A stretch of DNA of 64,000 bases from Halopiger aswanensis (GTDB taxonomy: Archaea > Halobacteriota > Halobacteria > Halobacteriales > Natrialbaceae), in contig NZ_RAPO01000001.1 in assembly GCF_003610195.1 (NCBI RefSeq), positions 372,001 to 436,000 on the forward strand, read 5' to 3'. Shown here piece by piece: positions 1 through 64,000 of the stretch; position 1 is the first letter of the stretch, and each line of letters begins with the position of its first letter. The notes beneath the pieces were generated by a model, which made no database searches, was not told the DNA's origin, and was given only the letters and a program-made list of their open reading frames with translations. The position numbers and the translations under genes are program-made.

Positions 1-2
1 AG

Positions 3-1289
3 GACGGCACCATCGTCGCCGTCGGCCGCAGCGACCGCCTGCCGGACGCGGACCGCGTCGTCGACGCCGAGGGGAAGGTGTTAGTCCCCGGCATCGTCGA
101 CGGCCACATCCACAACCGCGAACCCGGCCTCGAGTACAAGGAAGACTGGGAGTCCGCGACCCGCGCGGCCGCCGCCGGCGGCGTCACGACCGTCGTCGGG
201 ATGCCCAACACTGATCCGGTCATCGACCGACCCGAACACCTCGAGCTCAAGTTCGAGCGCGGGGAGGAATCAGCCCACGTCGATTTCCAGAGCTACGCCG
301 TCGTCACCTCGGAGAACCTCGATCTCATCCCCGAGATCGACGAGGCTGGCGCGCTCGGATTCAAAATCTTCCTCGGCTCGACGGTGGGTGACGTGCCGCC
401 GCCGAACGACGGCGAGATCATAGAGGCCATGGAGAAGATCCGCGAGATCGGTAAGCGACTTGGCTTCCACGAGGAAAACGGCGAGATCATCGACCACTAC
501 ACCGAGAAGTTTCAAGCCGAAGGGCGCAACGACCCGATCGACCACTCCCACTCCCGGCCCGTGATCGCCGAGCAGGAGGCCGTCGAACGGATGATCACCT
601 TCGCCGAGGAGACCGGCGCGAAGGTCCACATGTTCCACGTTTCCTCCGGATCGGCGGCCGAAGCCGTCGCTCGCGGGAAGGAACGCGGCGTCGACGTGAC
701 CGCCGAGACGACCCCCCACTACCTCTGGTTCACCGAGGAGGTCATGCGCGAGAAGGGGAATCCGGCCCGCATCCAGCCCCCGATCCGGGACGCCGACGAG
801 CGCGAGAAACTCTGGGCGGTCGGCATCGAGGACGGCGCGATCGACTCGATCGCCACGGACCACGCGCCCCACACCCCCGAGGAGAAGAAGGTCGACGATC
901 CCTTCGGAAACACCTGGGAGGCGATTTCCGGGTTCGTCGGCCTCGAGACCGAGGTGCCGGTCATGCTCACCTTCGTCGACGAGGGCCGGCTCACGATGGA
1001 GGAGTGGGTCCGGCGCCACTCGACCCGGCCCGCCCAGATCTGGGGCATGTACCCGCAGAAGGGGTCGCTGCAGGTCGGCACCGACGCCGACTTCACGATC
1101 GTCGACCCCGAACGGGAGTGGACGCTCGAAGACGCGGACGAACTCCACTCCAAGAACTGCGTGACGCCGTTTATCGGCGAATCCTTCACCGGCAAGGCGG
1201 TCGCGACGGTCGTCCGCGGCGAAGTCGTCTACGAGGACGGCGACGTGGTCGGCGAGTCCGGATACGGAACGCGCGTCGACGTCGAGTAG
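3..1289 (+). CDS. pyrC: Dihydroorotase (amidohydrolase), 5' partial
   Basis: Cyclises carbamoyl-aspartate to dihydroorotate in pyrimidine synthesis. The frame is open from base 3, so the true start lies outside the window; about 428 residues are visible. The GTG at 78 is not the start, because the upstream in-frame residues (IVAVGRSDRLPDADRVV) are the usual N-terminal beta-sandwich strand. Metal-site signatures are present: GHIHNREPG (HxH), FKIFLGS with the lysine that is carbamylated in this family, HVSSGSAAEA, and TDHAPHT with the catalytic Asp. Allantoinase is the close alternative by sequence. Convergence with pyrD just downstream favours dihydroorotase, but that is contextual inference. 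Confidence 0.88.
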   Translation, partial: DGTIVAVGRSDRLPDADRVVDAEGKVLVPGIVDGHIHNREPGLEYKEDWESATRAAAAGGVTTVVGMPNTDPVIDRPEHLELKFERGEESAHVDFQSYAVVTSENLDLIPEIDEAGALGFKIFLGSTVGDVPPPNDGEIIEAMEKIREIGKRLGFHEENGEIIDHYTEKFQAEGRNDPIDHSHSRPVIAEQEAVERMITFAEETGAKVHMFHVSSGSAAEAVARGKERGVDVTAETTPHYLWFTEEVMREKGNPARIQPPIRDADEREKLWAVGIEDGAIDSIATDHAPHTPEEKKVDDPFGNTWEAISGFVGLETEVPVMLTFVDEGRLTMEEWVRRHSTRPAQIWGMYPQKGSLQVGTDADFTIVDPEREWTLEDADELHSKNCVTPFIGESFTGKAVATVVRGEVVYEDGDVVGESGYGTRVDVE

Positions 1290-1372
1290 ATCGCTGAACG
1301 GCCCCGTTTCATTCGAGGAGAACTAGTGCCGGACCACAGATTGATACTATCTGATCCCTTCTGTAGAACTGA

Positions 1373-1609
1373 ATGGGTGACTGCGCGTATCCGGGCTGTT
1401 CCGGCGACGAGAGCATGCAAAACTCCTGCTCCTACTGCGGAGACAGCTACTGCTCGGAGCACCGACTGCCGGAGAGCCACGACTGCCCCGCCGTATCGGC
1501 CGCGAATACGCTCGGCCCGGACTTTCGGGCAAGCGGCGAGCAGACGGAAATCGGATCCGACAGCGGAGACGGACTCCTCTCGCGGTTAAAATCGCTTCTC
1601 AGCCGGTGA
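1373..1609 (+). CDS. AN1-type zinc finger protein
   Basis: A 78-residue protein whose first 40 residues carry the AN1 cysteine/histidine pattern: C4, C9, C19, C22, C27, H30, H36, C38. The C-terminal half is low-complexity and ends in the basic stretch LLSRLKSLLSR, which could form an amphipathic helix. AN1 fingers bind zinc; in haloarchaea the role is unknown, with ubiquitin-like or nucleic-acid contacts suggested by eukaryotic relatives. ATG start 83 bases after pyrC, in the same direction. It converges on pyrD, leaving 26 bases between the genes. Confidence 0.85.
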   Translation: MGDCAYPGCSGDESMQNSCSYCGDSYCSEHRLPESHDCPAVSAANTLGPDFRASGEQTEIGSDSGDGLLSRLKSLLSR

Positions 1610-1635
1610 GATCGGCGGTCCGTACCGAGGTTTGT

Positions 1636-2706
1636 TCACTCGAGGTCCGCACCGACCGCGTCCTCGACCGACGAGAAGCCGTCGCGCTCGAGCAGGCGGA
1701 CCAGTCCCTTATTGATCCGCTTCGCTGTCGAAGGTCCCTGATAGACAAAGCCGGTGTAGAGTTGGACGAGCGAGGCGCCGGCCCTGATTTTCCGGTAGGC
1801 GCTCGCAGCGGAGTCGACGCCGCCGACGCCGATAATCGGCAGGTCGCCGTCGGTGTGCTCGGCGATCGTCCGGATCACGTCGGTCGAGCGGTCCTCGATC
1901 GGTTTCCCGCTCAAGCCGCCCCACTCCTCGCGGTTCGGCGACGCCAATCCCTCGCGACCGGTCGAAGTGTTGGTCGCGATCATGCCGTCGAGGCCGAACT
2001 CCTGGACGATGTCGACTAGATCCAGGACGGCGTCTTCGGGTTCGTCGGGGCCGATCTTCACGAGGATCGGGACGTCCGCGTCGTTTTCCGCCTCGAGCGT
2101 CTCGAAGATCGCCTGGAGGTGCTCGGGCGAGGCCTCGTCGAACTCGTCGGGCGTGTTCGGACAGGAGACGTTCACCACGACGTAGTCGGCGAACGGGGAG
2201 AGTCGATCGAAGACGCGCCGGTAGTCCTCGATCGCCTCGTCTTCGCTCGAGGAGTTCATCTTGCCGACGTTGACGCCCAGCGGGACGTTCGGCGTGCCGT
2301 CTTCCTCGAGGCGGGCTTTCACGCGTTCCATCCCCTGACCGTTGAAGCCCATCCGGTTGACCATCGCCTCGTCCTCCCGAAGCCGGAAGAGTCGGGGCCG
2401 GTCGTTGCCCTCCTGCGGGTAGGGCGTGACGGTGCCGATCTCGACGAAGCCGAAGCCGAGCGCCTCGAGGGCGTGGGTGACTTCGGCGTTCTTGTCGAAG
2501 CCGGCCGCGACGCCGACCGGATTCGGGAACGTGGTGTCAAAGAGGTCGACCTCGAGGGCGGGGTGTTCGTACTGATATGCGAGGGAGAGGGCCGCCCGAG
2601 TCGGCCGCGTGGACTGAGCCGCCCGGAGTGTTCGCTTCCCGAGCCCGTGGGCCGTCTCGGCCGGGAGTTTGAACGCGAGGGGGCGAATCCGCGAGTACAG
2701 CGTCAT
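1636..2706 (-). CDS. pyrD: Dihydroorotate dehydrogenase, class 2 (quinone-dependent)
   Basis: Oxidises dihydroorotate to orotate with FMN, passing electrons to quinone at the membrane. 356 residues, normal for class 2. The N-terminal ~40 residues (YSRIRPLAFKLPAETAHGL) form the helical membrane-association domain that marks class 2. FMN and substrate motifs follow: GFDKNAEV, GTVTPYPQEGN, NRMGFNGQG. VNVSCPNTPD has Ser rather than Cys as the catalytic base, again typical of class 2. Phosphate-binding glycines appear in IIGVGGVDSA near the C-terminus. It faces pyrC, so two adjacent pathway steps are encoded convergently rather than in one operon. Confidence 0.95.
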   Translation of the reverse strand: MTLYSRIRPLAFKLPAETAHGLGKRTLRAAQSTRPTRAALSLAYQYEHPALEVDLFDTTFPNPVGVAAGFDKNAEVTHALEALGFGFVEIGTVTPYPQEGNDRPRLFRLREDEAMVNRMGFNGQGMERVKARLEEDGTPNVPLGVNVGKMNSSSEDEAIEDYRRVFDRLSPFADYVVVNVSCPNTPDEFDEASPEHLQAIFETLEAENDADVPILVKIGPDEPEDAVLDLVDIVQEFGLDGMIATNTSTGREGLASPNREEWGGLSGKPIEDRSTDVIRTIAEHTDGDLPIIGVGGVDSAASAYRKIRAGASLVQLYTGFVYQGPSTAKRINKGLVRLLERDGFSSVEDAVGADLE

Positions 2707-2824
2707 TTGGTGGGGATGCGGACGGACGGTAGGTAAACGTCCCGGAGCGCGCCGGCTCGGCTCGGGCGGCGGGCAGTCCGCGCGTCCGCTCTGCGGCGGG
2801 CGTTCGCGACTGCGACGGCGATAC

Positions 2825-4015
2825 TCAGTACGCCTCGAGCAGTCCCAGAATCGCGCCGCCGCCGCCGATGCTCATCCCGACGACGCCGCGGTCGACGTCG
2901 GGATCGTCCCGAAGCTGGTAGGCCAGACTCGCCGCGAGCATCCCGCCGGAGGCGCCGATCGGGTGGCCGAACGCGACCGCCCCGCCCTGCGGGTTCAGCC
3001 GCTCGCGCGGGATGCCGACGCGGTCCATCACGTACACCGCCTGCGCGGCGAAGGCCTCGTTGATCCAGTAGGCGTCGACGTCCTCAACCGCGAGGTCGTT
3101 GCGCTCGAGCAGCGCCTCGGTAACGTCGCCGACGGCCTCGTTGAACCGGTCGGGGTCCCGGTACGCGGTCGTATAGTCGACCAGTCGCGCCAGCGGCTCG
3201 AGGCCGCGCTCGTCGGCCGCGTCGGCGTCGGCCAGCAACACCGCGCCCGCGCCGTCGCTGAGTTTGGAGGCGTTGCCGGGCGTGATCGTGCCGTTCTCGC
3301 GAAACGGGGTCGGCAGCTCGGCGAGGTCCTCGAGCGTGGAGTCGGGTCGCGGTCCCTCGTCGGTCTCGACGGTCTCGCCGTTCGTTTCAACGGGGACGAT
3401 CTCGGCGTCAAATCCCCCGTCGTCGATCGCCTCGGCGGCCCACCGGTGGCTCTCGAGGGCGTACTCGTCCTGCGCTTCTCGGGAGATTCCCTCGCGGTCG
3501 ACCAGCCCCTCGGTGATCTCGCCCATGTGGACGTCGAGGTTGACGTCCCACAGCGAGTCGTAGAGCATCGAGTCCTTGAGTTCGACGTCGCCGTACCGCC
3601 GGCCTTTTCGGTAGCCGGGGAGGATCCACGGCGCGTTGGACATCGATTCGAACCCGCCCGCGATCGCCAGGTCGGCGCGGCCGGCCGCGATCCGGTCGGC
3701 CGCAAGCGAGAGGGCGCTCATCCCCGATCCCGAGGCCTCGTTGATCGTCGTCGCGCGCGTCTCGTTCGGGAGTCCGGACTCGACGACGACCTGTCGACCC
3801 GGAACCTGTCCGATACCCGCCTGAATGGCGTTGCCGAGGGCGACCCAGTCGATCGCGGATTCGTCGACGTCGACGCGCTCGAGGAGGCCGTCGAGCGCCG
3901 TGCGGCCGAGTTCGACCGCCTCGACGTCCGCGAGCGAACCGAGCAGGGTTCCGTGGGGCGTTCGCGCGCCGTCGACGAGGACGACGTCGCTATCGGGAGT
4001 TGTGGGCGCGGCCAT
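2825..4015 (-). CDS. Thiolase family acetyl-CoA acyltransferase with Ser in place of catalytic Cys
   Basis: 396 residues with a complete thiolase fold. The start at 4015 (MAAPTTPDSDVVLVDGARTP) is chosen because the upstream in-frame extension is Arg/Ser-rich and overlaps the next gene. Conserved blocks include NEAFAAQ and GGAVAFGHPIGASGG with the catalytic His. The nucleophile box reads INEASGSGMSA, putting Ser95 where bacterial thiolases have Cys. The C-terminal box reads GMSIGGGGAI, putting Ser382 where the second Cys normally lies. From memory, a Ser-His-His triad has been reported for haloarchaeal beta-ketothiolases of the PHBV pathway. The OB-fold partner subunit of those enzymes is not next to this gene, so the reaction (ketothiolase, or a sterol-carrier-type thiolase) stays open. 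Confidence 0.85.
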   Translation of the reverse strand: MAAPTTPDSDVVLVDGARTPHGTLLGSLADVEAVELGRTALDGLLERVDVDESAIDWVALGNAIQAGIGQVPGRQVVVESGLPNETRATTINEASGSGMSALSLAADRIAAGRADLAIAGGFESMSNAPWILPGYRKGRRYGDVELKDSMLYDSLWDVNLDVHMGEITEGLVDREGISREAQDEYALESHRWAAEAIDDGGFDAEIVPVETNGETVETDEGPRPDSTLEDLAELPTPFRENGTITPGNASKLSDGAGAVLLADADAADERGLEPLARLVDYTTAYRDPDRFNEAVGDVTEALLERNDLAVEDVDAYWINEAFAAQAVYVMDRVGIPRERLNPQGGAVAFGHPIGASGGMLAASLAYQLRDDPDVDRGVVGMSIGGGGAILGLLEAY

Positions 4016-4091
4016 AGAGGGGCGACCACGCGTACGCGGAAGAAAGTTCGCTCCGTGCGGGTCGGTACTCTGAACTCCGGGGCAGCGTCGT

Positions 4092-4436
4092 TTACCGGCG
4101 TTTCCCGTCTCCACCGCCGATCTGTTCGGCGTCGGGTCCGAAGGCGTCCTCGAGCAGCGCCGCCACGTCGTCGGGCCGGACGTCGGAGTACCACTCGTTG
4201 CGCGGCTGGATCGCGATCGCCGCCCCACCCTCGCTGCAGAGGCCGAGACAGCCGGTCGTCGTCACCGAGACCGCGGTCCAGAAGGCGTCCCGCTCGCGCA
4301 GCCAGTCGATGACGGCATCGAGCGTCTCGTCGGCGCCGACGTCGGCGCAACAGGTGTGTTCGGACTCCCGGTCGTTCGTACAGACGAAGACGTGCGCCTC
4401 GAGGCGCTCGCGCTGCTGAGCGGTTCGATCCCGCAT
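4092..4436 (-). CDS. [2Fe-2S] thioredoxin-like ferredoxin
   Basis: A 114-residue small electron-transfer protein of the thioredoxin-like [2Fe-2S] type. Candidate ligands are C19 (VFVCTN), C29/C30 (HTCCADVG), C63 and C67 (TTGCLGLCSEG). The spacing of two N-terminal cysteines and a C-x3-C pair matches this ferredoxin group. It lies directly downstream of cbtA (4 bases apart, same strand). It could therefore be co-transcribed with the cobalt transporter genes, as such ferredoxins often sit near cobalamin genes. That link is inference. Confidence 0.8.
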   Translation of the reverse strand: MRDRTAQQRERLEAHVFVCTNDRESEHTCCADVGADETLDAVIDWLRERDAFWTAVSVTTTGCLGLCSEGGAAIAIQPRNEWYSDVRPDDVAALLEDAFGPDAEQIGGGDGKRR

Positions 4437-4440
4437 GCGC

Positions 4441-5205
4441 TTACGGGTTCGCGACGCGGTCGTCTCGAGTCGCGGACTCTCGAGGCATTCCAGCAGTCAC
4501 GTCGGTGGTCGCCGCCGAGTCACGGCCGTGAAGCCAGCCGAACGTACCCGCGAGCAGCGCCCAGAGCGCGCCCTGACTCAGAACGACGACGCCCTGATAG
4601 GCCGCGACGAGATCGGCGGAGAGCCCGGGGTGGGAAACGGTCGTCGGTGTGAGCAGCGGCAGCGTGATGCCGACGGCGAGGAGCGGTACCGCACCGGCGA
4701 CGACGCCGGCCAGCGGGTGTCGCGGCGCCGTCCGTTTGTACGCGAGGATCGATACAGCGGCGACGATCGCACCGACGACGACGAGCGCGACGTAGAGCGC
4801 CTGTCGCGTCTGCACGCCGTACAGGTGCTCTGCGCCCGGTACAGCGGGCGGCAACACGAGCCACGGCGTCGCCGAGACGGTCAGAAAACCCGCCCCGGCG
4901 AGGACGTACGCCTTCACGGTATCGCGGCCGGGAAGCGCCGGCTCGAGGAAGTACAGCGCGATCGCGAAGACGCCGCCGAGGAAGATCGCCCAGAGGACGC
5001 CGCTGCCGATACTGACGACGGTCGTCGTGAGCTCCGAGACGGCGTGGGAGTGATCGTGGGCGTGGCCGTGCTCGTGTGCGTGTTCGTGCCCGACGGTCTC
5101 GACGTACTGACTCAGCGGATTCGCGACGAGCGCGACGAACAGTCCGTACGCGAGGCCGGCGACGACGCCCGCGGCGACGCCTCGCTTGAGGTAGTCGTAC
5201 AGCAT
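4441..5205 (-). CDS. cbtA: CbtA family cobalt transporter subunit
   Basis: 254-residue integral membrane protein with five to six hydrophobic segments. The first (GVAAGVVAGLAYGLFVALVA) is followed by a His-rich loop (HEHAHEHGHAHDHSH, about residues 40-54) suited to metal binding. CbtA with CbtB forms a predicted cobalt uptake system, originally recognised by its association with cobalamin regulation. Its ATG overlaps the cbtB stop by one base (5205), so translation is probably coupled. The last ~25 residues are hydrophilic. Confidence 0.9.
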   Translation of the reverse strand: MLYDYLKRGVAAGVVAGLAYGLFVALVANPLSQYVETVGHEHAHEHGHAHDHSHAVSELTTTVVSIGSGVLWAIFLGGVFAIALYFLEPALPGRDTVKAYVLAGAGFLTVSATPWLVLPPAVPGAEHLYGVQTRQALYVALVVVGAIVAAVSILAYKRTAPRHPLAGVVAGAVPLLAVGITLPLLTPTTVSHPGLSADLVAAYQGVVVLSQGALWALLAGTFGWLHGRDSAATTDVTAGMPRESATRDDRVANP

Positions 5206-5390
5206 CAGTGGCAGACGATGCCGGCCGCGTGCCGGAAGTTGTGCATCGCGTCGTGGACGAGCGGTTCCTGCAGGAAGACCAGCGTAAACGCGATCGCGGC
5301 GGCGAACGCGAGTCCGGCGGCGATCTCCGTCGCCGAGAGGTCACTCCGTGCGGTGTCGATGCGATCGGAAACGGTTTCAGCCCGTGCCAT
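5205..5390 (-). CDS. cbtB: CbtB family cobalt transporter small subunit
   Basis: 61 residues from the ATG at 5390 (MARAETVSDR). A TTG three codons further upstream is possible but less likely. One transmembrane helix (AAGLAFAAAIAFTLVFLQ) is followed by the CbtB signature tail EPLVHDAMHNFRHAAGIVCH, rich in His with a terminal Cys-His that probably binds Co2+. First gene of the cbtB-cbtA-ferredoxin unit. A short inverted repeat lies immediately upstream. Confidence 0.9.
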   Translation of the reverse strand: MARAETVSDRIDTARSDLSATEIAAGLAFAAAIAFTLVFLQEPLVHDAMHNFRHAAGIVCH

Positions 5391-5403
5391 GCAATCCAAT
5401 TTT

Positions 5404-5421
5404 ACCTACTGAAACTTAGGT
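5404..5421 (-). promoter_or_regulatory. Inverted repeat ACCTA-N8-TAGGT upstream of cbtB
   Basis: Perfect 5-base arms with an 8-base spacer, within an AT-rich stretch only 14 bases upstream of the cbtB ATG, where a leaderless transcript would start. Placement suits an operator for a metal- or cobalamin-responsive repressor. No regulator is identified nearby. The arms are short and could occur by chance. Confidence 0.35.
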
Positions 5422-5648
5422 TGTAAAGGTTGTGCTCCCCGCCGGAGCTCCGCCGAGCAGCAAATCGAACGTATGATTACTCGATTACCGATTCTGGTGT
5501 TCGTATCGACACCGACAACTCGTGAAAGCAGCCCCGACCGTTCGAGCCGATTAACAGAGAACGAAATCGTTTTCCTACGGCTACCGCTTGAATCGAGTAA
5601 CAACGAGAGCCATGAGTATCCAACGACGGTCACCAGGAGGGATGTGCC

Positions 5649-6719
5649 GTGGCGGCTGAACGAGTCCTCGTACCGCTGTCGGACACGGTGACCGTCCGGC
5701 AGACGGTCGGCTACGCGGTCCGGTCCGGGCTCGAGTCGGCCGACGCGTCCGCCGGTACTGACGCCGACGTCGACGCGCCCGAACTCGAGATCCATCTGGT
5801 CGTCGCCCTGCCCTACGACGCGGATTCGCCCGAGAGCCAGCAACAGCGCGACGACGCCGAGCAGTTACTCTCGCGTGGGACCAACTGGGTCGAGGAGGAC
5901 GCCCCCGCCACGGCGGTGACGGTCGAAACCACGGTTCTCGGGACCGACGAACTGCTCTTCGGCCCCCGAGACTACGCCGACACCTTCGGTCGGTACGTCG
6001 ACGACCACGACATCGATCGGATCGTCCTCGATCCCGAGTACAGTCCGGGCGCGACGACGCCGATGCTCCAGCCCCTCGAACGCGAACTCGAGCGCAAGGG
6101 GCTCCCGTTCGACGAGGCGCCGGTCGAGCGTCCGGCCCGTCACCAACGGCTCGTCAGCGGCGGCGAGACCGTCGACCGGCTGTTCGCGACGTTTGCGATC
6201 TCCTTTGGCTTCTACCTCGTGCTGGGCGATCCGTTCTACTGGTTCGATCTCGTCACCGGGGCCGCCGTCGCCGGCATCGTCTCGATCGTCCTCGCGCGGG
6301 TGACGTTCACGTTCCCGCTCGATCGCGTGCAGTCGCCGCTGCGGGTCGTCCGCTTCGTTATCTACATCCCCTACCTGCTCTGGGAGATCCTCAAGGCCAA
6401 CATCGCGGTTTCGGCGGTCATCCTGCGACCGTCGATGCCGATCGAACCCACGCTGACGCGGGTCAACGCCCGCGTCCGCAGCGGGCTGCCGCTGGCCGCG
6501 CTCGCGAACAGCATCACGCTCACGCCCGGCACGCTGACCGTGCGGGCTACCGACCGGCAGCTGCTGGTCCACACGCTGATCCCCGCGGCCCGCGAGGATC
6601 TGTTCGACGGCGGCCTCGAGAAGGCGATCCGGTTCGTCTTCTACGGCCGCGACTCGGCCGCCATCGCCTCGCCGCGCGAACGGGACGACGCCGAAATCGT
6701 GGGAGGTGACGAGCTGTGA
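5649..6719 (+). CDS. mrpE: Mrp Na+/H+ antiporter subunit E with N-terminal UspA-like domain
   Basis: 356 residues, about twice the size of a bacterial MrpE. Residues 1 to about 150 look like a universal-stress-protein domain: RVLVPLSDTVTVRQTVGYAV, a middle strand IHLVVALPYD, and DRIVLDPEYSPG. From about residue 170 comes the membrane MrpE domain (FATFAISFGFYLVLGDP, RFVIYIPYLLWEILKANIAV, NSITLTPGTLTV). GTG start at 5649 is supported by the Shine-Dalgarno-like AGGAGG ending ten bases before it. First gene of a nine-gene operon; its stop overlaps the GTG of mrpF. Confidence 0.9.
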   Translation: MAAERVLVPLSDTVTVRQTVGYAVRSGLESADASAGTDADVDAPELEIHLVVALPYDADSPESQQQRDDAEQLLSRGTNWVEEDAPATAVTVETTVLGTDELLFGPRDYADTFGRYVDDHDIDRIVLDPEYSPGATTPMLQPLERELERKGLPFDEAPVERPARHQRLVSGGETVDRLFATFAISFGFYLVLGDPFYWFDLVTGAAVAGIVSIVLARVTFTFPLDRVQSPLRVVRFVIYIPYLLWEILKANIAVSAVILRPSMPIEPTLTRVNARVRSGLPLAALANSITLTPGTLTVRATDRQLLVHTLIPAAREDLFDGGLEKAIRFVFYGRDSAAIASPRERDDAEIVGGDEL

Positions 6720-7021
6720 CCCTCGAGTCGCTCGGCCTCGCATCCGGCGTCGGCCTCGAGGAACTGTTCCTCGCTGCAGCCACGGCCTTCGTCGTGCTCG
6801 CCATCGCGATGTTCTACCGCGCGGTCGCGGGGCCGACGACCCAGGATCGGCTGCTCGCGGTGAACGTGCTCGGAACGAACACGGTCGTCATCCTCGCCTT
6901 GCTGGCGGCCGCGCTCGATCAGGCGTGGTTCCTCGACGTGGCGCTGATCTACGCCCTGCTGAACTTCCTGATGTCGATCGCCATCTCGAAGTTCACCGTC
7001 GAGCGAGGTGGTGTGCTGTGA
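6716..7021 (+). CDS. mrpF: Mrp antiporter subunit F
   Basis: 101-residue small membrane protein with three predicted helices. Family signatures are FYRAVAGPTTQDRLLAVNVLG and VALIYALLNFLMSIAISKF. Starts with GTG overlapping the mrpE stop (GTGA) and ends overlapping the mrpG start in the same way. MrpF is an obligatory small subunit of the Na+/H+ exchange complex in the cytoplasmic membrane. Confidence 0.93.
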   Translation: MTLESLGLASGVGLEELFLAAATAFVVLAIAMFYRAVAGPTTQDRLLAVNVLGTNTVVILALLAAALDQAWFLDVALIYALLNFLMSIAISKFTVERGGVL

Positions 7022-7404
7022 TCGAGACCCTTCGGTTCTGGGCGATCGTCGTCCTGCTCGGGCTCGGCGTGTTCTTCACGTTGGTCTCGACGATCGGCGT
7101 GCTCCGCCTGCCCGATATCTACTCGCGGGCCCACACCGCCTCCCAGACGGACACGCTCGGGGCGGGCTTCGCGCTCGCGGCCGTCGCGCTCGCGTTCGGC
7201 TGGCAGCACGCGGCGGTCTACACCGTCCTGCTGCTGTTTTTCATCTTCATCACGAACCCGACGGCCGCCCACGCGATCGCCCGCTCGGCCGCGGAGTCGG
7301 GCGTCGAGCCGCTGCTGGCCGAGGAGGGCGACGCCGACGGGTCCGACACCGAACCGACCGCCGCGACGGACGGCGGCGACGCCGACGGAGGTGAGACTCG
7401 ATGA
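7018..7404 (+). CDS. mrpG: Mrp antiporter subunit G
   Basis: 128 residues from a GTG at 7018 that overlaps the mrpF stop. The family core is present: FFTLVSTIGVLRLPDIYSR, then AHTASQTDTLGAG, then VLLLFFIFITNPTAAHAIA. An acidic soluble tail of about 35 residues (GVEPLLAEEGDADGSDTEP onward) is added and is likely cytoplasmic. The longer in-frame extension upstream is rejected because it would overlap all of mrpF and has no membrane character. Confidence 0.93.
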   Translation: MIETLRFWAIVVLLGLGVFFTLVSTIGVLRLPDIYSRAHTASQTDTLGAGFALAAVALAFGWQHAAVYTVLLLFFIFITNPTAAHAIARSAAESGVEPLLAEEGDADGSDTEPTAATDGGDADGGETR

Positions 7405-7940
7405 GCGCACTCGCCTACGCCCTGGCAGTCTTCATCCTCGTGACCGCGGTCGCGACGGCGCTGTTCCGGGACGTGCTGTCGGTCATCATCGTCTTCGGCG
7501 CCTACAGCCTCGGGATGGCCATCCTCTACACGTTCCTGCTGGCGCCCGACGTGGCGATGACCGAAGCCGCGATCGGCGCCGGCGTGACGACGCTCCTGCT
7601 GCTGTTGACTATCGCGCGGACGACTCGCCCGTCGACCGACCGGCTGGTAGAGCGGATCAACGTGCCGGCGGTCGTCGTAGTGGGCGCGTTCGTGCTCGTG
7701 GTCTGTACGACGGTGCTGCCGGAGATGTACGAGGTCGGCGATCCACGGGCACCCGTCTGGTCGAACCCGGACGTGACCCAGCACTACATCGAGAATACCT
7801 ACAAGGATACCGACGTCCACAACGCCGTCTCCGCCGTGCTGGCCGCCTACCGTGGGTTCGACACCTTCGGTGAAGCGGTCGTCGTCTTCGCCGCCGGCAT
7901 CTCCACCCTACTGGTCCTGAAACGCGAGGTGTTTGCCTAA
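7401..7940 (+). CDS. Mrp antiporter DUF4040/MbhE-type subunit (split MrpA C-terminus)
   Basis: 179-residue membrane protein. The first half (RDVLSVIIVFGAYSLGMAIL, APDVAMTEAAIGAGVTTLLL) is the DUF4040 domain found at the C-terminus of bacterial MrpA and as MbhD in archaeal hydrogenases. The second half (YIENTYKDTDVHNAVSAVL, YRGFDTFGEAVVVFAAGIS) matches the following MbhE-like segment. It therefore supplies, as a separate subunit, what bacteria fuse to MrpA. Four-base overlap with mrpG; its last base is the first base of the next ATG. Confidence 0.88.
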   Translation: MSALAYALAVFILVTAVATALFRDVLSVIIVFGAYSLGMAILYTFLLAPDVAMTEAAIGAGVTTLLLLLTIARTTRPSTDRLVERINVPAVVVVGAFVLVVCTTVLPEMYEVGDPRAPVWSNPDVTQHYIENTYKDTDVHNAVSAVLAAYRGFDTFGEAVVVFAAGISTLLVLKREVFA

Positions 7941-8491
7941 TGTCCAACGCAGATGCAGTCGACGATACCTACACCGAGAGTCAGGTGATTATGACCGCCG
8001 TCAAGATCATCGCCCCGTTCACGCTGACCTACGGGATGTTCATGATCTTCCACGGCGCCGACACCCCCGGCGGAAGCTTCCAGGGCGGCACCATCGTCGG
8101 CGTCACCGTGCTCATGCTCGCCTTCGCCTTCGGCATCGAACCGACCCGCCAGTGGCTCCGCAACGGCGTCCTCGTCGGCCTCGCCACCGGCGGCGTCGTC
8201 ATCTTCGCCGGAATCGGCTTGGGGATGATGGCGCTGGGCGGGAACTTCCTCGAGTTCGAGCGCCTCTATGACGTCCTCCACATCAAGACGAAGTGGGGCC
8301 TCGAGGCCATCGAGGTCGGCGGCGTCTCGCTGATCGTCTCGAGCGTCATCATCACCCTGTTCTTCGCGATGGCGGCGGGATTCCAGCCGCAGGATCGCAG
8401 CGGAACGGGGAGGGGGACCCTCGAGCCGACCGACGCGGATGCTCCGACCGACGCGCGGCCCGCGGACGCGGAGGTGAGCGACGATGATTGA
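7940..8491 (+). CDS. mrpB: Mrp antiporter subunit B
   Basis: 183 residues with the MnhB domain: APFTLTYGMFMIFHGADTPG, then GGSFQGGTIVGVTVLMLAFA, and near the end VGGVSLIVSSVIITLFFAM. The GADTPGGSFQGG loop is the family signature. Four transmembrane helices are followed by an acidic hydrophilic tail of about 30 residues. The ATG shares its A with the previous stop, and the 3' end overlaps mrpC by eight bases, consistent with one coupled transcript. Confidence 0.93.
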   Translation: MSNADAVDDTYTESQVIMTAVKIIAPFTLTYGMFMIFHGADTPGGSFQGGTIVGVTVLMLAFAFGIEPTRQWLRNGVLVGLATGGVVIFAGIGLGMMALGGNFLEFERLYDVLHIKTKWGLEAIEVGGVSLIVSSVIITLFFAMAAGFQPQDRSGTGRGTLEPTDADAPTDARPADAEVSDDD

Positions 8492-8852
8492 CGCGCTGAC
8501 CGCCGCAATCGCGTCCAAGTACGCGTACATCCTGCTGTTCGTGCTGCTCGGCATCGGGCTCTACATGGTCATCGCCAACGAGAACCTCGTGAAGAAGCTG
8601 ATCGGCGTGAGCCTCTTCCAGTCGGCCATCTTCCTGTTTTTCATCGGGATGGCCTACGTCGACGGCGGCGCTGCGCCGATCGTCCCCGCCGACGGGCGGG
8701 TCGCGAGCCCGCTGCCGCAGGTCATCGTCCTGACCGCCATCGTCGTCGGGATCGCCCTGACGGCGGTCGGACTGGCGCTTGTCATCCGTATCTACTCGGA
8801 GTACGGGACGCTCCGCGAGGACACCCTTCGGGAGGTGCGTATCGATGAGTAG
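8484..8852 (+). CDS. mrpC: Mrp antiporter subunit C (NuoK-like)
   Basis: 122 residues, three membrane helices. NuoK/MrpC hallmarks: LFVLLGIGLYMVIANENLVK, KLIGVSLFQSAIFLFFIGMA, and SPLPQVIVLTAIVVGIALTA with the conserved DPLPQ-like turn. Functions as the NuoK-homologous subunit of the antiporter. It overlaps both neighbours by eight bases. Confidence 0.93.
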   Translation: MIDALTAAIASKYAYILLFVLLGIGLYMVIANENLVKKLIGVSLFQSAIFLFFIGMAYVDGGAAPIVPADGRVASPLPQVIVLTAIVVGIALTAVGLALVIRIYSEYGTLREDTLREVRIDE

Positions 8853-10431
8853 CGAACTCCTCGTGCCGCTGTTGATCGTCGCGCCGATCATCGCCGCGAC
8901 GCTGCCGGTCGCGCTCGGCCTGTGGACCGATCGGACGGGCTGGCCCGTCGCCGCGCTCACCACGATCGGTCTATTCGGCGCCGCCGCGTACATCGCACGT
9001 GACGTCTACGCCGGTGGCCGCGTGACCCACGAACTCGGCGGCTACCCCCGCCAGTACGGCATCCAACTCGTCGCCGACGAGTTCTCGATGCTCGTCGTCG
9101 TACTCGTGACCGCCGTCGCCCTCGGCGTCCTCGCGTACACGCGCCAGGGCGGCCCGCGCGGGAACACGTTCTACAGCGCCTACCTGCTGCTGACCGGCGG
9201 GCTGCTCGGCATCTCGCTGACCGGCGACGTGTTCAACCTGTTCGTCTTCCTCGAGATCACGAGCCTGGCGACCTACGCCTTAGTCGCCAGCGGCGACGGC
9301 CCGGAAGCGGCGGTCGCCGCCCTCAAATACCTTATCTTGGGGACCGTCGCCGCCTCGATGTACCTGATCGGCGTCGCGTTCGTCTTCATGGCGACGGGGA
9401 CGCTGAACATGGTCGAACTCGCTGCGGCGATTCCGGAGGCCGATCCGACGCTGATTCGGGCCGGCTTCGCGTTCATGATCGTCGGCTTCGCGACCAAGGT
9501 CGCCCAGTGGCCGCTGCACACGTGGCAGCCGAGCGCCTACAACCGGGCGCCCGACGGCGTCACGCCGCTGATCGCGGCGCTGGTCTCGACGGCCTCCGCC
9601 TACGCCTTCGGCCGGCTGATCGTCACCGTCTTCGAGGTCGACTACCTCGCCGCGATGCCGCGTGCGGGATCGATCGTCGTCACGATCGGCTGCGTCAGCG
9701 TCCTCGCGGGCACGGTGCTGGCCGTGATCCAGCGCGAGGTCAAGCGGATGCTCGCGTACTCGTCAGTTTCGCAGTTCGGTCTGGTGCTCGCCGCCTACGG
9801 GGTCGTCATCGCCGGCCAGTCCGAGACGGCCTTCGTCGGCGCCGCGATCCACCTCGTCGGCCACGGCCTGCTGAAGGCCGGACTCTTCCTCGGCGTCGCC
9901 CTCGTCGCGACGAGCTACGGGGCCCGCACCGTCGACGAGTACGCCGGCCTCGCGAAGGACCGCCCGTTCGCCGCCGGTTCGATCGCCGTGCTCCTGCTGG
10001 CGCTGGTCGGCGTCCCGCCGGGCGTCGGCTTCGTCGGCAAGTGGTACATCGCCGTCGGCGCCGTCCAGTCCGAACTGTGGCCCGTCGCCGCCGTGATCTT
10101 CCTCAGTACTATGCTCACCCTCGCCTACGCCGCACGCCTGCTCGAGAAGATGTACTTCACGCCGCCGGCGGCCGCCGACCGGCCCCACGCGCCCGAAACA
10201 GGCGTGGCCGCGACCGACGGCGGGACCGACGACGATTCGTCCGGACCTGCTGGCGCTCCCGGCACCGTCGACCCCGCCGCCGCGTTCCGAACCAAGGGGT
10301 CGCCCGACGCCGTCTCGACCGGCATGCTCGCGGTCGTCGTCGTCGCCGCGATCGCCGCCGTCGCGCTCGGTTTCGCCGGCGGGACGCTCGCCGATATGCT
10401 CGCCCCCTTCCTGACGGAGGTGTTTAACTGA
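8845..10431 (+). CDS. mrpD1: Mrp antiporter ND5/NuoN-like subunit D (first copy)
   Basis: 528 residues, about 14 transmembrane helices, of the proton-translocating NADH dehydrogenase subunit 2/4/5 family. ATG at 8845 is chosen, giving the usual eight-base overlap with mrpC. Ion-path residues visible: Glu in LFVFLEITSLATYALVAS and Lys in GFATKVAQWPLHTWQPSAY, then AVIQREVKRMLAYSSVSQFG and the His motif HLVGHGLLKAGLFLGVA. A hydrophilic loop of about 55 residues lies before the last helix. Confidence 0.92.
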   Translation: MSSELLVPLLIVAPIIAATLPVALGLWTDRTGWPVAALTTIGLFGAAAYIARDVYAGGRVTHELGGYPRQYGIQLVADEFSMLVVVLVTAVALGVLAYTRQGGPRGNTFYSAYLLLTGGLLGISLTGDVFNLFVFLEITSLATYALVASGDGPEAAVAALKYLILGTVAASMYLIGVAFVFMATGTLNMVELAAAIPEADPTLIRAGFAFMIVGFATKVAQWPLHTWQPSAYNRAPDGVTPLIAALVSTASAYAFGRLIVTVFEVDYLAAMPRAGSIVVTIGCVSVLAGTVLAVIQREVKRMLAYSSVSQFGLVLAAYGVVIAGQSETAFVGAAIHLVGHGLLKAGLFLGVALVATSYGARTVDEYAGLAKDRPFAAGSIAVLLLALVGVPPGVGFVGKWYIAVGAVQSELWPVAAVIFLSTMLTLAYAARLLEKMYFTPPAAADRPHAPETGVAATDGGTDDDSSGPAGAPGTVDPAAAFRTKGSPDAVSTGMLAVVVVAAIAAVALGFAGGTLADMLAPFLTEVFN

Positions 10432-12347
10432 TGGTTGCTGACATTCGACCGCTCGCCGCCGTCCTCGTGTCGGCGGTCGCGATCGTCCTGATCGTCGCAT
10501 CGCATCGCCGACCGAACCTCCGCGAGAGCTGGTCCGTCCTGGCCGCCCTCGGGAAGTTCGGTCTCGTCGCCAGCATGCTCCCCGGCGTGCTGAACGGCAC
10601 CGTCTACGAGTGGAGCCTCTACGAGGCGACGGGGATTCAGTTCCTCGAGGGACTGGACTTCGCGCTGCGGGCGGATCCGCTGGGAATCTTCTTCGCCCTG
10701 CTGGCGAGTTTCCTCTGGATCTTCACGTCGTTCTACGCCGCCGGCTACATGCGCGGGCTCGACGAGCACGCCCAGACCCGGTTCTTCGCGGCCTTCGCGG
10801 CCAGCCTCTCGAGCGCCGTGGGGATCGCCTTCGCGGCGAATCTGGTGACGATCTTCGTCTTCTACGAGCTGCTGTCGCTGGTGACCTACCCGCTGGTCGC
10901 CCACAACGAGGACGACGAGGCCCGCATCGCCGGCCGGAAGTACATCACGTACACGTTCTTCGGCGGCGGGGTCTTCCTGCTGGCGGGCACCGTCATGGTC
11001 TACTGGCTGACGAGCCTGGTCGGCGACCCGACGCTGGCCTTCGAGGCCGGCGGGATGGCGGCGCTGGCCGAGGCGGCCCAGGCGGAACCGGTCTACGCGC
11101 AGGCCGCCTTCTTCCTGCTGATCCTCGGGTTCGGCGTCAAGGCCGCGCTGATGCCGCTGCACTCGTGGCTCGCGGACGCGATGGTCGCGCCGACGCCCGT
11201 CTCCGGACTGCTCCACGCGGTCGCGGTCGTCAAGTCCGGGGCTTTCGGTATCTCGAGAGTGATTCTCGAGGTCTACGGCCCCGGGCTGATCTACGATCTG
11301 CCGCTGGACGTGCCCGGCATCGGCGAAGTTGGCCTCAATATCCCGGTTGCGATCGTCGCCGCGTTCACGCTGACCGCGGCCAGCATCATCGCGATGCGCA
11401 AGGACCACCTCAAGCGCCGGCTCGCCTACTCGACGACGGCGCAGCTGTCGTACATCGTGCTCGGGCTGTCGCTGTTGCACCCCTACGCGATCGTCGGCGC
11501 CCTGTTCCACATCCCGGCCCACGCGTTCGCGAAGCTCACGCTGTTCTTCTGCGCCGGCGCCATCCACGTCGAGACCCACACCGACTACATCAGCGAGATG
11601 GCCGGCATCGGCAAGCGCATGCCGCTGACGCTGTCGGCGTTCACGATCGGCGCGGCCGGGATGGCCGGGCTGCCGCCGATCGCCGGCTTCGTCAGCAAGT
11701 TCTACATGCTCATCGGTGCCGGCGACGTCGGCGGCAGCTACTGGCTGTTCGCCGGTGCGCTCTTGCTCTCGGCGGTGCTCAACATCGGCTACTTCTGGCC
11801 GGTCGTCTACACCGCCTTCTTCGAGAGCGAGGACCGCCACGACGCCAAGCCGTTCCTCGAGTTCCCGCGGGGTGGCCTCGTCGAATCGTACGGTGACGAC
11901 GCGGAAGCCGTCGCCGACGGCGGCGAGAGCGAGACCGACCGCTCGGAGACCGCCGACGCCTCGCGGGCCGACGAAACCGACGCCGAGTCCGAGGACGCGG
12001 ACGACTACGAGTACGCCGTCGACCGATACCCGAGCGACGCCGACGTCCCCGGGGGCGCGGGTGAACACGTCAGCAGCATCGACCACCACGGCGACCACGA
12101 CGACCACCTCACCGGCGGCCCGCCGGCCGGCCGGTGGCCGCGTCGCTCGCCGTTCGCGGAGAGCACGTGGCTCATGCTCGCGCCCATCGCCATCATCGCG
12201 ACGGGTGCGGTCGTGCTCGGGATCGTTCCCGACCACGCGGTCTTCCTCGACCTCGCGGTGCGGATCGTCGAGGGCGTCTTCGGGATGTCCTTCGACGAAC
12301 TGGAAGCCGTTCCCTTCGACCAACTCCTGACGGAGGTGAGTAACTGA
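10431..12347 (+). CDS. mrpD2: Mrp antiporter ND5/NuoL-like subunit D (second copy)
   Basis: 638 residues with the antiporter module signatures: FYELLSLVTYPLVAHNEDDE (Glu of TM5), FGVKAALMPLHSWLADAM with the key Lys, PTPVSGLLHAVAVVKSGAFG with a second Lys, and KRRLAYSTTAQLSYIVLGLS. Near the C-terminus a roughly 120-residue acidic and His-rich loop (for example SSIDHHGDHDDH) sits between the last helices, on one membrane face. The ATG shares its A with the mrpD1 stop codon. Confidence 0.92.
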   Translation: MVADIRPLAAVLVSAVAIVLIVASHRRPNLRESWSVLAALGKFGLVASMLPGVLNGTVYEWSLYEATGIQFLEGLDFALRADPLGIFFALLASFLWIFTSFYAAGYMRGLDEHAQTRFFAAFAASLSSAVGIAFAANLVTIFVFYELLSLVTYPLVAHNEDDEARIAGRKYITYTFFGGGVFLLAGTVMVYWLTSLVGDPTLAFEAGGMAALAEAAQAEPVYAQAAFFLLILGFGVKAALMPLHSWLADAMVAPTPVSGLLHAVAVVKSGAFGISRVILEVYGPGLIYDLPLDVPGIGEVGLNIPVAIVAAFTLTAASIIAMRKDHLKRRLAYSTTAQLSYIVLGLSLLHPYAIVGALFHIPAHAFAKLTLFFCAGAIHVETHTDYISEMAGIGKRMPLTLSAFTIGAAGMAGLPPIAGFVSKFYMLIGAGDVGGSYWLFAGALLLSAVLNIGYFWPVVYTAFFESEDRHDAKPFLEFPRGGLVESYGDDAEAVADGGESETDRSETADASRADETDAESEDADDYEYAVDRYPSDADVPGGAGEHVSSIDHHGDHDDHLTGGPPAGRWPRRSPFAESTWLMLAPIAIIATGAVVLGIVPDHAVFLDLAVRIVEGVFGMSFDELEAVPFDQLLTEVSN

Positions 12348-14215
12348 TGGCATCCGGATTCGAACTCGAGTTCCTCTCGATGGCCTACCCGCCGCTGCTC
12401 ATCTTCGCGGCGGCGCTGCTCGTGCTCGTACTACCCCGGCTCGCCGGCTTCGCCGTCGGCGCACTCAGCCTCGCGGCCGTGCTTGCGATTTCGCTTGTCG
12501 CGCCCGGCGGCGAGCATCTGGGCGGAACCTTCCTCGGCTTCGAGGTCGTCCCGTTCTACGTCGACGACTTCTCCCGGATGGTCGGGCTCGGCCTCGGCTT
12601 CCTCGGGATCTGTAGCGTCATCTACGCCTACTCGAGCAAGGCGAGCAAGACGCTGACCGCCTTCGCCTTGATCTACGTTGCCTCGTCGATCGGGGCGGCC
12701 TTCGCGGGCGACTGGCTCGTGCTCCTGTTCATGTGGGAGCTGATGGCCGTCACGAGCACGCTCGTCGTCTGGCACTACGGCGGCGAGGCGGTCCGGGCCG
12801 GCTTCCGGTACGCCGTCTTCCACGGCACGGGCGGCGTGCTCGTGATGCTGGCGGTTGCGGTTCACTACGTCGAAGTCGGTTCCTTCCTCTACGCGGCCAA
12901 CGAGGGGATCGCGAGCGGGATTCCGGAACTGCTCGCGGTGCTGGGAATGGGCGTCAACGTCGCATTCATCGGCTTCCACATCTGGCTGCCCGACACCTAC
13001 CCGCGGCCCCACATCGCGGCGTCGGTGTTCCTCTCCGTGTACACGACCAAGACGAGCGCGTTCGTCCTCTACCGGGCGTTCCCGATCGGCGCCGAGAGCG
13101 ACCTCGGCATCTACATCGCGTACATGGGCGGTCTGATGTCGGTCTACGGCGCCACCTTCGCCCTGCTCCAACACGACATGCGGGCGCTCCTCTCGTATCA
13201 CATCCAGGCCCAGCTCGGCTACATCGTCGCCGGAATCGGGATGGGGGCCTGGATGGTCGAGAGCGAGATCGCCGTTGCCGGGGCCATGAGCCACCTGTTC
13301 AACAACATCCTGTTCAAGAGCCTGCTGTTCATGGCCGTCGGCGTCGTCATCTACCGGACCGGCGAGGAAGACCTCTACAAGCTGGGCGGGCTCTGGCGCG
13401 AGATGCCCCTGACCGCGATCGGGTTCGGCCTCGGCGCGCTCTCGATCACCGCGATTCCGGGCTTCAACGGCTACGTCAGTAAGGGGATGCTCTTCGACGC
13501 GGCCGATCCCCACTACTACGGGATCGCGGCGTCCGAACCGCTGTACTACCTGCTCTGGATCGGCGCGATCGGCACCCTCCTGTCGTTCATCAAGCTCGGC
13601 TACTACGTCTTCTTCCACGGGGAGAGCGATATCTCGGTCCCCGACGCCAAGCCGGGACAGACCGTCGCGATGCTCGGCCTCGGCGCGGCCTGCGTCCTCT
13701 TCGGCGTCTGGTGGCAGGGCCTGGCCGACCTCGCGCCGACGATCCACGGGCACGGCGGCGAGTTCTCGTTCGCCTACCCCAACGACGGCGAGGGTCACCT
13801 GCACCCATACAGCGCGAGCCACCTCGAGACGGCGGGAATCCTGACGGGCGTGGCGCTCGTCACCTTCGTGATCGTCCGCAAGCCGCTCTCGAAGCTCGAT
13901 CTGCCGGATCCGGCGTCGGTCGTCTACCCGGCCGGCTACTATCTCGGCCGCTGGTCGATGATCGCGACGACCGAACTGTACGCGCTTGTCGACGCAATCG
14001 TCGTCGCGGGCGTCAAGCGCTGCTACTGGATCGGCAACAATCCGGTGCTCGCGGTCAACGCGGCCGCGCGCCGGATGCCGATGGTCGACGCCGACGAGCG
14101 CCGTCCCGCTGACGGCGGCCGTCCGTCGACGCTGCCTCTCCGAATGGGTATCGGCACGACCGTCCTCGTGTTGACGCTCGTGCTGACGGTGATCCTGTGG
14201 CTGCTCGTTAGCTGA
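12347..14215 (+). CDS. mrpD3: Mrp antiporter ND5-like subunit D (third copy)
   Basis: 622 residues, third ND5/NuoL/N-like subunit and last gene of the operon. Signatures: LFMWELMAVTSTLVVWHYG (TM5 Glu), FIGFHIWLPDTYPRPHIAAS, SVYTTKTSAFVLYRAFP (Lys), and QHDMRALLSYHIQAQLGYIV. It is more diverged from NuoL than mrpD2 (the usual TPVSALLHA reads RPHIAASVFLS). A short final helix (TTVLVLTLVLTVILWLLV) ends the protein. Three such subunits probably replace the bacterial MrpA + MrpD pair. Confidence 0.9.
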   Translation: MASGFELEFLSMAYPPLLIFAAALLVLVLPRLAGFAVGALSLAAVLAISLVAPGGEHLGGTFLGFEVVPFYVDDFSRMVGLGLGFLGICSVIYAYSSKASKTLTAFALIYVASSIGAAFAGDWLVLLFMWELMAVTSTLVVWHYGGEAVRAGFRYAVFHGTGGVLVMLAVAVHYVEVGSFLYAANEGIASGIPELLAVLGMGVNVAFIGFHIWLPDTYPRPHIAASVFLSVYTTKTSAFVLYRAFPIGAESDLGIYIAYMGGLMSVYGATFALLQHDMRALLSYHIQAQLGYIVAGIGMGAWMVESEIAVAGAMSHLFNNILFKSLLFMAVGVVIYRTGEEDLYKLGGLWREMPLTAIGFGLGALSITAIPGFNGYVSKGMLFDAADPHYYGIAASEPLYYLLWIGAIGTLLSFIKLGYYVFFHGESDISVPDAKPGQTVAMLGLGAACVLFGVWWQGLADLAPTIHGHGGEFSFAYPNDGEGHLHPYSASHLETAGILTGVALVTFVIVRKPLSKLDLPDPASVVYPAGYYLGRWSMIATTELYALVDAIVVAGVKRCYWIGNNPVLAVNAAARRMPMVDADERRPADGGRPSTLPLRMGIGTTVLVLTLVLTVILWLLVS

Positions 14216-14323
14216 CCGGCTGCCCGACCCTCATCCGCCCTTCCGTTGCCGCGTGCTTCTGCTCGATTCCGATCCACCGAGGAGCAGTCGCTGCGCACGG
14301 AAATTCGAGAAAAGCCGTCTCTC

Positions 14324-15496
14324 TCAGTCGCCGTCGCTCGAGCCGTCGACGCGGGATTGCGGATCCGCCGCCGACGGCGACTCGAGTACCACCGGTCGCG
14401 TCTCCGTCTCGGGGACGGCCGTCGAGCGCTCGAGGACCGACACCGACCCTGAGCCGGCGTCGGCGCCCGCAGTAGCGGTTTCGCGCTGCGATCGGTCGAC
14501 AACGGTCTCGTCGCGGACTACCCGCGGCGTGAGGTACTCGCCGTCGACGTCGATCCCGGCCGCCGAACAGAGTCGTTTGAGCACCGAACGGGCCCCCTCG
14601 GTCGTAATCGCCGGCGGGGCGATCGACCGCTCGCGGGCGAGTTCGGTCGCCGTCCGCTCCTTGAGCAGGGCCTCGATCTCTTCGTCGTCGTAGCCGCGCT
14701 CGCGCAGCACCGTGCGGACGCGGCCGGCGATCGACGGCGCGTGGCGGGTCGGGAACAGCGGCCAGTCGTTCGACGGCGGGTCGAGCGCGACCCGGTACCG
14801 GCGCAGCGGCGTTCGTGCAGCGGCGAGCAGGGAGACGTCCTCGAGTTGCTGCGAGCGCCCGAGCACGCGGATCGTTCCGGTGTAGAAATCGACGTCGTCC
14901 CAGGTCGCGCCCGTCCGGCGGTCGTCCTGGGGGACTCGGAACAGTTCGGAGCCCCGGGCGCCGGAGTGGGCGAGGACGGCGACCATCGCGTACTCGCGCA
15001 ACCGGTCGCGGCGCTCGTCGCGGGACGTCCCGTCGCGACCGCGGTCGGCCTCGAGCGCTCGGTCGCGGACGTACGCCTCGAGTCGGCGACGCTGCTCGGC
15101 CGTCCACTCGCGGTCGGGACGGGATTCGTCGCTCGGCAGCGGTGCCGTCGCCGCCTCTGCGGCGGCCGGGTTCTCCGCGATGATGTCGCTGCGGGCACAC
15201 CACGAGAGGAACGCGCGGACGACGGCGTAGTAGGTGCCGGCCGTCGCGGGCGCGTACTCCCCGCGGTCGGCGCGGTCGCGCAACTCGCGCGCGTACGATC
15301 GCATGTGGTCGGTCTCGAGCGCCGACACCGATCGTACGCCGTGTTCGTGCTCGAGCCAGTCGACGAACCGCTCGAGGATCAGTTCGGCCTTGGCGGCGTA
15401 CGTGCCGCCCGTGTCCGGGCCGCTCGAGTCGCCGACCGCCTTCCGGCGGAGGTAGATCTCGGCGGCGTCCGCGAGCGCGGCGTCGATGTCGCTCAT
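14324..15496 (-). CDS. Integrase-like protein lacking the C-terminal catalytic box
   Basis: 390 residues. The N-terminal ~110 residues form a SAM-like core-binding domain (AKAELILERFVDWLEHEHG, YAPATAGTYYAVVRAFLSWC). The catalytic domain begins near residue 130 and keeps the first arginine (HSGARGSELFRV, R181). After YLTPRVVRDETVV (about residue 321) the expected H-x-x-R, LRHxS and final tyrosine are missing; the last 60 residues are an acidic, Ser/Thr-rich tail. It is likely a DNA-binding protein derived from an integrase, or a decayed recombinase. No other frame encodes the missing part. No tRNA or att site is seen beside it. Confidence 0.75.
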   Translation of the reverse strand: MSDIDAALADAAEIYLRRKAVGDSSGPDTGGTYAAKAELILERFVDWLEHEHGVRSVSALETDHMRSYARELRDRADRGEYAPATAGTYYAVVRAFLSWCARSDIIAENPAAAEAATAPLPSDESRPDREWTAEQRRRLEAYVRDRALEADRGRDGTSRDERRDRLREYAMVAVLAHSGARGSELFRVPQDDRRTGATWDDVDFYTGTIRVLGRSQQLEDVSLLAAARTPLRRYRVALDPPSNDWPLFPTRHAPSIAGRVRTVLRERGYDDEEIEALLKERTATELARERSIAPPAITTEGARSVLKRLCSAAGIDVDGEYLTPRVVRDETVVDRSQRETATAGADAGSGSVSVLERSTAVPETETRPVVLESPSAADPQSRVDGSSDGD

Positions 15497-15726
15497 GGGT
15501 GAATCACTCCGGCGTTCGGGTCCGGCGCTCGGTATTCCACGCTCGAAGCCGAACCGGCCCGAGCGGGTGGTTTCAGCGGCGTCGCTCCGAGGGCCATTTC
15601 GGCGAACCGACGCGGTGGTTCGGAATCGCCACGGTACCGCATTCGTTCGCTACTGTCATACCGGGCTAAATCTGTGTTTCGGTATTATGCACCCAAAAAG
15701 TAATTGATATTTGCTACGACGGTCGC
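15497..15726. other. Intergenic region between integrase-like and ZIP genes
   Basis: About 230 bases, GC-rich near the integrase-like gene start and AT-rich from about 15650 onward. The AT-rich part includes, on the minus strand, GCATAATACC (about 15686-15695), which could be a TATA box for the integrase-like gene with a long leader. I see no gene here. Confidence 0.4.
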
Positions 15727-16524
15727 TTATATCGACAGCAGCGGGAGCATGACCCCGACGCCGACGGCGAGCCCGCCGACGAGTTCCCGTCGTCCGCCGC
15801 CCGGCAGTCCTGCGCCGAGGTCGAGCGCTTCCGGGATGAACTCGGTGAGGACGAGGTAGATCATCGCGCCCGCCGCGAACCCGAAGCCGTAGGGGAGAAA
15901 CTCCCGGGCGACGCGGACGAAGCTAAAGGCGATGACGGCGCCGATCGGTTGGGGCAGGCTCGAGAAGACGGCCCACCAGACGAGCTTCCAGTCGTCGACG
16001 CCCATCGACGTGAGCGGGATCGCGATCGCGGTCCCCTCGGGCACGTTGTGGATCGAGATCGCGATCGTCATGAAAATCGCCAGCAGCGGCACCGTAAAGC
16101 CGAACAGCGCGATCCCGCCCTCGAGGCCGAGATCGGCGAAGGAGACGCCGATGGCGACCCCCTCCGGAAAGCTGTGGACGGTCAGGATGCCGAGGATGAG
16201 CACGAGTTTCTTGAAGTTCGCCTCTTCGTACTCCCGGGGATCGATGTCGACGTCGAGCAGGACCTCGTGGGCGACGACGACGAGGACGACGCCGGCCGCC
16301 AGGCCGACGACCAGCTGCCCCGGCGTTCCTTCGGCCAACCCTTCGTCGACGAGGCCGAACACGGACGCCGAGAGCATGATCCCCGACGCGATCCCCCACA
16401 GGACGACGTTCCGGCGGTCGCTGATCGACTCGAAGAACAGAAACGGGATCGCTCCGATGCCGGTCGCCAGTGCGGTGACGAGTCCGGCGACGAACACCAG
16501 CGCGAGGTTCTCGAGGAGACTCAT
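15727..16524 (-). CDS. ZIP family divalent metal transporter
   Basis: 265 residues, about eight transmembrane helices. The ZIP metal-path motifs are clear: HSFPEGVAIGVSFADLG in helix 4 and SIHNVPEGTAIAIPLTS in helix 5, plus EVLLDVDIDPREYEEAN in a short loop. It probably imports Zn2+ or similar ions across the cytoplasmic membrane, as ZupT-like proteins do. Single gene; the next gene upstream on this strand starts well away at 18250. Confidence 0.92.
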   Translation of the reverse strand: MSLLENLALVFVAGLVTALATGIGAIPFLFFESISDRRNVVLWGIASGIMLSASVFGLVDEGLAEGTPGQLVVGLAAGVVLVVVAHEVLLDVDIDPREYEEANFKKLVLILGILTVHSFPEGVAIGVSFADLGLEGGIALFGFTVPLLAIFMTIAISIHNVPEGTAIAIPLTSMGVDDWKLVWWAVFSSLPQPIGAVIAFSFVRVAREFLPYGFGFAAGAMIYLVLTEFIPEALDLGAGLPGGGRRELVGGLAVGVGVMLPLLSI

Positions 16525-16636
16525 CCGGATTCGAACGGTGGAACTCGTCGGTTAAATCACCGCGGCTCGTTCCCTTCCGTCGGGAACTCGAGGTGACTGC
16601 GTGATTCTCGCGGGCTCACGACTCGGCGCTCCCGCG

Positions 16637-18250
16637 TCACTCGAGATACCCCAGGTCGGCGAGTCGATCCTCGACCGCCTCGTCGGCGGTCGCGACCGCG
16701 TCCTGATTGTCGGCCCGGGAGTACGACTGCGTCCCCGTCGAGTCGACGCAGGGGAGCGGCTGGCCGTCCATCCGGTCGTCGATCGGCACACCCAGCGACG
16801 CCAGAACGGTCGGCGCCACGTCGAACAGGTGCGGCTCGCCGAGGTCGGCCGTCGAGTCGATCGCCGCGCCCCGGGCCGCGAACGTCCCTTCGAGCTTGTG
16901 GTTCCACGGCTCCGACGGCGGGCCGAACGGCTCGTCCCGCAGCGTCGCCGAGAGGAAGTGCTCGAAGTCGGCCGGGATCGCCACGATATCGACCGCGTGT
17001 TCGCTCTCGGGCCCGTGGAAGAACTCCTCGCGCGGGCGCACTGTCTCGAAGACCGGCTCGCCGTCGGGCGTCGTCACCGAGCGGAGCGCGTCGATGACGC
17101 GGGTCCGAACCGTCTCGTACTCCTCCTGGGGCACGACGCCGTTCGGTTCCCGCCCCTCGAGGTTGAGCCGAACGCCGAGTTCGATCCGCGAGCGGACGTA
17201 GGCCGTCGATTCCGGGAAGTCGACCTGCGTCGCGCCGGCGTTGACGAGGCCGGTCGGGGCGTAGGCCGCGACGAGGTCGTAGACGCCGAGGCGCTCGAGG
17301 AGGGCGCCGATGCGCTGGCTCGTGAGGCCGGCCTTCGCGGCGGTCGCCATGGCACGCTCGGCGGGGCCGGGGTCGTACTCGGTGCTGTCTTCGCCTTGCT
17401 TGAGGTTGTCGTCGCGAACCGTCGCCCACGTGGGCATCCCCTCGCCGCCGTTTTCGGTCTCGACGAGTCCCTCCTCGTGGAGGTAGTCGTTGATCCGAAA
17501 CTCGTAGCCGTCGTAGGGTCCCATCCCGTGGTCGCTCGCGACGATCACGGTGTCGGGGTCGTGGGTCTCGAGAATCTCTGCGAGTTGGCGGTCGACCTGC
17601 CGGTAGATCGTTCGGATCGCCGCGTCGTTCTCGGGCTCCTCGTGGAAGATCGAGTCAGTGCCCTGGAACTCGACGAAGCCGAACTCGGGGTCGAATCGGT
17701 CGGCGAGATAGCGGAACGCCTCGCCGCGCATGCGGGCGCAGTCGGCGTAGGCGGCTCCGAGGTCGGCCGCATCTTCGTCCGGGTAGACGCGGTACTCGCC
17801 GAGTTCGTCGCGGACGTCCGCGAGGAGTCCAGAGGGGTGGCAGTCGGGGTTTTCCGGCGCGGTGTAGCCGGGGATCAACGCGCCGTCGAACTCCCGCGGT
17901 GGGTGCGTGACGGGAACGTTGACGACGACGCTCGTGATGCCGTGTTCGGAGAGTAGTTCCCACAGCGCCCGCTCGCGGACGTCGCTGGCGTTGACCACGT
18001 CCCAGTCGTAGCCGTCGAAGGAGAGAAAGCCGAAGACGCCGTGCTTGCCGGGGTTCTTGCCGGTGTACAGCGACGGCCACGCCGAGGCGGTCCACGGCGG
18101 GATCTGGGACTCGAGCGGACTGCTCGCGCCCTGCTCGTAGATCGACTCGAGCGCGGGAAGGTCGCCGTCCTCGAACATCGGTGCCAACACGCGGTCGCAG
18201 GCGGCGTCGATGCCGACGAGCAGCGTTCGGAGGGAAGATCCGTCGTCCAT
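16637..18250 (-). CDS. Alkaline phosphatase superfamily / type I phosphodiesterase-like enzyme
   Basis: 537 residues of the nucleotide pyrophosphatase/phosphodiesterase branch. LLVGIDAACDRVLAPMF carries the first metal Asp. PPWTASAWPSLYTGKNPGKH has the Thr/Ser nucleophile region. FVEFQGTDSIFH and TVIVASDHGMGPYDGYEF give further metal ligands, with HLFDVAPTVLASLG near the C-terminus. No signal peptide, so it is probably cytoplasmic. Homologues are common in haloarchaeal polysaccharide and glycosylation regions, where they may process nucleotide sugars or phosphorylated glycans. That role is inference from the neighbouring genes. Confidence 0.85.
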   Translation of the reverse strand: MDDGSSLRTLLVGIDAACDRVLAPMFEDGDLPALESIYEQGASSPLESQIPPWTASAWPSLYTGKNPGKHGVFGFLSFDGYDWDVVNASDVRERALWELLSEHGITSVVVNVPVTHPPREFDGALIPGYTAPENPDCHPSGLLADVRDELGEYRVYPDEDAADLGAAYADCARMRGEAFRYLADRFDPEFGFVEFQGTDSIFHEEPENDAAIRTIYRQVDRQLAEILETHDPDTVIVASDHGMGPYDGYEFRINDYLHEEGLVETENGGEGMPTWATVRDDNLKQGEDSTEYDPGPAERAMATAAKAGLTSQRIGALLERLGVYDLVAAYAPTGLVNAGATQVDFPESTAYVRSRIELGVRLNLEGREPNGVVPQEEYETVRTRVIDALRSVTTPDGEPVFETVRPREEFFHGPESEHAVDIVAIPADFEHFLSATLRDEPFGPPSEPWNHKLEGTFAARGAAIDSTADLGEPHLFDVAPTVLASLGVPIDDRMDGQPLPCVDSTGTQSYSRADNQDAVATADEAVEDRLADLGYLE

Positions 18251-18276
18251 CGCTCGGTCGTACCCCGTGCCGGGTC

Positions 18277-18284
18277 TTGGTTAT
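18277..18284 (-). promoter_or_regulatory. ATAACCAA promoter-like element of the phosphatase gene
   Basis: On the minus strand ATAACCAA lies 27 bases before the ATG at 18250, the position of a TATA box for a leaderless transcript. The sequence CGTCCATAAC around it recurs before the gene at 36445 (36472-36479), and both resemble the ATAACAA box of the surface-polysaccharide genes. Confidence 0.4.
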
Positions 18285-18370
18285 GGACGCGGTTACGCGG
18301 CGAATCGGTCGCCTTCGGTCGTCGATCGCCGACGGGTGGTGTCGGACCGAGCCAATCGACAGCCGGCGGC

Positions 18371-18410
18371 CGTTTCCCGGCCGGAAACGAGACACAAAAG
18401 ATATATCTTT
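18371..18410 (+). promoter_or_regulatory. Two palindromes upstream of the RDD gene
   Basis: CGTTTCC-CGGCC-GGAAACG (18371-18389) is a perfect inverted repeat. Seven bases later comes AAAGATATATCTTT (18397-18410), a perfect 14-base palindrome. The second is centred 26 bases before the ATG at 18430, so it also contains the TATA element. This layout suits repression by a dimeric DNA-binding protein at the promoter. Confidence 0.55.
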
Positions 18411-18429
18411 CAGCTGAAGTGCAGGAGAT

Positions 18430-18873
18430 ATGGTTGGTTCCCGACGTTCGACCCTGAATCACGCGGGCCTCCTCGAGCGAGGCGTCGCCTGGTTCGTCGA
18501 CGGTATCGTCATGTTCATCCTGTTGTTCGTCGCGATCGCGTTGGTACTCCTCCTGTTTTCGCCGGGCGCCACACCAACCGAAGTGGCCGAAGGGATCGCG
18601 GTGATCGTCGGACTCGTGGTGTCGACGGCGTACTACATGGTGACCGAAGCGAAGTGGGGGCAGACGCCGGGAAAGATGTTGCTCGGACTCCGCGTGGTCC
18701 ACCTGGACGGGCGGCCGTGTACCGGCGCCGGCGCCGTCATCCGAAACGTTACGAAGGTACTCGGCGGCTCGTCGCTGTTCCCGGTGGTCGTCGCGATCGT
18801 GCTCGTGCTCTCGAGCGATAATAATCAGCGGCTCGGCGACATGCTCGGGGATACGGCGGTCGTGACGGAGTAA
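18430..18873 (+). CDS. RDD family membrane protein
   Basis: 147 residues with two to three membrane helices. Opens with the RDD-type segment LLERGVAWFVDGIVMFILL and contains TEAKWGQTPGKMLLGLRVVH, the most conserved RDD-family stretch, and IRNVTKVLGG. Ends with QRLGDMLGDTAVV, also typical. RDD proteins are small membrane proteins of uncertain function, some linked to cation exchange. Single gene, divergent from the phosphatase gene and preceded by strong palindromes. Confidence 0.88.
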   Translation: MVGSRRSTLNHAGLLERGVAWFVDGIVMFILLFVAIALVLLLFSPGATPTEVAEGIAVIVGLVVSTAYYMVTEAKWGQTPGKMLLGLRVVHLDGRPCTGAGAVIRNVTKVLGGSSLFPVVVAIVLVLSSDNNQRLGDMLGDTAVVTE

Positions 18874-18960
18874 CCCTCGAGTTATCGTTTTGCACCGCCC
18901 CTCGCGCAATCGTTCTCGAGACGAAAGCCGAAAATAGTAGACGAGACGCCTCGAACGCTG

Positions 18961-19971
18961 TTACTTGACGCTATCGTAGAGCGACGCGAGGCGTCGCATC
19001 CCCCACTTCCCGTACTCGAGGCTGTAGTAGGTCCGCAGTTCGGGATTGAACTTCGCCTTGTACCGGTTGATCCGGCGCGTATCCGCGCCCACGAGGTCGT
19101 ACGTCTCGAGCCCGTTCTCGAGGCCGTCTTTCATGATCGCCCAGTCGAGCAGGTCGTTGGTCGGCACGTCGACGTCGGCGTCGGTTCGGACGCCGCCCAT
19201 CCACCGGCCGGTCGTGCCACCGTACTCGAGGGCCAGAATGCCGCCGACGAACTCGTCGTCCACGCGGAGGGTGTAGGGGCGCACGTGGCCGTTCGCGGAC
19301 TGCTCGGCGAGATCGAGGATGAATTCGATCGGCACATCGAAGCCGATTCCCTGGGACTCGTAGCGGTTCTTCACCTGCTCGTGGATCAGCCGGATCTCTT
19401 CGGGGCCGCCGACCTCGATCTCGTAGGCGTCGTCCTCGGTGTTGCGGATGTTACTCCGCGCGTCGCTGCTGAAGGTCATCAGCAGATCCTCTTCCTCGAG
19501 GGTCAGATCGACGGCGTAGGTGTACTCCGGCGTCGCGTCGTACTCGTTCCACTTGAACGGCCGCGAGTCCTCGAACGCGGTCGCGGTCCTGATGTGGCCG
19601 TACTTCGGCGCGAGTTCGGACTCGAGCCACTCGAAGCAGCCGTCCATGAACCGCTGGCGGCGCCGCTCGCGCTTGCGCTGTTTCAGCTTCCCCATGTTCA
19701 GAAACGCCGGCCCGAGGTAGGGCACGCGAAGGTGCGGCGGCGGCGAGAAGGCCGTGGTCACGAACTGCTTGTTGATCTCGAAGACCGGGAACAGCCCCAC
19801 CGGTTCCTGCCCCTTGAACCCGATCAGCGGGTGTAAGGCCGCGTCGGCGTAGTCGGCCTGGACCCGCAACGCCTCGAGTTCGTGGCACAGCGTTCCCTGC
19901 GGCGATTGCTCGACGTATCGGTTCCACTTCTCGCGATCCTCGTCGGTCGCGACGCGGACGTCGATGCTCAT
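18961..19971 (-). CDS. FemAB/GNAT-like transferase, copy 1
   Basis: 336 residues from ATG 19971 (MSIDVRVATDEDREKW); a GTG four codons earlier is possible. Two GNAT-like halves as in FemAB/FemX: an N-terminal one (LIGFKGQEPVGLFPVFEIN, FSPPPHLRVPYLGPAFLN) and a C-terminal one (FVGGILALEYGGTTGRWMGG, YDLVGADTRRINRYKAKFNP). Bacterial FemAB enzymes add amino acids from aminoacyl-tRNA to peptidoglycan precursors. Haloarchaea have no peptidoglycan, so the acceptor here is unknown; a surface polysaccharide or lipid-linked glycan is plausible from the cluster. Paralogue of the gene at 27820. Confidence 0.82.
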   Translation of the reverse strand: MSIDVRVATDEDREKWNRYVEQSPQGTLCHELEALRVQADYADAALHPLIGFKGQEPVGLFPVFEINKQFVTTAFSPPPHLRVPYLGPAFLNMGKLKQRKRERRRQRFMDGCFEWLESELAPKYGHIRTATAFEDSRPFKWNEYDATPEYTYAVDLTLEEEDLLMTFSSDARSNIRNTEDDAYEIEVGGPEEIRLIHEQVKNRYESQGIGFDVPIEFILDLAEQSANGHVRPYTLRVDDEFVGGILALEYGGTTGRWMGGVRTDADVDVPTNDLLDWAIMKDGLENGLETYDLVGADTRRINRYKAKFNPELRTYYSLEYGKWGMRRLASLYDSVK

Positions 19972-19983
19972 GTGCTCGACCAC

Positions 19984-20359
19984 CCGGCGACGGCCGATGG
20001 AACGTCGTCGCTGTCAGTCGCTCGGCGTACCATATCCGATCGATCGCTTCACGAGCACTTTGTAAGCAACCTGTTTCCGTCATCGCAGGCTGTCGGTCAC
20101 GATCGCTGTCGTGTCCCTCGGTGTGGCTACCGAACCCGGTCGGCAGTATAGTCTCCCGCTACGGCCGGTCGTTCGCCGCCTGTGGCCGCGGTTCGGCCTC
20201 GAGTCGTTCGCATCCCGCGTCCGCGACACTGACGAGCGGCCGGCGGGATTCCGAATCTGCGAGTCGACCGCCGATCGGACCAGTAGTCTCGATGAACAGT
20301 CGGTTACACGACGAGTAACAATGTCCGAACCGGTCGCAGATCGGATAACTGACGGATAA
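19984..20359. other. Divergent intergenic region of the FemAB and DUF1616 genes
   Basis: About 376 bases holding promoters for both flanking genes. Its right part contains one copy of the shared cluster motif (20294-20321). A 12-codon open frame (ATG 20321 to TAA 20359) ends exactly before the ATG of the DUF1616 gene. I see no convincing gene in the rest. Confidence 0.5.
20294..20321 (+). promoter_or_regulatory. Surface-polysaccharide cluster promoter motif, copy 1
   Basis: GAACAGTCGG (20294-20303), an 11-base spacer, then GTAACAA (20315-20321), 38 bases before the ATG at 20360. It matches the copies at 21751, 23731, 28868 and 31640 except for one extra spacer base. Confidence 0.55.
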
Positions 20360-21403
20360 ATGAAAGACCTCCTGATTCGAACGGTTCGGCCGGTCGTCGC
20401 CATCGGCCAGGGAACCAGACGTCTCGTCACACGAACGCCGACCGATCTGGTCGCCGTCGCCGGCTTCGTCGCCGTCGCCACCCTCCTCCTGACGGTCGTC
20501 GACGTCGCCTCGCCGGTCGTGCGAGCCGCGGTCGGCTTTCCGTTGCTGTTTCTCGCCCCCGGCTACGCGATCGTCGCCGCGCTGTTCCCCCGCGCCGCCC
20601 CGCTCGAGGCGTCGACGGGCTTCGGTATCGGCCAGATGCGAGCGGTAACGGAGGTCGAACGCGCCGCGCTCGCGTTCGGCCTGAGCTTCGCGTCGCTGCC
20701 GCTGATCGGCCTGACCGTCGCAGCCCTCTCGCTCGAGTTTACGGGCCCCGTCGTCGTCGGGGCCGTGAGCGGGTTCGTGCTACTCACCGTCGCGGTTGCT
20801 ACGGTCCGTCGGTTCCGCGTCCCCGCTCAGGATCGCTACCGACTCCGGCTGCTCCGCAAGCTCGGGGCCGCCCGCGCTGCGATCGTCGATCGCGGATCGA
20901 TCGCGTACACGGCGGTCAACGTCGTCCTGATCGTCAGCATGGTGATCGCGCTGACGAGCGTCGGCTACGCGCTCGTCTCACCCCAGCAGGGCGAGCAGTA
21001 CACCTCCCTCCGGATACTCGACGAGAACGACTCGGGCGAACTCGTCGCGGGCAACTACACGACCGAGATCGAGTCCGGCGAGTCCGTCCCGCTCACGATC
21101 GCCGTGGAGAACCAGGAGGGGACGGGGACCGAGTACACGGCCGTCATCCAAGAGCAGTGGCTCGAGGACGGCACGGTACTCGAGCGGACGGACCACCAGC
21201 GCGTCGAGTACAGCGTCGGCGACGGCGAGACCGCAACCGCCGAGCGATCGGTGACGCCGTCCGCCGAGAGCGGCGAGGTCCGCATCGCGGTGTTGCTCTA
21301 CGAGGGCGACGTGCCGGACACGCCGACCGTCGACAACGCGTACCGCTCGGGCTACCTCTGGGTCGAGATCAGCGACGATCTCGAGTCGGAATCCGACGAG
21401 TAG
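20360..21403 (+). CDS. DUF1616 domain membrane protein
   Basis: 347 residues. After a short cytoplasmic head come four helices up to about residue 160 (FPLLFLAPGYAIVAALFPR is the DUF1616 hallmark), then one more helix (TAVNVVLIVSMVIALTSVGY, about residue 195). The last ~140 residues form an extracytoplasmic beta-rich domain (YTSLRILDENDSGELVAGNY, SVPLTIAVENQEGTGTEYTA). DUF1616 proteins recur in archaeal glycosylation and exopolysaccharide loci; no activity is established. The shared cluster motif lies 38 bases upstream. Confidence 0.85.
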   Translation: MKDLLIRTVRPVVAIGQGTRRLVTRTPTDLVAVAGFVAVATLLLTVVDVASPVVRAAVGFPLLFLAPGYAIVAALFPRAAPLEASTGFGIGQMRAVTEVERAALAFGLSFASLPLIGLTVAALSLEFTGPVVVGAVSGFVLLTVAVATVRRFRVPAQDRYRLRLLRKLGAARAAIVDRGSIAYTAVNVVLIVSMVIALTSVGYALVSPQQGEQYTSLRILDENDSGELVAGNYTTEIESGESVPLTIAVENQEGTGTEYTAVIQEQWLEDGTVLERTDHQRVEYSVGDGETATAERSVTPSAESGEVRIAVLLYEGDVPDTPTVDNAYRSGYLWVEISDDLESESDE

Positions 21404-21810
21404 CGCGCTTCCGTTTCTCGAGTACGCGGTAGAACCGAGATGATCCCGCGGCGGGATCGACGATCCTCGCTCGACTTCTCGCAGCGGGCGCTGGCTCCGG
21501 ACGCGTTCTCGTGATCGATGCCGTCACGTGTCGCCGGTTCTATCGGCCGTGGATCGTCTGTCGGCGGCCGTGTCGGCTCCGTCTCGTCCGCCGTTCGTTC
21601 AGCCTCGAGCCTGACCCCCGTTCCGACCGCACGGCCGCGAGCTGTGATCGCAGGTGTCGGCTATCGACCCACTGTTTCGATACCGGCTGTCAGTTGAGAG
21701 CAATGCAACGAACGGCGACCGGTCCGGTTTCGACGACGGTACCGTACTGCTTACAGTCGGCAACGAGCGAATAACAAGGCCTGCGATCGGCGAACGACGC
21801 GATAGTTCGA
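21404..21810. other. Intergenic region upstream of the large membrane protein gene
   Basis: 407 bases without a supportable gene. The only structure I can point to is the promoter motif at 21751-21777. The remainder is GC-rich with no strong repeat. The length is unusual for a tandem gene pair and may hold additional regulatory sites. Confidence 0.45.
21751..21777 (+). promoter_or_regulatory. Surface-polysaccharide cluster promoter motif, copy 2
   Basis: TTACAGTCGG (21751-21760), ten bases, then ATAACAA (21771-21777), 33 bases before the ATG at 21811. The decamer and ATAACAA are identical to the copy at 31640, with the same spacing. Confidence 0.65.
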
Positions 21811-23634
21811 ATGTCAACGCAGTCATCCGTCGGCGATTCGCTTCGAAAGGTAGCGCTCACACTCGGCTTCCTCGCGGTCGCCGCCAGCGCGCTCGTCGCG
21901 CGTTCGAATCCGGCGACCGGCTACGAACTCTCGTTCTACACGATGACCCCCACGGAGGTCTGGGCCGGCCTACTGGTTGCGCTAGCTGCATCGCTCGCCG
22001 TCGCGTTCGGCCCGTCCGGCGGCGACCGAACGGATCGGGGACTCGCGGTCGTCCTCGGCGGCCTCGTGATGACCGTGTTCGTCGGCCTCCCGATCGTTCG
22101 CGGCTACCGCTTTCTCGGCCACCACGACGCGCTCACGCACCTCGGCTGGGCGCGTGCCCTCTCCGAGGGAACGATCGTCCCGTTCGACCTCTACTACCCC
22201 GGCATCCACACGGTGACGGTCTTCATCCACTCGGCGCTCGGCATCCCCCTCTCGCGGTCGATGCTACTGATGGTCTTGCTCGCCGTGCTGGTGTTTTGCA
22301 CGTTCGTCCCGCTGTGTGTCGGGACGATCGCTCCCGACGATCGCGGCCGCGCCGCGGCGATCGGCGCCTTCGCCGGCTTCCTCCTGCTGCCGATCACGAC
22401 GATCTCGATGTTCCTCGAGGCCCACGCGATGTCCCAGGCCGTGCTGTTCTCGGCGCTGCTCGTCTATCTGCTCGTCAAGTACGTCCGGCCGGGTCGGGAG
22501 AGCGTCTCTCGGCCCGCGTCCGCGATCGGCGTCGCCCTCGCGTTCGTCTCGATCGCGACCGTCGTCTACCACCCCCAGCTCGTGGCCCACCTGATCGCCG
22601 TCTTCCTCGGGATCTGCGCGCTCCAGTTCCTCGCGCGTCGCGTCGCGGCCGGCGGACGGATGGCCAACCAGACCACGCTGTACGGCCACTCGCTGTTTCT
22701 GATCGGCCTCTTCCTGGTGTGGACCGCGAACCACGACTTCTTCAGCGGGATGTTCGAGCACTTCTTCAGCGCGGCGATCGAGTTCCTGCTCGAGGGTCGC
22801 AGCGGCGCGGGCGACACCGTCGCAGTGCAGGGCGCGTCGCTCTCGTCGATCGGCGGCAGTCTCGTCGAGGTGTTCTTCAAACTGTTCACCGCGCAACTGG
22901 TGTTCGTGATCCTCGTCGGCGCGCTCGCGCTAGCTGTGGTCGTCCGCCGCAACTCGAGTTGGGTCTCGTCGGTGCGGGCCGAGACGATGTACTTCCTCAC
23001 CGCGTTGGTCGCTCTCGTCCCGCTGTTCGGCATCTACTTCCTCGCGCCGGATTCGACGATGCACTTCCGGGTCTTCGGGCTGATGATGCTGTTCGTGACG
23101 CTACTCGGGTCGATCGCGATCCACGGGCTTACGGCCAGGTTTTCGGGCGATCGGTCCCGGTTCGTTCCCGGTCACCCGGTCATCGCCGTCGGCTTCGCCC
23201 TGTTGCTGGTCCTGTCGCTCGCGGCCGTGATTCCGTCGCCGTACACGTACAAGGCCTCCCCGCACGTCAGCGACACGCAGATGAGCGGGTACGAGGCCGC
23301 ATTCGAGAATCGGGACGAGGACATCGGGTTCCTCGGACTCCGAGACGGGCCGAACCGCTTCGACGACGCGATCAACGGGAACGAGGAGCGAATGCACCGC
23401 CATCAGGATCTCGACGAGTCGTCGTTCGGCGACCCGCTCGCGACGCGGTACGACGAGGACAGGTATCTCGCGCTCACCCGCGTCGATTACGAACGCGAGG
23501 TGAACGCGTACAACGAACTCCGGTACACCGAGGAGGAACTCGACTCGGTCGCGACGCAACCCCGCGTGAACCGGGTGCAGTCCAACGGCGAGTTCGACCT
23601 CTACTACGTCGACACCGAATCGAGCCTCGAATAA
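21811..23634 (+). CDS. Large multi-spanning membrane protein of the polysaccharide cluster
   Basis: 607 residues, roughly 12 to 13 transmembrane helices over the first ~480 residues, then a ~125-residue hydrophilic C-terminal domain. HHDALTHLGWARALSEG in the first large loop, with an adjacent DLYYPGIHTVTVF, resembles the acidic/His loop of GT-C glycosyltransferases or polymerases. An LxPxxD-like stretch appears at YFLAPDSTMHFRVFGLM. The role could be polymerase or lipid-linked glycosyltransferase; I cannot choose. The C-terminal part (YEREVNAYNELRYTEEELDS) is typical of haloarchaeal exported domains. Confidence 0.7.
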   Translation: MSTQSSVGDSLRKVALTLGFLAVAASALVARSNPATGYELSFYTMTPTEVWAGLLVALAASLAVAFGPSGGDRTDRGLAVVLGGLVMTVFVGLPIVRGYRFLGHHDALTHLGWARALSEGTIVPFDLYYPGIHTVTVFIHSALGIPLSRSMLLMVLLAVLVFCTFVPLCVGTIAPDDRGRAAAIGAFAGFLLLPITTISMFLEAHAMSQAVLFSALLVYLLVKYVRPGRESVSRPASAIGVALAFVSIATVVYHPQLVAHLIAVFLGICALQFLARRVAAGGRMANQTTLYGHSLFLIGLFLVWTANHDFFSGMFEHFFSAAIEFLLEGRSGAGDTVAVQGASLSSIGGSLVEVFFKLFTAQLVFVILVGALALAVVVRRNSSWVSSVRAETMYFLTALVALVPLFGIYFLAPDSTMHFRVFGLMMLFVTLLGSIAIHGLTARFSGDRSRFVPGHPVIAVGFALLLVLSLAAVIPSPYTYKASPHVSDTQMSGYEAAFENRDEDIGFLGLRDGPNRFDDAINGNEERMHRHQDLDESSFGDPLATRYDEDRYLALTRVDYEREVNAYNELRYTEEELDSVATQPRVNRVQSNGEFDLYYVDTESSLE

Positions 23635-23730
23635 GCTCGTGGAGGCGCCGTGCCGCGCTCGCTGAGTCGGTGTCCGTACTCCCGGGCTGAACACGAATTC
23701 AATCGGCCGCAAAATCCCACACGGCCGGCG

Positions 23731-23757
23731 TGAAATCGGGTAGTAGATCAATAACAA
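23731..23757 (+). promoter_or_regulatory. Surface-polysaccharide cluster promoter motif, copy 3
   Basis: TGAAATCGGG (23731-23740), ten bases, ATAACAA (23751-23757). Same architecture as the copies at 21751, 28868 and 31640. It lies 31 bases before the ATG of the small frame at 23789, the usual spacing, but 206 before the flippase start. Confidence 0.55.
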
Positions 23758-23788
23758 GGGCTCGATCCGGCTAGCGTTGTACTGGTTA

Positions 23789-23959
23789 ATGCCGGATCTC
23801 GAACGCCAGTCCCGGACGTCCTCGTATCGCATCGGCTGTTCGGATGCCCGCTCGTGGTGGCTCGGGGGTGGACCGACAGTGCCAGATGCCCGTCGAGCCC
23901 TCCCTCGAATCGAACTGCACAGTGCCCTCGGGTCGAGACAGACCGCCGACGAGTCGTAA
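23789..23959 (+). CDS. Possible 56-residue upstream open reading frame
   Basis: Starts MPDLERQSRTSSYRIG and stops with TAA four bases before the flippase ATG at 23964. Its position relative to the upstream motif equals that of the other motif-driven genes, which is the main argument that it is translated. Composition is Arg/Ser-rich and not typical of a haloarchaeal protein, so it may be only a leader region. No similarity recognised. Confidence 0.25.
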   Translation: MPDLERQSRTSSYRIGCSDARSWWLGGGPTVPDARRALPRIELHSALGSRQTADES

Positions 23960-23963
23960 CCCC

Positions 23964-25499
23964 ATGTCCGCAACCGACAAGCTCGTCAGCGGGTTCAAGG
24001 CGAATCTGGCGGCCAAGGTCGTCGAAGTCGGCGTCAACGGCCTGCTCGTGCTCCTCTTGACGAACGTCTTCCTGACGACAGGGGAGTACGGCCTGCTGTA
24101 CCTGGCGATTTCGATCTGCAGCGTGGCGATCTTCTTCAGCCGGATGGGGTTCGCCAAGTCCGCCGCCCGGTACGTCACCGAGTACCGCGAGACGGATCCG
24201 TCGAAGATCCCGTTCATCGTCCGGCGCGCGCTGACGTTCAACGTGATCGCGATCGCGGTCGTCGCGGGCACGGTCCTCGCGCTCCGCGGGCCGATCGCCG
24301 CGCAGTTCGGCGAACCCGACTTGGTCTGGCTGCTCTCGATCGGATTCCTCTTTATCGTCGCCCGGACGCTCCACTCGTTCGGGTACTTCCTCTGTCAGGG
24401 ATTCAACCGCGTTTCCTGGAGCGCGTTGCTGTTGATCGTCGCGAATCTCGGGATCCTCGCGTCCGTCCTATCGCTGCTCGCGCTCGGCTTCGGCGTCGCC
24501 GGAGCGCTGTTCGGGTACGTCGTCGGCTACGGGCTGAGCGCGACGGTGGGGCTGACCGTCCTCTACCGGTGGGTGTCGAGCGCCGATTGGAATGCGACCG
24601 GTGACGCGGACGGGACCGAGTCGGCCGATGGGGCGGGGACCTCGTCGGCTGGGAGCAGCGCTACCGACGAAACCGAGAACCTCACTCGCCGCATCTTCGA
24701 GTACAGCCTCCCGCTTACCGTCACCGGCGCCGCGTCGATTCTGTACAAGCGCGTCGACATCGTGCTCGTCGGGGCGATTCTCTCCCCCGTCGCGGTCGGC
24801 TACTACACCCTGGCCAAGCAACTGACCGAGTTCGTGACGGCGCCCGCGAGTTCGCTCGGGTTCGCGCTCGCACCCGCCTACGGCGAGTCGAAGTCCAGCG
24901 ACAACCTCGAGCGGGCCGCCGAGATTTACCGGACGACCTTCGAGTACAACCTGCTCTTTTACATCCCCGCCGCCGCCGGGATCGCACTGGTCGCGGATCC
25001 GGCCGTCCGATACGTCTTCGGCGAGGGGTACCTCGGTGCGATTCCGATCGTGCAGGTGCTCGCGGCGTTCGTCGTCCTCCAGTCGATCAACAAGATCACC
25101 GACGACGCGCTCGATTTCCTCGGGCGCGCCCGGCATAGGGCGCTCTCGAAGGGCGGAACGGCGGCGCTCAACTTCGTGCTCAACCTCGTCTTCCTCCCGA
25201 CGATCGGGGTCGTCGGCGCGGCGCTGTCGACGGTCATCAGCTACGCGATCATGGTCGGGATCAACATCTACCTCATCCACTCGGAACTCTCGCTCCCGCT
25301 CCGGTCGCTGTTCCGAACGGCGCTGACCGTGTGCAGTATCGCCCTCGGCATGTCGCTGATCGTCGTGCTCGGCTTGCCCTACGTCTCGAGCGTCGTCTCA
25401 CTGGCCGCGATCGTCCTCCTCGGCGTCGTCAGTTGGCTCGCGCTGGCGGTCACCAGCGGGCTGCTGGATCTGCGCCGGGCCGTCGCTCAGCTGAGCTAA
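23964..25499 (+). CDS. Polysaccharide flippase (Wzx/MATE-like oligosaccharide exporter)
   Basis: 511 residues, about 14 transmembrane helices. N-terminal LVSGFKANLAAKVVEVGVNG and GEYGLLYLAISICSVAIFFS, then RMGFAKSAARYVTEY, are typical of haloarchaeal flippases. The middle carries a hydrophilic acidic loop (about residues 212-240) before RIFEYSLPLTVTGAASILYK and VDIVLVGAILSPVAVGYYTL. It would flip lipid-linked glycan units to the outer face of the membrane. ATG 23964 is preferred over an in-frame ATG 40 codons upstream, because that extension lacks homology-like character. Confidence 0.9.
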   Translation: MSATDKLVSGFKANLAAKVVEVGVNGLLVLLLTNVFLTTGEYGLLYLAISICSVAIFFSRMGFAKSAARYVTEYRETDPSKIPFIVRRALTFNVIAIAVVAGTVLALRGPIAAQFGEPDLVWLLSIGFLFIVARTLHSFGYFLCQGFNRVSWSALLLIVANLGILASVLSLLALGFGVAGALFGYVVGYGLSATVGLTVLYRWVSSADWNATGDADGTESADGAGTSSAGSSATDETENLTRRIFEYSLPLTVTGAASILYKRVDIVLVGAILSPVAVGYYTLAKQLTEFVTAPASSLGFALAPAYGESKSSDNLERAAEIYRTTFEYNLLFYIPAAAGIALVADPAVRYVFGEGYLGAIPIVQVLAAFVVLQSINKITDDALDFLGRARHRALSKGGTAALNFVLNLVFLPTIGVVGAALSTVISYAIMVGINIYLIHSELSLPLRSLFRTALTVCSIALGMSLIVVLGLPYVSSVVSLAAIVLLGVVSWLALAVTSGLLDLRRAVAQLS

Positions 25500-25800
25500 C
25501 GGCACGACATCGTCGCCGTTCCGTCTCGTTTTCCGTCCGAACTGCGTCGACCCGCGCCGTCCGCCGGGACCGGCGGTACGTGCTCGAGTGGAGTTCGAGC
25601 CGAACGCTCGTCGCACCTGAACCGCTCGACGGCCCGGTACGCTACCGCGTGTCGGTGCACCCGAACTGCTCCGCCACCGCATTCACGTTGACGAGTTTAT
25701 TTGTTTCTCCTGACGATCAGCCGGCCGTGACTATGCTATTATAAAGACTAATCAGTTGAAGAGATTCTTACTTCGACGGACTGTTCCTGAACCGCAGTGT
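25500..25800. other. Intergenic region upstream of the beta-helix gene
   Basis: 301 bases, GC-rich at first and AT-rich from about 25685. It contains a TATA box (25737-25746). A TTG at 25756 could extend the next protein by 15 residues but is unlikely. No gene or repeat seen otherwise. Confidence 0.5.
25737..25746 (+). promoter_or_regulatory. TATA box of the beta-helix gene
   Basis: TATTATAAAG within an AT-rich patch predicts transcription start near 25768 and a leader of about 30 bases before the ATG at 25801. The shared ATAACAA motif of neighbouring genes is absent here, so this gene may be controlled separately. Confidence 0.5.
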
Positions 25801-27774
25801 ATGACTACCAACGAGGACGCTGGCTCGGATCCCGACGAACGAACGCTGGTCGGTCGACGCTCCTATATTAAAGCGGCCGCGAGCGCGGTCACGCTCGGCG
25901 CCGCCGGCGCCGGCTCCGCTGCGGCTGCCGGTGAGGACTACGACGTCATCGAGGTCCCCGCCGGACGGACGCACACGATCACCCTCGGTAGCGGCGACAC
26001 GCTCGAGAACACGCTGATCGACATTTCGGCGCGGAACGCGAAATTCCAGATCTCCGCCCGCGGGTCGGGCTGGGAAGTCCGCAACCTCGGCATCCGCGGC
26101 AACTGGGACGAAACGCAGAAAGCCGAACCGTTCATCGTCAGCGGCGACGGCGTCATCGACAACTACTACTTCGCCGACGGGGCGACCGGGAACACCTACC
26201 CCAACGGCCCCACGGGCATCTACGTGGCGAACGCCCACAGCGGCACGATCCGGATCAACAACGTCAACATTCAGGACATGCCCGACAACGCGATCTACGG
26301 CAGTTCGCCGGGCGATCTCCCCTCCCACCCCAGCGGCGGTGGCGGCGGCGGCGACGTGATCATCACGAACAGCTACGCGGCCGACTGCGTCGCCTCCTCG
26401 TTCCGCGTCGGGACCGACGGGAGCCGCGTCGAGAACTGCGTCTCCGTCGGCTCCGATTGCGGCTTCTGGGCGTTCTACAATTCACCCAAAGTCGTCGACT
26501 GCGACTTCTCCGACTCGAACCTCGGCGACATCCGCGTCGGCGACGGCCACTGGCAAGCCAACGCCAGACCGCGACTCGAGAACGTCCGCTACGAGACGGA
26601 CGTAATTCACTCGGGTTCGGTCGTCGGCTCGTCGGCAGGCTCGCCACAGCGGACGTCCCCCGAGGAGGTCGAGGGCGTGCCGCTCTCGGCGGAGGAGGCT
26701 GCCTCGGGCGGCGGCAGCGGCGGCGTCAGTCCGTCGCCGCCGAGCAACGGCGACGAACCCGACGAGGACGGCGAGGACGACGAGGAACTCGAGGGCCACC
26801 TCCTCGCGTTCGTTACGAAACCCGAGGCGCGGAACGCGGAGTACGAGTTCACGGCCGAGGGGGCTGTTGAACTCGCCGAGGCCGATTACGAGAGTCCCTC
26901 CGGCCGCTCCATCGGCGCCAACGGTAACGATTCCGTCGAGGAATCGGACGGAACGGCCCGCGTTAGCGGGCTCACCGGCGGCGGTTACGGTGACGCCTAC
27001 CGCGTCGCCGGCCCGGTGACGTCGATCGACATCGACCAGCCCGACGTGATGTGGGTCGAACTCGACGGCGAGAAGATGTCCGTCGAAGAGGTCATCGAAG
27101 CCACGTCCGGCGACGACAGCGACGAGGACGACGAGAACGACGAGAACGAAGCGAGCGACCACCTGCTCGCGTTCGTGACCGACGCCGACGCCAGATACGC
27201 CGAGTACGAGTTTACGGCCGAAGGAGCCGTCGAACTCGCGGACGCCGACTACGAGAGTCCGTCCGGCCGCTCTATCGGTGGCAACGGCAACGACGCGATC
27301 GAAGAGTCGGACGGCAAGTACCGCGTCAGCGGACTCACTGGCGGCGGCTACGGCGACGCCTTCCGCGTCTCGGGTCCCGTTACGTCGATCGATATCGACC
27401 AGCCCGACGTGATGTGGGTCGAACTCGACGGCGAGGAGATGTCGGTTGAGGAGGTTATCGAGGCCACGTCCGGTGACGACGACGAAGACGACAGCGGGAA
27501 TGAAGATGACGACGCCTCCGACGGCCCGTCGAACGCGCTCGTCATCGACGCGACCGAAACTGGTGCGTCGGCAGAGTACCGGTTCGAGGTCTCCGGATCG
27601 GTCGAGAAAGCAACCCACCGGGACGCGACGATCGACGACGGCGATAGCGTCGACGGTACCGCAGTCAAGGGCTCCGTCGACAGCGCGAAGGACGCCTACT
27701 GGTTCAGCGGCGACATCACGGACTTCTGGCTGAACGGGGACGCGCTCGTCGACGTCGAGTACAACGCTCGATAA
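25801..27774 (+). CDS. TAT-exported beta-helix protein with duplicated C-terminal modules
   Basis: 657 residues. Residues 1-45 form a twin-arginine signal (R19-R20 in VGRRSYIKAAASAVTLG, then an Ala-rich segment). Residues ~46-290 look like a right-handed parallel beta-helix with short Asn/Gly-rich turns (IRINNVNIQDMPDNAIYG, SRVENCVSVGSDCGFW). Acidic linkers then separate two nearly identical 107-residue modules (residues 333-439 and 454-560) and a shorter diverged third (about 580-657). It is probably secreted and binds or cleaves polysaccharide, as many beta-helix proteins do; no catalytic residues can be assigned. There is no PGF-CTERM anchor. Confidence 0.85.
   Translation: MTTNEDAGSDPDERTLVGRRSYIKAAASAVTLGAAGAGSAAAAGEDYDVIEVPAGRTHTITLGSGDTLENTLIDISARNAKFQISARGSGWEVRNLGIRGNWDETQKAEPFIVSGDGVIDNYYFADGATGNTYPNGPTGIYVANAHSGTIRINNVNIQDMPDNAIYGSSPGDLPSHPSGGGGGGDVIITNSYAADCVASSFRVGTDGSRVENCVSVGSDCGFWAFYNSPKVVDCDFSDSNLGDIRVGDGHWQANARPRLENVRYETDVIHSGSVVGSSAGSPQRTSPEEVEGVPLSAEEAASGGGSGGVSPSPPSNGDEPDEDGEDDEELEGHLLAFVTKPEARNAEYEFTAEGAVELAEADYESPSGRSIGANGNDSVEESDGTARVSGLTGGGYGDAYRVAGPVTSIDIDQPDVMWVELDGEKMSVEEVIEATSGDDSDEDDENDENEASDHLLAFVTDADARYAEYEFTAEGAVELADADYESPSGRSIGGNGNDAIEESDGKYRVSGLTGGGYGDAFRVSGPVTSIDIDQPDVMWVELDGEEMSVEEVIEATSGDDDEDDSGNEDDDASDGPSNALVIDATETGASAEYRFEVSGSVEKATHRDATIDDGDSVDGTAVKGSVDSAKDAYWFSGDITDFWLNGDALVDVEYNAR
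26797..27117 (+). repeat. Intragenic tandem module, copy 1
   Basis: 321 bases encoding HLLAFVTKPEARNAEYEF through EVIEATSGDD. Matches copy 2 (27160-27480) at nearly every residue, including SIDIDQPDVMWVELDGE. The two are separated by a 42-base acidic linker and point to recent duplication within the gene. Confidence 0.9.
27160..27480 (+). repeat. Intragenic tandem module, copy 2
   Basis: 321 bases encoding HLLAFVTDADARYAEYEF through EVIEATSGDD, the same length as copy 1. Most differences are conservative (Glu/Asp, Ala/Gly). A third, shorter and diverged unit (ALVIDATETGASAEYRFEV) follows after another acidic linker. Confidence 0.9.
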
Positions 27775-27819
27775 CGTTTCGTTCACCCCCGCGCTTCTCG
27801 AGCGCCTCGCGGTTCGAAC

Positions 27820-28839
27820 TCACTTCAACGAGCCGCTCACGGTGCTGTAGACCGACTTCGCCAGCGTCATCTCGAGACCCTCGGATTCGACCGCGTAGTA
27901 GGGCCGGAGTTCGCCGTTGAACTTCCCTTTGTACTCACAGAGGCGCTCGGTGTTCGCGCCGACCAGATCGTACCCCGTCACCGACTCGAGGTCGGGATCG
28001 GTGACGATGTCCTCGAGGATGACCCGATGCAGGAGGTTGTTGACGCTGACGTGCTCGTAGGAGGCGACGACGCCGCCCTGCCAGTAGTAGGCCAGATCGT
28101 TCGAGAACAGCGTGATGATGCCGCTCTTGTACTCGCCGTCCGGCGTGCGGGCGACGTAGACCCGCCAGCGGTCGTCGTCCAGCGACGAGAGCAGATCGCG
28201 GAGGAAGGGCTCGGTCATCGGCGCGGTGTCGTCGTACTCCGCGTACTGGTCGACGACGTCCTCGTAGATCCGCATCGCCGACTCGATCCCTTCCTGCTCG
28301 ATCGTCAGGTCGAGATCGTCGTAGCGGCGCATCTCGTTGCGGAGGCTCTTGCTGAATCCCGACATCGCGTCCTCGACGTCCGAACAGTCCTCGAGGTCGA
28401 CGACGTAGGTGAACTTCGGCTCCGTAGTGAAGCCGTTCCAGTTGTAGGGGCGGGGATCGTCGTAGCCGACCGGACAGGTCATCCGGAACAGCGTCGAGCG
28501 CCTGTCGGTCTCGAGGTCGTCGGCGACGGCTTCGGCGAGTTCGCTGTTGATGCGCTCCCACTTGCGGCGCTTCGGGCTGTTCGGGTTGATGATGGGGCCC
28601 AGGCGGGGAACGCCCAGCGAGACGGGCGGCGAGAAGACGGTGCGGCCGACGGACTTCTCGTCGACGAAGACCGGGAGGAGGCCGACCGCTTGCTGTCCCT
28701 TGAACGCGCCGTAGAGGCGCATCTGGGCGTCGGTGTGGGCGTCGAGCACGGTCAGCGCGTCGGGGTCGTGGAACACCTCGAACCCGGACCGGGGCAGCGC
28801 CTCGCCCCACTCGGCGAGCGTCAGTCGTTCGATATCCAT
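27820..28839 (-). CDS. FemAB/GNAT-like transferase, copy 2
   Basis: 339 residues, same architecture as the copy at 18961: LYGAFKGQQAVGLLPVFVD, FSPPVSLGVPRLGPIINP, FTYVVDLEDCSDVEDAM, and the C-terminal YDLVGANTERLCEYKGKFN. The two share the FKGQ-x-VGL-PVF, FSPP-x-x-L-VP-LGP and YDLVGA-T-R motifs but are otherwise diverged, so they are old paralogues likely acting on different substrates or steps. The shared promoter motif lies 29 bases before its ATG on the minus strand. Confidence 0.82.
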   Translation of the reverse strand: MDIERLTLAEWGEALPRSGFEVFHDPDALTVLDAHTDAQMRLYGAFKGQQAVGLLPVFVDEKSVGRTVFSPPVSLGVPRLGPIINPNSPKRRKWERINSELAEAVADDLETDRRSTLFRMTCPVGYDDPRPYNWNGFTTEPKFTYVVDLEDCSDVEDAMSGFSKSLRNEMRRYDDLDLTIEQEGIESAMRIYEDVVDQYAEYDDTAPMTEPFLRDLLSSLDDDRWRVYVARTPDGEYKSGIITLFSNDLAYYWQGGVVASYEHVSVNNLLHRVILEDIVTDPDLESVTGYDLVGANTERLCEYKGKFNGELRPYYAVESEGLEMTLAKSVYSTVSGSLK

Positions 28840-28867
28840 GTGTGTCTCCCTGGGACGACTATTCGTT

Positions 28868-28894
28868 TTGTTATCTCGCCGCTACCGAACGGTA
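28868..28894 (-). promoter_or_regulatory. Surface-polysaccharide cluster promoter motif, copy 4
   Basis: On the minus strand: TACCGTTCGG (28894-28885), ten bases, ATAACAA (28874-28868), then 28 bases to the ATG at 28839. Spacing is identical to the copies at 21751, 23731 and 31640 although it is on the opposite strand. Confidence 0.6.
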
Positions 28895-29023
28895 ACGGCG
28901 GACGAACGGTCGGCTGCGAGTGTACTCGAGTCGAGCCTCCGAGCGTGCTCGAGCGCCGCGAAATGACCGCGAAAAGAGCGGCGTCGAATCGGCGAGAAGG
29001 ACGGCGCTCCCGCAGCGCCAGCG

Positions 29024-30253
29024 TCACCCCTCGAGCGTCGAGAGAATCCGCCGCCAGTCGTCGCCGGCCTCGTCCATCCCGAACTCGTCCCGGACCGCCG
29101 GCGCGGCGTCCGCGAGGTCCGCCCGGTAGTCCGGATCGTCGAGACATCGCCCCATCGCGCGGGCGAACGCCGCCGGCGTTCGATCTGGGACGACGATCCC
29201 GTTCTCCCCGTCGGTGACGACGTCCGGCACCGAACCCACTCGCGGAACGATCGGTGCGAGCCCCGACGCCATCGCCTCGAGCAGCGCCAGCGGCAGGGCG
29301 TCGCGCCGCGAGGTGAGCACGAACGTATTCGAGCGCCGGTAGTACGACAGCGGGTCGTCGACCCAGCCCGGCAGAGCGATGCGATCCTCGAGGCCGTGTG
29401 CGGCGATTTCGTCGATGACGTCCGTTCGATCGGAACCGGTGCCGACCATCGCCGCCTGGAACTCTCGGCCGTCCGCCTCGAGCTGTGCGAGCGCCCTGAC
29501 GAACAGGAGCGGGTCCTTCTCCGCGCTGAAGCGGCCGAGCCAGACGAAGTCGTACTCGGCGTCGATATCCGCCGGAATCGGGTGGTAGGTGTCGACGTCG
29601 ATCGCGTTCGTCAGGATCTCGATGCGCTCCTCGGGGACGCCCATTCGGACGAGTTTGCGGGCGTGGGCGGAGCCGGGAACCGAAATCGCGTCGAACTGCC
29701 TGAACGCCCAGCGCGGCCCGGCGCCGTACCACTGCCGGGCGTGGTGATCGAGGTCGATGCCGATGATGCCCAGGTGCGCCGGATAGCCGTAGACCGCCTT
29801 CAGCGCGAGCGCGTAGAGCCCGTACGGCAGCAGCGAGATCGACGCGACGGCGTCGTACTCGTTGCGGTAGCCCTCGTAGAGGGCCACGAAAAACAACAGG
29901 AGGACCCGCAGGAGGCGCGGCCCGATCTCCGGCACCTGCACGTACTCCGCATCGTCGATGGCACGTTCGGGCTCGAGACAGACGAGCGTCGTCTTCCCGG
30001 CGACGTCCGCGAGCGGACCGTAGTGGCGTTCGTTCTTGTGCGACAGGCCGGTGATCACGAGCACGCGCGCGTCGTCCTGTTCGTCTTCGTCGTCCTCGTC
30101 CGCGAGCGGGCGTCGCCAGCGCGCTCTGGAGTCGATCGGCGACGACGTCTCGTCGCGACCAGTAGCCGCGTCGCCAGCCCCGTCCGCGTCAGTCGATCCG
30201 GCGCCGTCGCTCGAGGGCGTGCTCTCCGTCCGTTCGGCGGTCGTTTCGCTCAT
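29024..30253 (-). CDS. GT4 family glycosyltransferase
   Basis: 409 residues with an acidic, Ser/Thr-rich N-terminal extension of about 65 residues. The GT-B fold follows: N-terminal domain ARVLVITGLSHKNERHYGPL, LPYGLYALALKAVYGYPAHL; C-terminal donor domain AEYDFVWLGRFSAEKDPLLF, then LTSRRDALPLALLEAMASGL with the E-x7-E-like motif of GT4 retaining enzymes. It probably transfers a sugar from a nucleotide donor during assembly of the surface glycan. ATG 30253 overlaps the stop of the gene at 30250 by four bases (ATGA), so the two are co-translated. Confidence 0.88.
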   Translation of the reverse strand: MSETTAERTESTPSSDGAGSTDADGAGDAATGRDETSSPIDSRARWRRPLADEDDEDEQDDARVLVITGLSHKNERHYGPLADVAGKTTLVCLEPERAIDDAEYVQVPEIGPRLLRVLLLFFVALYEGYRNEYDAVASISLLPYGLYALALKAVYGYPAHLGIIGIDLDHHARQWYGAGPRWAFRQFDAISVPGSAHARKLVRMGVPEERIEILTNAIDVDTYHPIPADIDAEYDFVWLGRFSAEKDPLLFVRALAQLEADGREFQAAMVGTGSDRTDVIDEIAAHGLEDRIALPGWVDDPLSYYRRSNTFVLTSRRDALPLALLEAMASGLAPIVPRVGSVPDVVTDGENGIVVPDRTPAAFARAMGRCLDDPDYRADLADAAPAVRDEFGMDEAGDDWRRILSTLEG

Positions 30254-31545
30254 GCTTCGAGGGGGTCGGCTCGGTCCTCGGCCCTGGAGTCGGCGTCGGC
30301 CTCGAGACACGCCAGCAGGAACTCCGAGGTCGCGTAGGACATCCAGCCCTGACACCACCGCATCAGCGTCACGCGCTTGGTATGGTGACGGTACTTCCGG
30401 TAGTAGAACCGGCCTTCTTCGCCCTCGACCTGCATGTTCGCGAGCACCCAGCGGAGGATCCGCTCGGCGAACTCGAGGTCGCCCTCGCGAGTGAACACCA
30501 GAATACCCTGCGTGCTGGCGTGGATGTCACGCGGGTAGGCGTGCTCCTCGTCGAAGTTCGGCGCGCCGTCGAGTTCGAACAGTTCCTCGCGGTAGAACTC
30601 GACGGCGTCCTCGAGCGTGTCGGCGTACCGCTCTTCGTCGACGACCTCGCGGTAGCGCTGGAAGGACTCGATGACGAACCCGTTGTGGTGGTTGTCCATC
30701 GAGAGGTGCGACGCGTCCGCCGGGAGCCGGTAGGGCCAGCCGCCCCGGTCCGTCTGGTTGGCCGCGATGTGATCGAAGATCTTCGTCGCGCGCTCGCGGA
30801 GTTCGTCGTCGCCGAAGTACTCGTAGAGATCGACGAGCATCTGCGCGCCGAGCGCGGCCGCGTTGATCGTGTAGGAGTCGTCGGGGTGGTTGAGGTGGTA
30901 GTCGATCTTCGCGCCCTCCTCGACCTCGCGGTAGTTCAGGTCCTCGACCATGAAGTCGACCGCCGTGCGTGCGATCTCGGCGTACTCCTCTTTCCCCTCG
31001 TGCTCGGCGACCCGCAGGAGCGCCTTGACCGCGCACGAGGTCGAAACGATGTCCGGATCGCTGGGTACGCCTTTCGTGTGGAGATGCTGGATCTCGTGGC
31101 GATGCCCGCCGCAGAAGCCGCTGTAGCCGGAGAGGCTCTCCTCGAGGAGCCACTCGGCCAGCCGCTCGGCCTCGCCGAGCGGATCGAAGCCGGGATCGGT
31201 GCGCTGGCCCCGCGCCTGCAGGAGGTCGTAGTAGTTCAGATTCGCGATCGAAAACAGCGCCGCCCCCATGTAGTTGCGCCGCTGTTCGACGCGAAAGAGC
31301 GGCCTGACGTCGATCGGCGCACGCTTGACGGTCTCTTGGACCGCCAGATTGAGAAATCGGTTCTCGACGGGCAGGGCCTGCAGCAGTTGACTGCTCATCC
31401 CGTCGCCGTAATCCGGCCCGATGTAGTCCCGCCGCCGCGCGTACGCGAGCATCGAATCGAGCGCGGAGACGTACCGATCGACGTCTCGAGCGCGCGCTCC
31501 CGTCTCTGCCCGATCGTCCGGCGCGTGAAGTCCTTGCGACTGCAT
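30250..31545 (-). CDS. Alpha/alpha-toroid-like protein coupled to the glycosyltransferase
   Basis: 431 residues. Regular alternation of helices with GG/W/H-rich turns (YSGFCGGHRHEIQHLHTKG, NQTDRGGWPYRLPADASHL, YPRDIHASTQGILVFTREG) suggests an (alpha/alpha)6 barrel as in glycoside hydrolases, polysaccharide lyases or prenyltransferase-like proteins. No membrane helix or signal. Homologues in databases tend to carry misleading transporter names, as far as I recall. With the overlapping GT4 gene it probably forms a two-gene unit in glycan assembly; a hydrolase or epimerase role cannot be distinguished. Confidence 0.65.
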   Translation of the reverse strand: MQSQGLHAPDDRAETGARARDVDRYVSALDSMLAYARRRDYIGPDYGDGMSSQLLQALPVENRFLNLAVQETVKRAPIDVRPLFRVEQRRNYMGAALFSIANLNYYDLLQARGQRTDPGFDPLGEAERLAEWLLEESLSGYSGFCGGHRHEIQHLHTKGVPSDPDIVSTSCAVKALLRVAEHEGKEEYAEIARTAVDFMVEDLNYREVEEGAKIDYHLNHPDDSYTINAAALGAQMLVDLYEYFGDDELRERATKIFDHIAANQTDRGGWPYRLPADASHLSMDNHHNGFVIESFQRYREVVDEERYADTLEDAVEFYREELFELDGAPNFDEEHAYPRDIHASTQGILVFTREGDLEFAERILRWVLANMQVEGEEGRFYYRKYRHHTKRVTLMRWCQGWMSYATSEFLLACLEADADSRAEDRADPLEA

Positions 31546-31639
31546 TGATCGGATCCTCGCCGAGTCGTCCTATTATTATACGGCTGTTACCGCGCCGGGT
31601 CGCGCCCAAGGGTCCGACTGTCGAACGTCCCGCCGTCCG

Positions 31640-31666
31640 TTACAGTCGGTACGAGCTAGATAACAA
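31640..31666 (+). promoter_or_regulatory. Surface-polysaccharide cluster promoter motif, copy 5
   Basis: TTACAGTCGG (31640-31649), ten bases, ATAACAA (31660-31666), 43 bases before the ATG at 31710. Decamer and box are identical to the copy at 21751, nearly 10 kb away. Confidence 0.65.
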
Positions 31667-31709
31667 ACCCCGTCGACGGGGCACCGTTCACGATACGGTG
31701 CCTTCCAGC

Positions 31710-32828
31710 ATGAAGTACCTGTTTTTCACGAACACCCCGGCACATGTCCATCTGTACAAACACGCCGTCCGGCGGTTGCGCGACCGCGGTCACGAGGTGC
31801 TCGTGCTCGCTCGCGACTACACCTGTACGGTCGATCTCCTCGAGTGGTACGAGCTGCCCTACGCGGTCTACGGGGCCTGCGATACCTCGAAAGGGTCGCT
31901 GCTGAGCCGCCTACCGGCCCACTACGCGCGCGCGATCACGCAGGCGCGGCGCTTCGATCCCGATCTCGTCTTCGGCATGGGCGGCTACGCGGCCCACACC
32001 GGCGCCGTTCTGCGGACGCCGACGGTGCTGCTCATCGACTCGGAGCCCGCCTCGTTCGATCATACGATCTCGACGCCCTTCGCCCGGGCCGTCCTCACGC
32101 CCGACACGTTCCGGAAGAATCTGGGTCGGAACCACTACGTTTTCCCCGGCTTCAAGGAGTGCGCGTACCTCCACCCCGAGATCTACGAGCCGAACCCGTC
32201 GATCCGCGACCGGCTCGAGCTCGAGGCCGACGAACCCTACGTCATCCTCCGGCTCAACGCCTTCGGCTCGCAACACGACGTCGGCAAGCAGGGACTCACG
32301 GCCGACGATCGCCGCCGGATCGTCGACCGCCTCAGCGAGGACGCGACGGTGCTCGTCTCCGACGAGAGCGGCGAGGCCGACCTCGAGGGGATGCCGGCGC
32401 GCCCGTTCGATCTCCACCCCGCGCTGATGCACGACGCCCTCGCCGAAGCCGAATTGCTGGTCGCCGATACCCAGACGATGGTCACCGAGGCCGCGCTGCT
32501 GGGCACGCCGGCGATCCGCTCGAACTCCTTCGTCGGCGACGACGACATGGGCAACTTCGTCGCGCTCGAGGAACAGGGCCTGATCCACAACGTGGCTTCG
32601 GCCGACGCGATCATTGACCGCGCGGTCCCGCTGCTCGAGGCCGACGACGTCGACGAGACGTGGCAGCGCCGGCGCAACGCCTTCCTCGCGGACACGGTGA
32701 ACCTCACCGAACTGATCGTCGACGTGGCGACCGCCGAAGGTCGCGTCGACGGGCTCGAGGCCCTCGCACAGTTCGGCCAGCGACAGCCGGCCGAACTCGA
32801 GCCCTCGGTCGGCGTCGGCGGCGACTAA
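31710..32828 (+). CDS. DUF354 protein (GT-B/epimerase-like)
   Basis: 372 residues from ATG 31710 (MKYLFFTNTPAHVHLYKHAV). DUF354 proteins resemble UDP-GlcNAc 2-epimerase and GT-B transferases. Seen here: an N-terminal Rossmann strand (KYLFFTNTPAHVHLYK), FGMGGYAAHTGAVLRTPTVL, LIDSEPASFDHTISTPFAR, and the C-terminal AEAELLVADTQTMVTEAALL plus SNSFVGDDDMGNFVALEEQ, where nucleotide sugar would bind. Likely acts on a nucleotide-activated sugar for the surface polysaccharide. The longer in-frame start at 31545 is rejected because the promoter motif lies inside it. Confidence 0.85.
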   Translation: MKYLFFTNTPAHVHLYKHAVRRLRDRGHEVLVLARDYTCTVDLLEWYELPYAVYGACDTSKGSLLSRLPAHYARAITQARRFDPDLVFGMGGYAAHTGAVLRTPTVLLIDSEPASFDHTISTPFARAVLTPDTFRKNLGRNHYVFPGFKECAYLHPEIYEPNPSIRDRLELEADEPYVILRLNAFGSQHDVGKQGLTADDRRRIVDRLSEDATVLVSDESGEADLEGMPARPFDLHPALMHDALAEAELLVADTQTMVTEAALLGTPAIRSNSFVGDDDMGNFVALEEQGLIHNVASADAIIDRAVPLLEADDVDETWQRRRNAFLADTVNLTELIVDVATAEGRVDGLEALAQFGQRQPAELEPSVGVGGD

Positions 32829-33028
32829 CGGCTCCGTATTCCGCGCCGAACTGCGACGCGGCGATCGGTTTCTCGTTTCGGCTCGACTGCGGCTGATCCG
32901 TCCACAAGCGCTCGAGCAATATCTGTGTCGAGAGCAGCCGCCTGCTATCGAAGAATCGAGTATCACACTGGCCCCGCCGGGTGGAGGGTTGGAGAGGAAG
33001 AAACAAAACTCAGAACGCCGCGACTACC

Positions 33029-34375
33029 TTATCGCTCACGTCCTCGAGCGGCCCACAGCGCGGTCAGCACCGCGAGCGCCCCGAGGGTCGCGCCGATCTC
33101 GAAGCCGGGCATCGAACTCGAGCCGCTCTCGGTGTCCGTCCGCGATTCCGCAACCGTCACCGCCTCGAGCGACGAGACTTCGGCGGTATACCGGTACTCG
33201 GTCGCCGATTCCTCGGCCACGGTCGTCTCGACCTGCGTCCACTCGCCGCTCTCGTTGTCGGCCTCGTAGAGCGCGATGTCGTCGGCCTCGAGGCCGCGTG
33301 CCTCGAGCTCGGCGGCGGTGACGCTGAACGTGACGGTTGCCGAAGCATCCTCGGTTGATTCGCCGTCCATCGTCAAGTGTGACAGCGAGTCGACTCCCTC
33401 AGGCGACGCGAGCAGTCCGTCGGGCCGGTCGTTCGCGAACGTCACGGATCCACCGTCGTCGAGGCCGGAGACGGCGACGCGCTCGAACGTGACGTTCTCG
33501 TTCGTTCCGCTGGTCGGCTGCAGGGCGATCTGATCGTTCGCCGTCGCCCCGTCGATCGTCGCCGCGATGCCGCCGTCGGTGCGCTCGTACGTGACCGACG
33601 GATCGTCGCAGGTCCCGGTTCGGATCGTCACCGGCTCCTCGAGCGAGAGCGACGACCGCTCGGGATCGTCGGCGTCGCCGGAGAGGACCTCCCAGTCCTC
33701 AACCTCGCCGTCGCCGTAGAAGTCGGGGTCGTACAGGCTCTCGTTCTCGTAGAACGGGGAGTCCTCGTTGAACGCCGGCTGCACGGTCAGGGCGAACTCG
33801 CCGTTGAGACCGCCGCGGATCGCGCCGCCGTCGGTCCGGGACTCGCTCCAGATCCAGTCCGCGCCGATCCAGCCGTCGCCGCGGTGCCACTGGGCCATGT
33901 TCGACTCGCCGTCGTACAGGTCGTCCTGGACGACCCACTCGGTCTCGTTGGGCACGCCGACGATGTCGAACGAGGCGACGCCGCCGGCCGTCTCGCCCTC
34001 GAGGTGGCCGTGGACGGCGACGAGACTCAGGCCGTCGGTCCCGCGGTGGAGAAAGAGGACGCTCGTGTTCTCCTCCTGCAGGTGGGTCGTTCCGTACGAA
34101 CTGTAGAGCCGATCGACGCCTTCGGGGTGGGTTTCGTGGTTCCGATAGTCGTAGAACGCCCCGACTGTGCCGTTTGTCGAGAGCGGCCGAATCTGTCGGC
34201 AGGTGTCGCCCTGTTCGACGACGTAGGAGTCGGCCGACTGCATCTGTGCCTGCGCGTTCACTGCCGGGCCCCGCTGGGGCGTCGCGGACGACTGCGCTGC
34301 CGCGACCCCCACGCTGCTACAGACCAGCAGGGCGGTCATCAGGAGAGCGGCGACCGACCGCGTGCGCGGCGTCAT
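33029..34375 (-). CDS. Secreted PGF-CTERM protein next to polysaccharide deacetylase
   Basis: 448 residues. Sec-type signal peptide (SVAALLMTALLVCSSVGVAA, cleavage near AAAQS). The ectodomain is beta-rich with several N-glycosylation sequons. The C-terminus is SMPGFEIGATLGALAVLTAL followed by WAARGRER: a PGF motif, one hydrophobic helix and a basic end. This is the archaeosortase A sorting signal, so the protein is probably cut and attached to a lipid. About 100 residues before the tail (LSLEEPVTIRTGTCDDPSVT) may be a separate Ig-like domain. No enzyme motif found. Its ATG overlaps the deacetylase stop by four bases. Confidence 0.82.
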   Translation of the reverse strand: MTPRTRSVAALLMTALLVCSSVGVAAAQSSATPQRGPAVNAQAQMQSADSYVVEQGDTCRQIRPLSTNGTVGAFYDYRNHETHPEGVDRLYSSYGTTHLQEENTSVLFLHRGTDGLSLVAVHGHLEGETAGGVASFDIVGVPNETEWVVQDDLYDGESNMAQWHRGDGWIGADWIWSESRTDGGAIRGGLNGEFALTVQPAFNEDSPFYENESLYDPDFYGDGEVEDWEVLSGDADDPERSSLSLEEPVTIRTGTCDDPSVTYERTDGGIAATIDGATANDQIALQPTSGTNENVTFERVAVSGLDDGGSVTFANDRPDGLLASPEGVDSLSHLTMDGESTEDASATVTFSVTAAELEARGLEADDIALYEADNESGEWTQVETTVAEESATEYRYTAEVSSLEAVTVAESRTDTESGSSSMPGFEIGATLGALAVLTALWAARGRER

Positions 34376-35469
34376 GGTTCACCTCGCACGGTCGACGGCT
34401 GTGTGGCCTCCGTTGGCTCGTCCTCGAGACCCGGCTCGGCTTCGGACGGGTCGGCGTCGACCTCCGCGTCGACGTCGACCCCCGCCGTCCGCCCGTGCTC
34501 GAGCGCGTCGCAGAACGCGCCGGGCGAGCCGATCCACCCGCCTAGATCCTGCGCACGCTCGACGAGCCAGCGGTAGAGGTCACGGTGGCCCGGGAACTCC
34601 CGTTCGTTGAAGAAGCGCGGGTGCCAGAGGACCGTCATTACGGCGCCGTGGTTCGCCGCCTCGAGCAGCAGTCGCTCGCAAGTGCGGCGTGCGGCGTCGG
34701 GGTTCGTCGCGGGATCAGGCAGCGCCTGGTCCATAATCGTCAGCGGGAACACGAGGAACTCGTCGTCGAACGGCCGGAGCGGGTGATAGCCCTCGTGAAA
34801 GCCACACTCCGTCGCCGACCCGAGGCTCGCGTCGTACCGCAGCCCCATCTCGCGGTGATACTCCCACGTCTCGGGCACCGTCAGCCGCAAGTGATGCTGG
34901 CGGCCGCCGGCGATCGGCTCGCCCAGAACCCGCTCGAGCGTCGCTTTCTCCTCGCGCAGTCGATCCGGATCGTCCGCGGAGTGGTACGAGCCGTGCATGC
35001 CGACCTCCCAGCCGCCGTCGTCTAAGGCGCGGATGACGTCGACGATCTCGTCGGCGGTGATATCGTACCGGCCCAGGTGCTGCACCCAGTTGGCCGGCGA
35101 GAGCCACTCTCGCGCGGGCCGGTCGGCCAGCAGGTGCTGCTCGTTCAGGAAGTAGAAGGCCGAGCGCACGCCCAACTCGGCCTCGAGGCGCATGATCTCC
35201 TCGAACTGCCAGTAGGGGTTCGACCCCGAGAGGGCGGTTCCGAGGTGGTAGCCCGGTCGTCCTTGCGTCGCGTAGTACAGCGACCGGACCCCCTTGTACG
35301 GCCGGTCGACGTCGTGAGTCAGACAGAGGGCGAACTCGGCGTCCTGGGGCACCTCCTCGACGCGTGTGCTCTGCTGGACCGGGTCCTCGGCGGCGCCAGT
35401 CTCGTCCTCGTCTCGGTTCCCGGCAGCCGCCGGCCGAGACTCTCGTTCCGTTCGGTTCGCGTCGGTCAT
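34372..35469 (-). CDS. Polysaccharide deacetylase family protein
   Basis: 365 residues with a NodB-like barrel in the middle. Motif 1 is LCLTHDVDRPYKGV (catalytic and metal Asp), motif 2 is GMHGSYHSADDPDRL (metal His pair), and later come TVPETWEYHREMGLRYDASL and VLWHPRFFNEREFPGHRDLY. It would remove N-acetyl groups from a sugar polymer; no signal peptide, so cytoplasmic action is likely. Acidic, disordered ends flank the domain. First gene of the two-gene unit with the PGF-CTERM protein. Confidence 0.88.
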   Translation of the reverse strand: MTDANRTERESRPAAAGNRDEDETGAAEDPVQQSTRVEEVPQDAEFALCLTHDVDRPYKGVRSLYYATQGRPGYHLGTALSGSNPYWQFEEIMRLEAELGVRSAFYFLNEQHLLADRPAREWLSPANWVQHLGRYDITADEIVDVIRALDDGGWEVGMHGSYHSADDPDRLREEKATLERVLGEPIAGGRQHHLRLTVPETWEYHREMGLRYDASLGSATECGFHEGYHPLRPFDDEFLVFPLTIMDQALPDPATNPDAARRTCERLLLEAANHGAVMTVLWHPRFFNEREFPGHRDLYRWLVERAQDLGGWIGSPGAFCDALEHGRTAGVDVDAEVDADPSEAEPGLEDEPTEATQPSTVRGEP

Positions 35470-35815
35470 CCGTCTATCAACCGGGTAGGCCCGGTCGCTT
35501 CGTCGGTCGTCTCGTCATCGGTGACGGTACCGTCGCTCGAGGGCGATCGCTGGGGGATTGTCGATCGCCATCTTCGTCGGCGTCTCGAACGCCTGCGGCG
35601 GGGACGGGATCGCAGCGGCAGCGGCGCCCGCCGGTCACGGCTCGAGGGACGATATCGCCGGATCGTATCGCTCATTCCACTGTCACTCTCACCGGCACCG
35701 ATACGATAGTAAATGACGACATTACGGATTTATTCGAAGTCCGTAACGGCGACTGATCGCCGCAGATGGAGAGCGAACGGGGAACCCGACCGCAAAACGG
35801 CGATTGGTCGATCGA
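35470..35815. other. Intergenic region upstream of the deacetylase gene
   Basis: 346 bases. Next to the deacetylase gene is a 69-codon Arg-rich frame on the minus strand (35466-35675) that I do not accept as a gene. The AT-rich part (35700-35750) holds an inverted repeat (35722-35746). Nothing else is evident. Confidence 0.45.
35722..35746. promoter_or_regulatory. Perfect inverted repeat TTACGGA-N11-TCCGTAA
   Basis: Seven-base perfect arms with an 11-base AT-rich spacer containing TTCGAA. Located between the deacetylase gene and the YdjM-like gene; could be a dimeric operator or a hairpin. It is 250 bases from the deacetylase start, so the target promoter is uncertain. Confidence 0.45.
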
Positions 35816-36445
35816 CTAGTCCCGATTTCCAGGGCCGGCCTTCGAGCGGTCGTTCCGTCCGCTGCGTCCGAGGAGGAGCCGTTTCACACCCGCCAGACAC
35901 TCCCGGAGGACGGGCGCACCGTCGATCAGCCAGACGAGTACCGCGCCGAGTGCGAGCGCGATCTGGACCGTTCGATACGTCGAGAGATCACCGGCCGCCA
36001 ACTCGTTGCGATACCGAGCGAAGAACTGAAAGAACTGGTCGAAAAGCCCCTGGGCTCGACTCCGCGTCGGCACCGTCGCGACCGGCCAGAGGACGATCTC
36101 GGGGTAGACGACCCCGCCGCGGAGGTAGCCGTCGAGGATGTCCGAGGGAAGGTGCAGGAGGTAGCCGATCGCGAACGCGATGCCGGCTCGCGTCCGGCCG
36201 ACTGACCGAGCGAGGAGACCGGCGGCGACTCCGAGCGGCACCGCGAAGAAAATCGAATGCCCGAGCGCGTATCCCGTCTCGAACACCTCGAACTCCCAGG
36301 CTAGCGGTTTGTCGATGACGTCGGGCAGTACCGACGCGATCACGGCCGCGAGCGCTTCCGGGCCGTCAGGCGACTCCCGGTAGTAGAGGCGACTCACGAG
36401 CGAGTAGACGAGGTAGCCGACGATCGCGTGCTCCCATGGCCACAT
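35816..36445 (-). CDS. YdjM-like membrane-bound metal-dependent hydrolase family protein
   Basis: 209 residues. MWPWEHAIVGYLVYSLVSRL at the N-terminus and GYLLHLPSDILDGYL carry the His/Asp pairs of this family (WEHA, GHSIFF, LLHLPSD). Four or so transmembrane helices. The E. coli relative YdjM is an inner-membrane protein of the LexA regulon; the reaction is unknown. On the minus strand ATAACTAA (36479-36472) lies 27 bases before the ATG, in the TATA position for a leaderless transcript. Confidence 0.82.
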   Translation of the reverse strand: MWPWEHAIVGYLVYSLVSRLYYRESPDGPEALAAVIASVLPDVIDKPLAWEFEVFETGYALGHSIFFAVPLGVAAGLLARSVGRTRAGIAFAIGYLLHLPSDILDGYLRGGVVYPEIVLWPVATVPTRSRAQGLFDQFFQFFARYRNELAAGDLSTYRTVQIALALGAVLVWLIDGAPVLRECLAGVKRLLLGRSGRNDRSKAGPGNRD

Positions 36446-36636
36446 CAGGGTACGACAGCCGCCCGACCGGGTTAGTTATGGACGTGATATCCGCCGCCCG
36501 GTCGCGATCCGCGACTGTAACGAGGTTCGATCGATACTGTCGCCCACCGTGATCGCCCGCCGGTAACGACCGCATACCGCCTCGAGTTCACCGGCCGCTC
36601 TTGCTGGAAAATCCACGCCGGCTCCGAGACGGCGGT

Positions 36637-36656
36637 GTTTTCTCGGTCAGAAAAAC
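36637..36656 (+). promoter_or_regulatory. Palindromic element TTTTCT-CGGTC-AGAAAA, copy 1
   Basis: The inverted repeat spans 36638-36654 and sits 43 bases before the GTG of the winged-helix gene at 36699. The first 12 bases (GTTTTCTCGGTC) and following GAAAA are shared with the element at 37663 upstream of the UspA gene. A TATA-like TTTCATATC follows at about 36666. Confidence 0.6.
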
Positions 36657-36698
36657 CGGACAGCTTTTCATATCAGTACCAGAACGATTCAGCTACCA

Positions 36699-37046
36699 GT
36701 GAGTGAGGAGACTGACCTGTCGACGGTGCTCGCAGTCCTCGACGACGAGTACGCACGGGAAATCCTCACGCATACGAGCGTCGAACCCATGTCTGCCAGT
36801 ACTTTGAGCGAACGGTGTGATGCGTCCCTGCCGACGATCTATCGTCGGCTCGATCGCCTCGAGGAGTGTCGCCTCGTCACCGAAGAGACGGAGCTCGCAC
36901 CCGACGGGAACCACTACAGCGTCTACAGCGCGAACCTCGATAACCTGGAACTCTCGCTGGAAGACGGGACGTTCGACCTCGAAGTATCGTATCGCGACGA
37001 GGACGTCGCGGACAAGTTCACCCGAATGTGGGAGGGGATGCGATGA
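36699..37046 (+). CDS. Winged-helix (ArsR-like) regulator
   Basis: 115 residues starting at GTG 36699. A winged helix-turn-helix covers residues ~8-75: VLAVLDDEYAREILTHTSVE, MSASTLSERCDASLPTIYRR (recognition helix), LDRLEECRLVTEETELAPDG (wing). No metal-binding cysteine motif is evident (one Cys only in the HTH). The palindrome at 36637 immediately upstream makes autoregulation plausible. Its stop overlaps the ATG of a small membrane protein (ATGA), a common haloarchaeal pair. Confidence 0.85.
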   Translation: MSEETDLSTVLAVLDDEYAREILTHTSVEPMSASTLSERCDASLPTIYRRLDRLEECRLVTEETELAPDGNHYSVYSANLDNLELSLEDGTFDLEVSYRDEDVADKFTRMWEGMR

Positions 37047-37351
37047 GCGCCCCCGTCCGGCTCGACGAGGCGACGCTGTTCGAACTCCTGACCGTCGCGA
37101 GTCTCTTCCTCGTCGCAATCCTCGGGACGCTCATCGCGTATCAGGCTTACCGGGGCTACCGTCGCAACGACGCCCCTTCGATGCTCTATCTCGCCGGCGG
37201 CTTGCTGTTGCTGACGCTCTGTCCGTTCCTCGTCAACGTCACGATCACGACCGCGACCGAACTCGAGCAGGTCGTGACTGCCTTCCTCGAGAACGTGAGC
37301 CGGCTGCTCGGGCTGCTCGCGATCATGTACTCGCTGTACGGGCAGCATTGA
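37043..37351 (+). CDS. Small membrane protein paired with the winged-helix regulator
   Basis: 102 residues from ATG 37043. Three hydrophobic helices: ELLTVASLFLVAILGTLIAY, MLYLAGGLLLLTLCPFLVNV and ENVSRLLGLLAIMYSLYGQ. Family without known activity (DUF7521-like, by recollection). Coupled by a four-base overlap to the upstream regulator, so it may sense or modulate the same signal, for example as a membrane anchor. This is inference from pairing only. Confidence 0.8.
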   Translation: MSAPVRLDEATLFELLTVASLFLVAILGTLIAYQAYRGYRRNDAPSMLYLAGGLLLLTLCPFLVNVTITTATELEQVVTAFLENVSRLLGLLAIMYSLYGQH

Positions 37352-37580
37352 GGTCGACGGCACGGTGAGACTGGCCGGCGAACACGAACGAACCGGACGT
37401 GTTCGCGCGAGCGATCACGACCGTGAGGGCCGAAGCGAACGCGGACCGGATGCGGATGAAGGGGGAGGACCGTTTCGAGGGTGGCAGGCGGATCGAACGA
37501 CCCAATGCGAGCCGTGGGAAACGGCGATGGAGAGGGGAGGTGAGTGTCGTTCGATCCGGGATCGGGCAGTGGGGATCGGC

Positions 37581-37620
37581 GGGACGTGATCGCGGTACGG
37601 GATCGGACCTATCACGTCCC
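37581..37620. repeat. Perfect inverted repeat GGGACGTGAT-N20-ATCACGTCCC
   Basis: Ten-base perfect arms with a 20-base spacer, upstream of the UspA gene. Could form a hairpin or be two operator half-sites two helical turns apart. No other copy noticed in the window. Confidence 0.6.
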
Positions 37621-37662
37621 CGTCCATCCCTTTCGACGCTACCATATTAGTGGTGCAAGCGC

Positions 37663-37681
37663 GTTTTCTCGGTCGGAAAAC
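37663..37681 (+). promoter_or_regulatory. Palindromic element GTTTTC-N7-GAAAAC, copy 2
   Basis: Perfect 6-base arms. Shares GTTTTCTCGGTC and GAAAA with the element at 36637, differing by one central base and one A. It precedes the UspA ATG (37741) by 59 bases. Probably bound by the same regulator, possibly the winged-helix protein at 36699. Confidence 0.6.
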
Positions 37682-37740
37682 GCCCCGTCGCCGAAAGCGT
37701 CCGGCGCCGCGTTCTTGGTACTGGGCTTCCTGCAGCCGAT

Positions 37741-38118
37741 ATGCAGTATCTGGTCGGCACCGACTCCGTACACACGACCGCAGCGATCTGTGACTACCTG
37801 GACGGCCGGACGACGAGCGACGATTCGGTGACGGTCGTCGCCGCCATCGACGATGATACGGCCCGCCAGGACGCCCAGGAAGCGCTCAACGTCGCCCCGG
37901 TTCGTCTCGCAACCGTCGACGATGTCGACACGGACGTCCGAGACGGCGACCCCGCATCGATCCTCCGGGATGTCGCCGACGAGATCGGCGCCGACGAACT
38001 CGTCATCGGCGCCCGCAGCGGCAACCCGGACGCGACGGCCGCCCTCGGGTCGACGGCGCAGGCTATCCTCGAGTCGGCGACGCGGCCGGTCGTGGTCGTT
38101 CCGGTGCCGGAACTCTAA
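37741..38118 (+). CDS. Universal stress protein (UspA family)
   Basis: 125 residues, complete single Usp domain. N-terminal strand MQYLVGTDSVHTTAAICDYL; C-terminal nucleotide-binding part DELVIGARSGNPDATAALGS followed by TAQAILESATRPVVVVPVPE. The G-x2-G-x9-G(S/T) ATP motif appears as GARSGNPDATAALGST, somewhat altered. Monocistronic, with a strong palindrome and hairpin upstream, so stress-regulated transcription is plausible. Confidence 0.9.
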   Translation: MQYLVGTDSVHTTAAICDYLDGRTTSDDSVTVVAAIDDDTARQDAQEALNVAPVRLATVDDVDTDVRDGDPASILRDVADEIGADELVIGARSGNPDATAALGSTAQAILESATRPVVVVPVPEL

Positions 38119-38142
38119 CCGCTGGGCGGGCCGAGCAACAAC

Positions 38143-38721
38143 TCAACTCGCGTCGGGAAACGGATCCTCGAGTTCGCCACCCTCGTCGTACTCGTCGCGG
38201 ACGGCCTCGACGTGGCGCTCGAGGTCGGGATTCGAGGCGCTGACGTCGCCGGTTCCCGGAACCGACGGCCCCGGGGTCGTGAATCCCTCGACGCCGGTGA
38301 CGACCGGGCCGTAGGCGAACGTCTGCTCGGGGAACGCCTCGGAGACCGTGACGGTCCGGTCGCCGTCGACGCCGCCGATCGGCTCCGTTATCGTCCCGAC
38401 CCGCCCCGACTCGTCCCACCAGAACAGCGAGAGCATGGTCTCCTCGAGGTCGCCGACGATCCGCACCGTCTCGCGGTCGAGAAACTCGATCGCGACCGTC
38501 TCGTCGGTGCCGGACTGCTCGCTGCCCCCGTCGGTGCGTATCTGTGCATCCGATGATCGACTGCGTGCCGTCTCTCGGTCCTGCGCTCGTCGGCCCGTCT
38601 CGACGAGTCTCGCCGCTCGGACGCCGCGAGCCGTGCGACCGAGGACGCCGCGCTCGAGTCGAGCCGTTCGCGATCGAATCGCGCGACCCGCCAGAGTCCG
38701 ATTCCAGGGAAACGTAGCCAT
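38143..38721 (-). CDS. Uncharacterised haloarchaeal protein
   Basis: 192 residues. N-terminal ~70 residues are Arg-rich with repeated RxAR patterns; the rest is acidic and beta-rich (VAIEFLDRETVRIVGDLEET, TVTVSEAFPEQTFAYGPVVT, GPSVPGTGDVSASNPDLERH). A Phe-Trp-Trp cluster lies in the middle. No signal peptide or membrane helix, and no family recognised. Converges on the UspA gene with 24 bases between them. Confidence 0.7.
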   Translation of the reverse strand: MATFPWNRTLAGRAIRSRTARLERGVLGRTARGVRAARLVETGRRAQDRETARSRSSDAQIRTDGGSEQSGTDETVAIEFLDRETVRIVGDLEETMLSLFWWDESGRVGTITEPIGGVDGDRTVTVSEAFPEQTFAYGPVVTGVEGFTTPGPSVPGTGDVSASNPDLERHVEAVRDEYDEGGELEDPFPDAS

Positions 38722-38864
38722 CGTTCCCGTGTTTCCCGACTCCCCGTATCAATCATTTTTCGGCGCCCGATGACTGTCATCGAGACCGATACGTCTGCAC
38801 CGCTCGAGGCGACCGTCCCCGAGGGACCCGCAATTAAGACCCGCTGGCCCGTACGACCCGGCGA

Positions 38865-39680
38865 ATGACAGGCACCCACCATCGATTCAACGCCGAGACG
38901 CGGGTGCTCCATCAGCGAGCGGTTCGCACGCCGCTGCCCGATCTCGATGCCGAGCGAGTGTTCCACGAGCACATGATGGCCGTCGCCGACGCACGCGAGC
39001 GACGGGCGGAGTTACTCGCCGATCCCGACGTGCCGTTACTCGACGCCCACGAGACCGAGTTCGAGCGGCTGGCCGATACGTTCGAGCGCCGGTGTCGACA
39101 TATTGCAGGCGAGAACTACGAGGAGGTCGCGATGGCGTACTACCGCGGCGACCGCGACGATCGGATCGGGCGACTGACCGCGTACTACGTCGAGGGACTC
39201 TGGCGAATCCAGCAGCGAACGACCGTCTCGGAGTTTCTCTTCTTCCCGCTTATCCTGCGGTACCCCGATAGCTTCACGGTGAACGTACGCTTCGCCAGCG
39301 GCTACACGACGCCCGAATCGGTCCGCTACGAGTCGGCCCACCACCTCACCGAAGACCTGTGTGACGAGCACGCCGAGGCGTTCTACGAGGACAGTCAGTA
39401 CTCACAGCGGCAGGCGGCCGAGTACATCAGCGCGACCGCCCAGCGCATCCGGGAGGCGTTTCCCGATCCGGACGAGACCGCGTTCGAGGAGCGCAAGTAC
39501 GGCGGCATCGTCGGGGCGGGCGGCCGCCGCGGCACGACGTTCACGACGATGCTCGAGCGCGTCGACCCGGAACGGGACCGGTTCACGGACACGGTGACGC
39601 AGTCGACGCTCGTCGAAGCGGGGGCGGAAGCACGACGGACTGAACAGGCGTACCTCGCCGACGACGAAGTCGTGATTTAG
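38865..39680 (+). CDS. Uncharacterised haloarchaeal protein
   Basis: 271 residues, mostly alpha-helical and soluble. A Tyr/Arg/His-rich central region (AMAYYRGDRDDRIGRLTAYY, LWRIQQRTTVSEFLFFPLIL) is followed by SVRYESAHHLTEDLCDEHAE and GGIVGAGGRRGTTFTTMLER. I recognise no domain. It lies just outside the accessory island and was probably the original neighbour of the chorismate mutase 3' end before insertion. Confidence 0.7.
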   Translation: MTGTHHRFNAETRVLHQRAVRTPLPDLDAERVFHEHMMAVADARERRAELLADPDVPLLDAHETEFERLADTFERRCRHIAGENYEEVAMAYYRGDRDDRIGRLTAYYVEGLWRIQQRTTVSEFLFFPLILRYPDSFTVNVRFASGYTTPESVRYESAHHLTEDLCDEHAEAFYEDSQYSQRQAAEYISATAQRIREAFPDPDETAFEERKYGGIVGAGGRRGTTFTTMLERVDPERDRFTDTVTQSTLVEAGAEARRTEQAYLADDEVVI

Positions 39681-39844
39681 CTCGTGGAACTAGATTGCTT
39701 GTCGGCTGAAACTGCGTGAGGAGTGTCGGCGCTCGAGAGAATTTCGAGGAGACGAGGTTTTAAAGGCGAATTGGACCGGCTATTGGTCGTCCCGTACTGT
39801 TCCGATGGACTGAGAAGTGGGCTGGTTCCGACGATCGGTTCTCT

Positions 39845-39867
39845 CGCTGCTCGACCTTGTTCAGGTC
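39845..39867. repeat. Chorismate mutase 3'-end repeat, copy A (att-like)
   Basis: CGCTGCTCGACCTTGTTCAG plus GTC, 23 bases, identical to copy B at 43943 and two bases different from the chorismate mutase 3' end at 44703. Flanking similarity extends about ten bases to the left. Read on the minus strand it encodes LNKVEQRENR. It is probably the distal attachment-site remnant of an integrated element. Confidence 0.75.
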
Positions 39868-40069
39868 AGCCGCTCCACTCGTCGCCGATGTCGGTCACAA
39901 CGTTTTCCCGCCACTGCTCGAATCGCTGACGACAGGTCGCGTGCTCGTCACTCGACACGTGATCGATGAATCCTGGACCGCCGTCCGAGAGTTCGCGACC
40001 GCAGAACGGACAGAAATCCGGATTATCCCACGCCGACGAATCCCGGGTCGGGTGCTCGTAATCGCCCAT
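39866..40069 (-). CDS. Small zinc-finger protein at the island border
   Basis: 67 residues from ATG 40069 (MGDYEHPTRDSSAW). One zinc site: DFCPFCGRELSDGG with a C-x2-C knuckle, then FIDHVSSDEHATC with His/His/Cys ligands (C-C-H-H or C-C-H-C). Probably binds nucleic acid or protein. Its stop codon lies at the edge of att-like copy A, as if the element border truncated or capped it. Function unknown. Confidence 0.75.
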   Translation of the reverse strand: MGDYEHPTRDSSAWDNPDFCPFCGRELSDGGPGFIDHVSSDEHATCRQRFEQWRENVVTDIGDEWSG

Positions 40070-40184
40070 ACGTACTGTTCGCTGGCGAAGTGCATCAATC
40101 GTAGGGTGACATTCGACGTCCGAATGGAAGTTCGTGTAACTGTAGGCGAAATCCTTGATACGGTATAGCACCTCTATACGTTCG

Positions 40185-40625
40185 ATGATTACGGAAGAAC
40201 ACAGCACAAGGATCAGTGAAGACGTGGCGACCGGTCTCGTGAGCGCCGCACGTACCAGCCTCGGTGACACACTCCGAAGCGTCGTGTATTTTACGCCGTC
40301 GGCGTTCGACGTGCTCTATCTTCGGCAGGGGCTCTACGACTCGACGGAATCCGCCCGGACGGCCAAGGAGCAACTGGTCGAACTCGAGCGGGTCGGGTTC
40401 GCGGAGGTACCGGTCAGGGCGGCGATCGTTCGACGCGAAGACGGAACGGGAATCGGGCCGTACGAGTTTACCGTCCGGTTCCACGAGGACGGCTTCGTCG
40501 TCAGGGTGCTCGAGGGCGACGTCGGAACGATCATGACGACCGACAGTATGGATCTGAACGCGTTCGAAGACGCCGCCACCGCCGTCCGACGGCTGCTCGC
40601 GGACGCGTCGTTCGGCGGCGACTGA
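40185..40625 (+). CDS. Uncharacterised haloarchaeal protein (DUF7522-like)
   Basis: 146 residues from ATG 40185 (MITEEHSTRISEDVATG). Soluble alpha/beta protein: SLGDTLRSVVYFTPSAFDVL, YLRQGLYDSTESARTAKEQL, FTVRFHEDGFVVRVLEGDVG. Such proteins are frequent in haloarchaeal accessory regions, often near HalOD1 and HTH genes; no activity known to me. Monocistronic, divergent from the small zinc-finger gene. Confidence 0.7.
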   Translation: MITEEHSTRISEDVATGLVSAARTSLGDTLRSVVYFTPSAFDVLYLRQGLYDSTESARTAKEQLVELERVGFAEVPVRAAIVRREDGTGIGPYEFTVRFHEDGFVVRVLEGDVGTIMTTDSMDLNAFEDAATAVRRLLADASFGGD

Positions 40626-40919
40626 AGACCGTAGTTCGGTAAGCTACTCGGTAGTCAGTCACCTCGAGGTAGATCCAGTGGTCGGTAGATTTGTCGACAG
40701 TCACTCAGAACGAAGCCGGTCTGCTGCATCCACCCTCTGTATCGGTCACGCCAATTCTACCAGTAACTGGATAGATCGAGCGAGACGTGCTGAATACACA
40801 GCGCATATGCGGCATCAAGTGGATGGCCATCTATCTTCCTTAATTGAAATAGGGAAGCATACCGTCCGATGGTTCCATCGACGGAACCGCTTTCCGTGTG
40901 GGTCGCTTTAAAATACGCA
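40626..40919. other. Intergenic region before the Bat-type regulator
   Basis: 294 bases, visibly lower in GC than the flanks. Contains one GTGCTGAA repeat (40787-40809) followed by AT-rich sequence with a TATA-like CCTTAATTGAAATAGG (about 40837-40852). No gene supported; a short in-frame extension of the next gene exists but is not expected to be translated. Confidence 0.45.
40787..40809 (+). repeat. Dispersed GTGCTGAA repeat, copy 1
   Basis: GTGCTGAATACACAGCGCAT, then ATG. Related sequences occur at 42965, 43094 and 43702, all inside the accessory island. Possible ends of decayed insertion sequences or MITE-like elements. Confidence 0.45.
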
Positions 40920-42278
40920 ATGTCATCATCGGACTCTTCGAGGGATGTCTATTCTGAAACGCTGGCCGTCTTCGATCAGCGCTACAAGCCATTCGAACCG
41001 CTCACGACGCCAGAAATTGCAGAATCGCTGGACACACCACGACGAACGGTCTACAAACGCTTAGAGAAACTCGTTGATCGAGGTGAACTGAAGACAAAGA
41101 AAGCTGGTGCCAATGCCCGGGTCTGGTGGCGACCGGCGTCACTTATTGACCAACCGTCTGCGAAGCGTTCTCCTGACACCCAGTCCACCCCTTCGCAGAG
41201 TATCCAAGACAGAAACCTTATCGAGCGTATTCTCGATGCCAGCCCCGTTAGTATCGTTGTTGTCGAACCGTCCGGTGAAATATCGTTTGCGAACAAACGG
41301 GCAGAAGAGACGCTCGATCTCGACCGGGACGAGATTACGAGCCGGACGTATCGACAACCTGAGTGGAACATCACGTACGATGACGGAACACCAGTCCCCG
41401 TCGATGAACACCCCGTAACACGTGTTCTGGAAACGGGCGAGCCGGACTACGGGTTTGAACACTGGATAGAGCTCCCGAACGGAACTGAGCGGTGGCTATC
41501 GAGCAATTCGGCTCCAGTACCGAACGAGGACGGAGATGTCGAGTACGTGGTTGTCGGCTTCGAGGACGCGACCTCATTGAAGGAACGCGAAGATAAATTG
41601 ACCAGCGACAGACGACGGTTGCTCGAACTCCACTCTGAAGAATTGTTTCAGCCGTATCTTGCTGCGGCTGACGATGAGGTCCATATCGACGTAGACGAGG
41701 TTGTCACGCTTTCCGATGGGACGGCACTCCAATACATCACAACAACGGGTATCCCGGCAAAGGCATTACGTGACGTTTTCGAACGTCATTTCGCCGTTCT
41801 CGACGCGCGATTGCTTAGTTTGGCTGAGGAACACTGTCGCTACGAAGTCCATGTAGAGGCTCCGACTCTGCCGCTGATATTTGACGATCACGGGGGACGG
41901 GTCAACGCTTTCGTACGAAGTCGGACCGACGAAACACCAATTCTTACCGGTGTACTGCCGGGAGACGTTGATCCGCGAACGGTACTCCAGGAGGCTCGAC
42001 AACTGTATTCGGACATCGAACTGGAGTCTCAGGAACTCCGCTACACGCCCCGCCTCTTGTACGACATCGTTGAAGAGTCACTTACAGACAAGCAGTTCGC
42101 AGCCCTGCGAACGGCATACTACGGAGGCTATTTCACCACTCCGCGAACGAGTACTGGTGACGAGTTAGCAGACCAATTGGGTATCACACGCCAAGCGTTC
42201 CATCAGCATCTTCGCAAGGCCGAACAAACCGTGTATGAGCAGTTATTCGAAGCGTCTGGCAAAGGGATACTTGACTAG
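40920..42278 (+). CDS. Bat-type transcriptional regulator (HTH, PAS, HTH-10)
   Basis: 452 residues from ATG 40920 (MSSSDSSRDVYSETLAVFDQ). Domains in order: N-terminal winged helix (TTPEIAESLDTPRRTVYKRL, KKAGANARVWWRP) at ~25-80; PAS at ~105-225 (ASPVSIVVVEPSGEISFANK); a bacterio-opsin-activator sensory domain at ~225-385 (GTALQYITTTGIPAKALRDV); and HTH-10 at ~390-450 (LTDKQFAALRTAYYGGYFTT, LGITRQAFHQHLRKAEQTVY). Likely a stimulus-sensing activator. Lower-GC codon use than core genes. It precedes the HalOD1 genes in the same direction and may control them. Confidence 0.88.
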   Translation: MSSSDSSRDVYSETLAVFDQRYKPFEPLTTPEIAESLDTPRRTVYKRLEKLVDRGELKTKKAGANARVWWRPASLIDQPSAKRSPDTQSTPSQSIQDRNLIERILDASPVSIVVVEPSGEISFANKRAEETLDLDRDEITSRTYRQPEWNITYDDGTPVPVDEHPVTRVLETGEPDYGFEHWIELPNGTERWLSSNSAPVPNEDGDVEYVVVGFEDATSLKEREDKLTSDRRRLLELHSEELFQPYLAAADDEVHIDVDEVVTLSDGTALQYITTTGIPAKALRDVFERHFAVLDARLLSLAEEHCRYEVHVEAPTLPLIFDDHGGRVNAFVRSRTDETPILTGVLPGDVDPRTVLQEARQLYSDIELESQELRYTPRLLYDIVEESLTDKQFAALRTAYYGGYFTTPRTSTGDELADQLGITRQAFHQHLRKAEQTVYEQLFEASGKGILD

Positions 42279-42321
42279 TCAATATCACTGCTTATTCCAC
42301 CCACGCTCTTCTTACAGCGTG

Positions 42322-42633
42322 ATGAGTCCAAGCACGAATGGACTTGACGAAGACGACCGCGTTGGCTACGACCCGACCACGAACACCTATCACAACCAAA
42401 TCGCCCGGGAGGATTCTGACTCGCTCTGTGTCACGATTATCATGACTGTCTCGGCTGTCACGGGGCAGGAGCCATATGCTATGGAACCGCTGTATTCGGT
42501 TCTCGACCCGGATGCCCTAGAAGCTTGCATCTTACATGAGCGGAAGGATAGTGTCCAGGTTTCGTTTTCATATGAAGGGTGTACAGTCACCATCGCAGGT
42601 AGTGGCGAGATCACCGTTCAGCCAGAAAAATGA
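42322..42633 (+). CDS. HalOD1 domain protein, copy 1
   Basis: 103 residues from ATG 42322 (MSPSTNGLDEDDRVGYDP). HalOD1 output domain: DSLCVTIIMTVSAVTGQEPY, MEPLYSVLDPDALEACI, SVQVSFSYEGCTVTIAGSGE. HalOD1 is a haloarchaeal domain often C-terminal to receiver or HTH modules; stand-alone versions are common and unexplained. The ATG of a 50-residue zinc protein overlaps its stop (ATGA). Confidence 0.85.
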   Translation: MSPSTNGLDEDDRVGYDPTTNTYHNQIAREDSDSLCVTIIMTVSAVTGQEPYAMEPLYSVLDPDALEACILHERKDSVQVSFSYEGCTVTIAGSGEITVQPEK

Positions 42634-42782
42634 GCGACGAGGGGCCATCGTTCCCGAAGACCTGTGATTACTACGGAACTCCACTAGAGGTGGGGAGACG
42701 GTATCCGATTGCCACAGTAGATGGAGAAAACGGAACCATCCACATTTTCACATTCTGCGGTATGGAATGTAAAGCGAAGTGA
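42630..42782 (+). CDS. 50-residue Cys-containing protein coupled to HalOD1
   Basis: MSDEGPSFPKTCDYYGTPLE is the start; the end is FTFCGMECKAK. Three cysteines (C12, then C-x3-C near the C-terminus) fit a small zinc-binding fold of a kind often coupled to HalOD1 genes (DUF7576-like, by recollection). The expected second Cys of the first knuckle is Tyr here. Four-base overlap with the HalOD1 stop is strong evidence that it is translated. Confidence 0.7.
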   Translation: MSDEGPSFPKTCDYYGTPLEVGRRYPIATVDGENGTIHIFTFCGMECKAK

Positions 42783-42964
42783 CTCAACGAACATGGTGAA
42801 GAACTCAACCGAGGCTAAGTTGTCGTTTAGTTAGATAACCCTTCCAGTACGTCTCGGCGCAACGGACGTCAGCCAATTCCTGAAAGCACTGAGAGGCCAT
42901 GCTGAACTCATCCTCTGTATGCAGCAAGCCGCTCTCGGCAGTGGTTTGGTAGTTCAATCAGACC

Positions 42965-42987
42965 TTGCTGAATAGATGACGCGAATG
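42965..42987 (+). repeat. Dispersed GTGCTGAA repeat, copy 2
   Basis: TTGCTGAATAGATGACGCGA followed by ATG. Shares TGCTGAA, then CGCGAATGT, with the copy at 43094. Confidence 0.4.
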
Positions 42988-43093
42988 TTGCATAAGACTC
43001 GGCTCGATGTACGGAGGACGAGATTACTCAGCACAGGGTCGTATGTACCGATATAGGGCAAATCGGCCCAAGTATAGTAAGTACGAACACTTT

Positions 43094-43114
43094 GTGCTGA
43101 ACACAGCGCGAATG
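43094..43114 (+). repeat. Dispersed GTGCTGAA repeat, copy 3
   Basis: GTGCTGAACACAGCGCGAAT plus G. Resembles copies 1 and 2 and lies in a stretch without genes. Confidence 0.4.
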
Positions 43115-43309
43115 TAGAACGAGCTTCTGTTCGATTTGAGAAGTTGGTGACCGCTCAGGAGAGGCCGTGTACGTATCGTCGATTCGTGGTTACCTGTCCG
43201 ACGTTACCGCAGTTCCCGGTCAGTGTAGCGATCAACTGAACTGCTCCATACGCTAGTTAGGGAGTGACGTTATTGCTGTAGAGTTCCTATTTTATCTAAG
43301 GGGATTAGA

Positions 43310-43585
43310 ATGATAATGGGGAACGGATACAACTCGAAAAAAGAGGGGCCGCCGTCCGCGGACGAGTCTGCTCTCAGCCTTCGAATCGTGGGGGCTGTTG
43401 CTGATTTGATGGATATTGATCCAGTTGACTGTCCCCCACTCTTCGAAGTTGTCGATCCGTCGGCTTTGGACAGGCTATTCGAAGGGAAAGAGGGTCACGG
43501 ATCGCTTGTCCTCGAATACGCTGGATATGTTGTCACAGTAGATAACGAGGCGAATGTCACTTTGACTGAACCAGACGAGCTATGA
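43310..43585 (+). CDS. HalOD1 domain protein, copy 2
   Basis: 91 residues; ATG 43310 or 43316. Complete HalOD1 domain: SALSLRIVGAVADLMDIDPV, PPLFEVVDPSALDRLFEGKE, SLVLEYAGYVVTVDNEANVT. Only loosely similar to copy 1, so a separate family member rather than a recent duplicate. No zinc protein follows it. Confidence 0.83.
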   Translation: MIMGNGYNSKKEGPPSADESALSLRIVGAVADLMDIDPVDCPPLFEVVDPSALDRLFEGKEGHGSLVLEYAGYVVTVDNEANVTLTEPDEL

Positions 43586-43701
43586 CGGCTACTTTCCGAC
43601 GTTTTTCGTCACAAGCGCTTGAACACAGCATTCACGATAAGTATGCATCTCTACAGGGCGACTGGTTCACTGATTTCGGCGTGAAACAAACGAAGTCATC
43701 G

Positions 43702-43728
43702 TGCTGAATTCATCCCCCCTATTCAGCA
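43702..43728. repeat. Inverted repeat TGCTGAAT-N11-ATTCAGCA
   Basis: Eight-base perfect arms, the left one overlapping a GTGCTGAA repeat. The two arms facing each other with 11 bases between them look like a small hairpin or joined ends of a decayed element. Confidence 0.5.
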
Positions 43729-43942
43729 GGCATCTATTGATAGGTATCGGAGAAATAGATCGCTGCGCCGTTACCTACTTGACCTATACTGAAACGGTGC
43801 GTACCTCCTTCGAGAAATACTACTACCCGGTATCTGTTCCCTCGTCGGCTGTGGTTCGTCAAGATAACAGCGATGGGATGGGATAGGATGGCGGTTCCGA
43901 TGCCAACTACCAGAATAGACGGTTATGAGCTACCGATTCTCC

Positions 43943-43965
43943 CGCTGCTCGACCTTGTTCAGGTC
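43943..43965. repeat. Chorismate mutase 3'-end repeat, copy B (att-like)
   Basis: 23 bases identical to copy A. On the minus strand it reads LNKVEQRENR and then a stop (TAG at 43929-43931), just as a chorismate mutase gene would end. The similarity to the true gene end at 44703 continues to the left past the core (CTCCC). Confidence 0.8.
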
Positions 43966-44059
43966 TCGGACTCACGTTACAGATTTCGTCTATTTTGCTG
44001 GTTTGTCTGTCGCCCACCGATGAGGGGTTGGTTGGCGGGTCAATTTAAAGATGAAACCT

Positions 44060-44593
44060 CTACGCGCCCGTCCGCCACTCGTCTTCCAAGACGCTCATCT
44101 GAACCAGCGTCCAGTACTCGTCCCCGTGCCGTCGTGCCTCCCTGAGTGTACCCTCACGGGTGAAACCGACCTTCTCGTAACACGCAATTGCGGACTCGTT
44201 GAAGTCGAAGACACGTAGTTCGATGCGGTGGAGACCAAGTTCCTCGAAGCCAATTTCGAGTAGGTGGTGGAGCATCGACGTTCCGTGACCGCGCCCGCGT
44301 TCGTCTGGACTCACGATGACCCGAGAGACGCTCGCTGAGAGATTTCGTCGGTCGATGGTGTTCAGTTCGACGTACCCGACCATCTGTTCCGTCGAATCGA
44401 CGGCTTTGAACGCCAGTCGGCTCGGTTCAGGGTCGTTCGTAGCTTCGAGATGCTCTCGGAGTTGCGACTCGTCGAGCGGATACGAAAATATTGGGCCCGC
44501 CCACTGAAGGAGAAACGACGGAGAGTCCACCCACTCGATTAGTTGGTCGAAGTCTTCTTGACTGAAGGGACGAAGGCTGATGTCAGCAGTCAC
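44060..44593 (-). CDS. GNAT family N-acetyltransferase (RimJ/RimL-like)
   Basis: 177 residues. Acetyl-CoA site: SRVIVSPDERGRGHGTSMLH with the Q/R-x2-G-x-G/A loop, followed by GFEELGLHRIELRVFDFNES and ACYEKVGFTREGTLREARRH. It probably acetylates a small molecule or a protein N-terminus. Sits alone between att-like copies B and the chorismate mutase gene, so it is the only cargo of that 760-base segment. Confidence 0.88.
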   Translation of the reverse strand: MTADISLRPFSQEDFDQLIEWVDSPSFLLQWAGPIFSYPLDESQLREHLEATNDPEPSRLAFKAVDSTEQMVGYVELNTIDRRNLSASVSRVIVSPDERGRGHGTSMLHHLLEIGFEELGLHRIELRVFDFNESAIACYEKVGFTREGTLREARRHGDEYWTLVQMSVLEDEWRTGA

Positions 44594-44689
44594 GTCCCGA
44601 AAGAGAAAGCGTCGGCGAATAGCTCTTCTGAAGTACTTTCCAAGAACGGTTCGCTCACCTTATGTTTGAAGCGCGACGGAATGTCGGTT

Positions 44690-45025
44690 TCACCGACTCT
44701 CCCGCTGCTCCACCTTGTTCAGTTCGATCAGCAGCCGGAAGATAGCCTTCACCAGATTCGCGTCGACGTCGAACTGCTCGGCGTTCTCTCCCGCTCGCTC
44801 CATGACCTGCTGTTCCTGCTTCTCGTCCGTCGTCGGGAGCCCCTGCTCGTCTTTGACCTGGGCGATCGTATCCGCGACGTAGGTGCGCTGGGCGATCAGT
44901 TCGACGATCTCGCGGTCGATCGTCTGGATCTCCTCGCGCAGTTCGTCGAGGCTCATCTCGTCGGGCGTTCGATCGTCCGCAGCTGTTCCGTTTCCGTCCC
45001 CGTCAGTCGCTGACTCTCGAGTCAT
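44690..45025 (-). CDS. aroQ: Chorismate mutase (AroQ class)
   Basis: 111 residues. Converts chorismate to prephenate, committing carbon to Phe and Tyr. All-helical AroQ fold: MSLDELREEIQTIDREIVEL, IAQRTYVADTIAQVKDEQGL, then VKAIFRLLIELNKVEQRESR at the end, with the Arg/Lys residues of the active site. Shares four bases (ATGA) with the shikimate kinase stop, forming an operon. The final bases are the target of the repeats at 39845 and 43943: an element apparently integrated here and restored the reading frame. Confidence 0.93.
   Translation of the reverse strand: MTRESATDGDGNGTAADDRTPDEMSLDELREEIQTIDREIVELIAQRTYVADTIAQVKDEQGLPTTDEKQEQQVMERAGENAEQFDVDANLVKAIFRLLIELNKVEQRESR
44703..44725. repeat. 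Chorismate mutase 3' end, copy C of the att-like repeat
   Basis: Native gene end: differs from copies A and B at two of the 23 core bases (one silent Val codon change; one Asp-to-Glu difference just upstream). The encoded tail is RESR here and RENR in the copies. Confidence 0.8.
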
Positions 45026-45894
45026 TGTACTTGTGTTCCGTCCGTTCGCGTCTGCAGTAATCGTGTCGTTCCGTCGCGCTCGGCCCACCGCTCGCGCACC
45101 GCCTCGAGCGTCGCCTCGTCGCCGACGGCGACGTAGCTCGGCCCGGTACCGGACAGCGAGACGCCGGTCACGTCGGGCAGGGCGTCGATCATCGGCCCGG
45201 TCGAAAATTCGAGGGCGCCGCAGAACGCGAAGCCGTTGACGGTCATCGCCTCGCCGTAGCGGCCCTCGAGCGCGAGTTCCTCGACGAGTTTCGCCATCGG
45301 GGCGACGCGCTCGCAGGCCGAAACGTCGGTGTCGGCGCTGTAGGCCCGCTCGGGGGGCGTGTAGACCAGTGCCGACCACTCAACTTCGTCGCGGGCAAGG
45401 AGTTCGTCGCCCGCGTTGTCGGTGACGGTGACGCCGCCGAGCATGCTCGCGCTGGCGTCGTCGAACGCGCCGGTGACCGTCACGCCGGCGTCGCGGGCCG
45501 CCCGGACGCCGAGTCGGCAGGCCTCGATGCGCTCGACCGCGTCGGCGATCTCGAGCGCGTCGAGCGTCGCGAGCACCGTCGCGTTGGCTGCGGCGCTGGA
45601 ACTCTTCAGCCCGGAGGCCATCGGCACCTCGCTCTCGGTGCGGATGCGGGCGCCGACCTCCTCGGGGTCCAGACCCGCCTGCGCGGCGTACTCGTCGATC
45701 GCGAACGCGGCGCAGCGCTCGACGAGCGTCGTGTCGGCGTCGGGTTGGCCGTCGACCTCGCCGACGAAGGTGCCGTCGTCGGTGAGTTCGACGGTCGCTG
45801 TCGTCTCGAGGTCGATCGCGAACGCGGAGCCGACTCCGGTCGCGAGCGCGTTGAGAACCGTCCCGGCTGCGGGGGCAACGGCGCGGCCGTCCAT
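45022..45894 (-). CDS. aroK: Shikimate kinase, archaeal GHMP type
   Basis: 290 residues. Phosphorylates shikimate to shikimate 3-phosphate. Not the bacterial P-loop type: it has GHMP-family motifs, PAAGTVLNALATGVGSAFAI at the N-terminus, the nucleotide loop SEVPMASGLKSSSAAANATV at ~90, and GVSLSGTGPSYVAVGDEATL near the C-terminus. Operon with chorismate mutase, four-base overlap. Confidence 0.95.
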   Translation of the reverse strand: MDGRAVAPAAGTVLNALATGVGSAFAIDLETTATVELTDDGTFVGEVDGQPDADTTLVERCAAFAIDEYAAQAGLDPEEVGARIRTESEVPMASGLKSSSAAANATVLATLDALEIADAVERIEACRLGVRAARDAGVTVTGAFDDASASMLGGVTVTDNAGDELLARDEVEWSALVYTPPERAYSADTDVSACERVAPMAKLVEELALEGRYGEAMTVNGFAFCGALEFSTGPMIDALPDVTGVSLSGTGPSYVAVGDEATLEAVRERWAERDGTTRLLQTRTDGTQVQ

Positions 45895-46056
45895 ACGGGT
45901 ACACTCTCAAAGCGGCTATTTACGGCTGACGGTCTTCGGGTCCCGGTACCCGTTCGCACGCCAGTTCGAGCGGTAGCTGGGTGAGGAAGGCGCCGGCAAG
46001 TGTACGAGCGCAGGTGTCGGCAGCGGACTTTTCGGCACCGACCGCGTGCGAACCGT

Positions 46057-46902
46057 ATGGACCCGCGACGGCTCGGCGCCGTCGCTCGAGACGTCGCCGC
46101 CGTGGTGCGCGAGCACAACGTGACGTTCATGGCCGGCAGCATCGCCCACGCCGCGTTCCTCTCGATCGTCCCCCTCCTGCTGTTGCTGTTCATTCTCGTC
46201 GGTGCGGTCGGCAACGACTACCTGAGCGACCAGATCGTCGCGATGGCTCGCGATCACCTCAGCCCCGCGGGCGAGGGACTGGTCTTCGAGGCGCTGACGA
46301 ACGCCTCCGAGCGGGCCGGCGCGTCGCTCATCGGCGTCGTCTCGCTGCTGTGGGGCATGCTGCGCATCTTTCGCGGCATCGGCACCGCGTTCGACGAACT
46401 CTACGGCGGCGAGGCTGACTCCGTCGCGCGCAAGGCGATCGACAGCGTCGTCGTCTTCGTGGCGATCCTGATCGCGACCGTCGGCGCCGGCTTCGGCGCG
46501 ACGACGCTCGCAGCGATCGATCACATCGTCGTCGAAGTGCTCACGCCGTTCGCGCTGTTTTTCGGACTGCTCGCCGCGTTCTTTCCGATGTACTACGTCT
46601 TTCCGAACGTCGACGTGAGCGCTCGAGAGGTGCTTCCCGGGACGATCGTCGCTGCGGCGGGCTGGGTCGCGCTCGAGGCGGTGTTCGGCGTCTACGCCGG
46701 CTTGGTCGACACCGTCGGCACCTACGAGACGTTCGGCGCGGTCATCCTGCTGCTCGTCTGGCTCTACGGCAACGCCTTCGTCCTGCTGATCGGCGCGGCG
46801 GTCAACGTCGTGGTCGGCGACCACCATCCCGCCGGCCGCGACGACGGTGACGACGGCGGCGCCGACGACGAGCGAAGCGCACCCGATGCCGCGAGCGCTT
46901 GA
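46057..46902 (+). CDS. YihY/BrkB family membrane protein
   Basis: 281 residues from ATG 46057 (MDPRRLGAVARDVAAVVREH). Six transmembrane helices with family stretches MAGSIAHAAFLSIVPLLLLL, LLWGMLRIFRGIGTAFDELY and VLPGTIVAAAGWVALEAVFG, then VWLYGNAFVLLIGAAVNVVV. The BrkB name is historical; RNase BN was misassigned to this family. Function unknown. Acidic tail. Divergent from the aroK operon. Confidence 0.88.
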   Translation: MDPRRLGAVARDVAAVVREHNVTFMAGSIAHAAFLSIVPLLLLLFILVGAVGNDYLSDQIVAMARDHLSPAGEGLVFEALTNASERAGASLIGVVSLLWGMLRIFRGIGTAFDELYGGEADSVARKAIDSVVVFVAILIATVGAGFGATTLAAIDHIVVEVLTPFALFFGLLAAFFPMYYVFPNVDVSAREVLPGTIVAAAGWVALEAVFGVYAGLVDTVGTYETFGAVILLLVWLYGNAFVLLIGAAVNVVVGDHHPAGRDDGDDGGADDERSAPDAASA

Positions 46903-46959
46903 GCCCGACCCGGAACCGGAACGCACCGCTTTTCCGAACTCCGGCCGAACGGGCATCCA

Positions 46960-47466
46960 ATGAGCGCGCGCAGCAACGTCGCACCCAGCACGATCGGCGT
47001 CGACTTCGTCGAGGGCGGCATCGTCGTCGAGTACCTCGACGGACGGGACGTGTTCTACCACGGGCCGCCGAAGCCGGTCGAAGAGTCCATCACGACCCCG
47101 CCGGGCAAGGACGTCCACGTCCTCGTCACCGACCCCGACGGCCTCGAGGGCGTGATGACCTACGTCAACGACCGAGACACCCACGACGAGATCCTCGAGT
47201 CGACCGGGGTCGGCCGGGTCATGCTCGAGGCCGACGACGAAGAGGTGCTGTTCCCCGGCGTGACCGTCACGACGGAAGCCTACTCGATCCGCGTCGAAGC
47301 GGATCTCGAGGTCGTCGACGGCCGCGTGTTCGTCTTCGCGGAGGACGAGTTGAGCGAGCACGCGTACGAACTGGTTGCGGAGGGCGACGTCGACGGTGAG
47401 GCCGAAAGTGAAAACGACGCGGCACCCGAAGACGAAGACGAAGACGAAGACGGAGTGAGCGCGTAA
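46960..47466 (+). CDS. Uncharacterised haloarchaeal protein (DUF5796-like)
   Basis: 168 residues, beta-rich: STIGVDFVEGGIVVEYLDGR, VFYHGPPKPVEESITTPPGK, DVHVLVTDPDGLEGVMTYVN. The C-terminal ~30 residues are almost only Asp and Glu with a GVSA end. Conserved in haloarchaea as a short stand-alone protein; no function known to me. It may be co-transcribed with the gene two bases downstream. Confidence 0.78.
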   Translation: MSARSNVAPSTIGVDFVEGGIVVEYLDGRDVFYHGPPKPVEESITTPPGKDVHVLVTDPDGLEGVMTYVNDRDTHDEILESTGVGRVMLEADDEEVLFPGVTVTTEAYSIRVEADLEVVDGRVFVFAEDELSEHAYELVAEGDVDGEAESENDAAPEDEDEDEDGVSA

Positions 47467-47468
47467 GC

Positions 47469-47714
47469 ATGCCACTCCGGAAACCCTGGCGCGACCTCGA
47501 CCGCGAGACCGTCCGAAGCGCGCCGGACAAACCCGGCGTCTACGAACTCGGCGACGGCTCCGGGACCGTGCTCTCGGTCGACCACGGTATCCTGCGCGAC
47601 GAACTCAAGACTGCGCTCGCCTACGGCGACGCTGCGCGCGTCCGCTGGACAGAGACCCACACGCCCGAGCAGGCTCGAGAGGTCGCGGCCGACCACCGCG
47701 AGCGTCTCGAGTAG
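47469..47714 (+). CDS. Small haloarchaeal protein, GIY-YIG-like remnant
   Basis: 81 residues, starting two bases after the previous stop. SAPDKPGVYELGDGSGTVLS resembles the first strand of GIY-YIG folds, but no Arg/Glu catalytic pair of that nuclease family is clear. The rest is helical (RDELKTALAYGDAARVRWTE). Probably structural or nucleic-acid binding. Confidence 0.72.
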   Translation: MPLRKPWRDLDRETVRSAPDKPGVYELGDGSGTVLSVDHGILRDELKTALAYGDAARVRWTETHTPEQAREVAADHRERLE

Positions 47715-47730
47715 CCCGCCGCGACGTGCG

Positions 47731-47865
47731 TTACTGAATGTACGACGGATCGGAGCCGTCGCAGTGCTTCTCGTGTTCGGTTGCGTCCGACTTCTCGTCG
47801 AAGAGCAACCCGCAGGTCTCGCACTCGTACCAAGTTGCGTCGTCGCGCTCGGTCTGGACGACCAT
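47731..47865 (-). CDS. 44-residue zinc-finger protein
   Basis: Begins MVVQTERDDATWYECETCGL and continues to EKHCDGSDPSYIQ. C-x2-C (ECETC) is followed by H-x3-H-C (HEKHC), a C2H2-like treble arrangement. Compact, acidic, and typical of the many tiny zinc proteins of haloarchaea. It lies antisense between two plus-strand genes with no overlap with coding DNA, which supports it being real. Confidence 0.72.
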   Translation of the reverse strand: MVVQTERDDATWYECETCGLLFDEKSDATEHEKHCDGSDPSYIQ

Positions 47866-47994
47866 ACCACACGGTGCGACGGGGACGCCCAAATGCGTTT
47901 CTCCGGGTGGGACGGATCGAGCGCTCGAGACGGCAGGGAGGGCGGCGACGGGGACGGGGAAATTCTCAAGATGACAGGGCCGAAACCAAGGGGT

Positions 47995-50238
47995 ATGAGC
48001 GGGTCGGATACGGACGGCGTTTCCCTGTCGGTACGAGCGGCCGAAAAGCGCGACGCCGGCCGCGGTGTCGCGCGGATTCCCGAGTTGGCGCGACGACAGT
48101 TAGGCGTACTGAGCGGCGACACGGTCATCATCGAGGGCGAGACCGAGACGGTCGCGAAGATGTGGCCGGCCGACCCGTCGGTGGCGGAGAACGGCATCCA
48201 GATCGACGCCGATACCCGCGCGAACGCCGGGGTCCACGTCGGCGATACGGTGACGGTCCGGCCGGCGGACAAGTCCTCGATCCGCGAGGCCGAACGCGTC
48301 ACGTTGACGCCGCCGCCGTCGCTGTCGGCCAACGAACGGCAGGTCGCCGAGCGCGAGGCGACCAAGAAACTCCGCAATCGCCCGGTGCGGGCCGGCGAAC
48401 AGATCCGCGTCGAGGGCGTCGGTGCGGAACCGTTCAAGGTCGTCGACACGACCCCCGAGGGCGACGTGCGGATCACGAGCACGACGACGATTCGGATTCA
48501 CGCCCCCGACGCGAGCGATGCGGCGGCTGCGACGTCCGGCTCCCGATCCTCGAGCGGCGGACCCAGCGGGACGAGCGGGTCTGGCGACACCGGCCCCGCG
48601 GCATCCGAGTCCGACACGCCCTCTGCACCCGCGACCGCGACCCAACCGAGCTCCGGGGTCACCTACGAGGATATCGGCGGCTTAGACGAAGAACTCGAGC
48701 TCGTCCGCGAGATGATCGAACTGCCGCTCTCGGAGCCCGACCTCTTCCGCCGACTGGGCGTCGAGCCGCCCTCCGGCGTCCTGCTGTACGGCCCGCCGGG
48801 CACCGGGAAGACGCTGATCGCCCGCGCGGTCGCCAACGAAGTCGACGCCAACTTCGAGACGATCTCCGGCCCGGAGATCATGTCGAAGTACAAGGGCGAG
48901 AGCGAGGAGCGGCTCCGCGAGGTGTTCGAAACCGCCGCAGCCGAGGCGCCGACGATCATCTTCTTCGACGAGATCGACTCCATCGCCGGCCAGCGCGACG
49001 ACGACGGCGACGCCGAGAACCGGATCGTCGGCCAACTGCTGACGCTGATGGACGGGCTCGACGCCCGCGAGGAGGTCATCGTCATCGGCGCGACGAACCG
49101 CGTGGACGCGATCGACCCTGCGCTGCGCCGCGGCGGCCGCTTCGACCGCGAGATCCAGATCGGCGTCCCCGACGAAGAAGGGCGCAAGGAGATCCTCGAG
49201 GTCCACACCCGCGGGATGCCGCTGGGCGACGACGTCAACGTCGACGCGATCGCCCGGCGAACCCACGGCTTCGTCGGCGCGGACCTCGACTCGGTCACGA
49301 GCGAGGCCGCGATGGCGGCGATTCGGGATCGGCCGACCGACGCCGACGAGCGCGAGGCGTGGAATCGGGAGCCGACGGTCCGCAAGCGGCACTTCGACGA
49401 GGCGCTCGCGTCAGTCGAACCCTCCGCGATGCGCGAGTACGTCGCCGAGTCGCCGAACACGGACTTCTCCGACGTCGGCGGCCTCGAGGCGGCGAAGAAC
49501 ACCCTCCGCGAATCGGTCGAGTGGCCCTTGACCTACGATCGCTTATTCGAGGAGACCAACACCGAACCGCCCTCCGGCGTCCTGCTGCACGGGCCGCCGG
49601 GGACCGGCAAAACCTTGCTCGCTCGCGCGCTGGCCGGCGAGACGGACGTCAACTTCGTCCGCGTCGACGGCCCGGAGATCATCGACCGCTACGTCGGCGA
49701 GAGCGAGAAAGCCATCCGCGAGGTGTTCGAGCGGGCCCGCCAGTCCGCGCCGTCGATCGTCTTCTTCGACGAGATCGACGCGATCACCTCGGCCCGCGGC
49801 GAGGGCCACGAAGTCACCGAGCGCGTCGTCTCGCAACTACTGACGGAACTCGACGGCATGCGCGAGAACCCGAACCTCGTCGTGCTCGCGGCGACGAACC
49901 GCAAGGACCACATCGACCCAGCCTTGCTCCGTCCCGGGCGCCTCGACACGCACGTCTACGTCGGCGAACCCGACCGCGAGGCCCGCGAGAAGATTCTCGA
50001 GGTCCACGCCCGCGGCAAGCCGCTCGCGGACGACCTCGACATCGCCGAACTGGCGGCCGAACTCGAGGGCTACACCGGCGCCGACCTCGAGGCCCTCGTG
50101 CGCGACGCCTCGATGCGGGCGATCCGCGAGGTCGCGACCGAGTACGAGCCCGACGAGGCCAACGAGAAGGCCGACGAGGTCCTCATCGAGCGCCGCCACC
50201 TCGAGGCGGCTCGAGAGAACGTCGATACGGATACGTAG
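47995..50238 (+). CDS. cdc48: Cdc48/VCP-type AAA+ ATPase
   Basis: 747 residues from ATG 47995 (an in-frame ATG at 47971 adds eight residues). N-terminal double-psi barrel (KRDAGRGVARIPELARRQLG, VSLSVRAAE) to ~185; a Gly/Ser/Thr-rich linker; D1 with Walker A GPPGTGKT and Walker B FFDEID, GATNRVDAIDPALRRGGRFD; D2 with GPPGTGKT and FFDEIDAITSARG, then RPGRLDTHVYVGEPDREARE. Hexameric unfoldase feeding substrates to the proteasome, also linked to membrane and chromatin roles. The linker is longer than in most relatives. Confidence 0.95.
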   Translation: MSGSDTDGVSLSVRAAEKRDAGRGVARIPELARRQLGVLSGDTVIIEGETETVAKMWPADPSVAENGIQIDADTRANAGVHVGDTVTVRPADKSSIREAERVTLTPPPSLSANERQVAEREATKKLRNRPVRAGEQIRVEGVGAEPFKVVDTTPEGDVRITSTTTIRIHAPDASDAAAATSGSRSSSGGPSGTSGSGDTGPAASESDTPSAPATATQPSSGVTYEDIGGLDEELELVREMIELPLSEPDLFRRLGVEPPSGVLLYGPPGTGKTLIARAVANEVDANFETISGPEIMSKYKGESEERLREVFETAAAEAPTIIFFDEIDSIAGQRDDDGDAENRIVGQLLTLMDGLDAREEVIVIGATNRVDAIDPALRRGGRFDREIQIGVPDEEGRKEILEVHTRGMPLGDDVNVDAIARRTHGFVGADLDSVTSEAAMAAIRDRPTDADEREAWNREPTVRKRHFDEALASVEPSAMREYVAESPNTDFSDVGGLEAAKNTLRESVEWPLTYDRLFEETNTEPPSGVLLHGPPGTGKTLLARALAGETDVNFVRVDGPEIIDRYVGESEKAIREVFERARQSAPSIVFFDEIDAITSARGEGHEVTERVVSQLLTELDGMRENPNLVVLAATNRKDHIDPALLRPGRLDTHVYVGEPDREAREKILEVHARGKPLADDLDIAELAAELEGYTGADLEALVRDASMRAIREVATEYEPDEANEKADEVLIERRHLEAARENVDTDT

Positions 50239-50519
50239 CCGCTCGCGATCGGTTAGCGATGTCCGCGGCCGCAGGCCGGTACTTCCTTGCGATCGCGTTC
50301 TCAGTGGCGATGCGCGCCGATCGCTGACGTTGCGTCCTGCAACCGTGGCATCCAATCGCCGGACCGCGGGCCGATGCCACTGCAGGCGTAGCTGTTAAAC
50401 CGATGACGAGCCACATGAACGCTGGCTGTACCTTTGCAAGCCGTGCGGGCTGCGATCTGCCGGGCTTGAGGGTCGATGAAACGGATTGACCGTGCGAACG
50501 CGGGTACCTCGATGGTAAC
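50239..50519. other. Long convergent intergenic region
   Basis: 281 bases between cdc48 and the decarboxylase gene, which converge. Long for haloarchaea. It has moderate GC and no reading frame with protein character. I see no tRNA, but several stretches could pair (for example around 50370-50420). An untranslated RNA is possible but not shown. Confidence 0.35.
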
Positions 50520-51335
50520 TTAGGCAGGACTCGAGGCCGAGCCGTCCGATTCGGCGTCGGAGTCGCCGTCGGTCTCGAACTCTTCGCTCCCGCCATCGGG
50601 CGTTTCGGTCGTCACGTCGAACTCGAGGTCGTCGGCCTCGAACCCGCCGCCCTCGAGCACGACCGTCTCGCCGGCGGTCGTCGAGTCGCCGGGTTCGACG
50701 GCGATGTCCGACCGGTCGACCGACGGCGGGAAGAGCACGTCGACGCGGCTACCGAAGGCGATGTGTCCGATCCGCTCGCCGCGCTCGAGGTCGTCGTCGG
50801 CCTCGACGTAGGGGTGGATCCGGCGGGCGAACGCGCCGGCGATGAGGGTGACTTCGGCGTCGCTTTCGGGCGTGTCGGGGTAGTCGTCCGGATCCGGTGC
50901 GGGCGCCGGCTCGCCGTCGGCGGCGTCGCCGCTCGAGTCGGCCGGCAGGTTCGACGAGTCGGTCTCGAGGCGGACGTGAACCCGCTCGTTTCGGTCGGAT
51001 TCCTTGGAGAAGGCGGGGCGGTTCGCGCCGGAGACGTGTTCGACGTCGGTGACGCGGCCGGCGAAGGGCGCGCGGACGACGTGGACGTGCCAGACGTTCA
51101 TGAAGATGCCGAGCCGGACGCGGTCGCCCTCCTCGCGGAGCACGGAGACGCGGCCGTCGGCCGGCGCGACGACGCCCGTCGGCGGCGGCGTACGCTCTGG
51201 ATCGCGGAAGAAAGCGAGGACGCCGGCGCCGGCTGCCAGCGAGAGGAGCCCCGCCGTCGCGCTGATTACGAGCGCGAACGGCGCGGCCAGCAGCGGAAGG
51301 ATGGCGTACTTCCAGGCCCCGGGAGCGAACTTCAT
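50520..51335 (-). CDS. asd: Archaetidylserine decarboxylase (Psd-like)
   Basis: 271 residues from ATG 51335. Short, type-II-like Psd: N-terminal helix (AAPFALVISATAGLLSLAAG), VVAPADGRVSVLREEG, FMNVWHVHVVRAPFAGRVTD, and near the C-terminus IGHIAFGSRVDVLFPPSVDR, where Gly-Ser is the self-cleavage point giving the pyruvoyl group. It makes archaetidylethanolamine from the serine phospholipid. An unusually long acidic insertion (about 50 residues, LPADSSGDAADGEP onward) interrupts the middle, and the C-terminal tail is acidic. Confidence 0.88.
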   Translation of the reverse strand: MKFAPGAWKYAILPLLAAPFALVISATAGLLSLAAGAGVLAFFRDPERTPPPTGVVAPADGRVSVLREEGDRVRLGIFMNVWHVHVVRAPFAGRVTDVEHVSGANRPAFSKESDRNERVHVRLETDSSNLPADSSGDAADGEPAPAPDPDDYPDTPESDAEVTLIAGAFARRIHPYVEADDDLERGERIGHIAFGSRVDVLFPPSVDRSDIAVEPGDSTTAGETVVLEGGGFEADDLEFDVTTETPDGGSEEFETDGDSDAESDGSASSPA

Positions 51336-51483
51336 ATCGGATCCACGACGCCGAGGCGTATGGCCGTTACGGAGGGCAGGGAGCCGACAGTGAACCAGTC
51401 CAGAAGAACAGCGCGAGAACAGGGTCGCCGACCGCGAGACGTCGAACCGACGGATAGCCATACTGAGGCGCCGCCCAGCGAGC

Positions 51484-51876
51484 TTACTCGTGCGCTTCGA
51501 TCGCCAACCGAATCCGGTTCGCGAAGACGTTCATCTCCCCCGTCGCGTGGTCGCTCTTACTGACGAACGCCGAGACCCCCGCCTCGAGCGCCTCGTCGAC
51601 GAGCGGCTCGAGCGAGTTACCGGTAAAGAGGACGAACGGCAGCTCGGGGATCGACGCCTCGTCGTGCAGCGAGGCCGCGAGCTCGAGGCCGGTCTCGTCG
51701 AGCAGTTCGTAGCTGGAGATGACGCAGTCGAACGACGAGTCGGCGAGGACGGAGCGGGCGTCCGGGGCCGTCGCGACGGTCTCGACGTCGAAATCGTGTT
51801 CCGATCGTAACGTTTGGCTGACGTGTTCCGTCAGAAAGTCGCTGTCGTCGACGAAGAGAACGCGATACGGTGACAT
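51484..51876 (-). CDS. Receiver-domain protein lacking the phospho-acceptor Asp
   Basis: 130 residues, a stand-alone receiver domain. The acidic pair is present (VLFVDDSDFL, D10-D11). Thr (LFTGNS) and Lys (FVSKSD) of the active site are present. The acceptor position in DCVISSYELLDETGLEL reads Ser55 instead of Asp, so phosphorylation as usual is impossible or non-standard. It lies 69 bases downstream of the histidine kinase gene on the same strand; probably a pseudo-receiver regulated by binding. Ser may also mimic a fixed state. Confidence 0.85.
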   Translation of the reverse strand: MSPYRVLFVDDSDFLTEHVSQTLRSEHDFDVETVATAPDARSVLADSSFDCVISSYELLDETGLELAASLHDEASIPELPFVLFTGNSLEPLVDEALEAGVSAFVSKSDHATGEMNVFANRIRLAIEAHE

Positions 51877-51945
51877 AGACAGACAACTCGGACGAGTTAC
51901 TATAAACCGTTTGGCAGTCTGCCAGAAGCGTTATTATACCCGATG

Positions 51946-54051
51946 TTACGGCCCGTCGACGGGAATCGTGAACGCGAACGTCGACCCCTCGCCGGGCTCC
52001 GAGTCGACCCAGATCCGACCGCCGTGGCGCTCGACGATGCGCCGACAGAGCGCCAGTCCGATCCCCGTACCGGGGTACTCGTCGCGGCTGTGGAGGCGCT
52101 GGAACACCTGAAAGACCCGGTCCGTTTCCTCCGGTTCGATGCCGATGCCCTCGTCCGCAACGGAGATCTCCCACATCCGCCGATTCCGCTCGACGCCGAC
52201 GTGGACCCGCGGCGGCTCGTCGCCCGAATACTCGAGGGCGTTCGACAGCAGGTTCTGGAACAGTTGGCGCAGTTGGCTGGCGTCGCCCTCGACGGTCGGC
52301 AGCGACTCAGTCGTGATCTCCGCGTCGGTATCCTCGATCTTCACCTGCAGATCCGTCAGCACGTCCTCGAGGACGTCGTCGAGATCGACGGGCTCGAAGG
52401 GGTCGCCCTGCGAGTCGATCCGGGAGTACTCGAGGAGCCCGTCGATCATCTCGCGCATCCGCTCGGCGCCGTCGACCGCGAACTCGATGAACTCCTCGCC
52501 GTCCGCGTCCAGTTCGTCGACGTACCGGTCCTCGATGAGTTGGAGGTAACTCGAGACCATCCGGAGCGGTTCCTGCAGGTCGTGGGACGCGGCGTAGGCG
52601 AACTGTTCGAGCCGTTCGTTCGACTCCTCGAGGTCGGCGACCGTCTCGTTGAGCCGGCGTTCGTACTGCTGGCGCTCGATGCCGGTCGCGAGGATCGTCG
52701 CGGCGCTCTCGAGGAAATCGACGTCGTGGTCGGCGTACTCCCGCTCGCGGTCGTCGTAGACGGCCAGCACGCCCCACGGATCGTCTGCGGGACCGATCGT
52801 GACGCCCATTCCGCTCCGGATGCCGGTGTCGTTCAGCACCGACGAGCGTTCGATCCTGTCGTCGGCCTCGAACGATTCGACCACGATCGGTTCGCTGGTC
52901 GCGAGCGTCCGCTCGGCCAACAGCCCCGGCTCCGACGACGACACCGCGGTCGTCGTCTCGTTCTCGAGCAGGTCGTCGTCGCAGCCGACGCTCGCGCGGA
53001 CCTCGAGTGCGGAGCCGTCGCCGCCGACGGGCGCCGGTTCGGTCTCCAGGACGAGACAGCACTCCACGTCGAGCGCCGTTTCGATCAGGCGGGTCGCCTT
53101 CTCGAGCAGGTCGTCGACGTCCGGATTCTCGAGCGCGTACCGGCCGAGGTAGTTGACCGACTCGAGCTGGATGACCTTCTCGGTGAGCGCCTGTTCGGCG
53201 GCCTTGCGCGGTGAAATATCGCGAAAGAGTCCGACGAAGTAGCGGTCGCCGTCGTACGTGAAGTCGTTGAGCGAGACGGCCAGGGGCACCTCGTGGCCCG
53301 CCTTGTGCTGGCCGGGAAGTTCGACGTAGGTCCAGTTCAGGTGTCGCTCGCCGGTCTCGAGGTACCGCTGGAGGGCGTCGAGGTGTGTTTGCCGAAGCCG
53401 CGGCGGGATGATGTTGACCTTGCTCGAGCCGACCAGTTCGTCCGGCGTGTAGCCGAGGATGCGCTCGACCGCCGGGTTGGCGTACTGAATGTCGCTGTTC
53501 GTATCGAGAACGATGATCCCGTCAGGTAGCGCCTCGGCTAACGCCTGGAACGTCTTGCCGTACGTGAGGTCTGGTTCCGATACCGTCGCCGTCGCGTTCG
53601 GTCGCCGGTCGACGATTCCCCCGAGTTCCAACTCGCCATCGGTTCCCGCAAAGCCCTCGAGATGAAGGTCACAGGAGATGGCAGTGTCGCTTTTCGTCCG
53701 CAGCGAGACGGGGATCGATACCGGACCCGCGCCGGGCTCGAGGGTCGACCCCGCTTTGGTCCCGTCGTCCGATCCGTTCGCGTCGTGGGGGGTACCGAGC
53801 TCCTCGAGCAGGGCGTCGTCAGCAGTCACGAGCTCCGTAAGCGACTTATCGCGGAGTTCCGACCGACTGTAGCCGGTCAGCGACGCGAACGCGTCGTTGA
53901 CCTCGGTAATCACGCCGGATTCCGTCGCGCGGAAACCGGCGATGTCGGCCGCCGCGAGAAGCGCACCGATCCGACGCGGACTCGACGCTGCCGGGTCGCT
54001 CTCGTGGTCCGTATCACCTGCAGACGGCCTCGAAGGCGGACCGGATTCCAT
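51946..54051 (-). CDS. PAS/PAS/GAF histidine kinase
   Basis: 701 residues from ATG 54051. PAS 1 at ~25-110 (GVITEVNDAFASLTGYSRSE); PAS 2 at ~160-280 (ALPDGIIVLDTNSDIQYANP, ERILGYTPDELVGSSKVNII); GAF at ~310-455 (LDVECCLVLETEPAPVGGDG, GVTIGPADDPWGVLAVYDD); HisKA with H in FAYAASHDLQEPLRMVSSYL; ATPase with NLLSNALEYSGD and GTGIGLALCRRIVERHGG. Soluble, probably sensing an intracellular signal. Cognate output unclear: the neighbouring receiver lacks its Asp. Confidence 0.92.
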   Translation of the reverse strand: MESGPPSRPSAGDTDHESDPAASSPRRIGALLAAADIAGFRATESGVITEVNDAFASLTGYSRSELRDKSLTELVTADDALLEELGTPHDANGSDDGTKAGSTLEPGAGPVSIPVSLRTKSDTAISCDLHLEGFAGTDGELELGGIVDRRPNATATVSEPDLTYGKTFQALAEALPDGIIVLDTNSDIQYANPAVERILGYTPDELVGSSKVNIIPPRLRQTHLDALQRYLETGERHLNWTYVELPGQHKAGHEVPLAVSLNDFTYDGDRYFVGLFRDISPRKAAEQALTEKVIQLESVNYLGRYALENPDVDDLLEKATRLIETALDVECCLVLETEPAPVGGDGSALEVRASVGCDDDLLENETTTAVSSSEPGLLAERTLATSEPIVVESFEADDRIERSSVLNDTGIRSGMGVTIGPADDPWGVLAVYDDREREYADHDVDFLESAATILATGIERQQYERRLNETVADLEESNERLEQFAYAASHDLQEPLRMVSSYLQLIEDRYVDELDADGEEFIEFAVDGAERMREMIDGLLEYSRIDSQGDPFEPVDLDDVLEDVLTDLQVKIEDTDAEITTESLPTVEGDASQLRQLFQNLLSNALEYSGDEPPRVHVGVERNRRMWEISVADEGIGIEPEETDRVFQVFQRLHSRDEYPGTGIGLALCRRIVERHGGRIWVDSEPGEGSTFAFTIPVDGP

Positions 54052-54195
54052 CGCCGGAGTTTCGGCATAAGTGGGGATAAGGACTGCGGTGACTTGCCGT
54101 ATTTGTTCGGTACATTTTATGGAATTGACCTGTTTCGACGACCGTTTATGCCGTATTAGGCGTGTATTGAGCGCCAATTGCCCGCCTCGAGCGCC

Positions 54196-57036
54196 TCAGT
54201 CCCAGAACGACTGGGTCCGCGCGTACTCGCGCTCCTTCGAGAGGATGTCCCGGTAGAACTCGTCCTCGTTCTCCCGGAGCTTGTTGATGATCTGGGCGGC
54301 GTTGTGCGGCCCGACGCCGCGAGCGGCCATCGCGGTGACGGCCTGCTTGCCGTGGCTCTGGACCAGACTCGCGGCGCGGTAGGCGCGCTCGGTCATCCGC
54401 TCTTGCTCCTCGTCTTTCTCTTCCGCGCGGACCGCCTGTACGACCTCCTCGGCCCACGGGTTCAGCGACGCGATCCGGGTCGACCCGCACTCGGGGCACT
54501 CGGGCTGGTCCGATACCCGCTTGACTTTCGTCTTGACCTTCCACTCCTTGCAGTGGGTACACAGCAGGATGACCCGGTCGTTCTGCAGGCGCTCCCGGAC
54601 CGTCTCGATGACGCTCGCGTCGGCGTTCTCCGGCGCGAGCAGTTCCTTCCCCGAGGAGGAGCGCCCGCCCTGGCCGACCGGCGTGCGACCGCGGTGGGTG
54701 ACCAACGCGAGGTCGCCCGACTGGATCCCCTCGAGCACCGCGCTCGCCCGCTCGATATCCAGATCTTCGTGGAACACTTCGCGGACCGCCTCCTCGTACA
54801 TCGGCGTATCCTCGAGCGCCGCCAGCAGGCGCTCGTTCGAAATCCGGCCCGAGCCCTGGCTCTGCCAGCGCTTGAGTGCGCCGAACTTCGCGGAGACCTG
54901 CGCGAGGCGGAAGGCCAGCGCGTCGGAGTTCTTGAGTCCGAGTTCGACGATCGTCTCGACGTGGTCCGGGTCGGTGTCCTCGAGCACCTCGATCACGTCG
55001 CTGGTCGCGATCGAACTCGGGACCTCGAGTTCGATCCGGTAGGGGTCGGTCTCCAGTCCCACGGAAGAGCCGGCCCGCTGACCCAAAAGCGCCGAGAGCA
55101 CGCGGCCCAGCGTCTCGTTGGCCGTGTGGCCGAAGCAGGCGTTGAGTACGATCGTCCGGCCCTGTCGCTCCAAGACGATCCGGTCGGCCGTCGGCATCGG
55201 CGCCTCGGCCTCGATCTGCTTCTCGAGTTGGTCGCAGGCCTCGGTGAGCGTGTACTCGTCGGCGGGATAGCGGTGGGCGAGTTCGCGGCCGACGGCGGCG
55301 GCGTCGGCACCCGTCTCGAGTTGCGGCTGTGCAACATTGCGAATCTCGCCGACCTCCTGGGCGACCGCGGCGGGGACCGGAATCTCCTGGCCGATCCAGG
55401 AGGGCACCTCGCCGGCAGGGTCCTCGATGGGACTAACCTTCACTTTCCCCTCTTCGTCGTCGATCTCGGCGATCCGCCACATCTCGCCGCGCTGGACGAA
55501 CACCTCGCCGGGCTGGGCGAAGTTGACGACGAACCGCTCGTCCAAGGTCCCGATCTGCTGGCTCGAGGCGATGTCGTGGACCTCGTAGGTCTCTTCGTCG
55601 GGGATCATCGAGAGGTTCGAGTAGACGTACTGCCAGGTCCCGCCGGTCGTCTCGAGGCGGTCCTCGCCCTCGTCGAACCAGACGATCCGGTTGCGGTGCA
55701 GTTCCGAGCAGATCTCGCGGAACGTCTCCTTCGGGAGGTCCCGGAACGGATACGCGCGCGTAACGGTGTCGTAGGCGTCCCGAAAGTGGGTATCCCCGCG
55801 GCTCTGGACGATCCCCGGGATCTGGTTGGCGACGACGTCTAAGCTCCCTTCGTGGATCGCCGCCGGTTCGACCTCGCCCTCGCGGGCGCGGCGGGCGATC
55901 GCCAGCGCCTCGAAGGTGTCGTCCGGCCGGGTCGTGACGATGGTCCCGCTCGAGACCTCGTCCTGGCGGTGGCCGGCGCGCCCGATCCGCTGGAGCAGGC
56001 GCGTGACCTGCCGCGGGCTCTTGTACTGGACCACGTGGTCGACGCGGCCGACGTCGATCCCCAGTTCCATCGAGGACGTACAGAGCAGGCCGTCCAGTTC
56101 GCCCGTCTTGAAGCGGTCCTCGACCTGGATCCGGGCCTCCTTCGAGAGCGAGCCGTGGTGGACCCCGATCGGGAGGTCGAGTTCCTTGAACCGCGAGCCC
56201 AGCGCCTCGGCGGTCTGGCGCGTGTTGACGAATATGAGCGTCGACTCGTGGTCGGCGACGATGTCGCGGATCAAGCGGACGTGGCTGGCCGTGCTGGCAT
56301 CCGTCATCAGCGTCCCCGACAGGTCCTCGTCCTCGTCGGTGATCTCGGGGTGGCGAACCGCCACGTCCACGTTGCTCCCGACGTCGATCTCGCGGATCTC
56401 GCAGGATCGGCCGCCGGTGAGGAACTGGCCGACGTCCTCGGGATCGCCGACCGTCGCCGAGAGGCCGATGCGCTGCATCTCACCCGCGAGGTCGTGGAGT
56501 CGCTCGAGGCCGATCGCCAACTGCGCGCCCCGCTTCGAGGCGGCGAGTTCGTGGACCTCGTCGATCACGACGTGGGAGACGTCCTGCAGCGCTTCGCGCA
56601 GGCGTTCGCCGGTAAGCATCGCCTGGACGGTCTCGGGCGTCGTGATCAGCACGTCCGGCGGGTTCTCGGCCTGTTTCCCTCGCTGGTACTGGGTCGTGTC
56701 GCCGTGGCGGACGTCGACCTCGAGGCCGAGGTACTCGCCCCACCACTCGAGGCGCTCGCGCATGTCGCGGTTCAGGGCCCGCAGCGGGGTGATGTAGAGC
56801 GCGCCGAACCCCTCGGGCGGCCCGTCGTCGGCGACGAGGTGGTCGAACACGGGCAACATCGCCGTCTCGGTCTTGCCACTCCCGGTGGGTGCGATCACGA
56901 GCGTATTCTGGCCCGCAGCCAGCGGCGGGATCGCCAACTGCTGCGGCGCCGTCGGCGTCGAAAACCCGCGCTCGGAAAGTGCCCCGCGAACCGTCGAGCC
57001 GAGGTGCGTAAAGGCCGCGACGTCCCCGTCAGTCAT
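54196..57036 (-). CDS. lhr: Lhr-type superfamily 2 DNA/RNA helicase
   Basis: 946 residues. Helicase core: IAPTGSGKTETAMLPVFDHL (Walker A), TPLRALNRDMRERLEWWGEY, VIDEVHELAASKRGAQLAIG (DEVH), GLSATVGDPEDVGQFLTG, STLIFVNTRQTAEALG, HHGSLSKEARIQVEDRF and QRIGRAGHRQ. Large Lhr-specific middle and C-terminal domains follow, ending with a zinc-binding segment: LLCTHCKEWKVKTKVKRVSD, ECPECGSTRIASLNPWAEE, four cysteines. Archaeal Lhr helicases act in DNA repair or RNA metabolism. Confidence 0.92.
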   Translation of the reverse strand: MTDGDVAAFTHLGSTVRGALSERGFSTPTAPQQLAIPPLAAGQNTLVIAPTGSGKTETAMLPVFDHLVADDGPPEGFGALYITPLRALNRDMRERLEWWGEYLGLEVDVRHGDTTQYQRGKQAENPPDVLITTPETVQAMLTGERLREALQDVSHVVIDEVHELAASKRGAQLAIGLERLHDLAGEMQRIGLSATVGDPEDVGQFLTGGRSCEIREIDVGSNVDVAVRHPEITDEDEDLSGTLMTDASTASHVRLIRDIVADHESTLIFVNTRQTAEALGSRFKELDLPIGVHHGSLSKEARIQVEDRFKTGELDGLLCTSSMELGIDVGRVDHVVQYKSPRQVTRLLQRIGRAGHRQDEVSSGTIVTTRPDDTFEALAIARRAREGEVEPAAIHEGSLDVVANQIPGIVQSRGDTHFRDAYDTVTRAYPFRDLPKETFREICSELHRNRIVWFDEGEDRLETTGGTWQYVYSNLSMIPDEETYEVHDIASSQQIGTLDERFVVNFAQPGEVFVQRGEMWRIAEIDDEEGKVKVSPIEDPAGEVPSWIGQEIPVPAAVAQEVGEIRNVAQPQLETGADAAAVGRELAHRYPADEYTLTEACDQLEKQIEAEAPMPTADRIVLERQGRTIVLNACFGHTANETLGRVLSALLGQRAGSSVGLETDPYRIELEVPSSIATSDVIEVLEDTDPDHVETIVELGLKNSDALAFRLAQVSAKFGALKRWQSQGSGRISNERLLAALEDTPMYEEAVREVFHEDLDIERASAVLEGIQSGDLALVTHRGRTPVGQGGRSSSGKELLAPENADASVIETVRERLQNDRVILLCTHCKEWKVKTKVKRVSDQPECPECGSTRIASLNPWAEEVVQAVRAEEKDEEQERMTERAYRAASLVQSHGKQAVTAMAARGVGPHNAAQIINKLRENEDEFYRDILSKEREYARTQSFWD

Positions 57037-57146
57037 CGATTTCTCGTAGGGGCGAGCGACGCATAAGGACCACGCTCCGCTCGCCCGATCGGTAATCGAA
57101 CGCCGACTCGAGGACGACGGTGAGGCGGCGAAACGGGCCGATTCGG

Positions 57147-57686
57147 CTACTCTTCGTCCGACGCCTCGCCGCCGCTCGAGTCGTTCCCTTCGCCGACGAG
57201 TTCGTCGGCGACGTCCTCGTCGACGGCCATCTCACCCGGCTCGGGAATGTTCTCGTCGGCGCGTTCCGCGATCTCTTCTGACGAGCGCTCCTCGTCGGTG
57301 ATGTCGACGTTCGTTTCCGCATCGTCGATCACGTCGTTAACGTCGGTATCGGCGTCGGCGTCAGCCTGCGTCCCGGACTCGGCGTCGAGGCCGGTTACGT
57401 CGGCGTCCGAGTCGCCGCCGTCGTCGGCCGCCGACTTCGCGTCCTCGGTCGGCGGCCCCTCCTCGCTCCGGTCGATCTCCTCCTCCCGTTCGCCGATCGG
57501 AATCTTCTCGAACTCGTCCGGGACGCCCGCGTATCTCGACGCGGCGTACGCGACGGCGGCGAACCCCAGCGAGAGCAACAGCAACTTCCGCGCGAGGCCC
57601 CGACCGCCGCTCGAGGCGCCATCGCCCGGCGGTGTGGCCGCTCGCTGATCTCGCCTGCGCGTTCGTGGTGTCGATGGAAGGCGCAT
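57147..57686 (-). CDS. Acidic single-pass membrane protein
   Basis: 179 residues from ATG 57686 (MRLPSTPRTRRRDQRAATP). A basic, disordered head of about 35 residues; one helix (LARKLLLLSLGFAAVAYAAS, ~37-56); then an unstructured tail rich in Asp, Glu and Ser (SDADVTGLDAESGTQADADA, ERADENIPEPGEMAVDEDVA). It probably anchors at the membrane with the acidic region outside or in the cytoplasm. Function unknown. Confidence 0.7.
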   Translation of the reverse strand: MRLPSTPRTRRRDQRAATPPGDGASSGGRGLARKLLLLSLGFAAVAYAASRYAGVPDEFEKIPIGEREEEIDRSEEGPPTEDAKSAADDGGDSDADVTGLDAESGTQADADADTDVNDVIDDAETNVDITDEERSSEEIAERADENIPEPGEMAVDEDVADELVGEGNDSSGGEASDEE

Positions 57687-58061
57687 CGGGGCCCCTACTC
57701 TCCCGCCTCGGAAGTCGATTCGGGGTGGCAACGCAAGGGGTCGACCGCCTCGAATCGGTGGCGAAACCGGACCGTAACTGCGGTAGGGACCACTTTCCGA
57801 CCGGGTATGCGATTCATAGCTACATGCGCGAGTTCAGTACTTCGACCAGATGACAGTTATCGATCCACGACAGTCACCGATTCCGACTGGTCGTTCGACT
57901 GAGCTGTCCGCGTGCTCGAGACGCCCCCGTGCTGTAACTCCCGGTACTGAGCCGGGTGCACCTGCCGGTGGAGCGGGAAGGAAGGACGGCCGCGGCCGGC
58001 CGGCCCTCGCATCGCGATCGCTCGCTACGACCGCTCCGGCGTCCAGTGCGAGGTGAGCCGA
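57687..58061. other. Intergenic region between two divergent genes
   Basis: 375 bases between the acidic membrane protein and PGF-CTERM genes. I see no gene and only small inverted repeats. A Shine-Dalgarno-like GAGGTGA (58050-58056) lies just before the ATG at 58062. Confidence 0.5.
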
Positions 58062-59123
58062 ATGCGGAATTCCCTCTCACGAGGCGCGGGGAACGAGCGC
58101 ACGCGGACTGCGCTCGTTCTCGCCGTCCTCGTCGCGGTCAGTAGCGTCGCGACGGTCGGCGTCGCCGTCGGTGCGACGGGTGCGAGCACCGCCGACGCCG
58201 GGTCGGACTCGAGTCCATCGGCGAACGTCGCCCTACAGCAGAACGTCTCGGAAAGCGAGTTCGCCGTGCCGGCCCCCGAGGAGGGCGATCCCTACTTCGA
58301 GGCGAAGGCGGACGACAACCGGTGGATCAGCTACGTCAACCCGCGCGACGAGTACCGGTCGCCATACCTCGGGGACGGCTCGGGGAAGATCTGCGTCTCG
58401 CTGTTCAACGAGGCCGGACAGGTCGTCGCCGGCGAGAGCGTCCCGAACACGACCGTTACCGTGCCGACCGGGGAGTCGATCGACTGGCACTCCCACGCCG
58501 ACCCGGTGACCGTCGAGTACCCGCTGACCGAAAACTACGATCGGCCGCTCGACGCCGACCAGTTCGGCACGAGTCCCGACGTCCCGCAGGGCGACGGCTA
58601 CATGGACGCCCACTGCATCGAAATCCACGGCCTGCCGGAAGACGGCGGCGAGGTGCAGTACGGCGAGGCCGAAATTTCCGGCGAACACGCCGACGATATC
58701 GAACTCGTCGGCTACGTCCAGCAGGCCCACGACACCTGGGACACCGACGTCGATCCGATCGAGGACGCCGAATCCTACGAGGAAGCCGGCGGCGGCTGGA
58801 CCTACTACCCCGACCGCTCGCACGGTCAGGTCGTCGTCGTCCTCCAACTCGACGGTGACAGAGACATCAGCCTCGAGGATTCGACCGATAATTCGACGAT
58901 CGATTCCGGCGACGGCGACGGTGACGAGAACGCGACGAACTCGAGCGACGACGAGAACGAGCCGTCAGAATCGTCCTCCGATTCGAACGGGACCGACGAA
59001 AGCGACGACACCGGCGATGCCAGCGGTACGGGCGACGGACTACCCGGCTTCGGTGCGATCGCTGCGGTCGTCGCACTGGGCTCCGTGACGCTTGCACGGT
59101 ACGTCGATTCACGGTCGTCCTAA
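58062..59123 (+). CDS. Secreted PGF-CTERM protein
   Basis: 353 residues from ATG 58062, chosen because GAGGTGA lies five bases before it; a GTG at 58053 overlaps that site. Signal peptide (TALVLAVLVAVSSVATVGVA, then AVGATGAS). The folded domain (about 75-280) contains cysteines in KICVSLFNEAG and DAHCIEIHGLPEDG, then an acidic Ser/Thr/Asn-rich stalk with possible glycosylation sites. The C-terminal tripartite tail is GLPGFGAIAAVVALGSVTLA plus RYVDSRSS. It is processed by archaeosortase A and lipid-attached, by analogy. Confidence 0.83.
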   Translation: MRNSLSRGAGNERTRTALVLAVLVAVSSVATVGVAVGATGASTADAGSDSSPSANVALQQNVSESEFAVPAPEEGDPYFEAKADDNRWISYVNPRDEYRSPYLGDGSGKICVSLFNEAGQVVAGESVPNTTVTVPTGESIDWHSHADPVTVEYPLTENYDRPLDADQFGTSPDVPQGDGYMDAHCIEIHGLPEDGGEVQYGEAEISGEHADDIELVGYVQQAHDTWDTDVDPIEDAESYEEAGGGWTYYPDRSHGQVVVVLQLDGDRDISLEDSTDNSTIDSGDGDGDENATNSSDDENEPSESSSDSNGTDESDDTGDASGTGDGLPGFGAIAAVVALGSVTLARYVDSRSS

Positions 59124-59461
59124 CCCGTCAAGACGGCAAAACAGGGAACGACGACGGACGGGAACGGCCGCCGTCGTCAACCATGGAGGCCCCACACTCC
59201 ATGACGGGGGTCGCAAAGTGGATACTGCGATCCACGGATAGACTATCGTCCCCCGTCTACCCGGAGGACTCGAGCGAGAACTCATAAGCGTAGTGGCCAC
59301 CGTGATCGGACCCGGACCGCTCACCCGATCCGGCGCGTCGGGGTTCGCACTCGTCCACGTTCGGTTCGGAGCGGGCCGATTTGGAGCGGTCCGGTTCGGG
59401 GACGACCTCGAGTGCGGCCGGAACCAATTAGGTTTTGACGATTGCAGCGAGACTCCCGACA
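59124..59461. other. Intergenic region with two hairpins
   Basis: 338 bases. Two perfect inverted repeats follow the PGF-CTERM gene: CATGGAG-N8-CTCCATG (59182-59203) and GTGGAT-N6-ATCCAC (59218-59235). A possible promoter (AATTAGGTTTT, about 59426-59436) precedes the next gene. No ORF is convincing. Confidence 0.45.
59182..59235 (+). repeat. Tandem hairpins downstream of a PGF-CTERM gene
   Basis: Two stem-loops 14 bases apart, stems of 7 and 6 perfect pairs. Could be a terminator or RNA processing signal of the 58062 gene, or a small structured RNA. There is no strong poly-T run after the second stem, which argues against a simple terminator. Confidence 0.4.
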
Positions 59462-59683
59462 ATGGCGCCCGCTGAATCGGACGACGATCCGCGCGTCCCC
59501 GTCGTGTGTCCCGAGTGCGAAACGACTTCCCGCGTGCCGCTGACCGATCTCGCAGAAACGGTCGCGCGACACAACGACCAGCTCCACGACGGCGAGGATA
59601 TCGCCGAAGTCGACCCCGACGTCGCGGACCACATCGCTGACCTGATCGCGACGGAACTCGGCTTCCTCGACGACGCCGAGTAA
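59462..59683 (+). CDS. Small CPxC protein
   Basis: 73 residues from ATG 59462. VPVVCPECETTSRVPLTDLA holds one C-x2-C knuckle; no second pair follows, so metal binding would need a dimer or a partner. The remainder is acidic and helical (RHNDQLHDGEDIAEVDPDVA). A short haloarchaeal protein without known role. Confidence 0.68.
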   Translation: MAPAESDDDPRVPVVCPECETTSRVPLTDLAETVARHNDQLHDGEDIAEVDPDVADHIADLIATELGFLDDAE

Positions 59684-59715
59684 CGGTCACGCCGCTGTAG
59701 AGAACAGCGAGCCCG

Positions 59716-59868
59716 CTATCGTCGCAACGCGTCGGCGATCGTTTTGACCGCTCGTCGGAGTCGCCCCCCGTCGCTGGCGGTTCTACCTTCTCGCTTTCTG
59801 CGGGCTGTCACGACGCCGTCTTCGTCGGGCCGTTCGTCGACTCGAACGTCCGGTCGTTTCGCATCCAT
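59716..59868 (-). CDS. Possible 50-residue basic protein
   Basis: Starts MDAKRPDVRVDERPDEDGVV and ends GGRLRRAVKTIADALRR, a basic helix. The first part is mixed acidic/basic, as in some small haloarchaeal DNA-binding or regulatory peptides. No overlap with other genes. No homologue recognised and no clear promoter seen, so the call is tentative. Confidence 0.38.
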   Translation of the reverse strand: MDAKRPDVRVDERPDEDGVVTARRKREGRTASDGGRLRRAVKTIADALRR

Positions 59869-59992
59869 ACGCCCACGATTTGGGAACCCGTTGAACAACG
59901 ATTGGCCTTGCACCTGCAACGCGAGAATTCTCCGCAAAACGGATAATTCGATCCAAATTTCTCGAAATCGGATGAATAATTCAGTGGGAAGG

Positions 59993-60000
59993 CTTATGAT
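59993..60000 (+). promoter_or_regulatory. TATA-like element of the gene at 60023
   Basis: CTTATGAT lies about 26 bases before the ATG, where transcription of a leaderless message would begin at the start codon. Confidence 0.45.
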
Positions 60001-60022
60001 CGTATACTCGCCTTCGACGGGT

Positions 60023-60454
60023 ATGGCACGGAACGAAGCGACCGACGTCGATGCCGAACTGGACGATGCGTCGACCGAACGGGCGGACGGGTGGAACGCG
60101 AACGCGGGCCCGGACGCGTTCGAGGCGGCTCCTGCGACGATCATCGCGACCGACGGGACCGACGGACCGGACGGCAAGCGCGAGAGCGCCTTTCCCAACG
60201 AAGTAACCATCGTCGGCCACGGCGTGCCCTCGAGTTTCGAGATCACGGTCGACGGCGCGATCGACGCCGCCGATACCGCTCGCGAGACCACGGTCGTCTC
60301 CGGAACGACCGTCGAAGGGACCGTCGAAACCGGAACCGTCGCGTTCCGCTTCGACGGCGACCTCCTCGACGTGACGTTCGTCGACCGCGAGATCACGGGC
60401 CACTCGCCCGCGGCGGCGCCGAACGTCCACGTGGATTACGGCACCGCAGAATAA
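60023..60454 (+). CDS. Uncharacterised haloarchaeal protein
   Basis: 143 residues from ATG 60023 (MARNEATDVDAELDDASTER). First ~45 residues are acidic and disordered. The core is beta-rich (NEVTIVGHGVPSSFEITVDG, TVSGTTVEGTVETG-like turns, VAFRFDGDLLDVTFVDREIT). No membrane helix. Not assigned to a family. Confidence 0.7.
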   Translation: MARNEATDVDAELDDASTERADGWNANAGPDAFEAAPATIIATDGTDGPDGKRESAFPNEVTIVGHGVPSSFEITVDGAIDAADTARETTVVSGTTVEGTVETGTVAFRFDGDLLDVTFVDREITGHSPAAAPNVHVDYGTAE

Positions 60455-60517
60455 GGTCCGGGCACCTCGAGTCCCGAAAACGGATCGTTCTTACCGCAGA
60501 CTCGCGTAGTCGGCCGT

Positions 60518-60778
60518 ATGACCGACCCCGCCGACTGGATGGATCCGGTGGACGACGACATCCTGGAGTTGATGCGCGAGGACGAGATTTTCGAGCCGAG
60601 TCAGATCAGGGACGAAGGCGTCTGTCGAGGGCCACACGCGGCCTACCGGTGTCGCGAACTCGCGAAGCGCGGCCTCCTGGCGAATCCGATGACCGGCGTC
60701 TACGACATCACCGACCTCGGCGAGCGGTATCTCGATGGCGAGGTCGATCCCGCGGATCTCGAGGCGGACGAGGAGTAG
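60518..60778 (+). CDS. PhiH1-repressor-like winged-helix protein
   Basis: 86 residues. WMDPVDDDILELMREDEIFE, then EPSQIRDEGVCRGPHAAYRC and RELAKRGLLANPMTGVYDIT, form a winged helix of the kind named after the repressor of the Halobacterium phage PhiH1. Such proteins are widespread chromosomal regulators in haloarchaea and do not by themselves mark a provirus. Independent transcription unit. Confidence 0.85.
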   Translation: MTDPADWMDPVDDDILELMREDEIFEPSQIRDEGVCRGPHAAYRCRELAKRGLLANPMTGVYDITDLGERYLDGEVDPADLEADEE

Positions 60779-60814
60779 CGGACTCCTGCCGGTCGACCCG
60801 AATCGTCCGGCGTC

Positions 60815-61171
60815 CTATTCGTCCGTGTCGACGGCCTCGGGTGCGTGATCCGCGAGGAAGTCGACGAGTTCGTCACCGCCGACGAAGCCGTCCGCGAGGC
60901 GGGCGACGGGGTCGCCGTCTCGGAAGAGGAGCAGCGACGGGACGGACTCGATATCGAACCGGTCGACTAACTCGAGGTCGTCGCCGGGATTGAGCATTCC
61001 GATCGGAACGGCGGTCGACCGCGCGACGTTGCCGAGTACCGGCTCCATCGCCTGACACTTCGGGCAGCCGATCGTGTAGAATTCGACGAGCGCCACGTCG
61101 TGCTCGTCGACGAACGCCGCTAGCTCGGCGCCGTCTGCGAGTTGCGCTGGTTTCGTTGTGGCGTCGCTCAT
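60815..61171 (-). CDS. Thioredoxin family protein
   Basis: 118 residues from ATG 61171 (MSDATTKPAQLADGAELAAF). Active site CPKC in VEFYTIGCPKCQAMEPVLGN, then SVPSLLLFRDGDPVARLADG with the cis-Pro loop (ESVPSLL). Disulfide reductase or redox carrier in the cytoplasm. Pro/Lys between the cysteines differs from the usual CGPC. Confidence 0.92.
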   Translation of the reverse strand: MSDATTKPAQLADGAELAAFVDEHDVALVEFYTIGCPKCQAMEPVLGNVARSTAVPIGMLNPGDDLELVDRFDIESVPSLLLFRDGDPVARLADGFVGGDELVDFLADHAPEAVDTDE

Positions 61172-61372
61172 AGACGAGCGAGGGGCGCCGGACGGATATC
61201 GATGTCGGACGGCACGGGTAGCCGGGCCGTCGGTGTGCGTCGCCCGAGAATCGGCCATTCGACCAATACTTATACTCTTGATACGGATTCAGGTGCCCAC
61301 TTTGGAATTGTTCCGGACGGACCGGCGCGGTACCGGACGCGTACAGGATCTATAATCATCACAGATAGGACA

Positions 61373-61379
61373 TTTATGC
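61373..61379 (+). promoter_or_regulatory. TATA-like element of the gene at 61402
   Basis: TTTATGC is centred 26 bases before the ATG, suiting a leaderless transcript. An upstream TATAATCATC (61351-61360) may be an extra AT-rich element. Confidence 0.45.
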
Positions 61380-61401
61380 GTCGAACGCCTAGGGATCACT
61401 G

Positions 61402-61668
61402 ATGACGGAATCTGGCACCCACAAGGCGGCAGCCCGTCGAAAATCGACGTTATTCTGCCGAGCGTGCGATCACGCCAGTCCGATCGACGGGGACTGGCGT
61501 CGTCGCGAGCGCGGCGAGACCGTCGTCTACGTCTGCCCGGTCTGTGAGACGCGGATTACGGAACGACCGCGCCGCGACGGCGGCGATAACCGCCAGTCCG
61601 ACGGCGGCCGATCGAACGCGGCTGCCGAAAATCGTCGGCGTCAGGCCCTCGAGCTGATCTACAGTTAA
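61402..61668 (+). CDS. Small zinc-ribbon protein
   Basis: 88 residues. Two knuckles, C-x2-C in LFCRACDHASPIDG and C-x2-C in YVCPVCETRITERP, 26 residues apart, form a zinc ribbon. The Arg-rich loop between them and the disordered, basic C-terminus suggest nucleic-acid binding. Start at ATG 61402, directly after a TATA-like element. Confidence 0.8.
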   Translation: MTESGTHKAAARRKSTLFCRACDHASPIDGDWRRRERGETVVYVCPVCETRITERPRRDGGDNRQSDGGRSNAAAENRRRQALELIYS

Positions 61669-61947
61669 CGTTCGGTCTACAGTCCACGAGACCGGATCGA
61701 CGACTCGCTCGCGGAGAACGGCCGTTCCGTTGGCTGTTCGTGCATATTCCGACGAATGTCCACCCCGTTTCGGCCACCATCGCGCACATTCTCAAATTTT
61801 GCTCCCGTTTTGCGAACGTACTTCATATCGAATCCGGCCATACAGGGTAAGAAGCGTACGATTGAATAATTTTGATTCGATCTGAGTATATTCGCCCACA
61901 ACAGTAGAGCTTTAATAGTAGAATCCATTGGCTTATTCGAGTAGAAG
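61669..61947. other. Upstream region of glutamine synthetase
   Basis: 279 bases, strongly AT-rich from about 61780. Includes TTTAATAG (61911-61918) as the probable TATA box and another AT block (61860-61890). Possible sites for nitrogen control, but none recognised. Confidence 0.45.
61911..61918 (+). promoter_or_regulatory. TATA box of glnA
   Basis: TTTAATAG is centred about 33 bases before the ATG at 61948, predicting a leader of roughly 8 bases. Confidence 0.5.
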
Positions 61948-63303
61948 ATGACAGGTGACAACCTGACCGCTGCGGAAGAAGAAGTACTGGAGAAAATCGA
62001 GGCGGAAGACGTCGACTTCCTCCGACTGCAGTTTACCGACATCCTCGGGACGGTCAAGAACGTCGCCGTGCCGGCGCGGCAGGCCGAGAAGGCCTTCACC
62101 GAGGGGATCTACTTCGACGGCTCCTCGATCGAAGGCTTCGTCCGCATTCAGGAATCGGACATGCGCCTCGTCCCCGATCCGGACACGTTCGCGGTCCTCC
62201 CGTGGCGCAACGACAACGACGGCGTCTCCGCCCGGATGATCTGTGACGTTTACGACACCTCCACGGGCGAACCCTTCGAGGGCGACCCGCGCCGCGTCCT
62301 CAAGAACGCCCTCGAGCGCGCCGAAGACATGGGGTACACCGTCAACTTCGCGCCCGAGCCGGAGTTCTTCCTGTTCGAGGAGGACGAGGACGGCAACGCC
62401 ACGACCGAGACCGGCGACCACGGCGGCTACTTCGACGTCGCGCCCAAGGACCTCGCCAGCGACGTCCGTCGCGACATCATCTACGGCCTCGAGAGCATGG
62501 GCTTCGAGATCGAAGCCAGCCACCACGAGGTCGCGAAGGGCCAACACGAGATCAACTTCGAGTACGACGACGCGCTGTCGACGGCCGACAACGTCGCGAC
62601 CTTCCGGATGGTCGTCCGCGCCATCGCCGCCCAGCACGACCTCCACGCCACGTTCATGCCGAAGCCGATCCCGCGCATCAACGGCTCGGGCATGCACACC
62701 CACATGTCGCTGATGACCGCGGACGGCGAGAACGCCTTCCACGACGAGGACGACGAGTTCAACCTCAGCGACGAGGCCCACTCGTACCTCGCGGGCGTCC
62801 TCGAGCACGCGCCGGCGATCACGGCGGTCGCGAACCCGACCGTGAACAGCTACAAGCGCCTGGTGCCCGGCTACGAGGCGCCAGTGTACGTCGCCTGGTC
62901 GGACCGCAACCGCTCGGCGCTGGTCCGCAAGCCGGCCGCCCGCGTCCCGGCCGCCAGCCGCGTCGAACTGCGCTCGCCGGACCCCTCGTGTAACCCCTAC
63001 CTCGCGTTCGCCGCCATGATCCACGCCGGTCTCGACGGCATCGAACAGGACCTCGAGTGTCCCGACCCGATCCGCGAGAACATCTACGAGTTCGACGACG
63101 AGAAGCGCGAGGAGTACGGCATCGACACGCTGCCGACGAACCTCGGTGAGGCCGTCGAGGCCCTCGAGGACGACGAGGTCATCTACAACGCACTCGGCGA
63201 GCACGTCGCGCCCAAGTTCGTCGAAGCGAAGACCCAGGAGTTCCAGGAGTACCTCGTCGACGTCTCCGAGTGGGAGCTCGACCGCTACCTCGAGAAGTAC
63301 TAA
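61948..63303 (+). CDS. glnA: Glutamine synthetase (type I)
   Basis: 451 residues. Makes glutamine from glutamate, ammonia and ATP. Signatures: [20 protein letters not shown] near the N-terminus, [14 protein letters not shown] (metal Glu), [33 protein letters not shown] and [20 protein letters not shown]. The adenylylation motif (NLYDLP-like Tyr) of GSI-beta is missing, so it is of the alpha type, which is controlled by feedback or PII proteins rather than by adenylylation. Confidence 0.97.
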
Positions 63304-63563
63304 CTCGACGCCCTCGCGGTTCAGAGTCGCAGTCACGCCTCGACTTCACGCGCCGGCTTCCGTCGCGTGTTGACGATTCGTTGGTTTTGTCGGGTCGACG
63401 CTCGAGGACGGCTCACACTCGCAGTTCGCCGTTCGTCACCAGTCACTCGCGGTTTGCGGTTCGTCGTTTACCGCTTTTGTCGGCCGTACGGTCGCCAGAG
63501 CGCACTCGTCGATCGAGTAACCGACGCGATGCAAGCGCAAGTGTCACTCGTCGCCGAAACCGG

Positions 63564-63803
63564 TCACGCCGTAACGACGTAGCTCGAGCCGTCCTTTTCG
63601 ACGACATCGGCCCGCATCAGGGACTGGAGCACGCTCAATAACGTGATTTTCTTCAGCGCCAGCGTCTCTCGGAGTTCGTCGATCGTCGCGCCCCCCGTCG
63701 CCGCGAGATAGACGTACACGAGTTTCGCCTGCGTGGACTCGATGTCCTCGGGAATCGGTTCGATCCGGGCTGTTTCCGCGGAGCGGTGCTCCTGTGTCTG
63801 CAT
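63564..63803 (-). CDS. Small winged-helix protein near glnA
   Basis: 79 residues from ATG 63803 (MQTQEHRSAETARIEPIPED). A single winged-helix segment: ESTQAKLVYVYLAATGGATI, DELRETLALKKITLLSVLQS, then MRADVVEKDGSSYVV as the wing. MarR/TrmB-like size. It converges on glnA 260 bases away, but a role in nitrogen control is only a guess. Leaderless: a strong TATA lies 27 bases upstream. Confidence 0.82.
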   Translation of the reverse strand: MQTQEHRSAETARIEPIPEDIESTQAKLVYVYLAATGGATIDELRETLALKKITLLSVLQSLMRADVVEKDGSSYVVTA

Positions 63804-63829
63804 TGTCACGTGAACGGACTCCGCGCTGG

Positions 63830-63837
63830 TATATAAG
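63830..63837 (-). promoter_or_regulatory. TATA box of the winged-helix gene
   Basis: On the minus strand CTTATATA is centred about 30 bases before the ATG at 63803, predicting transcription to start at or just before the start codon. Confidence 0.6.
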
Positions 63838-63982
63838 TCCACACTGCGGTTGAGTATAAATCCGATAGCAGGTGTTAATAGTTGGTATGTCAACGGTGGC
63901 TCGATCACCGCGGACGGCTGCGTGGTCAGCGCCGGTTCCGCAATCGGCGCCCATTTTATCGTTCGCGACGAATCGCCGATCC

Positions 63983-64000
63983 ATGGCCGACAACGACCGG
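63983..64000 (+). CDS. Possible start of a gene running off the window
   Basis: ATG at 63983 followed by ADNDR, 18 bases before the window ends. TTTTATC (63953-63959) lies about 27 bases upstream, the right place for a TATA box. Nothing can be said about the product. Confidence 0.3.

Follow-up and report, generated by a model that had tools for sequence, protein, structure and literature searches.

Genes for the surface polysaccharide of the haloarchaeon Halopiger aswanensis lie together in one genomic cluster, which raises the question of whether they are switched on through a promoter element of their own and, if so, which regulator reads it. An earlier note on the stretch of DNA analysed here (the window; 64,000 nucleotides, C1:372001-436000) described a decamer ending in TCGG, followed after ten bases by ATAACAA, as a motif shared by five genes of the cluster, and proposed that a dedicated activator or a special TFB controls them.

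A shared motif in the glycan cluster

The window contains eight motif sites, every one located before a cluster gene between 18250 and 36445 (Table 1), as scored with a position weight matrix (PWM) from whose training the organism's own genome was excluded. All five sites originally described, i.e. those before the genes at 20360, 21811, 28839 (minus strand) and 31710 and before the small frame that starts at 23789 ahead of the gene at 23964, are present, and the respective boxes lie 38, 33, 28, 43 and 31 b from the start codon, within the range of 28-43 b given previously. The weaker relatives noticed before 18250 (ATAACCA) and 36445 (ATAACTA) are likewise real, each 27 b from its start codon, and a variant site that had been missed, at 31579 on the minus strand, is divergent from the site whose box lies at 31660. 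The spacing of ten bases between TCGG and the box holds at 21771, 28874 and 31660 but not at 23751, where the gap is 11; for the first site the reported gap of 11 is correct, but the box at 20315 reads GTAACAA rather than ATAACAA.

Table 1. Motif sites, decamer copies and regulon genes in the window (box-to-start distances in bases)
Feature	Position	Strand	Details
GTAA-N8-ATAACCA variant site	18278..18296	-	PWM 14.2; 27 b before phosphodiesterase gene
GTTA-N8-GTAACAA site	20303..20321	+	PWM 18.3; 38 b before DUF1616 gene
TTACAGTCGG decamer, copy 1	21751..21760	+	
GCAA-N8-ATAACAA site	21759..21777	+	PWM 20.0; 33 b before 607-aa membrane protein gene
GGTA-N8-ATAACAA site	23739..23757	+	PWM 21.0; before flippase gene, 31 b before small upstream frame
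GGTA-N8-ATAACAA site	28868..28886	-	PWM 22.4; 28 b before FemAB/GNAT-like gene
GGTA-N8-ATAATAA variant site, GGTAACAGCCGTATAATAA	31573..31591	-	PWM 18.8; 27 b before 431-aa gene
TTACAGTCGG decamer, copy 2	31640..31649	+	
GGTA-N8-ATAACAA site	31648..31666	+	PWM 22.8; 43 b before glycosyltransferase-like gene
GATA-N8-ATAACTA variant site	36473..36491	-	PWM 17.0; 27 b before YdjM-like gene
Type I phosphodiesterase gene	16637..18250	-	Probable regulon member; PF01663
DUF1616 membrane protein gene	20360..21403	+	Regulon member; PF07760, E 2e-95
607-aa membrane protein gene	21811..23634	+	Regulon member; no Pfam family
Polysaccharide flippase gene	23964..25499	+	Regulon member; PF01943, E 2e-27
FemAB/GNAT-like gene	27820..28839	-	Regulon member; PF13480
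431-aa gene, no assigned family	30250..31545	-	Regulon member; family in 7 motif islands
Glycosyltransferase-like (DUF354) gene	31710..32828	+	Regulon member; relatives in 13 motif islands
YdjM-like membrane protein gene	35816..36445	-	Probable regulon member; PF04307; family in 12 motif islands

The decamer is indeed identical at 21751 and 31640, with no other copy within the window, but a profile of 93 non-redundant sites rules it out as the conserved unit, which is instead GGTA-N8-RTAACAA: G-12, G-11, T-10 and A-9 are kept together with RTAACAA, and the alignment of TTACAGTCGG with the general motif is restricted to the final GG of the decamer. A is found at -9 in 86/93 sites, none of which was selected for that base, and the profile further shows W at +22, with T only weakly preferred at -20. 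There is also a hint of phased TA steps, at -31, -20, -10 and +1 (spaced by 11, 10 and 11 b), which were prominent in the redundant set; a scheme of four such steps was rejected, the outer two becoming weak preferences in the non-redundant set.

In standard haloarchaeal promoters the box is set ~24 b before a start that is often leaderless. Here the distance from box to start codon shows a sharp lower edge at 25 b, as such an arrangement would predict, and W is found at +22; RTAACAA therefore probably stands in place of the TATA box. The earlier statement that ATAACAA is not a standard haloarchaeal box fits the published TTWT/CGAAA consensus (PMC4983044): members carry the heptamer RTAACAA rather than a TTWT-like box, and BRE positions -1 to -7 hold less than 0.15 bit each among the 93 sites, so that a BRE of the CGAAA kind is not seen in front of the box.

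Within the window TCGG-N9-12-ATAACAA occurs four times against 0.01 expected, a number reached in none of 100 shuffles, and five of its seven matches in the whole 4.87-Mb genome lie within one glycan region (C1:354-404 kb), which continues to the left of the window, the regulon reaching ~C1:323 kb. For ATAACAA-N20-48-ATG, 15 of the 49 rows in the genome fall within 81 kb (P ~1e-16), and there is no excess outside the cluster (34 rows, against 39 for the reversed control genome-wide). Frequent and random placement across the genome, which the earlier note had named as grounds for abandoning its reading, is therefore not what is found.

Conservation beyond this genome

Among orthologues of the gene at 21811, drawn from ~20 genera, TAACAA is present at a near-fixed place in 29/29 promoters with intact upstream sequence, and TTACRGTC is kept among the orthologues of this one gene as well; relatives of the encoded 607-aa protein occur in 110/121 family genomes. 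GTAACAA is kept upstream of DUF1616 orthologues in most related loci, orthologues of the gene at 28839 (minus strand) have the identical 28-b spacing from box to start, and the site at 31648..31666 is identical in a congener (G024). Orthologues of the phosphodiesterase gene (L115, L116) have ATAACAA at the corresponding place, and relatives in family f3 (L223, L226) have GTA-N8-ATAACAA before the gene corresponding to the YdjM-like one. Over 194 genomes of the class, GTA-N8-ATAACAA gives 805 matches, versus 255 for the reversed control; the motif is conserved across most families of the class, and in other families it stands before, among others, FemAB-like, flippase, glycosyltransferase, epimerase, aminotransferase and MoxR genes. 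The motif is thus genuine, and its reach exceeds what was first reported. Its clustering in the genome, its retention across genera and most families and its presence before glycan genes elsewhere give strong support to a promoter class dedicated to surface-glycan genes. This part of the original proposal stands; of its two candidate mechanisms we favour an activator, whose identity we infer below.

DUF7344 proteins as candidate regulators

Our preferred reading, to which we assign a probability of about 0.5, is an activator-dependent promoter class in which GGTA-N8-RTAACAA precedes surface-glycan genes and the regulator is most likely a DUF7344 protein. GGTA, one helical turn upstream of RTAACAA and outside the BRE, would form part of an imperfect dyad (GGTA-N9-TAAC) bound by a dimeric winged-helix regulator, which would then recruit TBP/TFB to RTAACAA, a box that they would bind poorly alone. 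The regulator would be DUF7344, with an ArsR-like winged helix and C-terminal helices that anchor it in the membrane.

The little-studied DUF7344 proteins (170-220 aa) combine a winged helix with C-terminal membrane helices, and no other family recurs in as many motif islands (18/23, or 14/19 after removal of four windows drawn to include DUF7344). In genus g33, six of 18 motif islands have a DUF7344 gene within 5 kb, where 0.6 would be expected (P ~1e-5). Most islands contain two types, 'LKN' without the motif and 'LSN' with the motif in its own promoter: LSN-type genes have it upstream in five families, LKN-type genes are essentially without it, and on the tree this promoter pattern requires 10 label changes, compared with 22 in shuffles. 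This difference between the promoters suggests that LKN is a constant input factor and LSN a feedback partner. Counting against this scheme, the box of motif-bearing LSN genes often lies 80-100 b, not 25-45 b, before the called start, gene starts having been called mechanically. The window's own genome, too, has an LKN gene (C1:334498) and an LSN-like gene (C1:365197) without the motif, and only a variant motif (score 12.3) at C1:360588.

The family is large, being found in 192/194 genomes, so that its presence alone tells little, and with at least 27 genes per genome in many Natrialbaceae; with the family everywhere and the genes scored per genome capped at 27, a comparison of its gene number with motif number per genome proved uninformative. 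DUF7344 may instead be a general marker of glycan islands. In a model of a Halomarina member (built on two sequences; mean pLDDT 69.5), two long helices come after a winged helix of ArsR-like fold (best Z 11.3, 2.7 A over 93 residues); Foldseek with this model returned nothing below E 0.01 (best E 0.014), and a DUF7344 sequence search of the PDB gave no significant match.

Alternative explanations

The main rivals to DUF7344 are PadR regulators, which commonly autoregulate. An SGQ-type PadR protein (91-93 aa) could bind the motif, regulate its own gene and control the glycan genes, with DUF7344 genes merely targets. The motif lies 28-40 b before the start of five PadR genes in the organism's own genome (C1, C2, C3, C11, C13) and at 29-37 b in all 26 Natrialbaceae loci (L342-L367); it recurs at L368-L371 (a genus of family f4) and several more paralogues, and in variant form at PadR genes in f3 islands. 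Within Natrialbaceae, PadR genes carry the motif more uniformly, and the cluster copy retains 92-100% identity over 60 residues across most of that family. We nevertheless consider this explanation unlikely: PadR genes occur in only 7/23 motif islands, and those of this type are absent from the islands of G129 and G133; although the islands of f9, f4-g33 and f3 contain many sites, their genomes hold more distant PadR proteins only (<=78% identity), and the motif is missing from the copies in f9 islands; and the SGQ-type copies L372-L374 and L380 are without it.

It is less probable still that a TFB or TBP paralogue reads RTAACAA directly, as a core-promoter code needing no activator. Such a reading would suit the location of RTAACAA at the TATA position and the many TFB genes of haloarchaea. 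One of these (C1:332785-333744) lies next to the LKN DUF7344 gene, in divergent orientation, in 10/10 Natrialbaceae loci (84-92% identical); this linkage was found only in Natrialbaceae, but through it a TFB may still have a role. We favour an activator because the BRE (-1 to -7) is unconserved, while GGTA farther upstream is conserved, and because no TFB gene is present in the examined islands outside Natrialbaceae (f9, f4-g33 and f3).

Activation rather than repression is likewise the preferred mode. Most ArsR and PadR relatives act as repressors, and there is overlap between the conserved dyad and the TATA position, as expected of an operator that covers the TATA box and holds the glycan genes off; however, an ordinary TATA box under an operator need not be one unusual heptamer in every promoter, and these promoters show no second AT-rich box, which makes repression distinctly improbable. 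Finally, the strict TCGG pattern does occur twice on contig C4 with no obvious glycan gene behind it, but chance or copied DNA without a regulatory role can be dismissed on the shuffles, reversed controls, cross-genus conservation and unselected A-9.

Comparison with known systems

The DUF7344 model matches, among other folds, that of RosR from Halobacterium (6qfd, 6ez1; Z ~9.7), and PadR-type genes are present in the regulon of this motif; the RosR site is not known to resemble GGTA-N8-RTAACAA. The bop box is itself unusual. Promoters of the bop type (Halobacterium, Bat) are likewise haloarchaeal, and near their box lies an upstream activator element that bop and crtB1 have in common (PMC2253796), whereas here the targets are surface-glycan genes, GGTA at -12 to -9 takes the place of a bop-kind UAS, and the linked candidates are DUF7344 or PadR rather than Bat; a BAT/HTH_10 gene at 40869 in the window has no visible link to the motif. 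EarA, a winged-helix activator that acts at TACATA sites just upstream of the weak core promoter of Methanococcus fla, is thought to recruit TFB and controls a surface structure, the archaellum (PMC13286277, PMC6396743); it is reported absent from haloarchaea (PMC13286277), and differs in site and target class from the present system, where the box itself is invariant. The paralogous membrane-bound pair ArnR/ArnR1 of Sulfolobus acidocaldarius, which controls surface structures, has an HTH at the N terminus and two membrane helices at the C terminus (PMC6396743), a layout shared by DUF7344, which often occurs in two types. The likeness is one of layout: DUF7344 proteins, at 170-220 aa, are too short to include a HAMP or sensor domain, and the ArnR site is TCGAC-N5-GTCGA. 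CsmR of Haloferax volcanii, also a winged-helix regulator from a haloarchaeon, has a semi-palindromic site adjoining the TATA box (PMC13286277), but belongs to the Lrp/AsnC family, recognises TATCA-N4-TGATA and controls motility genes.

In the open-access literature we found no paper on DUF7344, no title on ATAACAA as a haloarchaeal promoter element, and no promoter motif for haloarchaeal exopolysaccharide, nor did we find that the promoter class or a function of DUF7344 had been described earlier.

Implications

Little has been reported on how haloarchaea control their surface polysaccharides and glycan clusters, and core-promoter classes dedicated to one function have seldom been described in archaea. 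With the motif, regulon members, transcription starts and candidate regulators can be predicted from sequence in most families of the class; it also points to a role for the large DUF7344 family. As it lies where the start box would normally be, before scattered surface-glycan genes, and DUF7344 genes most often lie beside it, this conserved signal is probably a dedicated switch that turns on the cell-coat genes. More tentatively, membrane-anchored pairs of DUF7344 proteins, a constant LKN and an autoregulated LSN, might run a class-wide glycan regulon at a half-site-like RTAACAA that replaces the TATA box; if so, the cell envelope would signal straight to its own sugar-coat genes through these pairs. 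Viruses, neighbours and surfaces all meet the cell at its glycan coat, so a switch that controls this coat would be a useful handle.

The promoter motif in the window and its surroundings

The promoters of the glycan cluster had been described in an earlier note as a TCGG-ending decamer, a ten-base spacer and ATAACAA. Four exact TCGG-N9-12-ATAACAA matches are indeed present in the window against 0.01 expected, and the pattern is neither frequent nor randomly placed, five of the seven exact matches in the 4.87-Mb genome falling at C1:354-404 kb (C1 being the contig that contains the window, at 372001-436000). Two details required correction, in that the spacer at 23751 is not exactly ten bases and the box at 20315 is not ATAACAA (see table). 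Using a weight matrix trained without the Halopiger aswanensis genome, eight window sites score at least 12, compared with 0.7 in simulated windows; all eight stand upstream of glycan-cluster genes, and they include the weak relatives noted before 18250 and 36445.

Motif sites scoring at least 12 in the window (position of the first base of RTAACAA)
Position	Strand	Remark
18284	-	weak relative in the earlier note
20315	+	variant GTAACAA
21771	+	
23751	+	gap of 11
28874	-	
31579	-	new, absent from the earlier note
31660	+	
36479	-	weak relative in the earlier note

Ten further strong sites lie left of the window (C1:323-364 kb), ahead of genes for phosphodiesterase, polysaccharide deacetylase-like, Gfo/Idh oxidoreductase, glycosyltransferase, DUF1616, 607-aa-family, CoA-transferase-like and PadR proteins. 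Of 49 ATAACAA-N20-48-ATG rows in this genome, 15 fall within one 81-kb stretch (a single site accounting for two rows), with no excess over the reversed pattern in the rest of the genome. In the stretch 23789-23963, site 23751 is followed by a small frame that starts at 23789 and does not share the reading frame of the flippase gene at 23964; the small frame may encode a leader peptide, or the flippase may start elsewhere. A weak variant, GTGTAGGTGAGTGATAACTA (C1:370510, minus strand, score 14.8), lies 26 b ahead of a small membrane protein gene, a possible further regulon member. To the right of the glycan cluster are an HVO_2248-like 'motility-related' gene (38865-39680) and a PAS/BAT/HTH_10 regulator (40869-42278).

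Conservation and promoter architecture

Among orthologues of the gene for a 607-aa membrane protein (21811-23634), representing about 20 genera of its family, TAACAA is retained in 29 of 29 promoters with intact upstream sequence, and its distance from the start codon barely varies. The 93 non-redundant sites that were profiled come from the H. aswanensis and related islands (gene stretches with clustered sites) and were selected solely for TAACAA ahead of an open frame; their profile gives G-12 (63%), G-11 (59%), T-10 (60%) and A-9 (92%), then R0 and TAACAA followed by A/T, G and C, i.e. GGTA-N8-RTAACAA. Counted by eye, A-9 occurs at 14 of 15 ATAACAA boxes at C1:323-404 kb of H. aswanensis. 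The decamer was rejected as the conserved element: it ends at -11 and shares GG alone with the profile, its remainder (TTACRGTC) being kept mainly among the 607-aa gene orthologues.

Most haloarchaeal transcripts are leaderless, and their promoters combine a TTWT box and a CGAAA BRE with a WW element at -10 (PMC4983044). The RTAACAA-to-start-codon gap rises sharply at 25 b, as would be expected if the box occupied the TATA position and transcription began about 24 b further on; the profile's preference for G and A/T at +21/+22 would then fit, at +22, the -10 element. The motif promoters show no other evident AT-rich box, and the BRE positions are not conserved, GGTA lying just upstream of them.

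Across 194 genomes of the class, counts of GTA-N8-ATAACAA exceed those of a reversed control in eight of nine tabulated families, with 7.7 versus 1.9 per genome in Natrialbaceae and 11.5 versus 2.5 in family f9, where at least nine sites are packed into about 40 kb. Outside Natrialbaceae, sites again often precede glycan genes, named from reading sequences and partly from Pfam (FemAB-like, flippase, UDP-GlcNAc 2-epimerase-like, glycosyltransferase, aminotransferase, oxidoreductase, sulfatase-like, ABC exporter, MoxR). In another genome, ACAGTCGG-N11-ATAACAA (G017:C1:2766938-2766964, minus strand) lies shortly ahead of a tRNA-gene-like stretch rather than a protein gene.

Candidate regulators

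When proteins of 23 motif islands were grouped by similarity, ignoring function, DUF7344 (PF24035) ranked first, with 38 proteins in 18 islands. It remains first (14 of 19) without four windows drawn to include DUF7344 genes; omitting the G187 window, also drawn with DUF7344 in view, leaves 13 of 18. In g33, a genus of family f4, large motif islands are confined to 4 of 21 genomes, and each of them contains three DUF7344 genes; counting islands and single sites together, 6 of 18 are no more than 5 kb from such a gene (0.6 expected). The proteins are of two types, LKN and LSN, both present in most islands. The promoters of LSN genes themselves contain the motif in families f1 (as a variant), f3, f4, f6 and f9; upstream of LKN genes it is absent save for two probably spurious matches. 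The motif-bearing f6 copies are LKN-like in sequence, yet group apart from the LKN clade. Most DUF7344 genes located outside islands lack the motif too. Motif islands of most genomes examined contain an LKN/LSN pair with the motif at the LSN gene only; the two may form a heterodimer or act as input and feedback partners. At the C terminus, full-length members have one or two strongly hydrophobic segments. The predicted structure of a Halomarina DUF7344 is a winged helix followed by two long helices, the winged helix being nearest to the ArsR-family proteins HlyU and CzrA (Z 11).

PadR regulators of the SGQ type (91-93 aa) are a less probable reader: across Natrialbaceae and in one f4 genus their genes have the motif, with little variation in its spacing, and PadR genes in f3 islands have a variant, but f9 and g33 islands contain no motif-bearing PadR. 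On other H. aswanensis contigs the motif lies 28-40 b before PadR starts (C2:1221478, C3:72766, C11:1599, C13:2869), whilst further close copies (C11:29319, C5:136594, C4:102991; L372-L374) have gaaaagaa-tcaaata in its place and seem to be a variant under a promoter of its own. A basal-factor code, in which a TFB or TBP paralogue reads the motif, is unlikely. In Natrialbaceae a TFB gene stands divergently next to the LKN gene, a pair kept in 10 of 10 loci (TFB identity 84-92%), but no TFB gene neighbours any checked island outside this family; in H. aswanensis the pair (TFB of 319 aa) is at C1:332785-335013 (L021:12785-15013), roughly 37 kb outside the window's left edge. That the motif is a repressor operator is likewise unlikely. 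The lack of motif-bearing PadR genes in f9 and g33 islands and the restriction of the TFB link to Natrialbaceae therefore place DUF7344 first, PadR second and a basal factor third, and we give DUF7344 as the regulator reading the motif, a testable proposal, a probability of about one half.

The motif promoters would work like those of EarA and ArnR, in which genes for a surface structure have a weak core promoter with an activator next to it (PMC13286277, PMC6396743). ArnR/ArnR1 are paired membrane-bound factors (PMC6396743), as the DUF7344 types would be, a likeness of layout, but their binding sites differ from GGTA-N8-RTAACAA. Among haloarchaea the closest parallel is bop, whose upstream activator sequence adjoins the TATA box (PMC2253796). 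The resemblance to these systems is one of analogy, and we claim membership in none. The motif is a real, conserved and function-specific promoter class, and the earlier finding of five sites is widened to a class-wide regulon.
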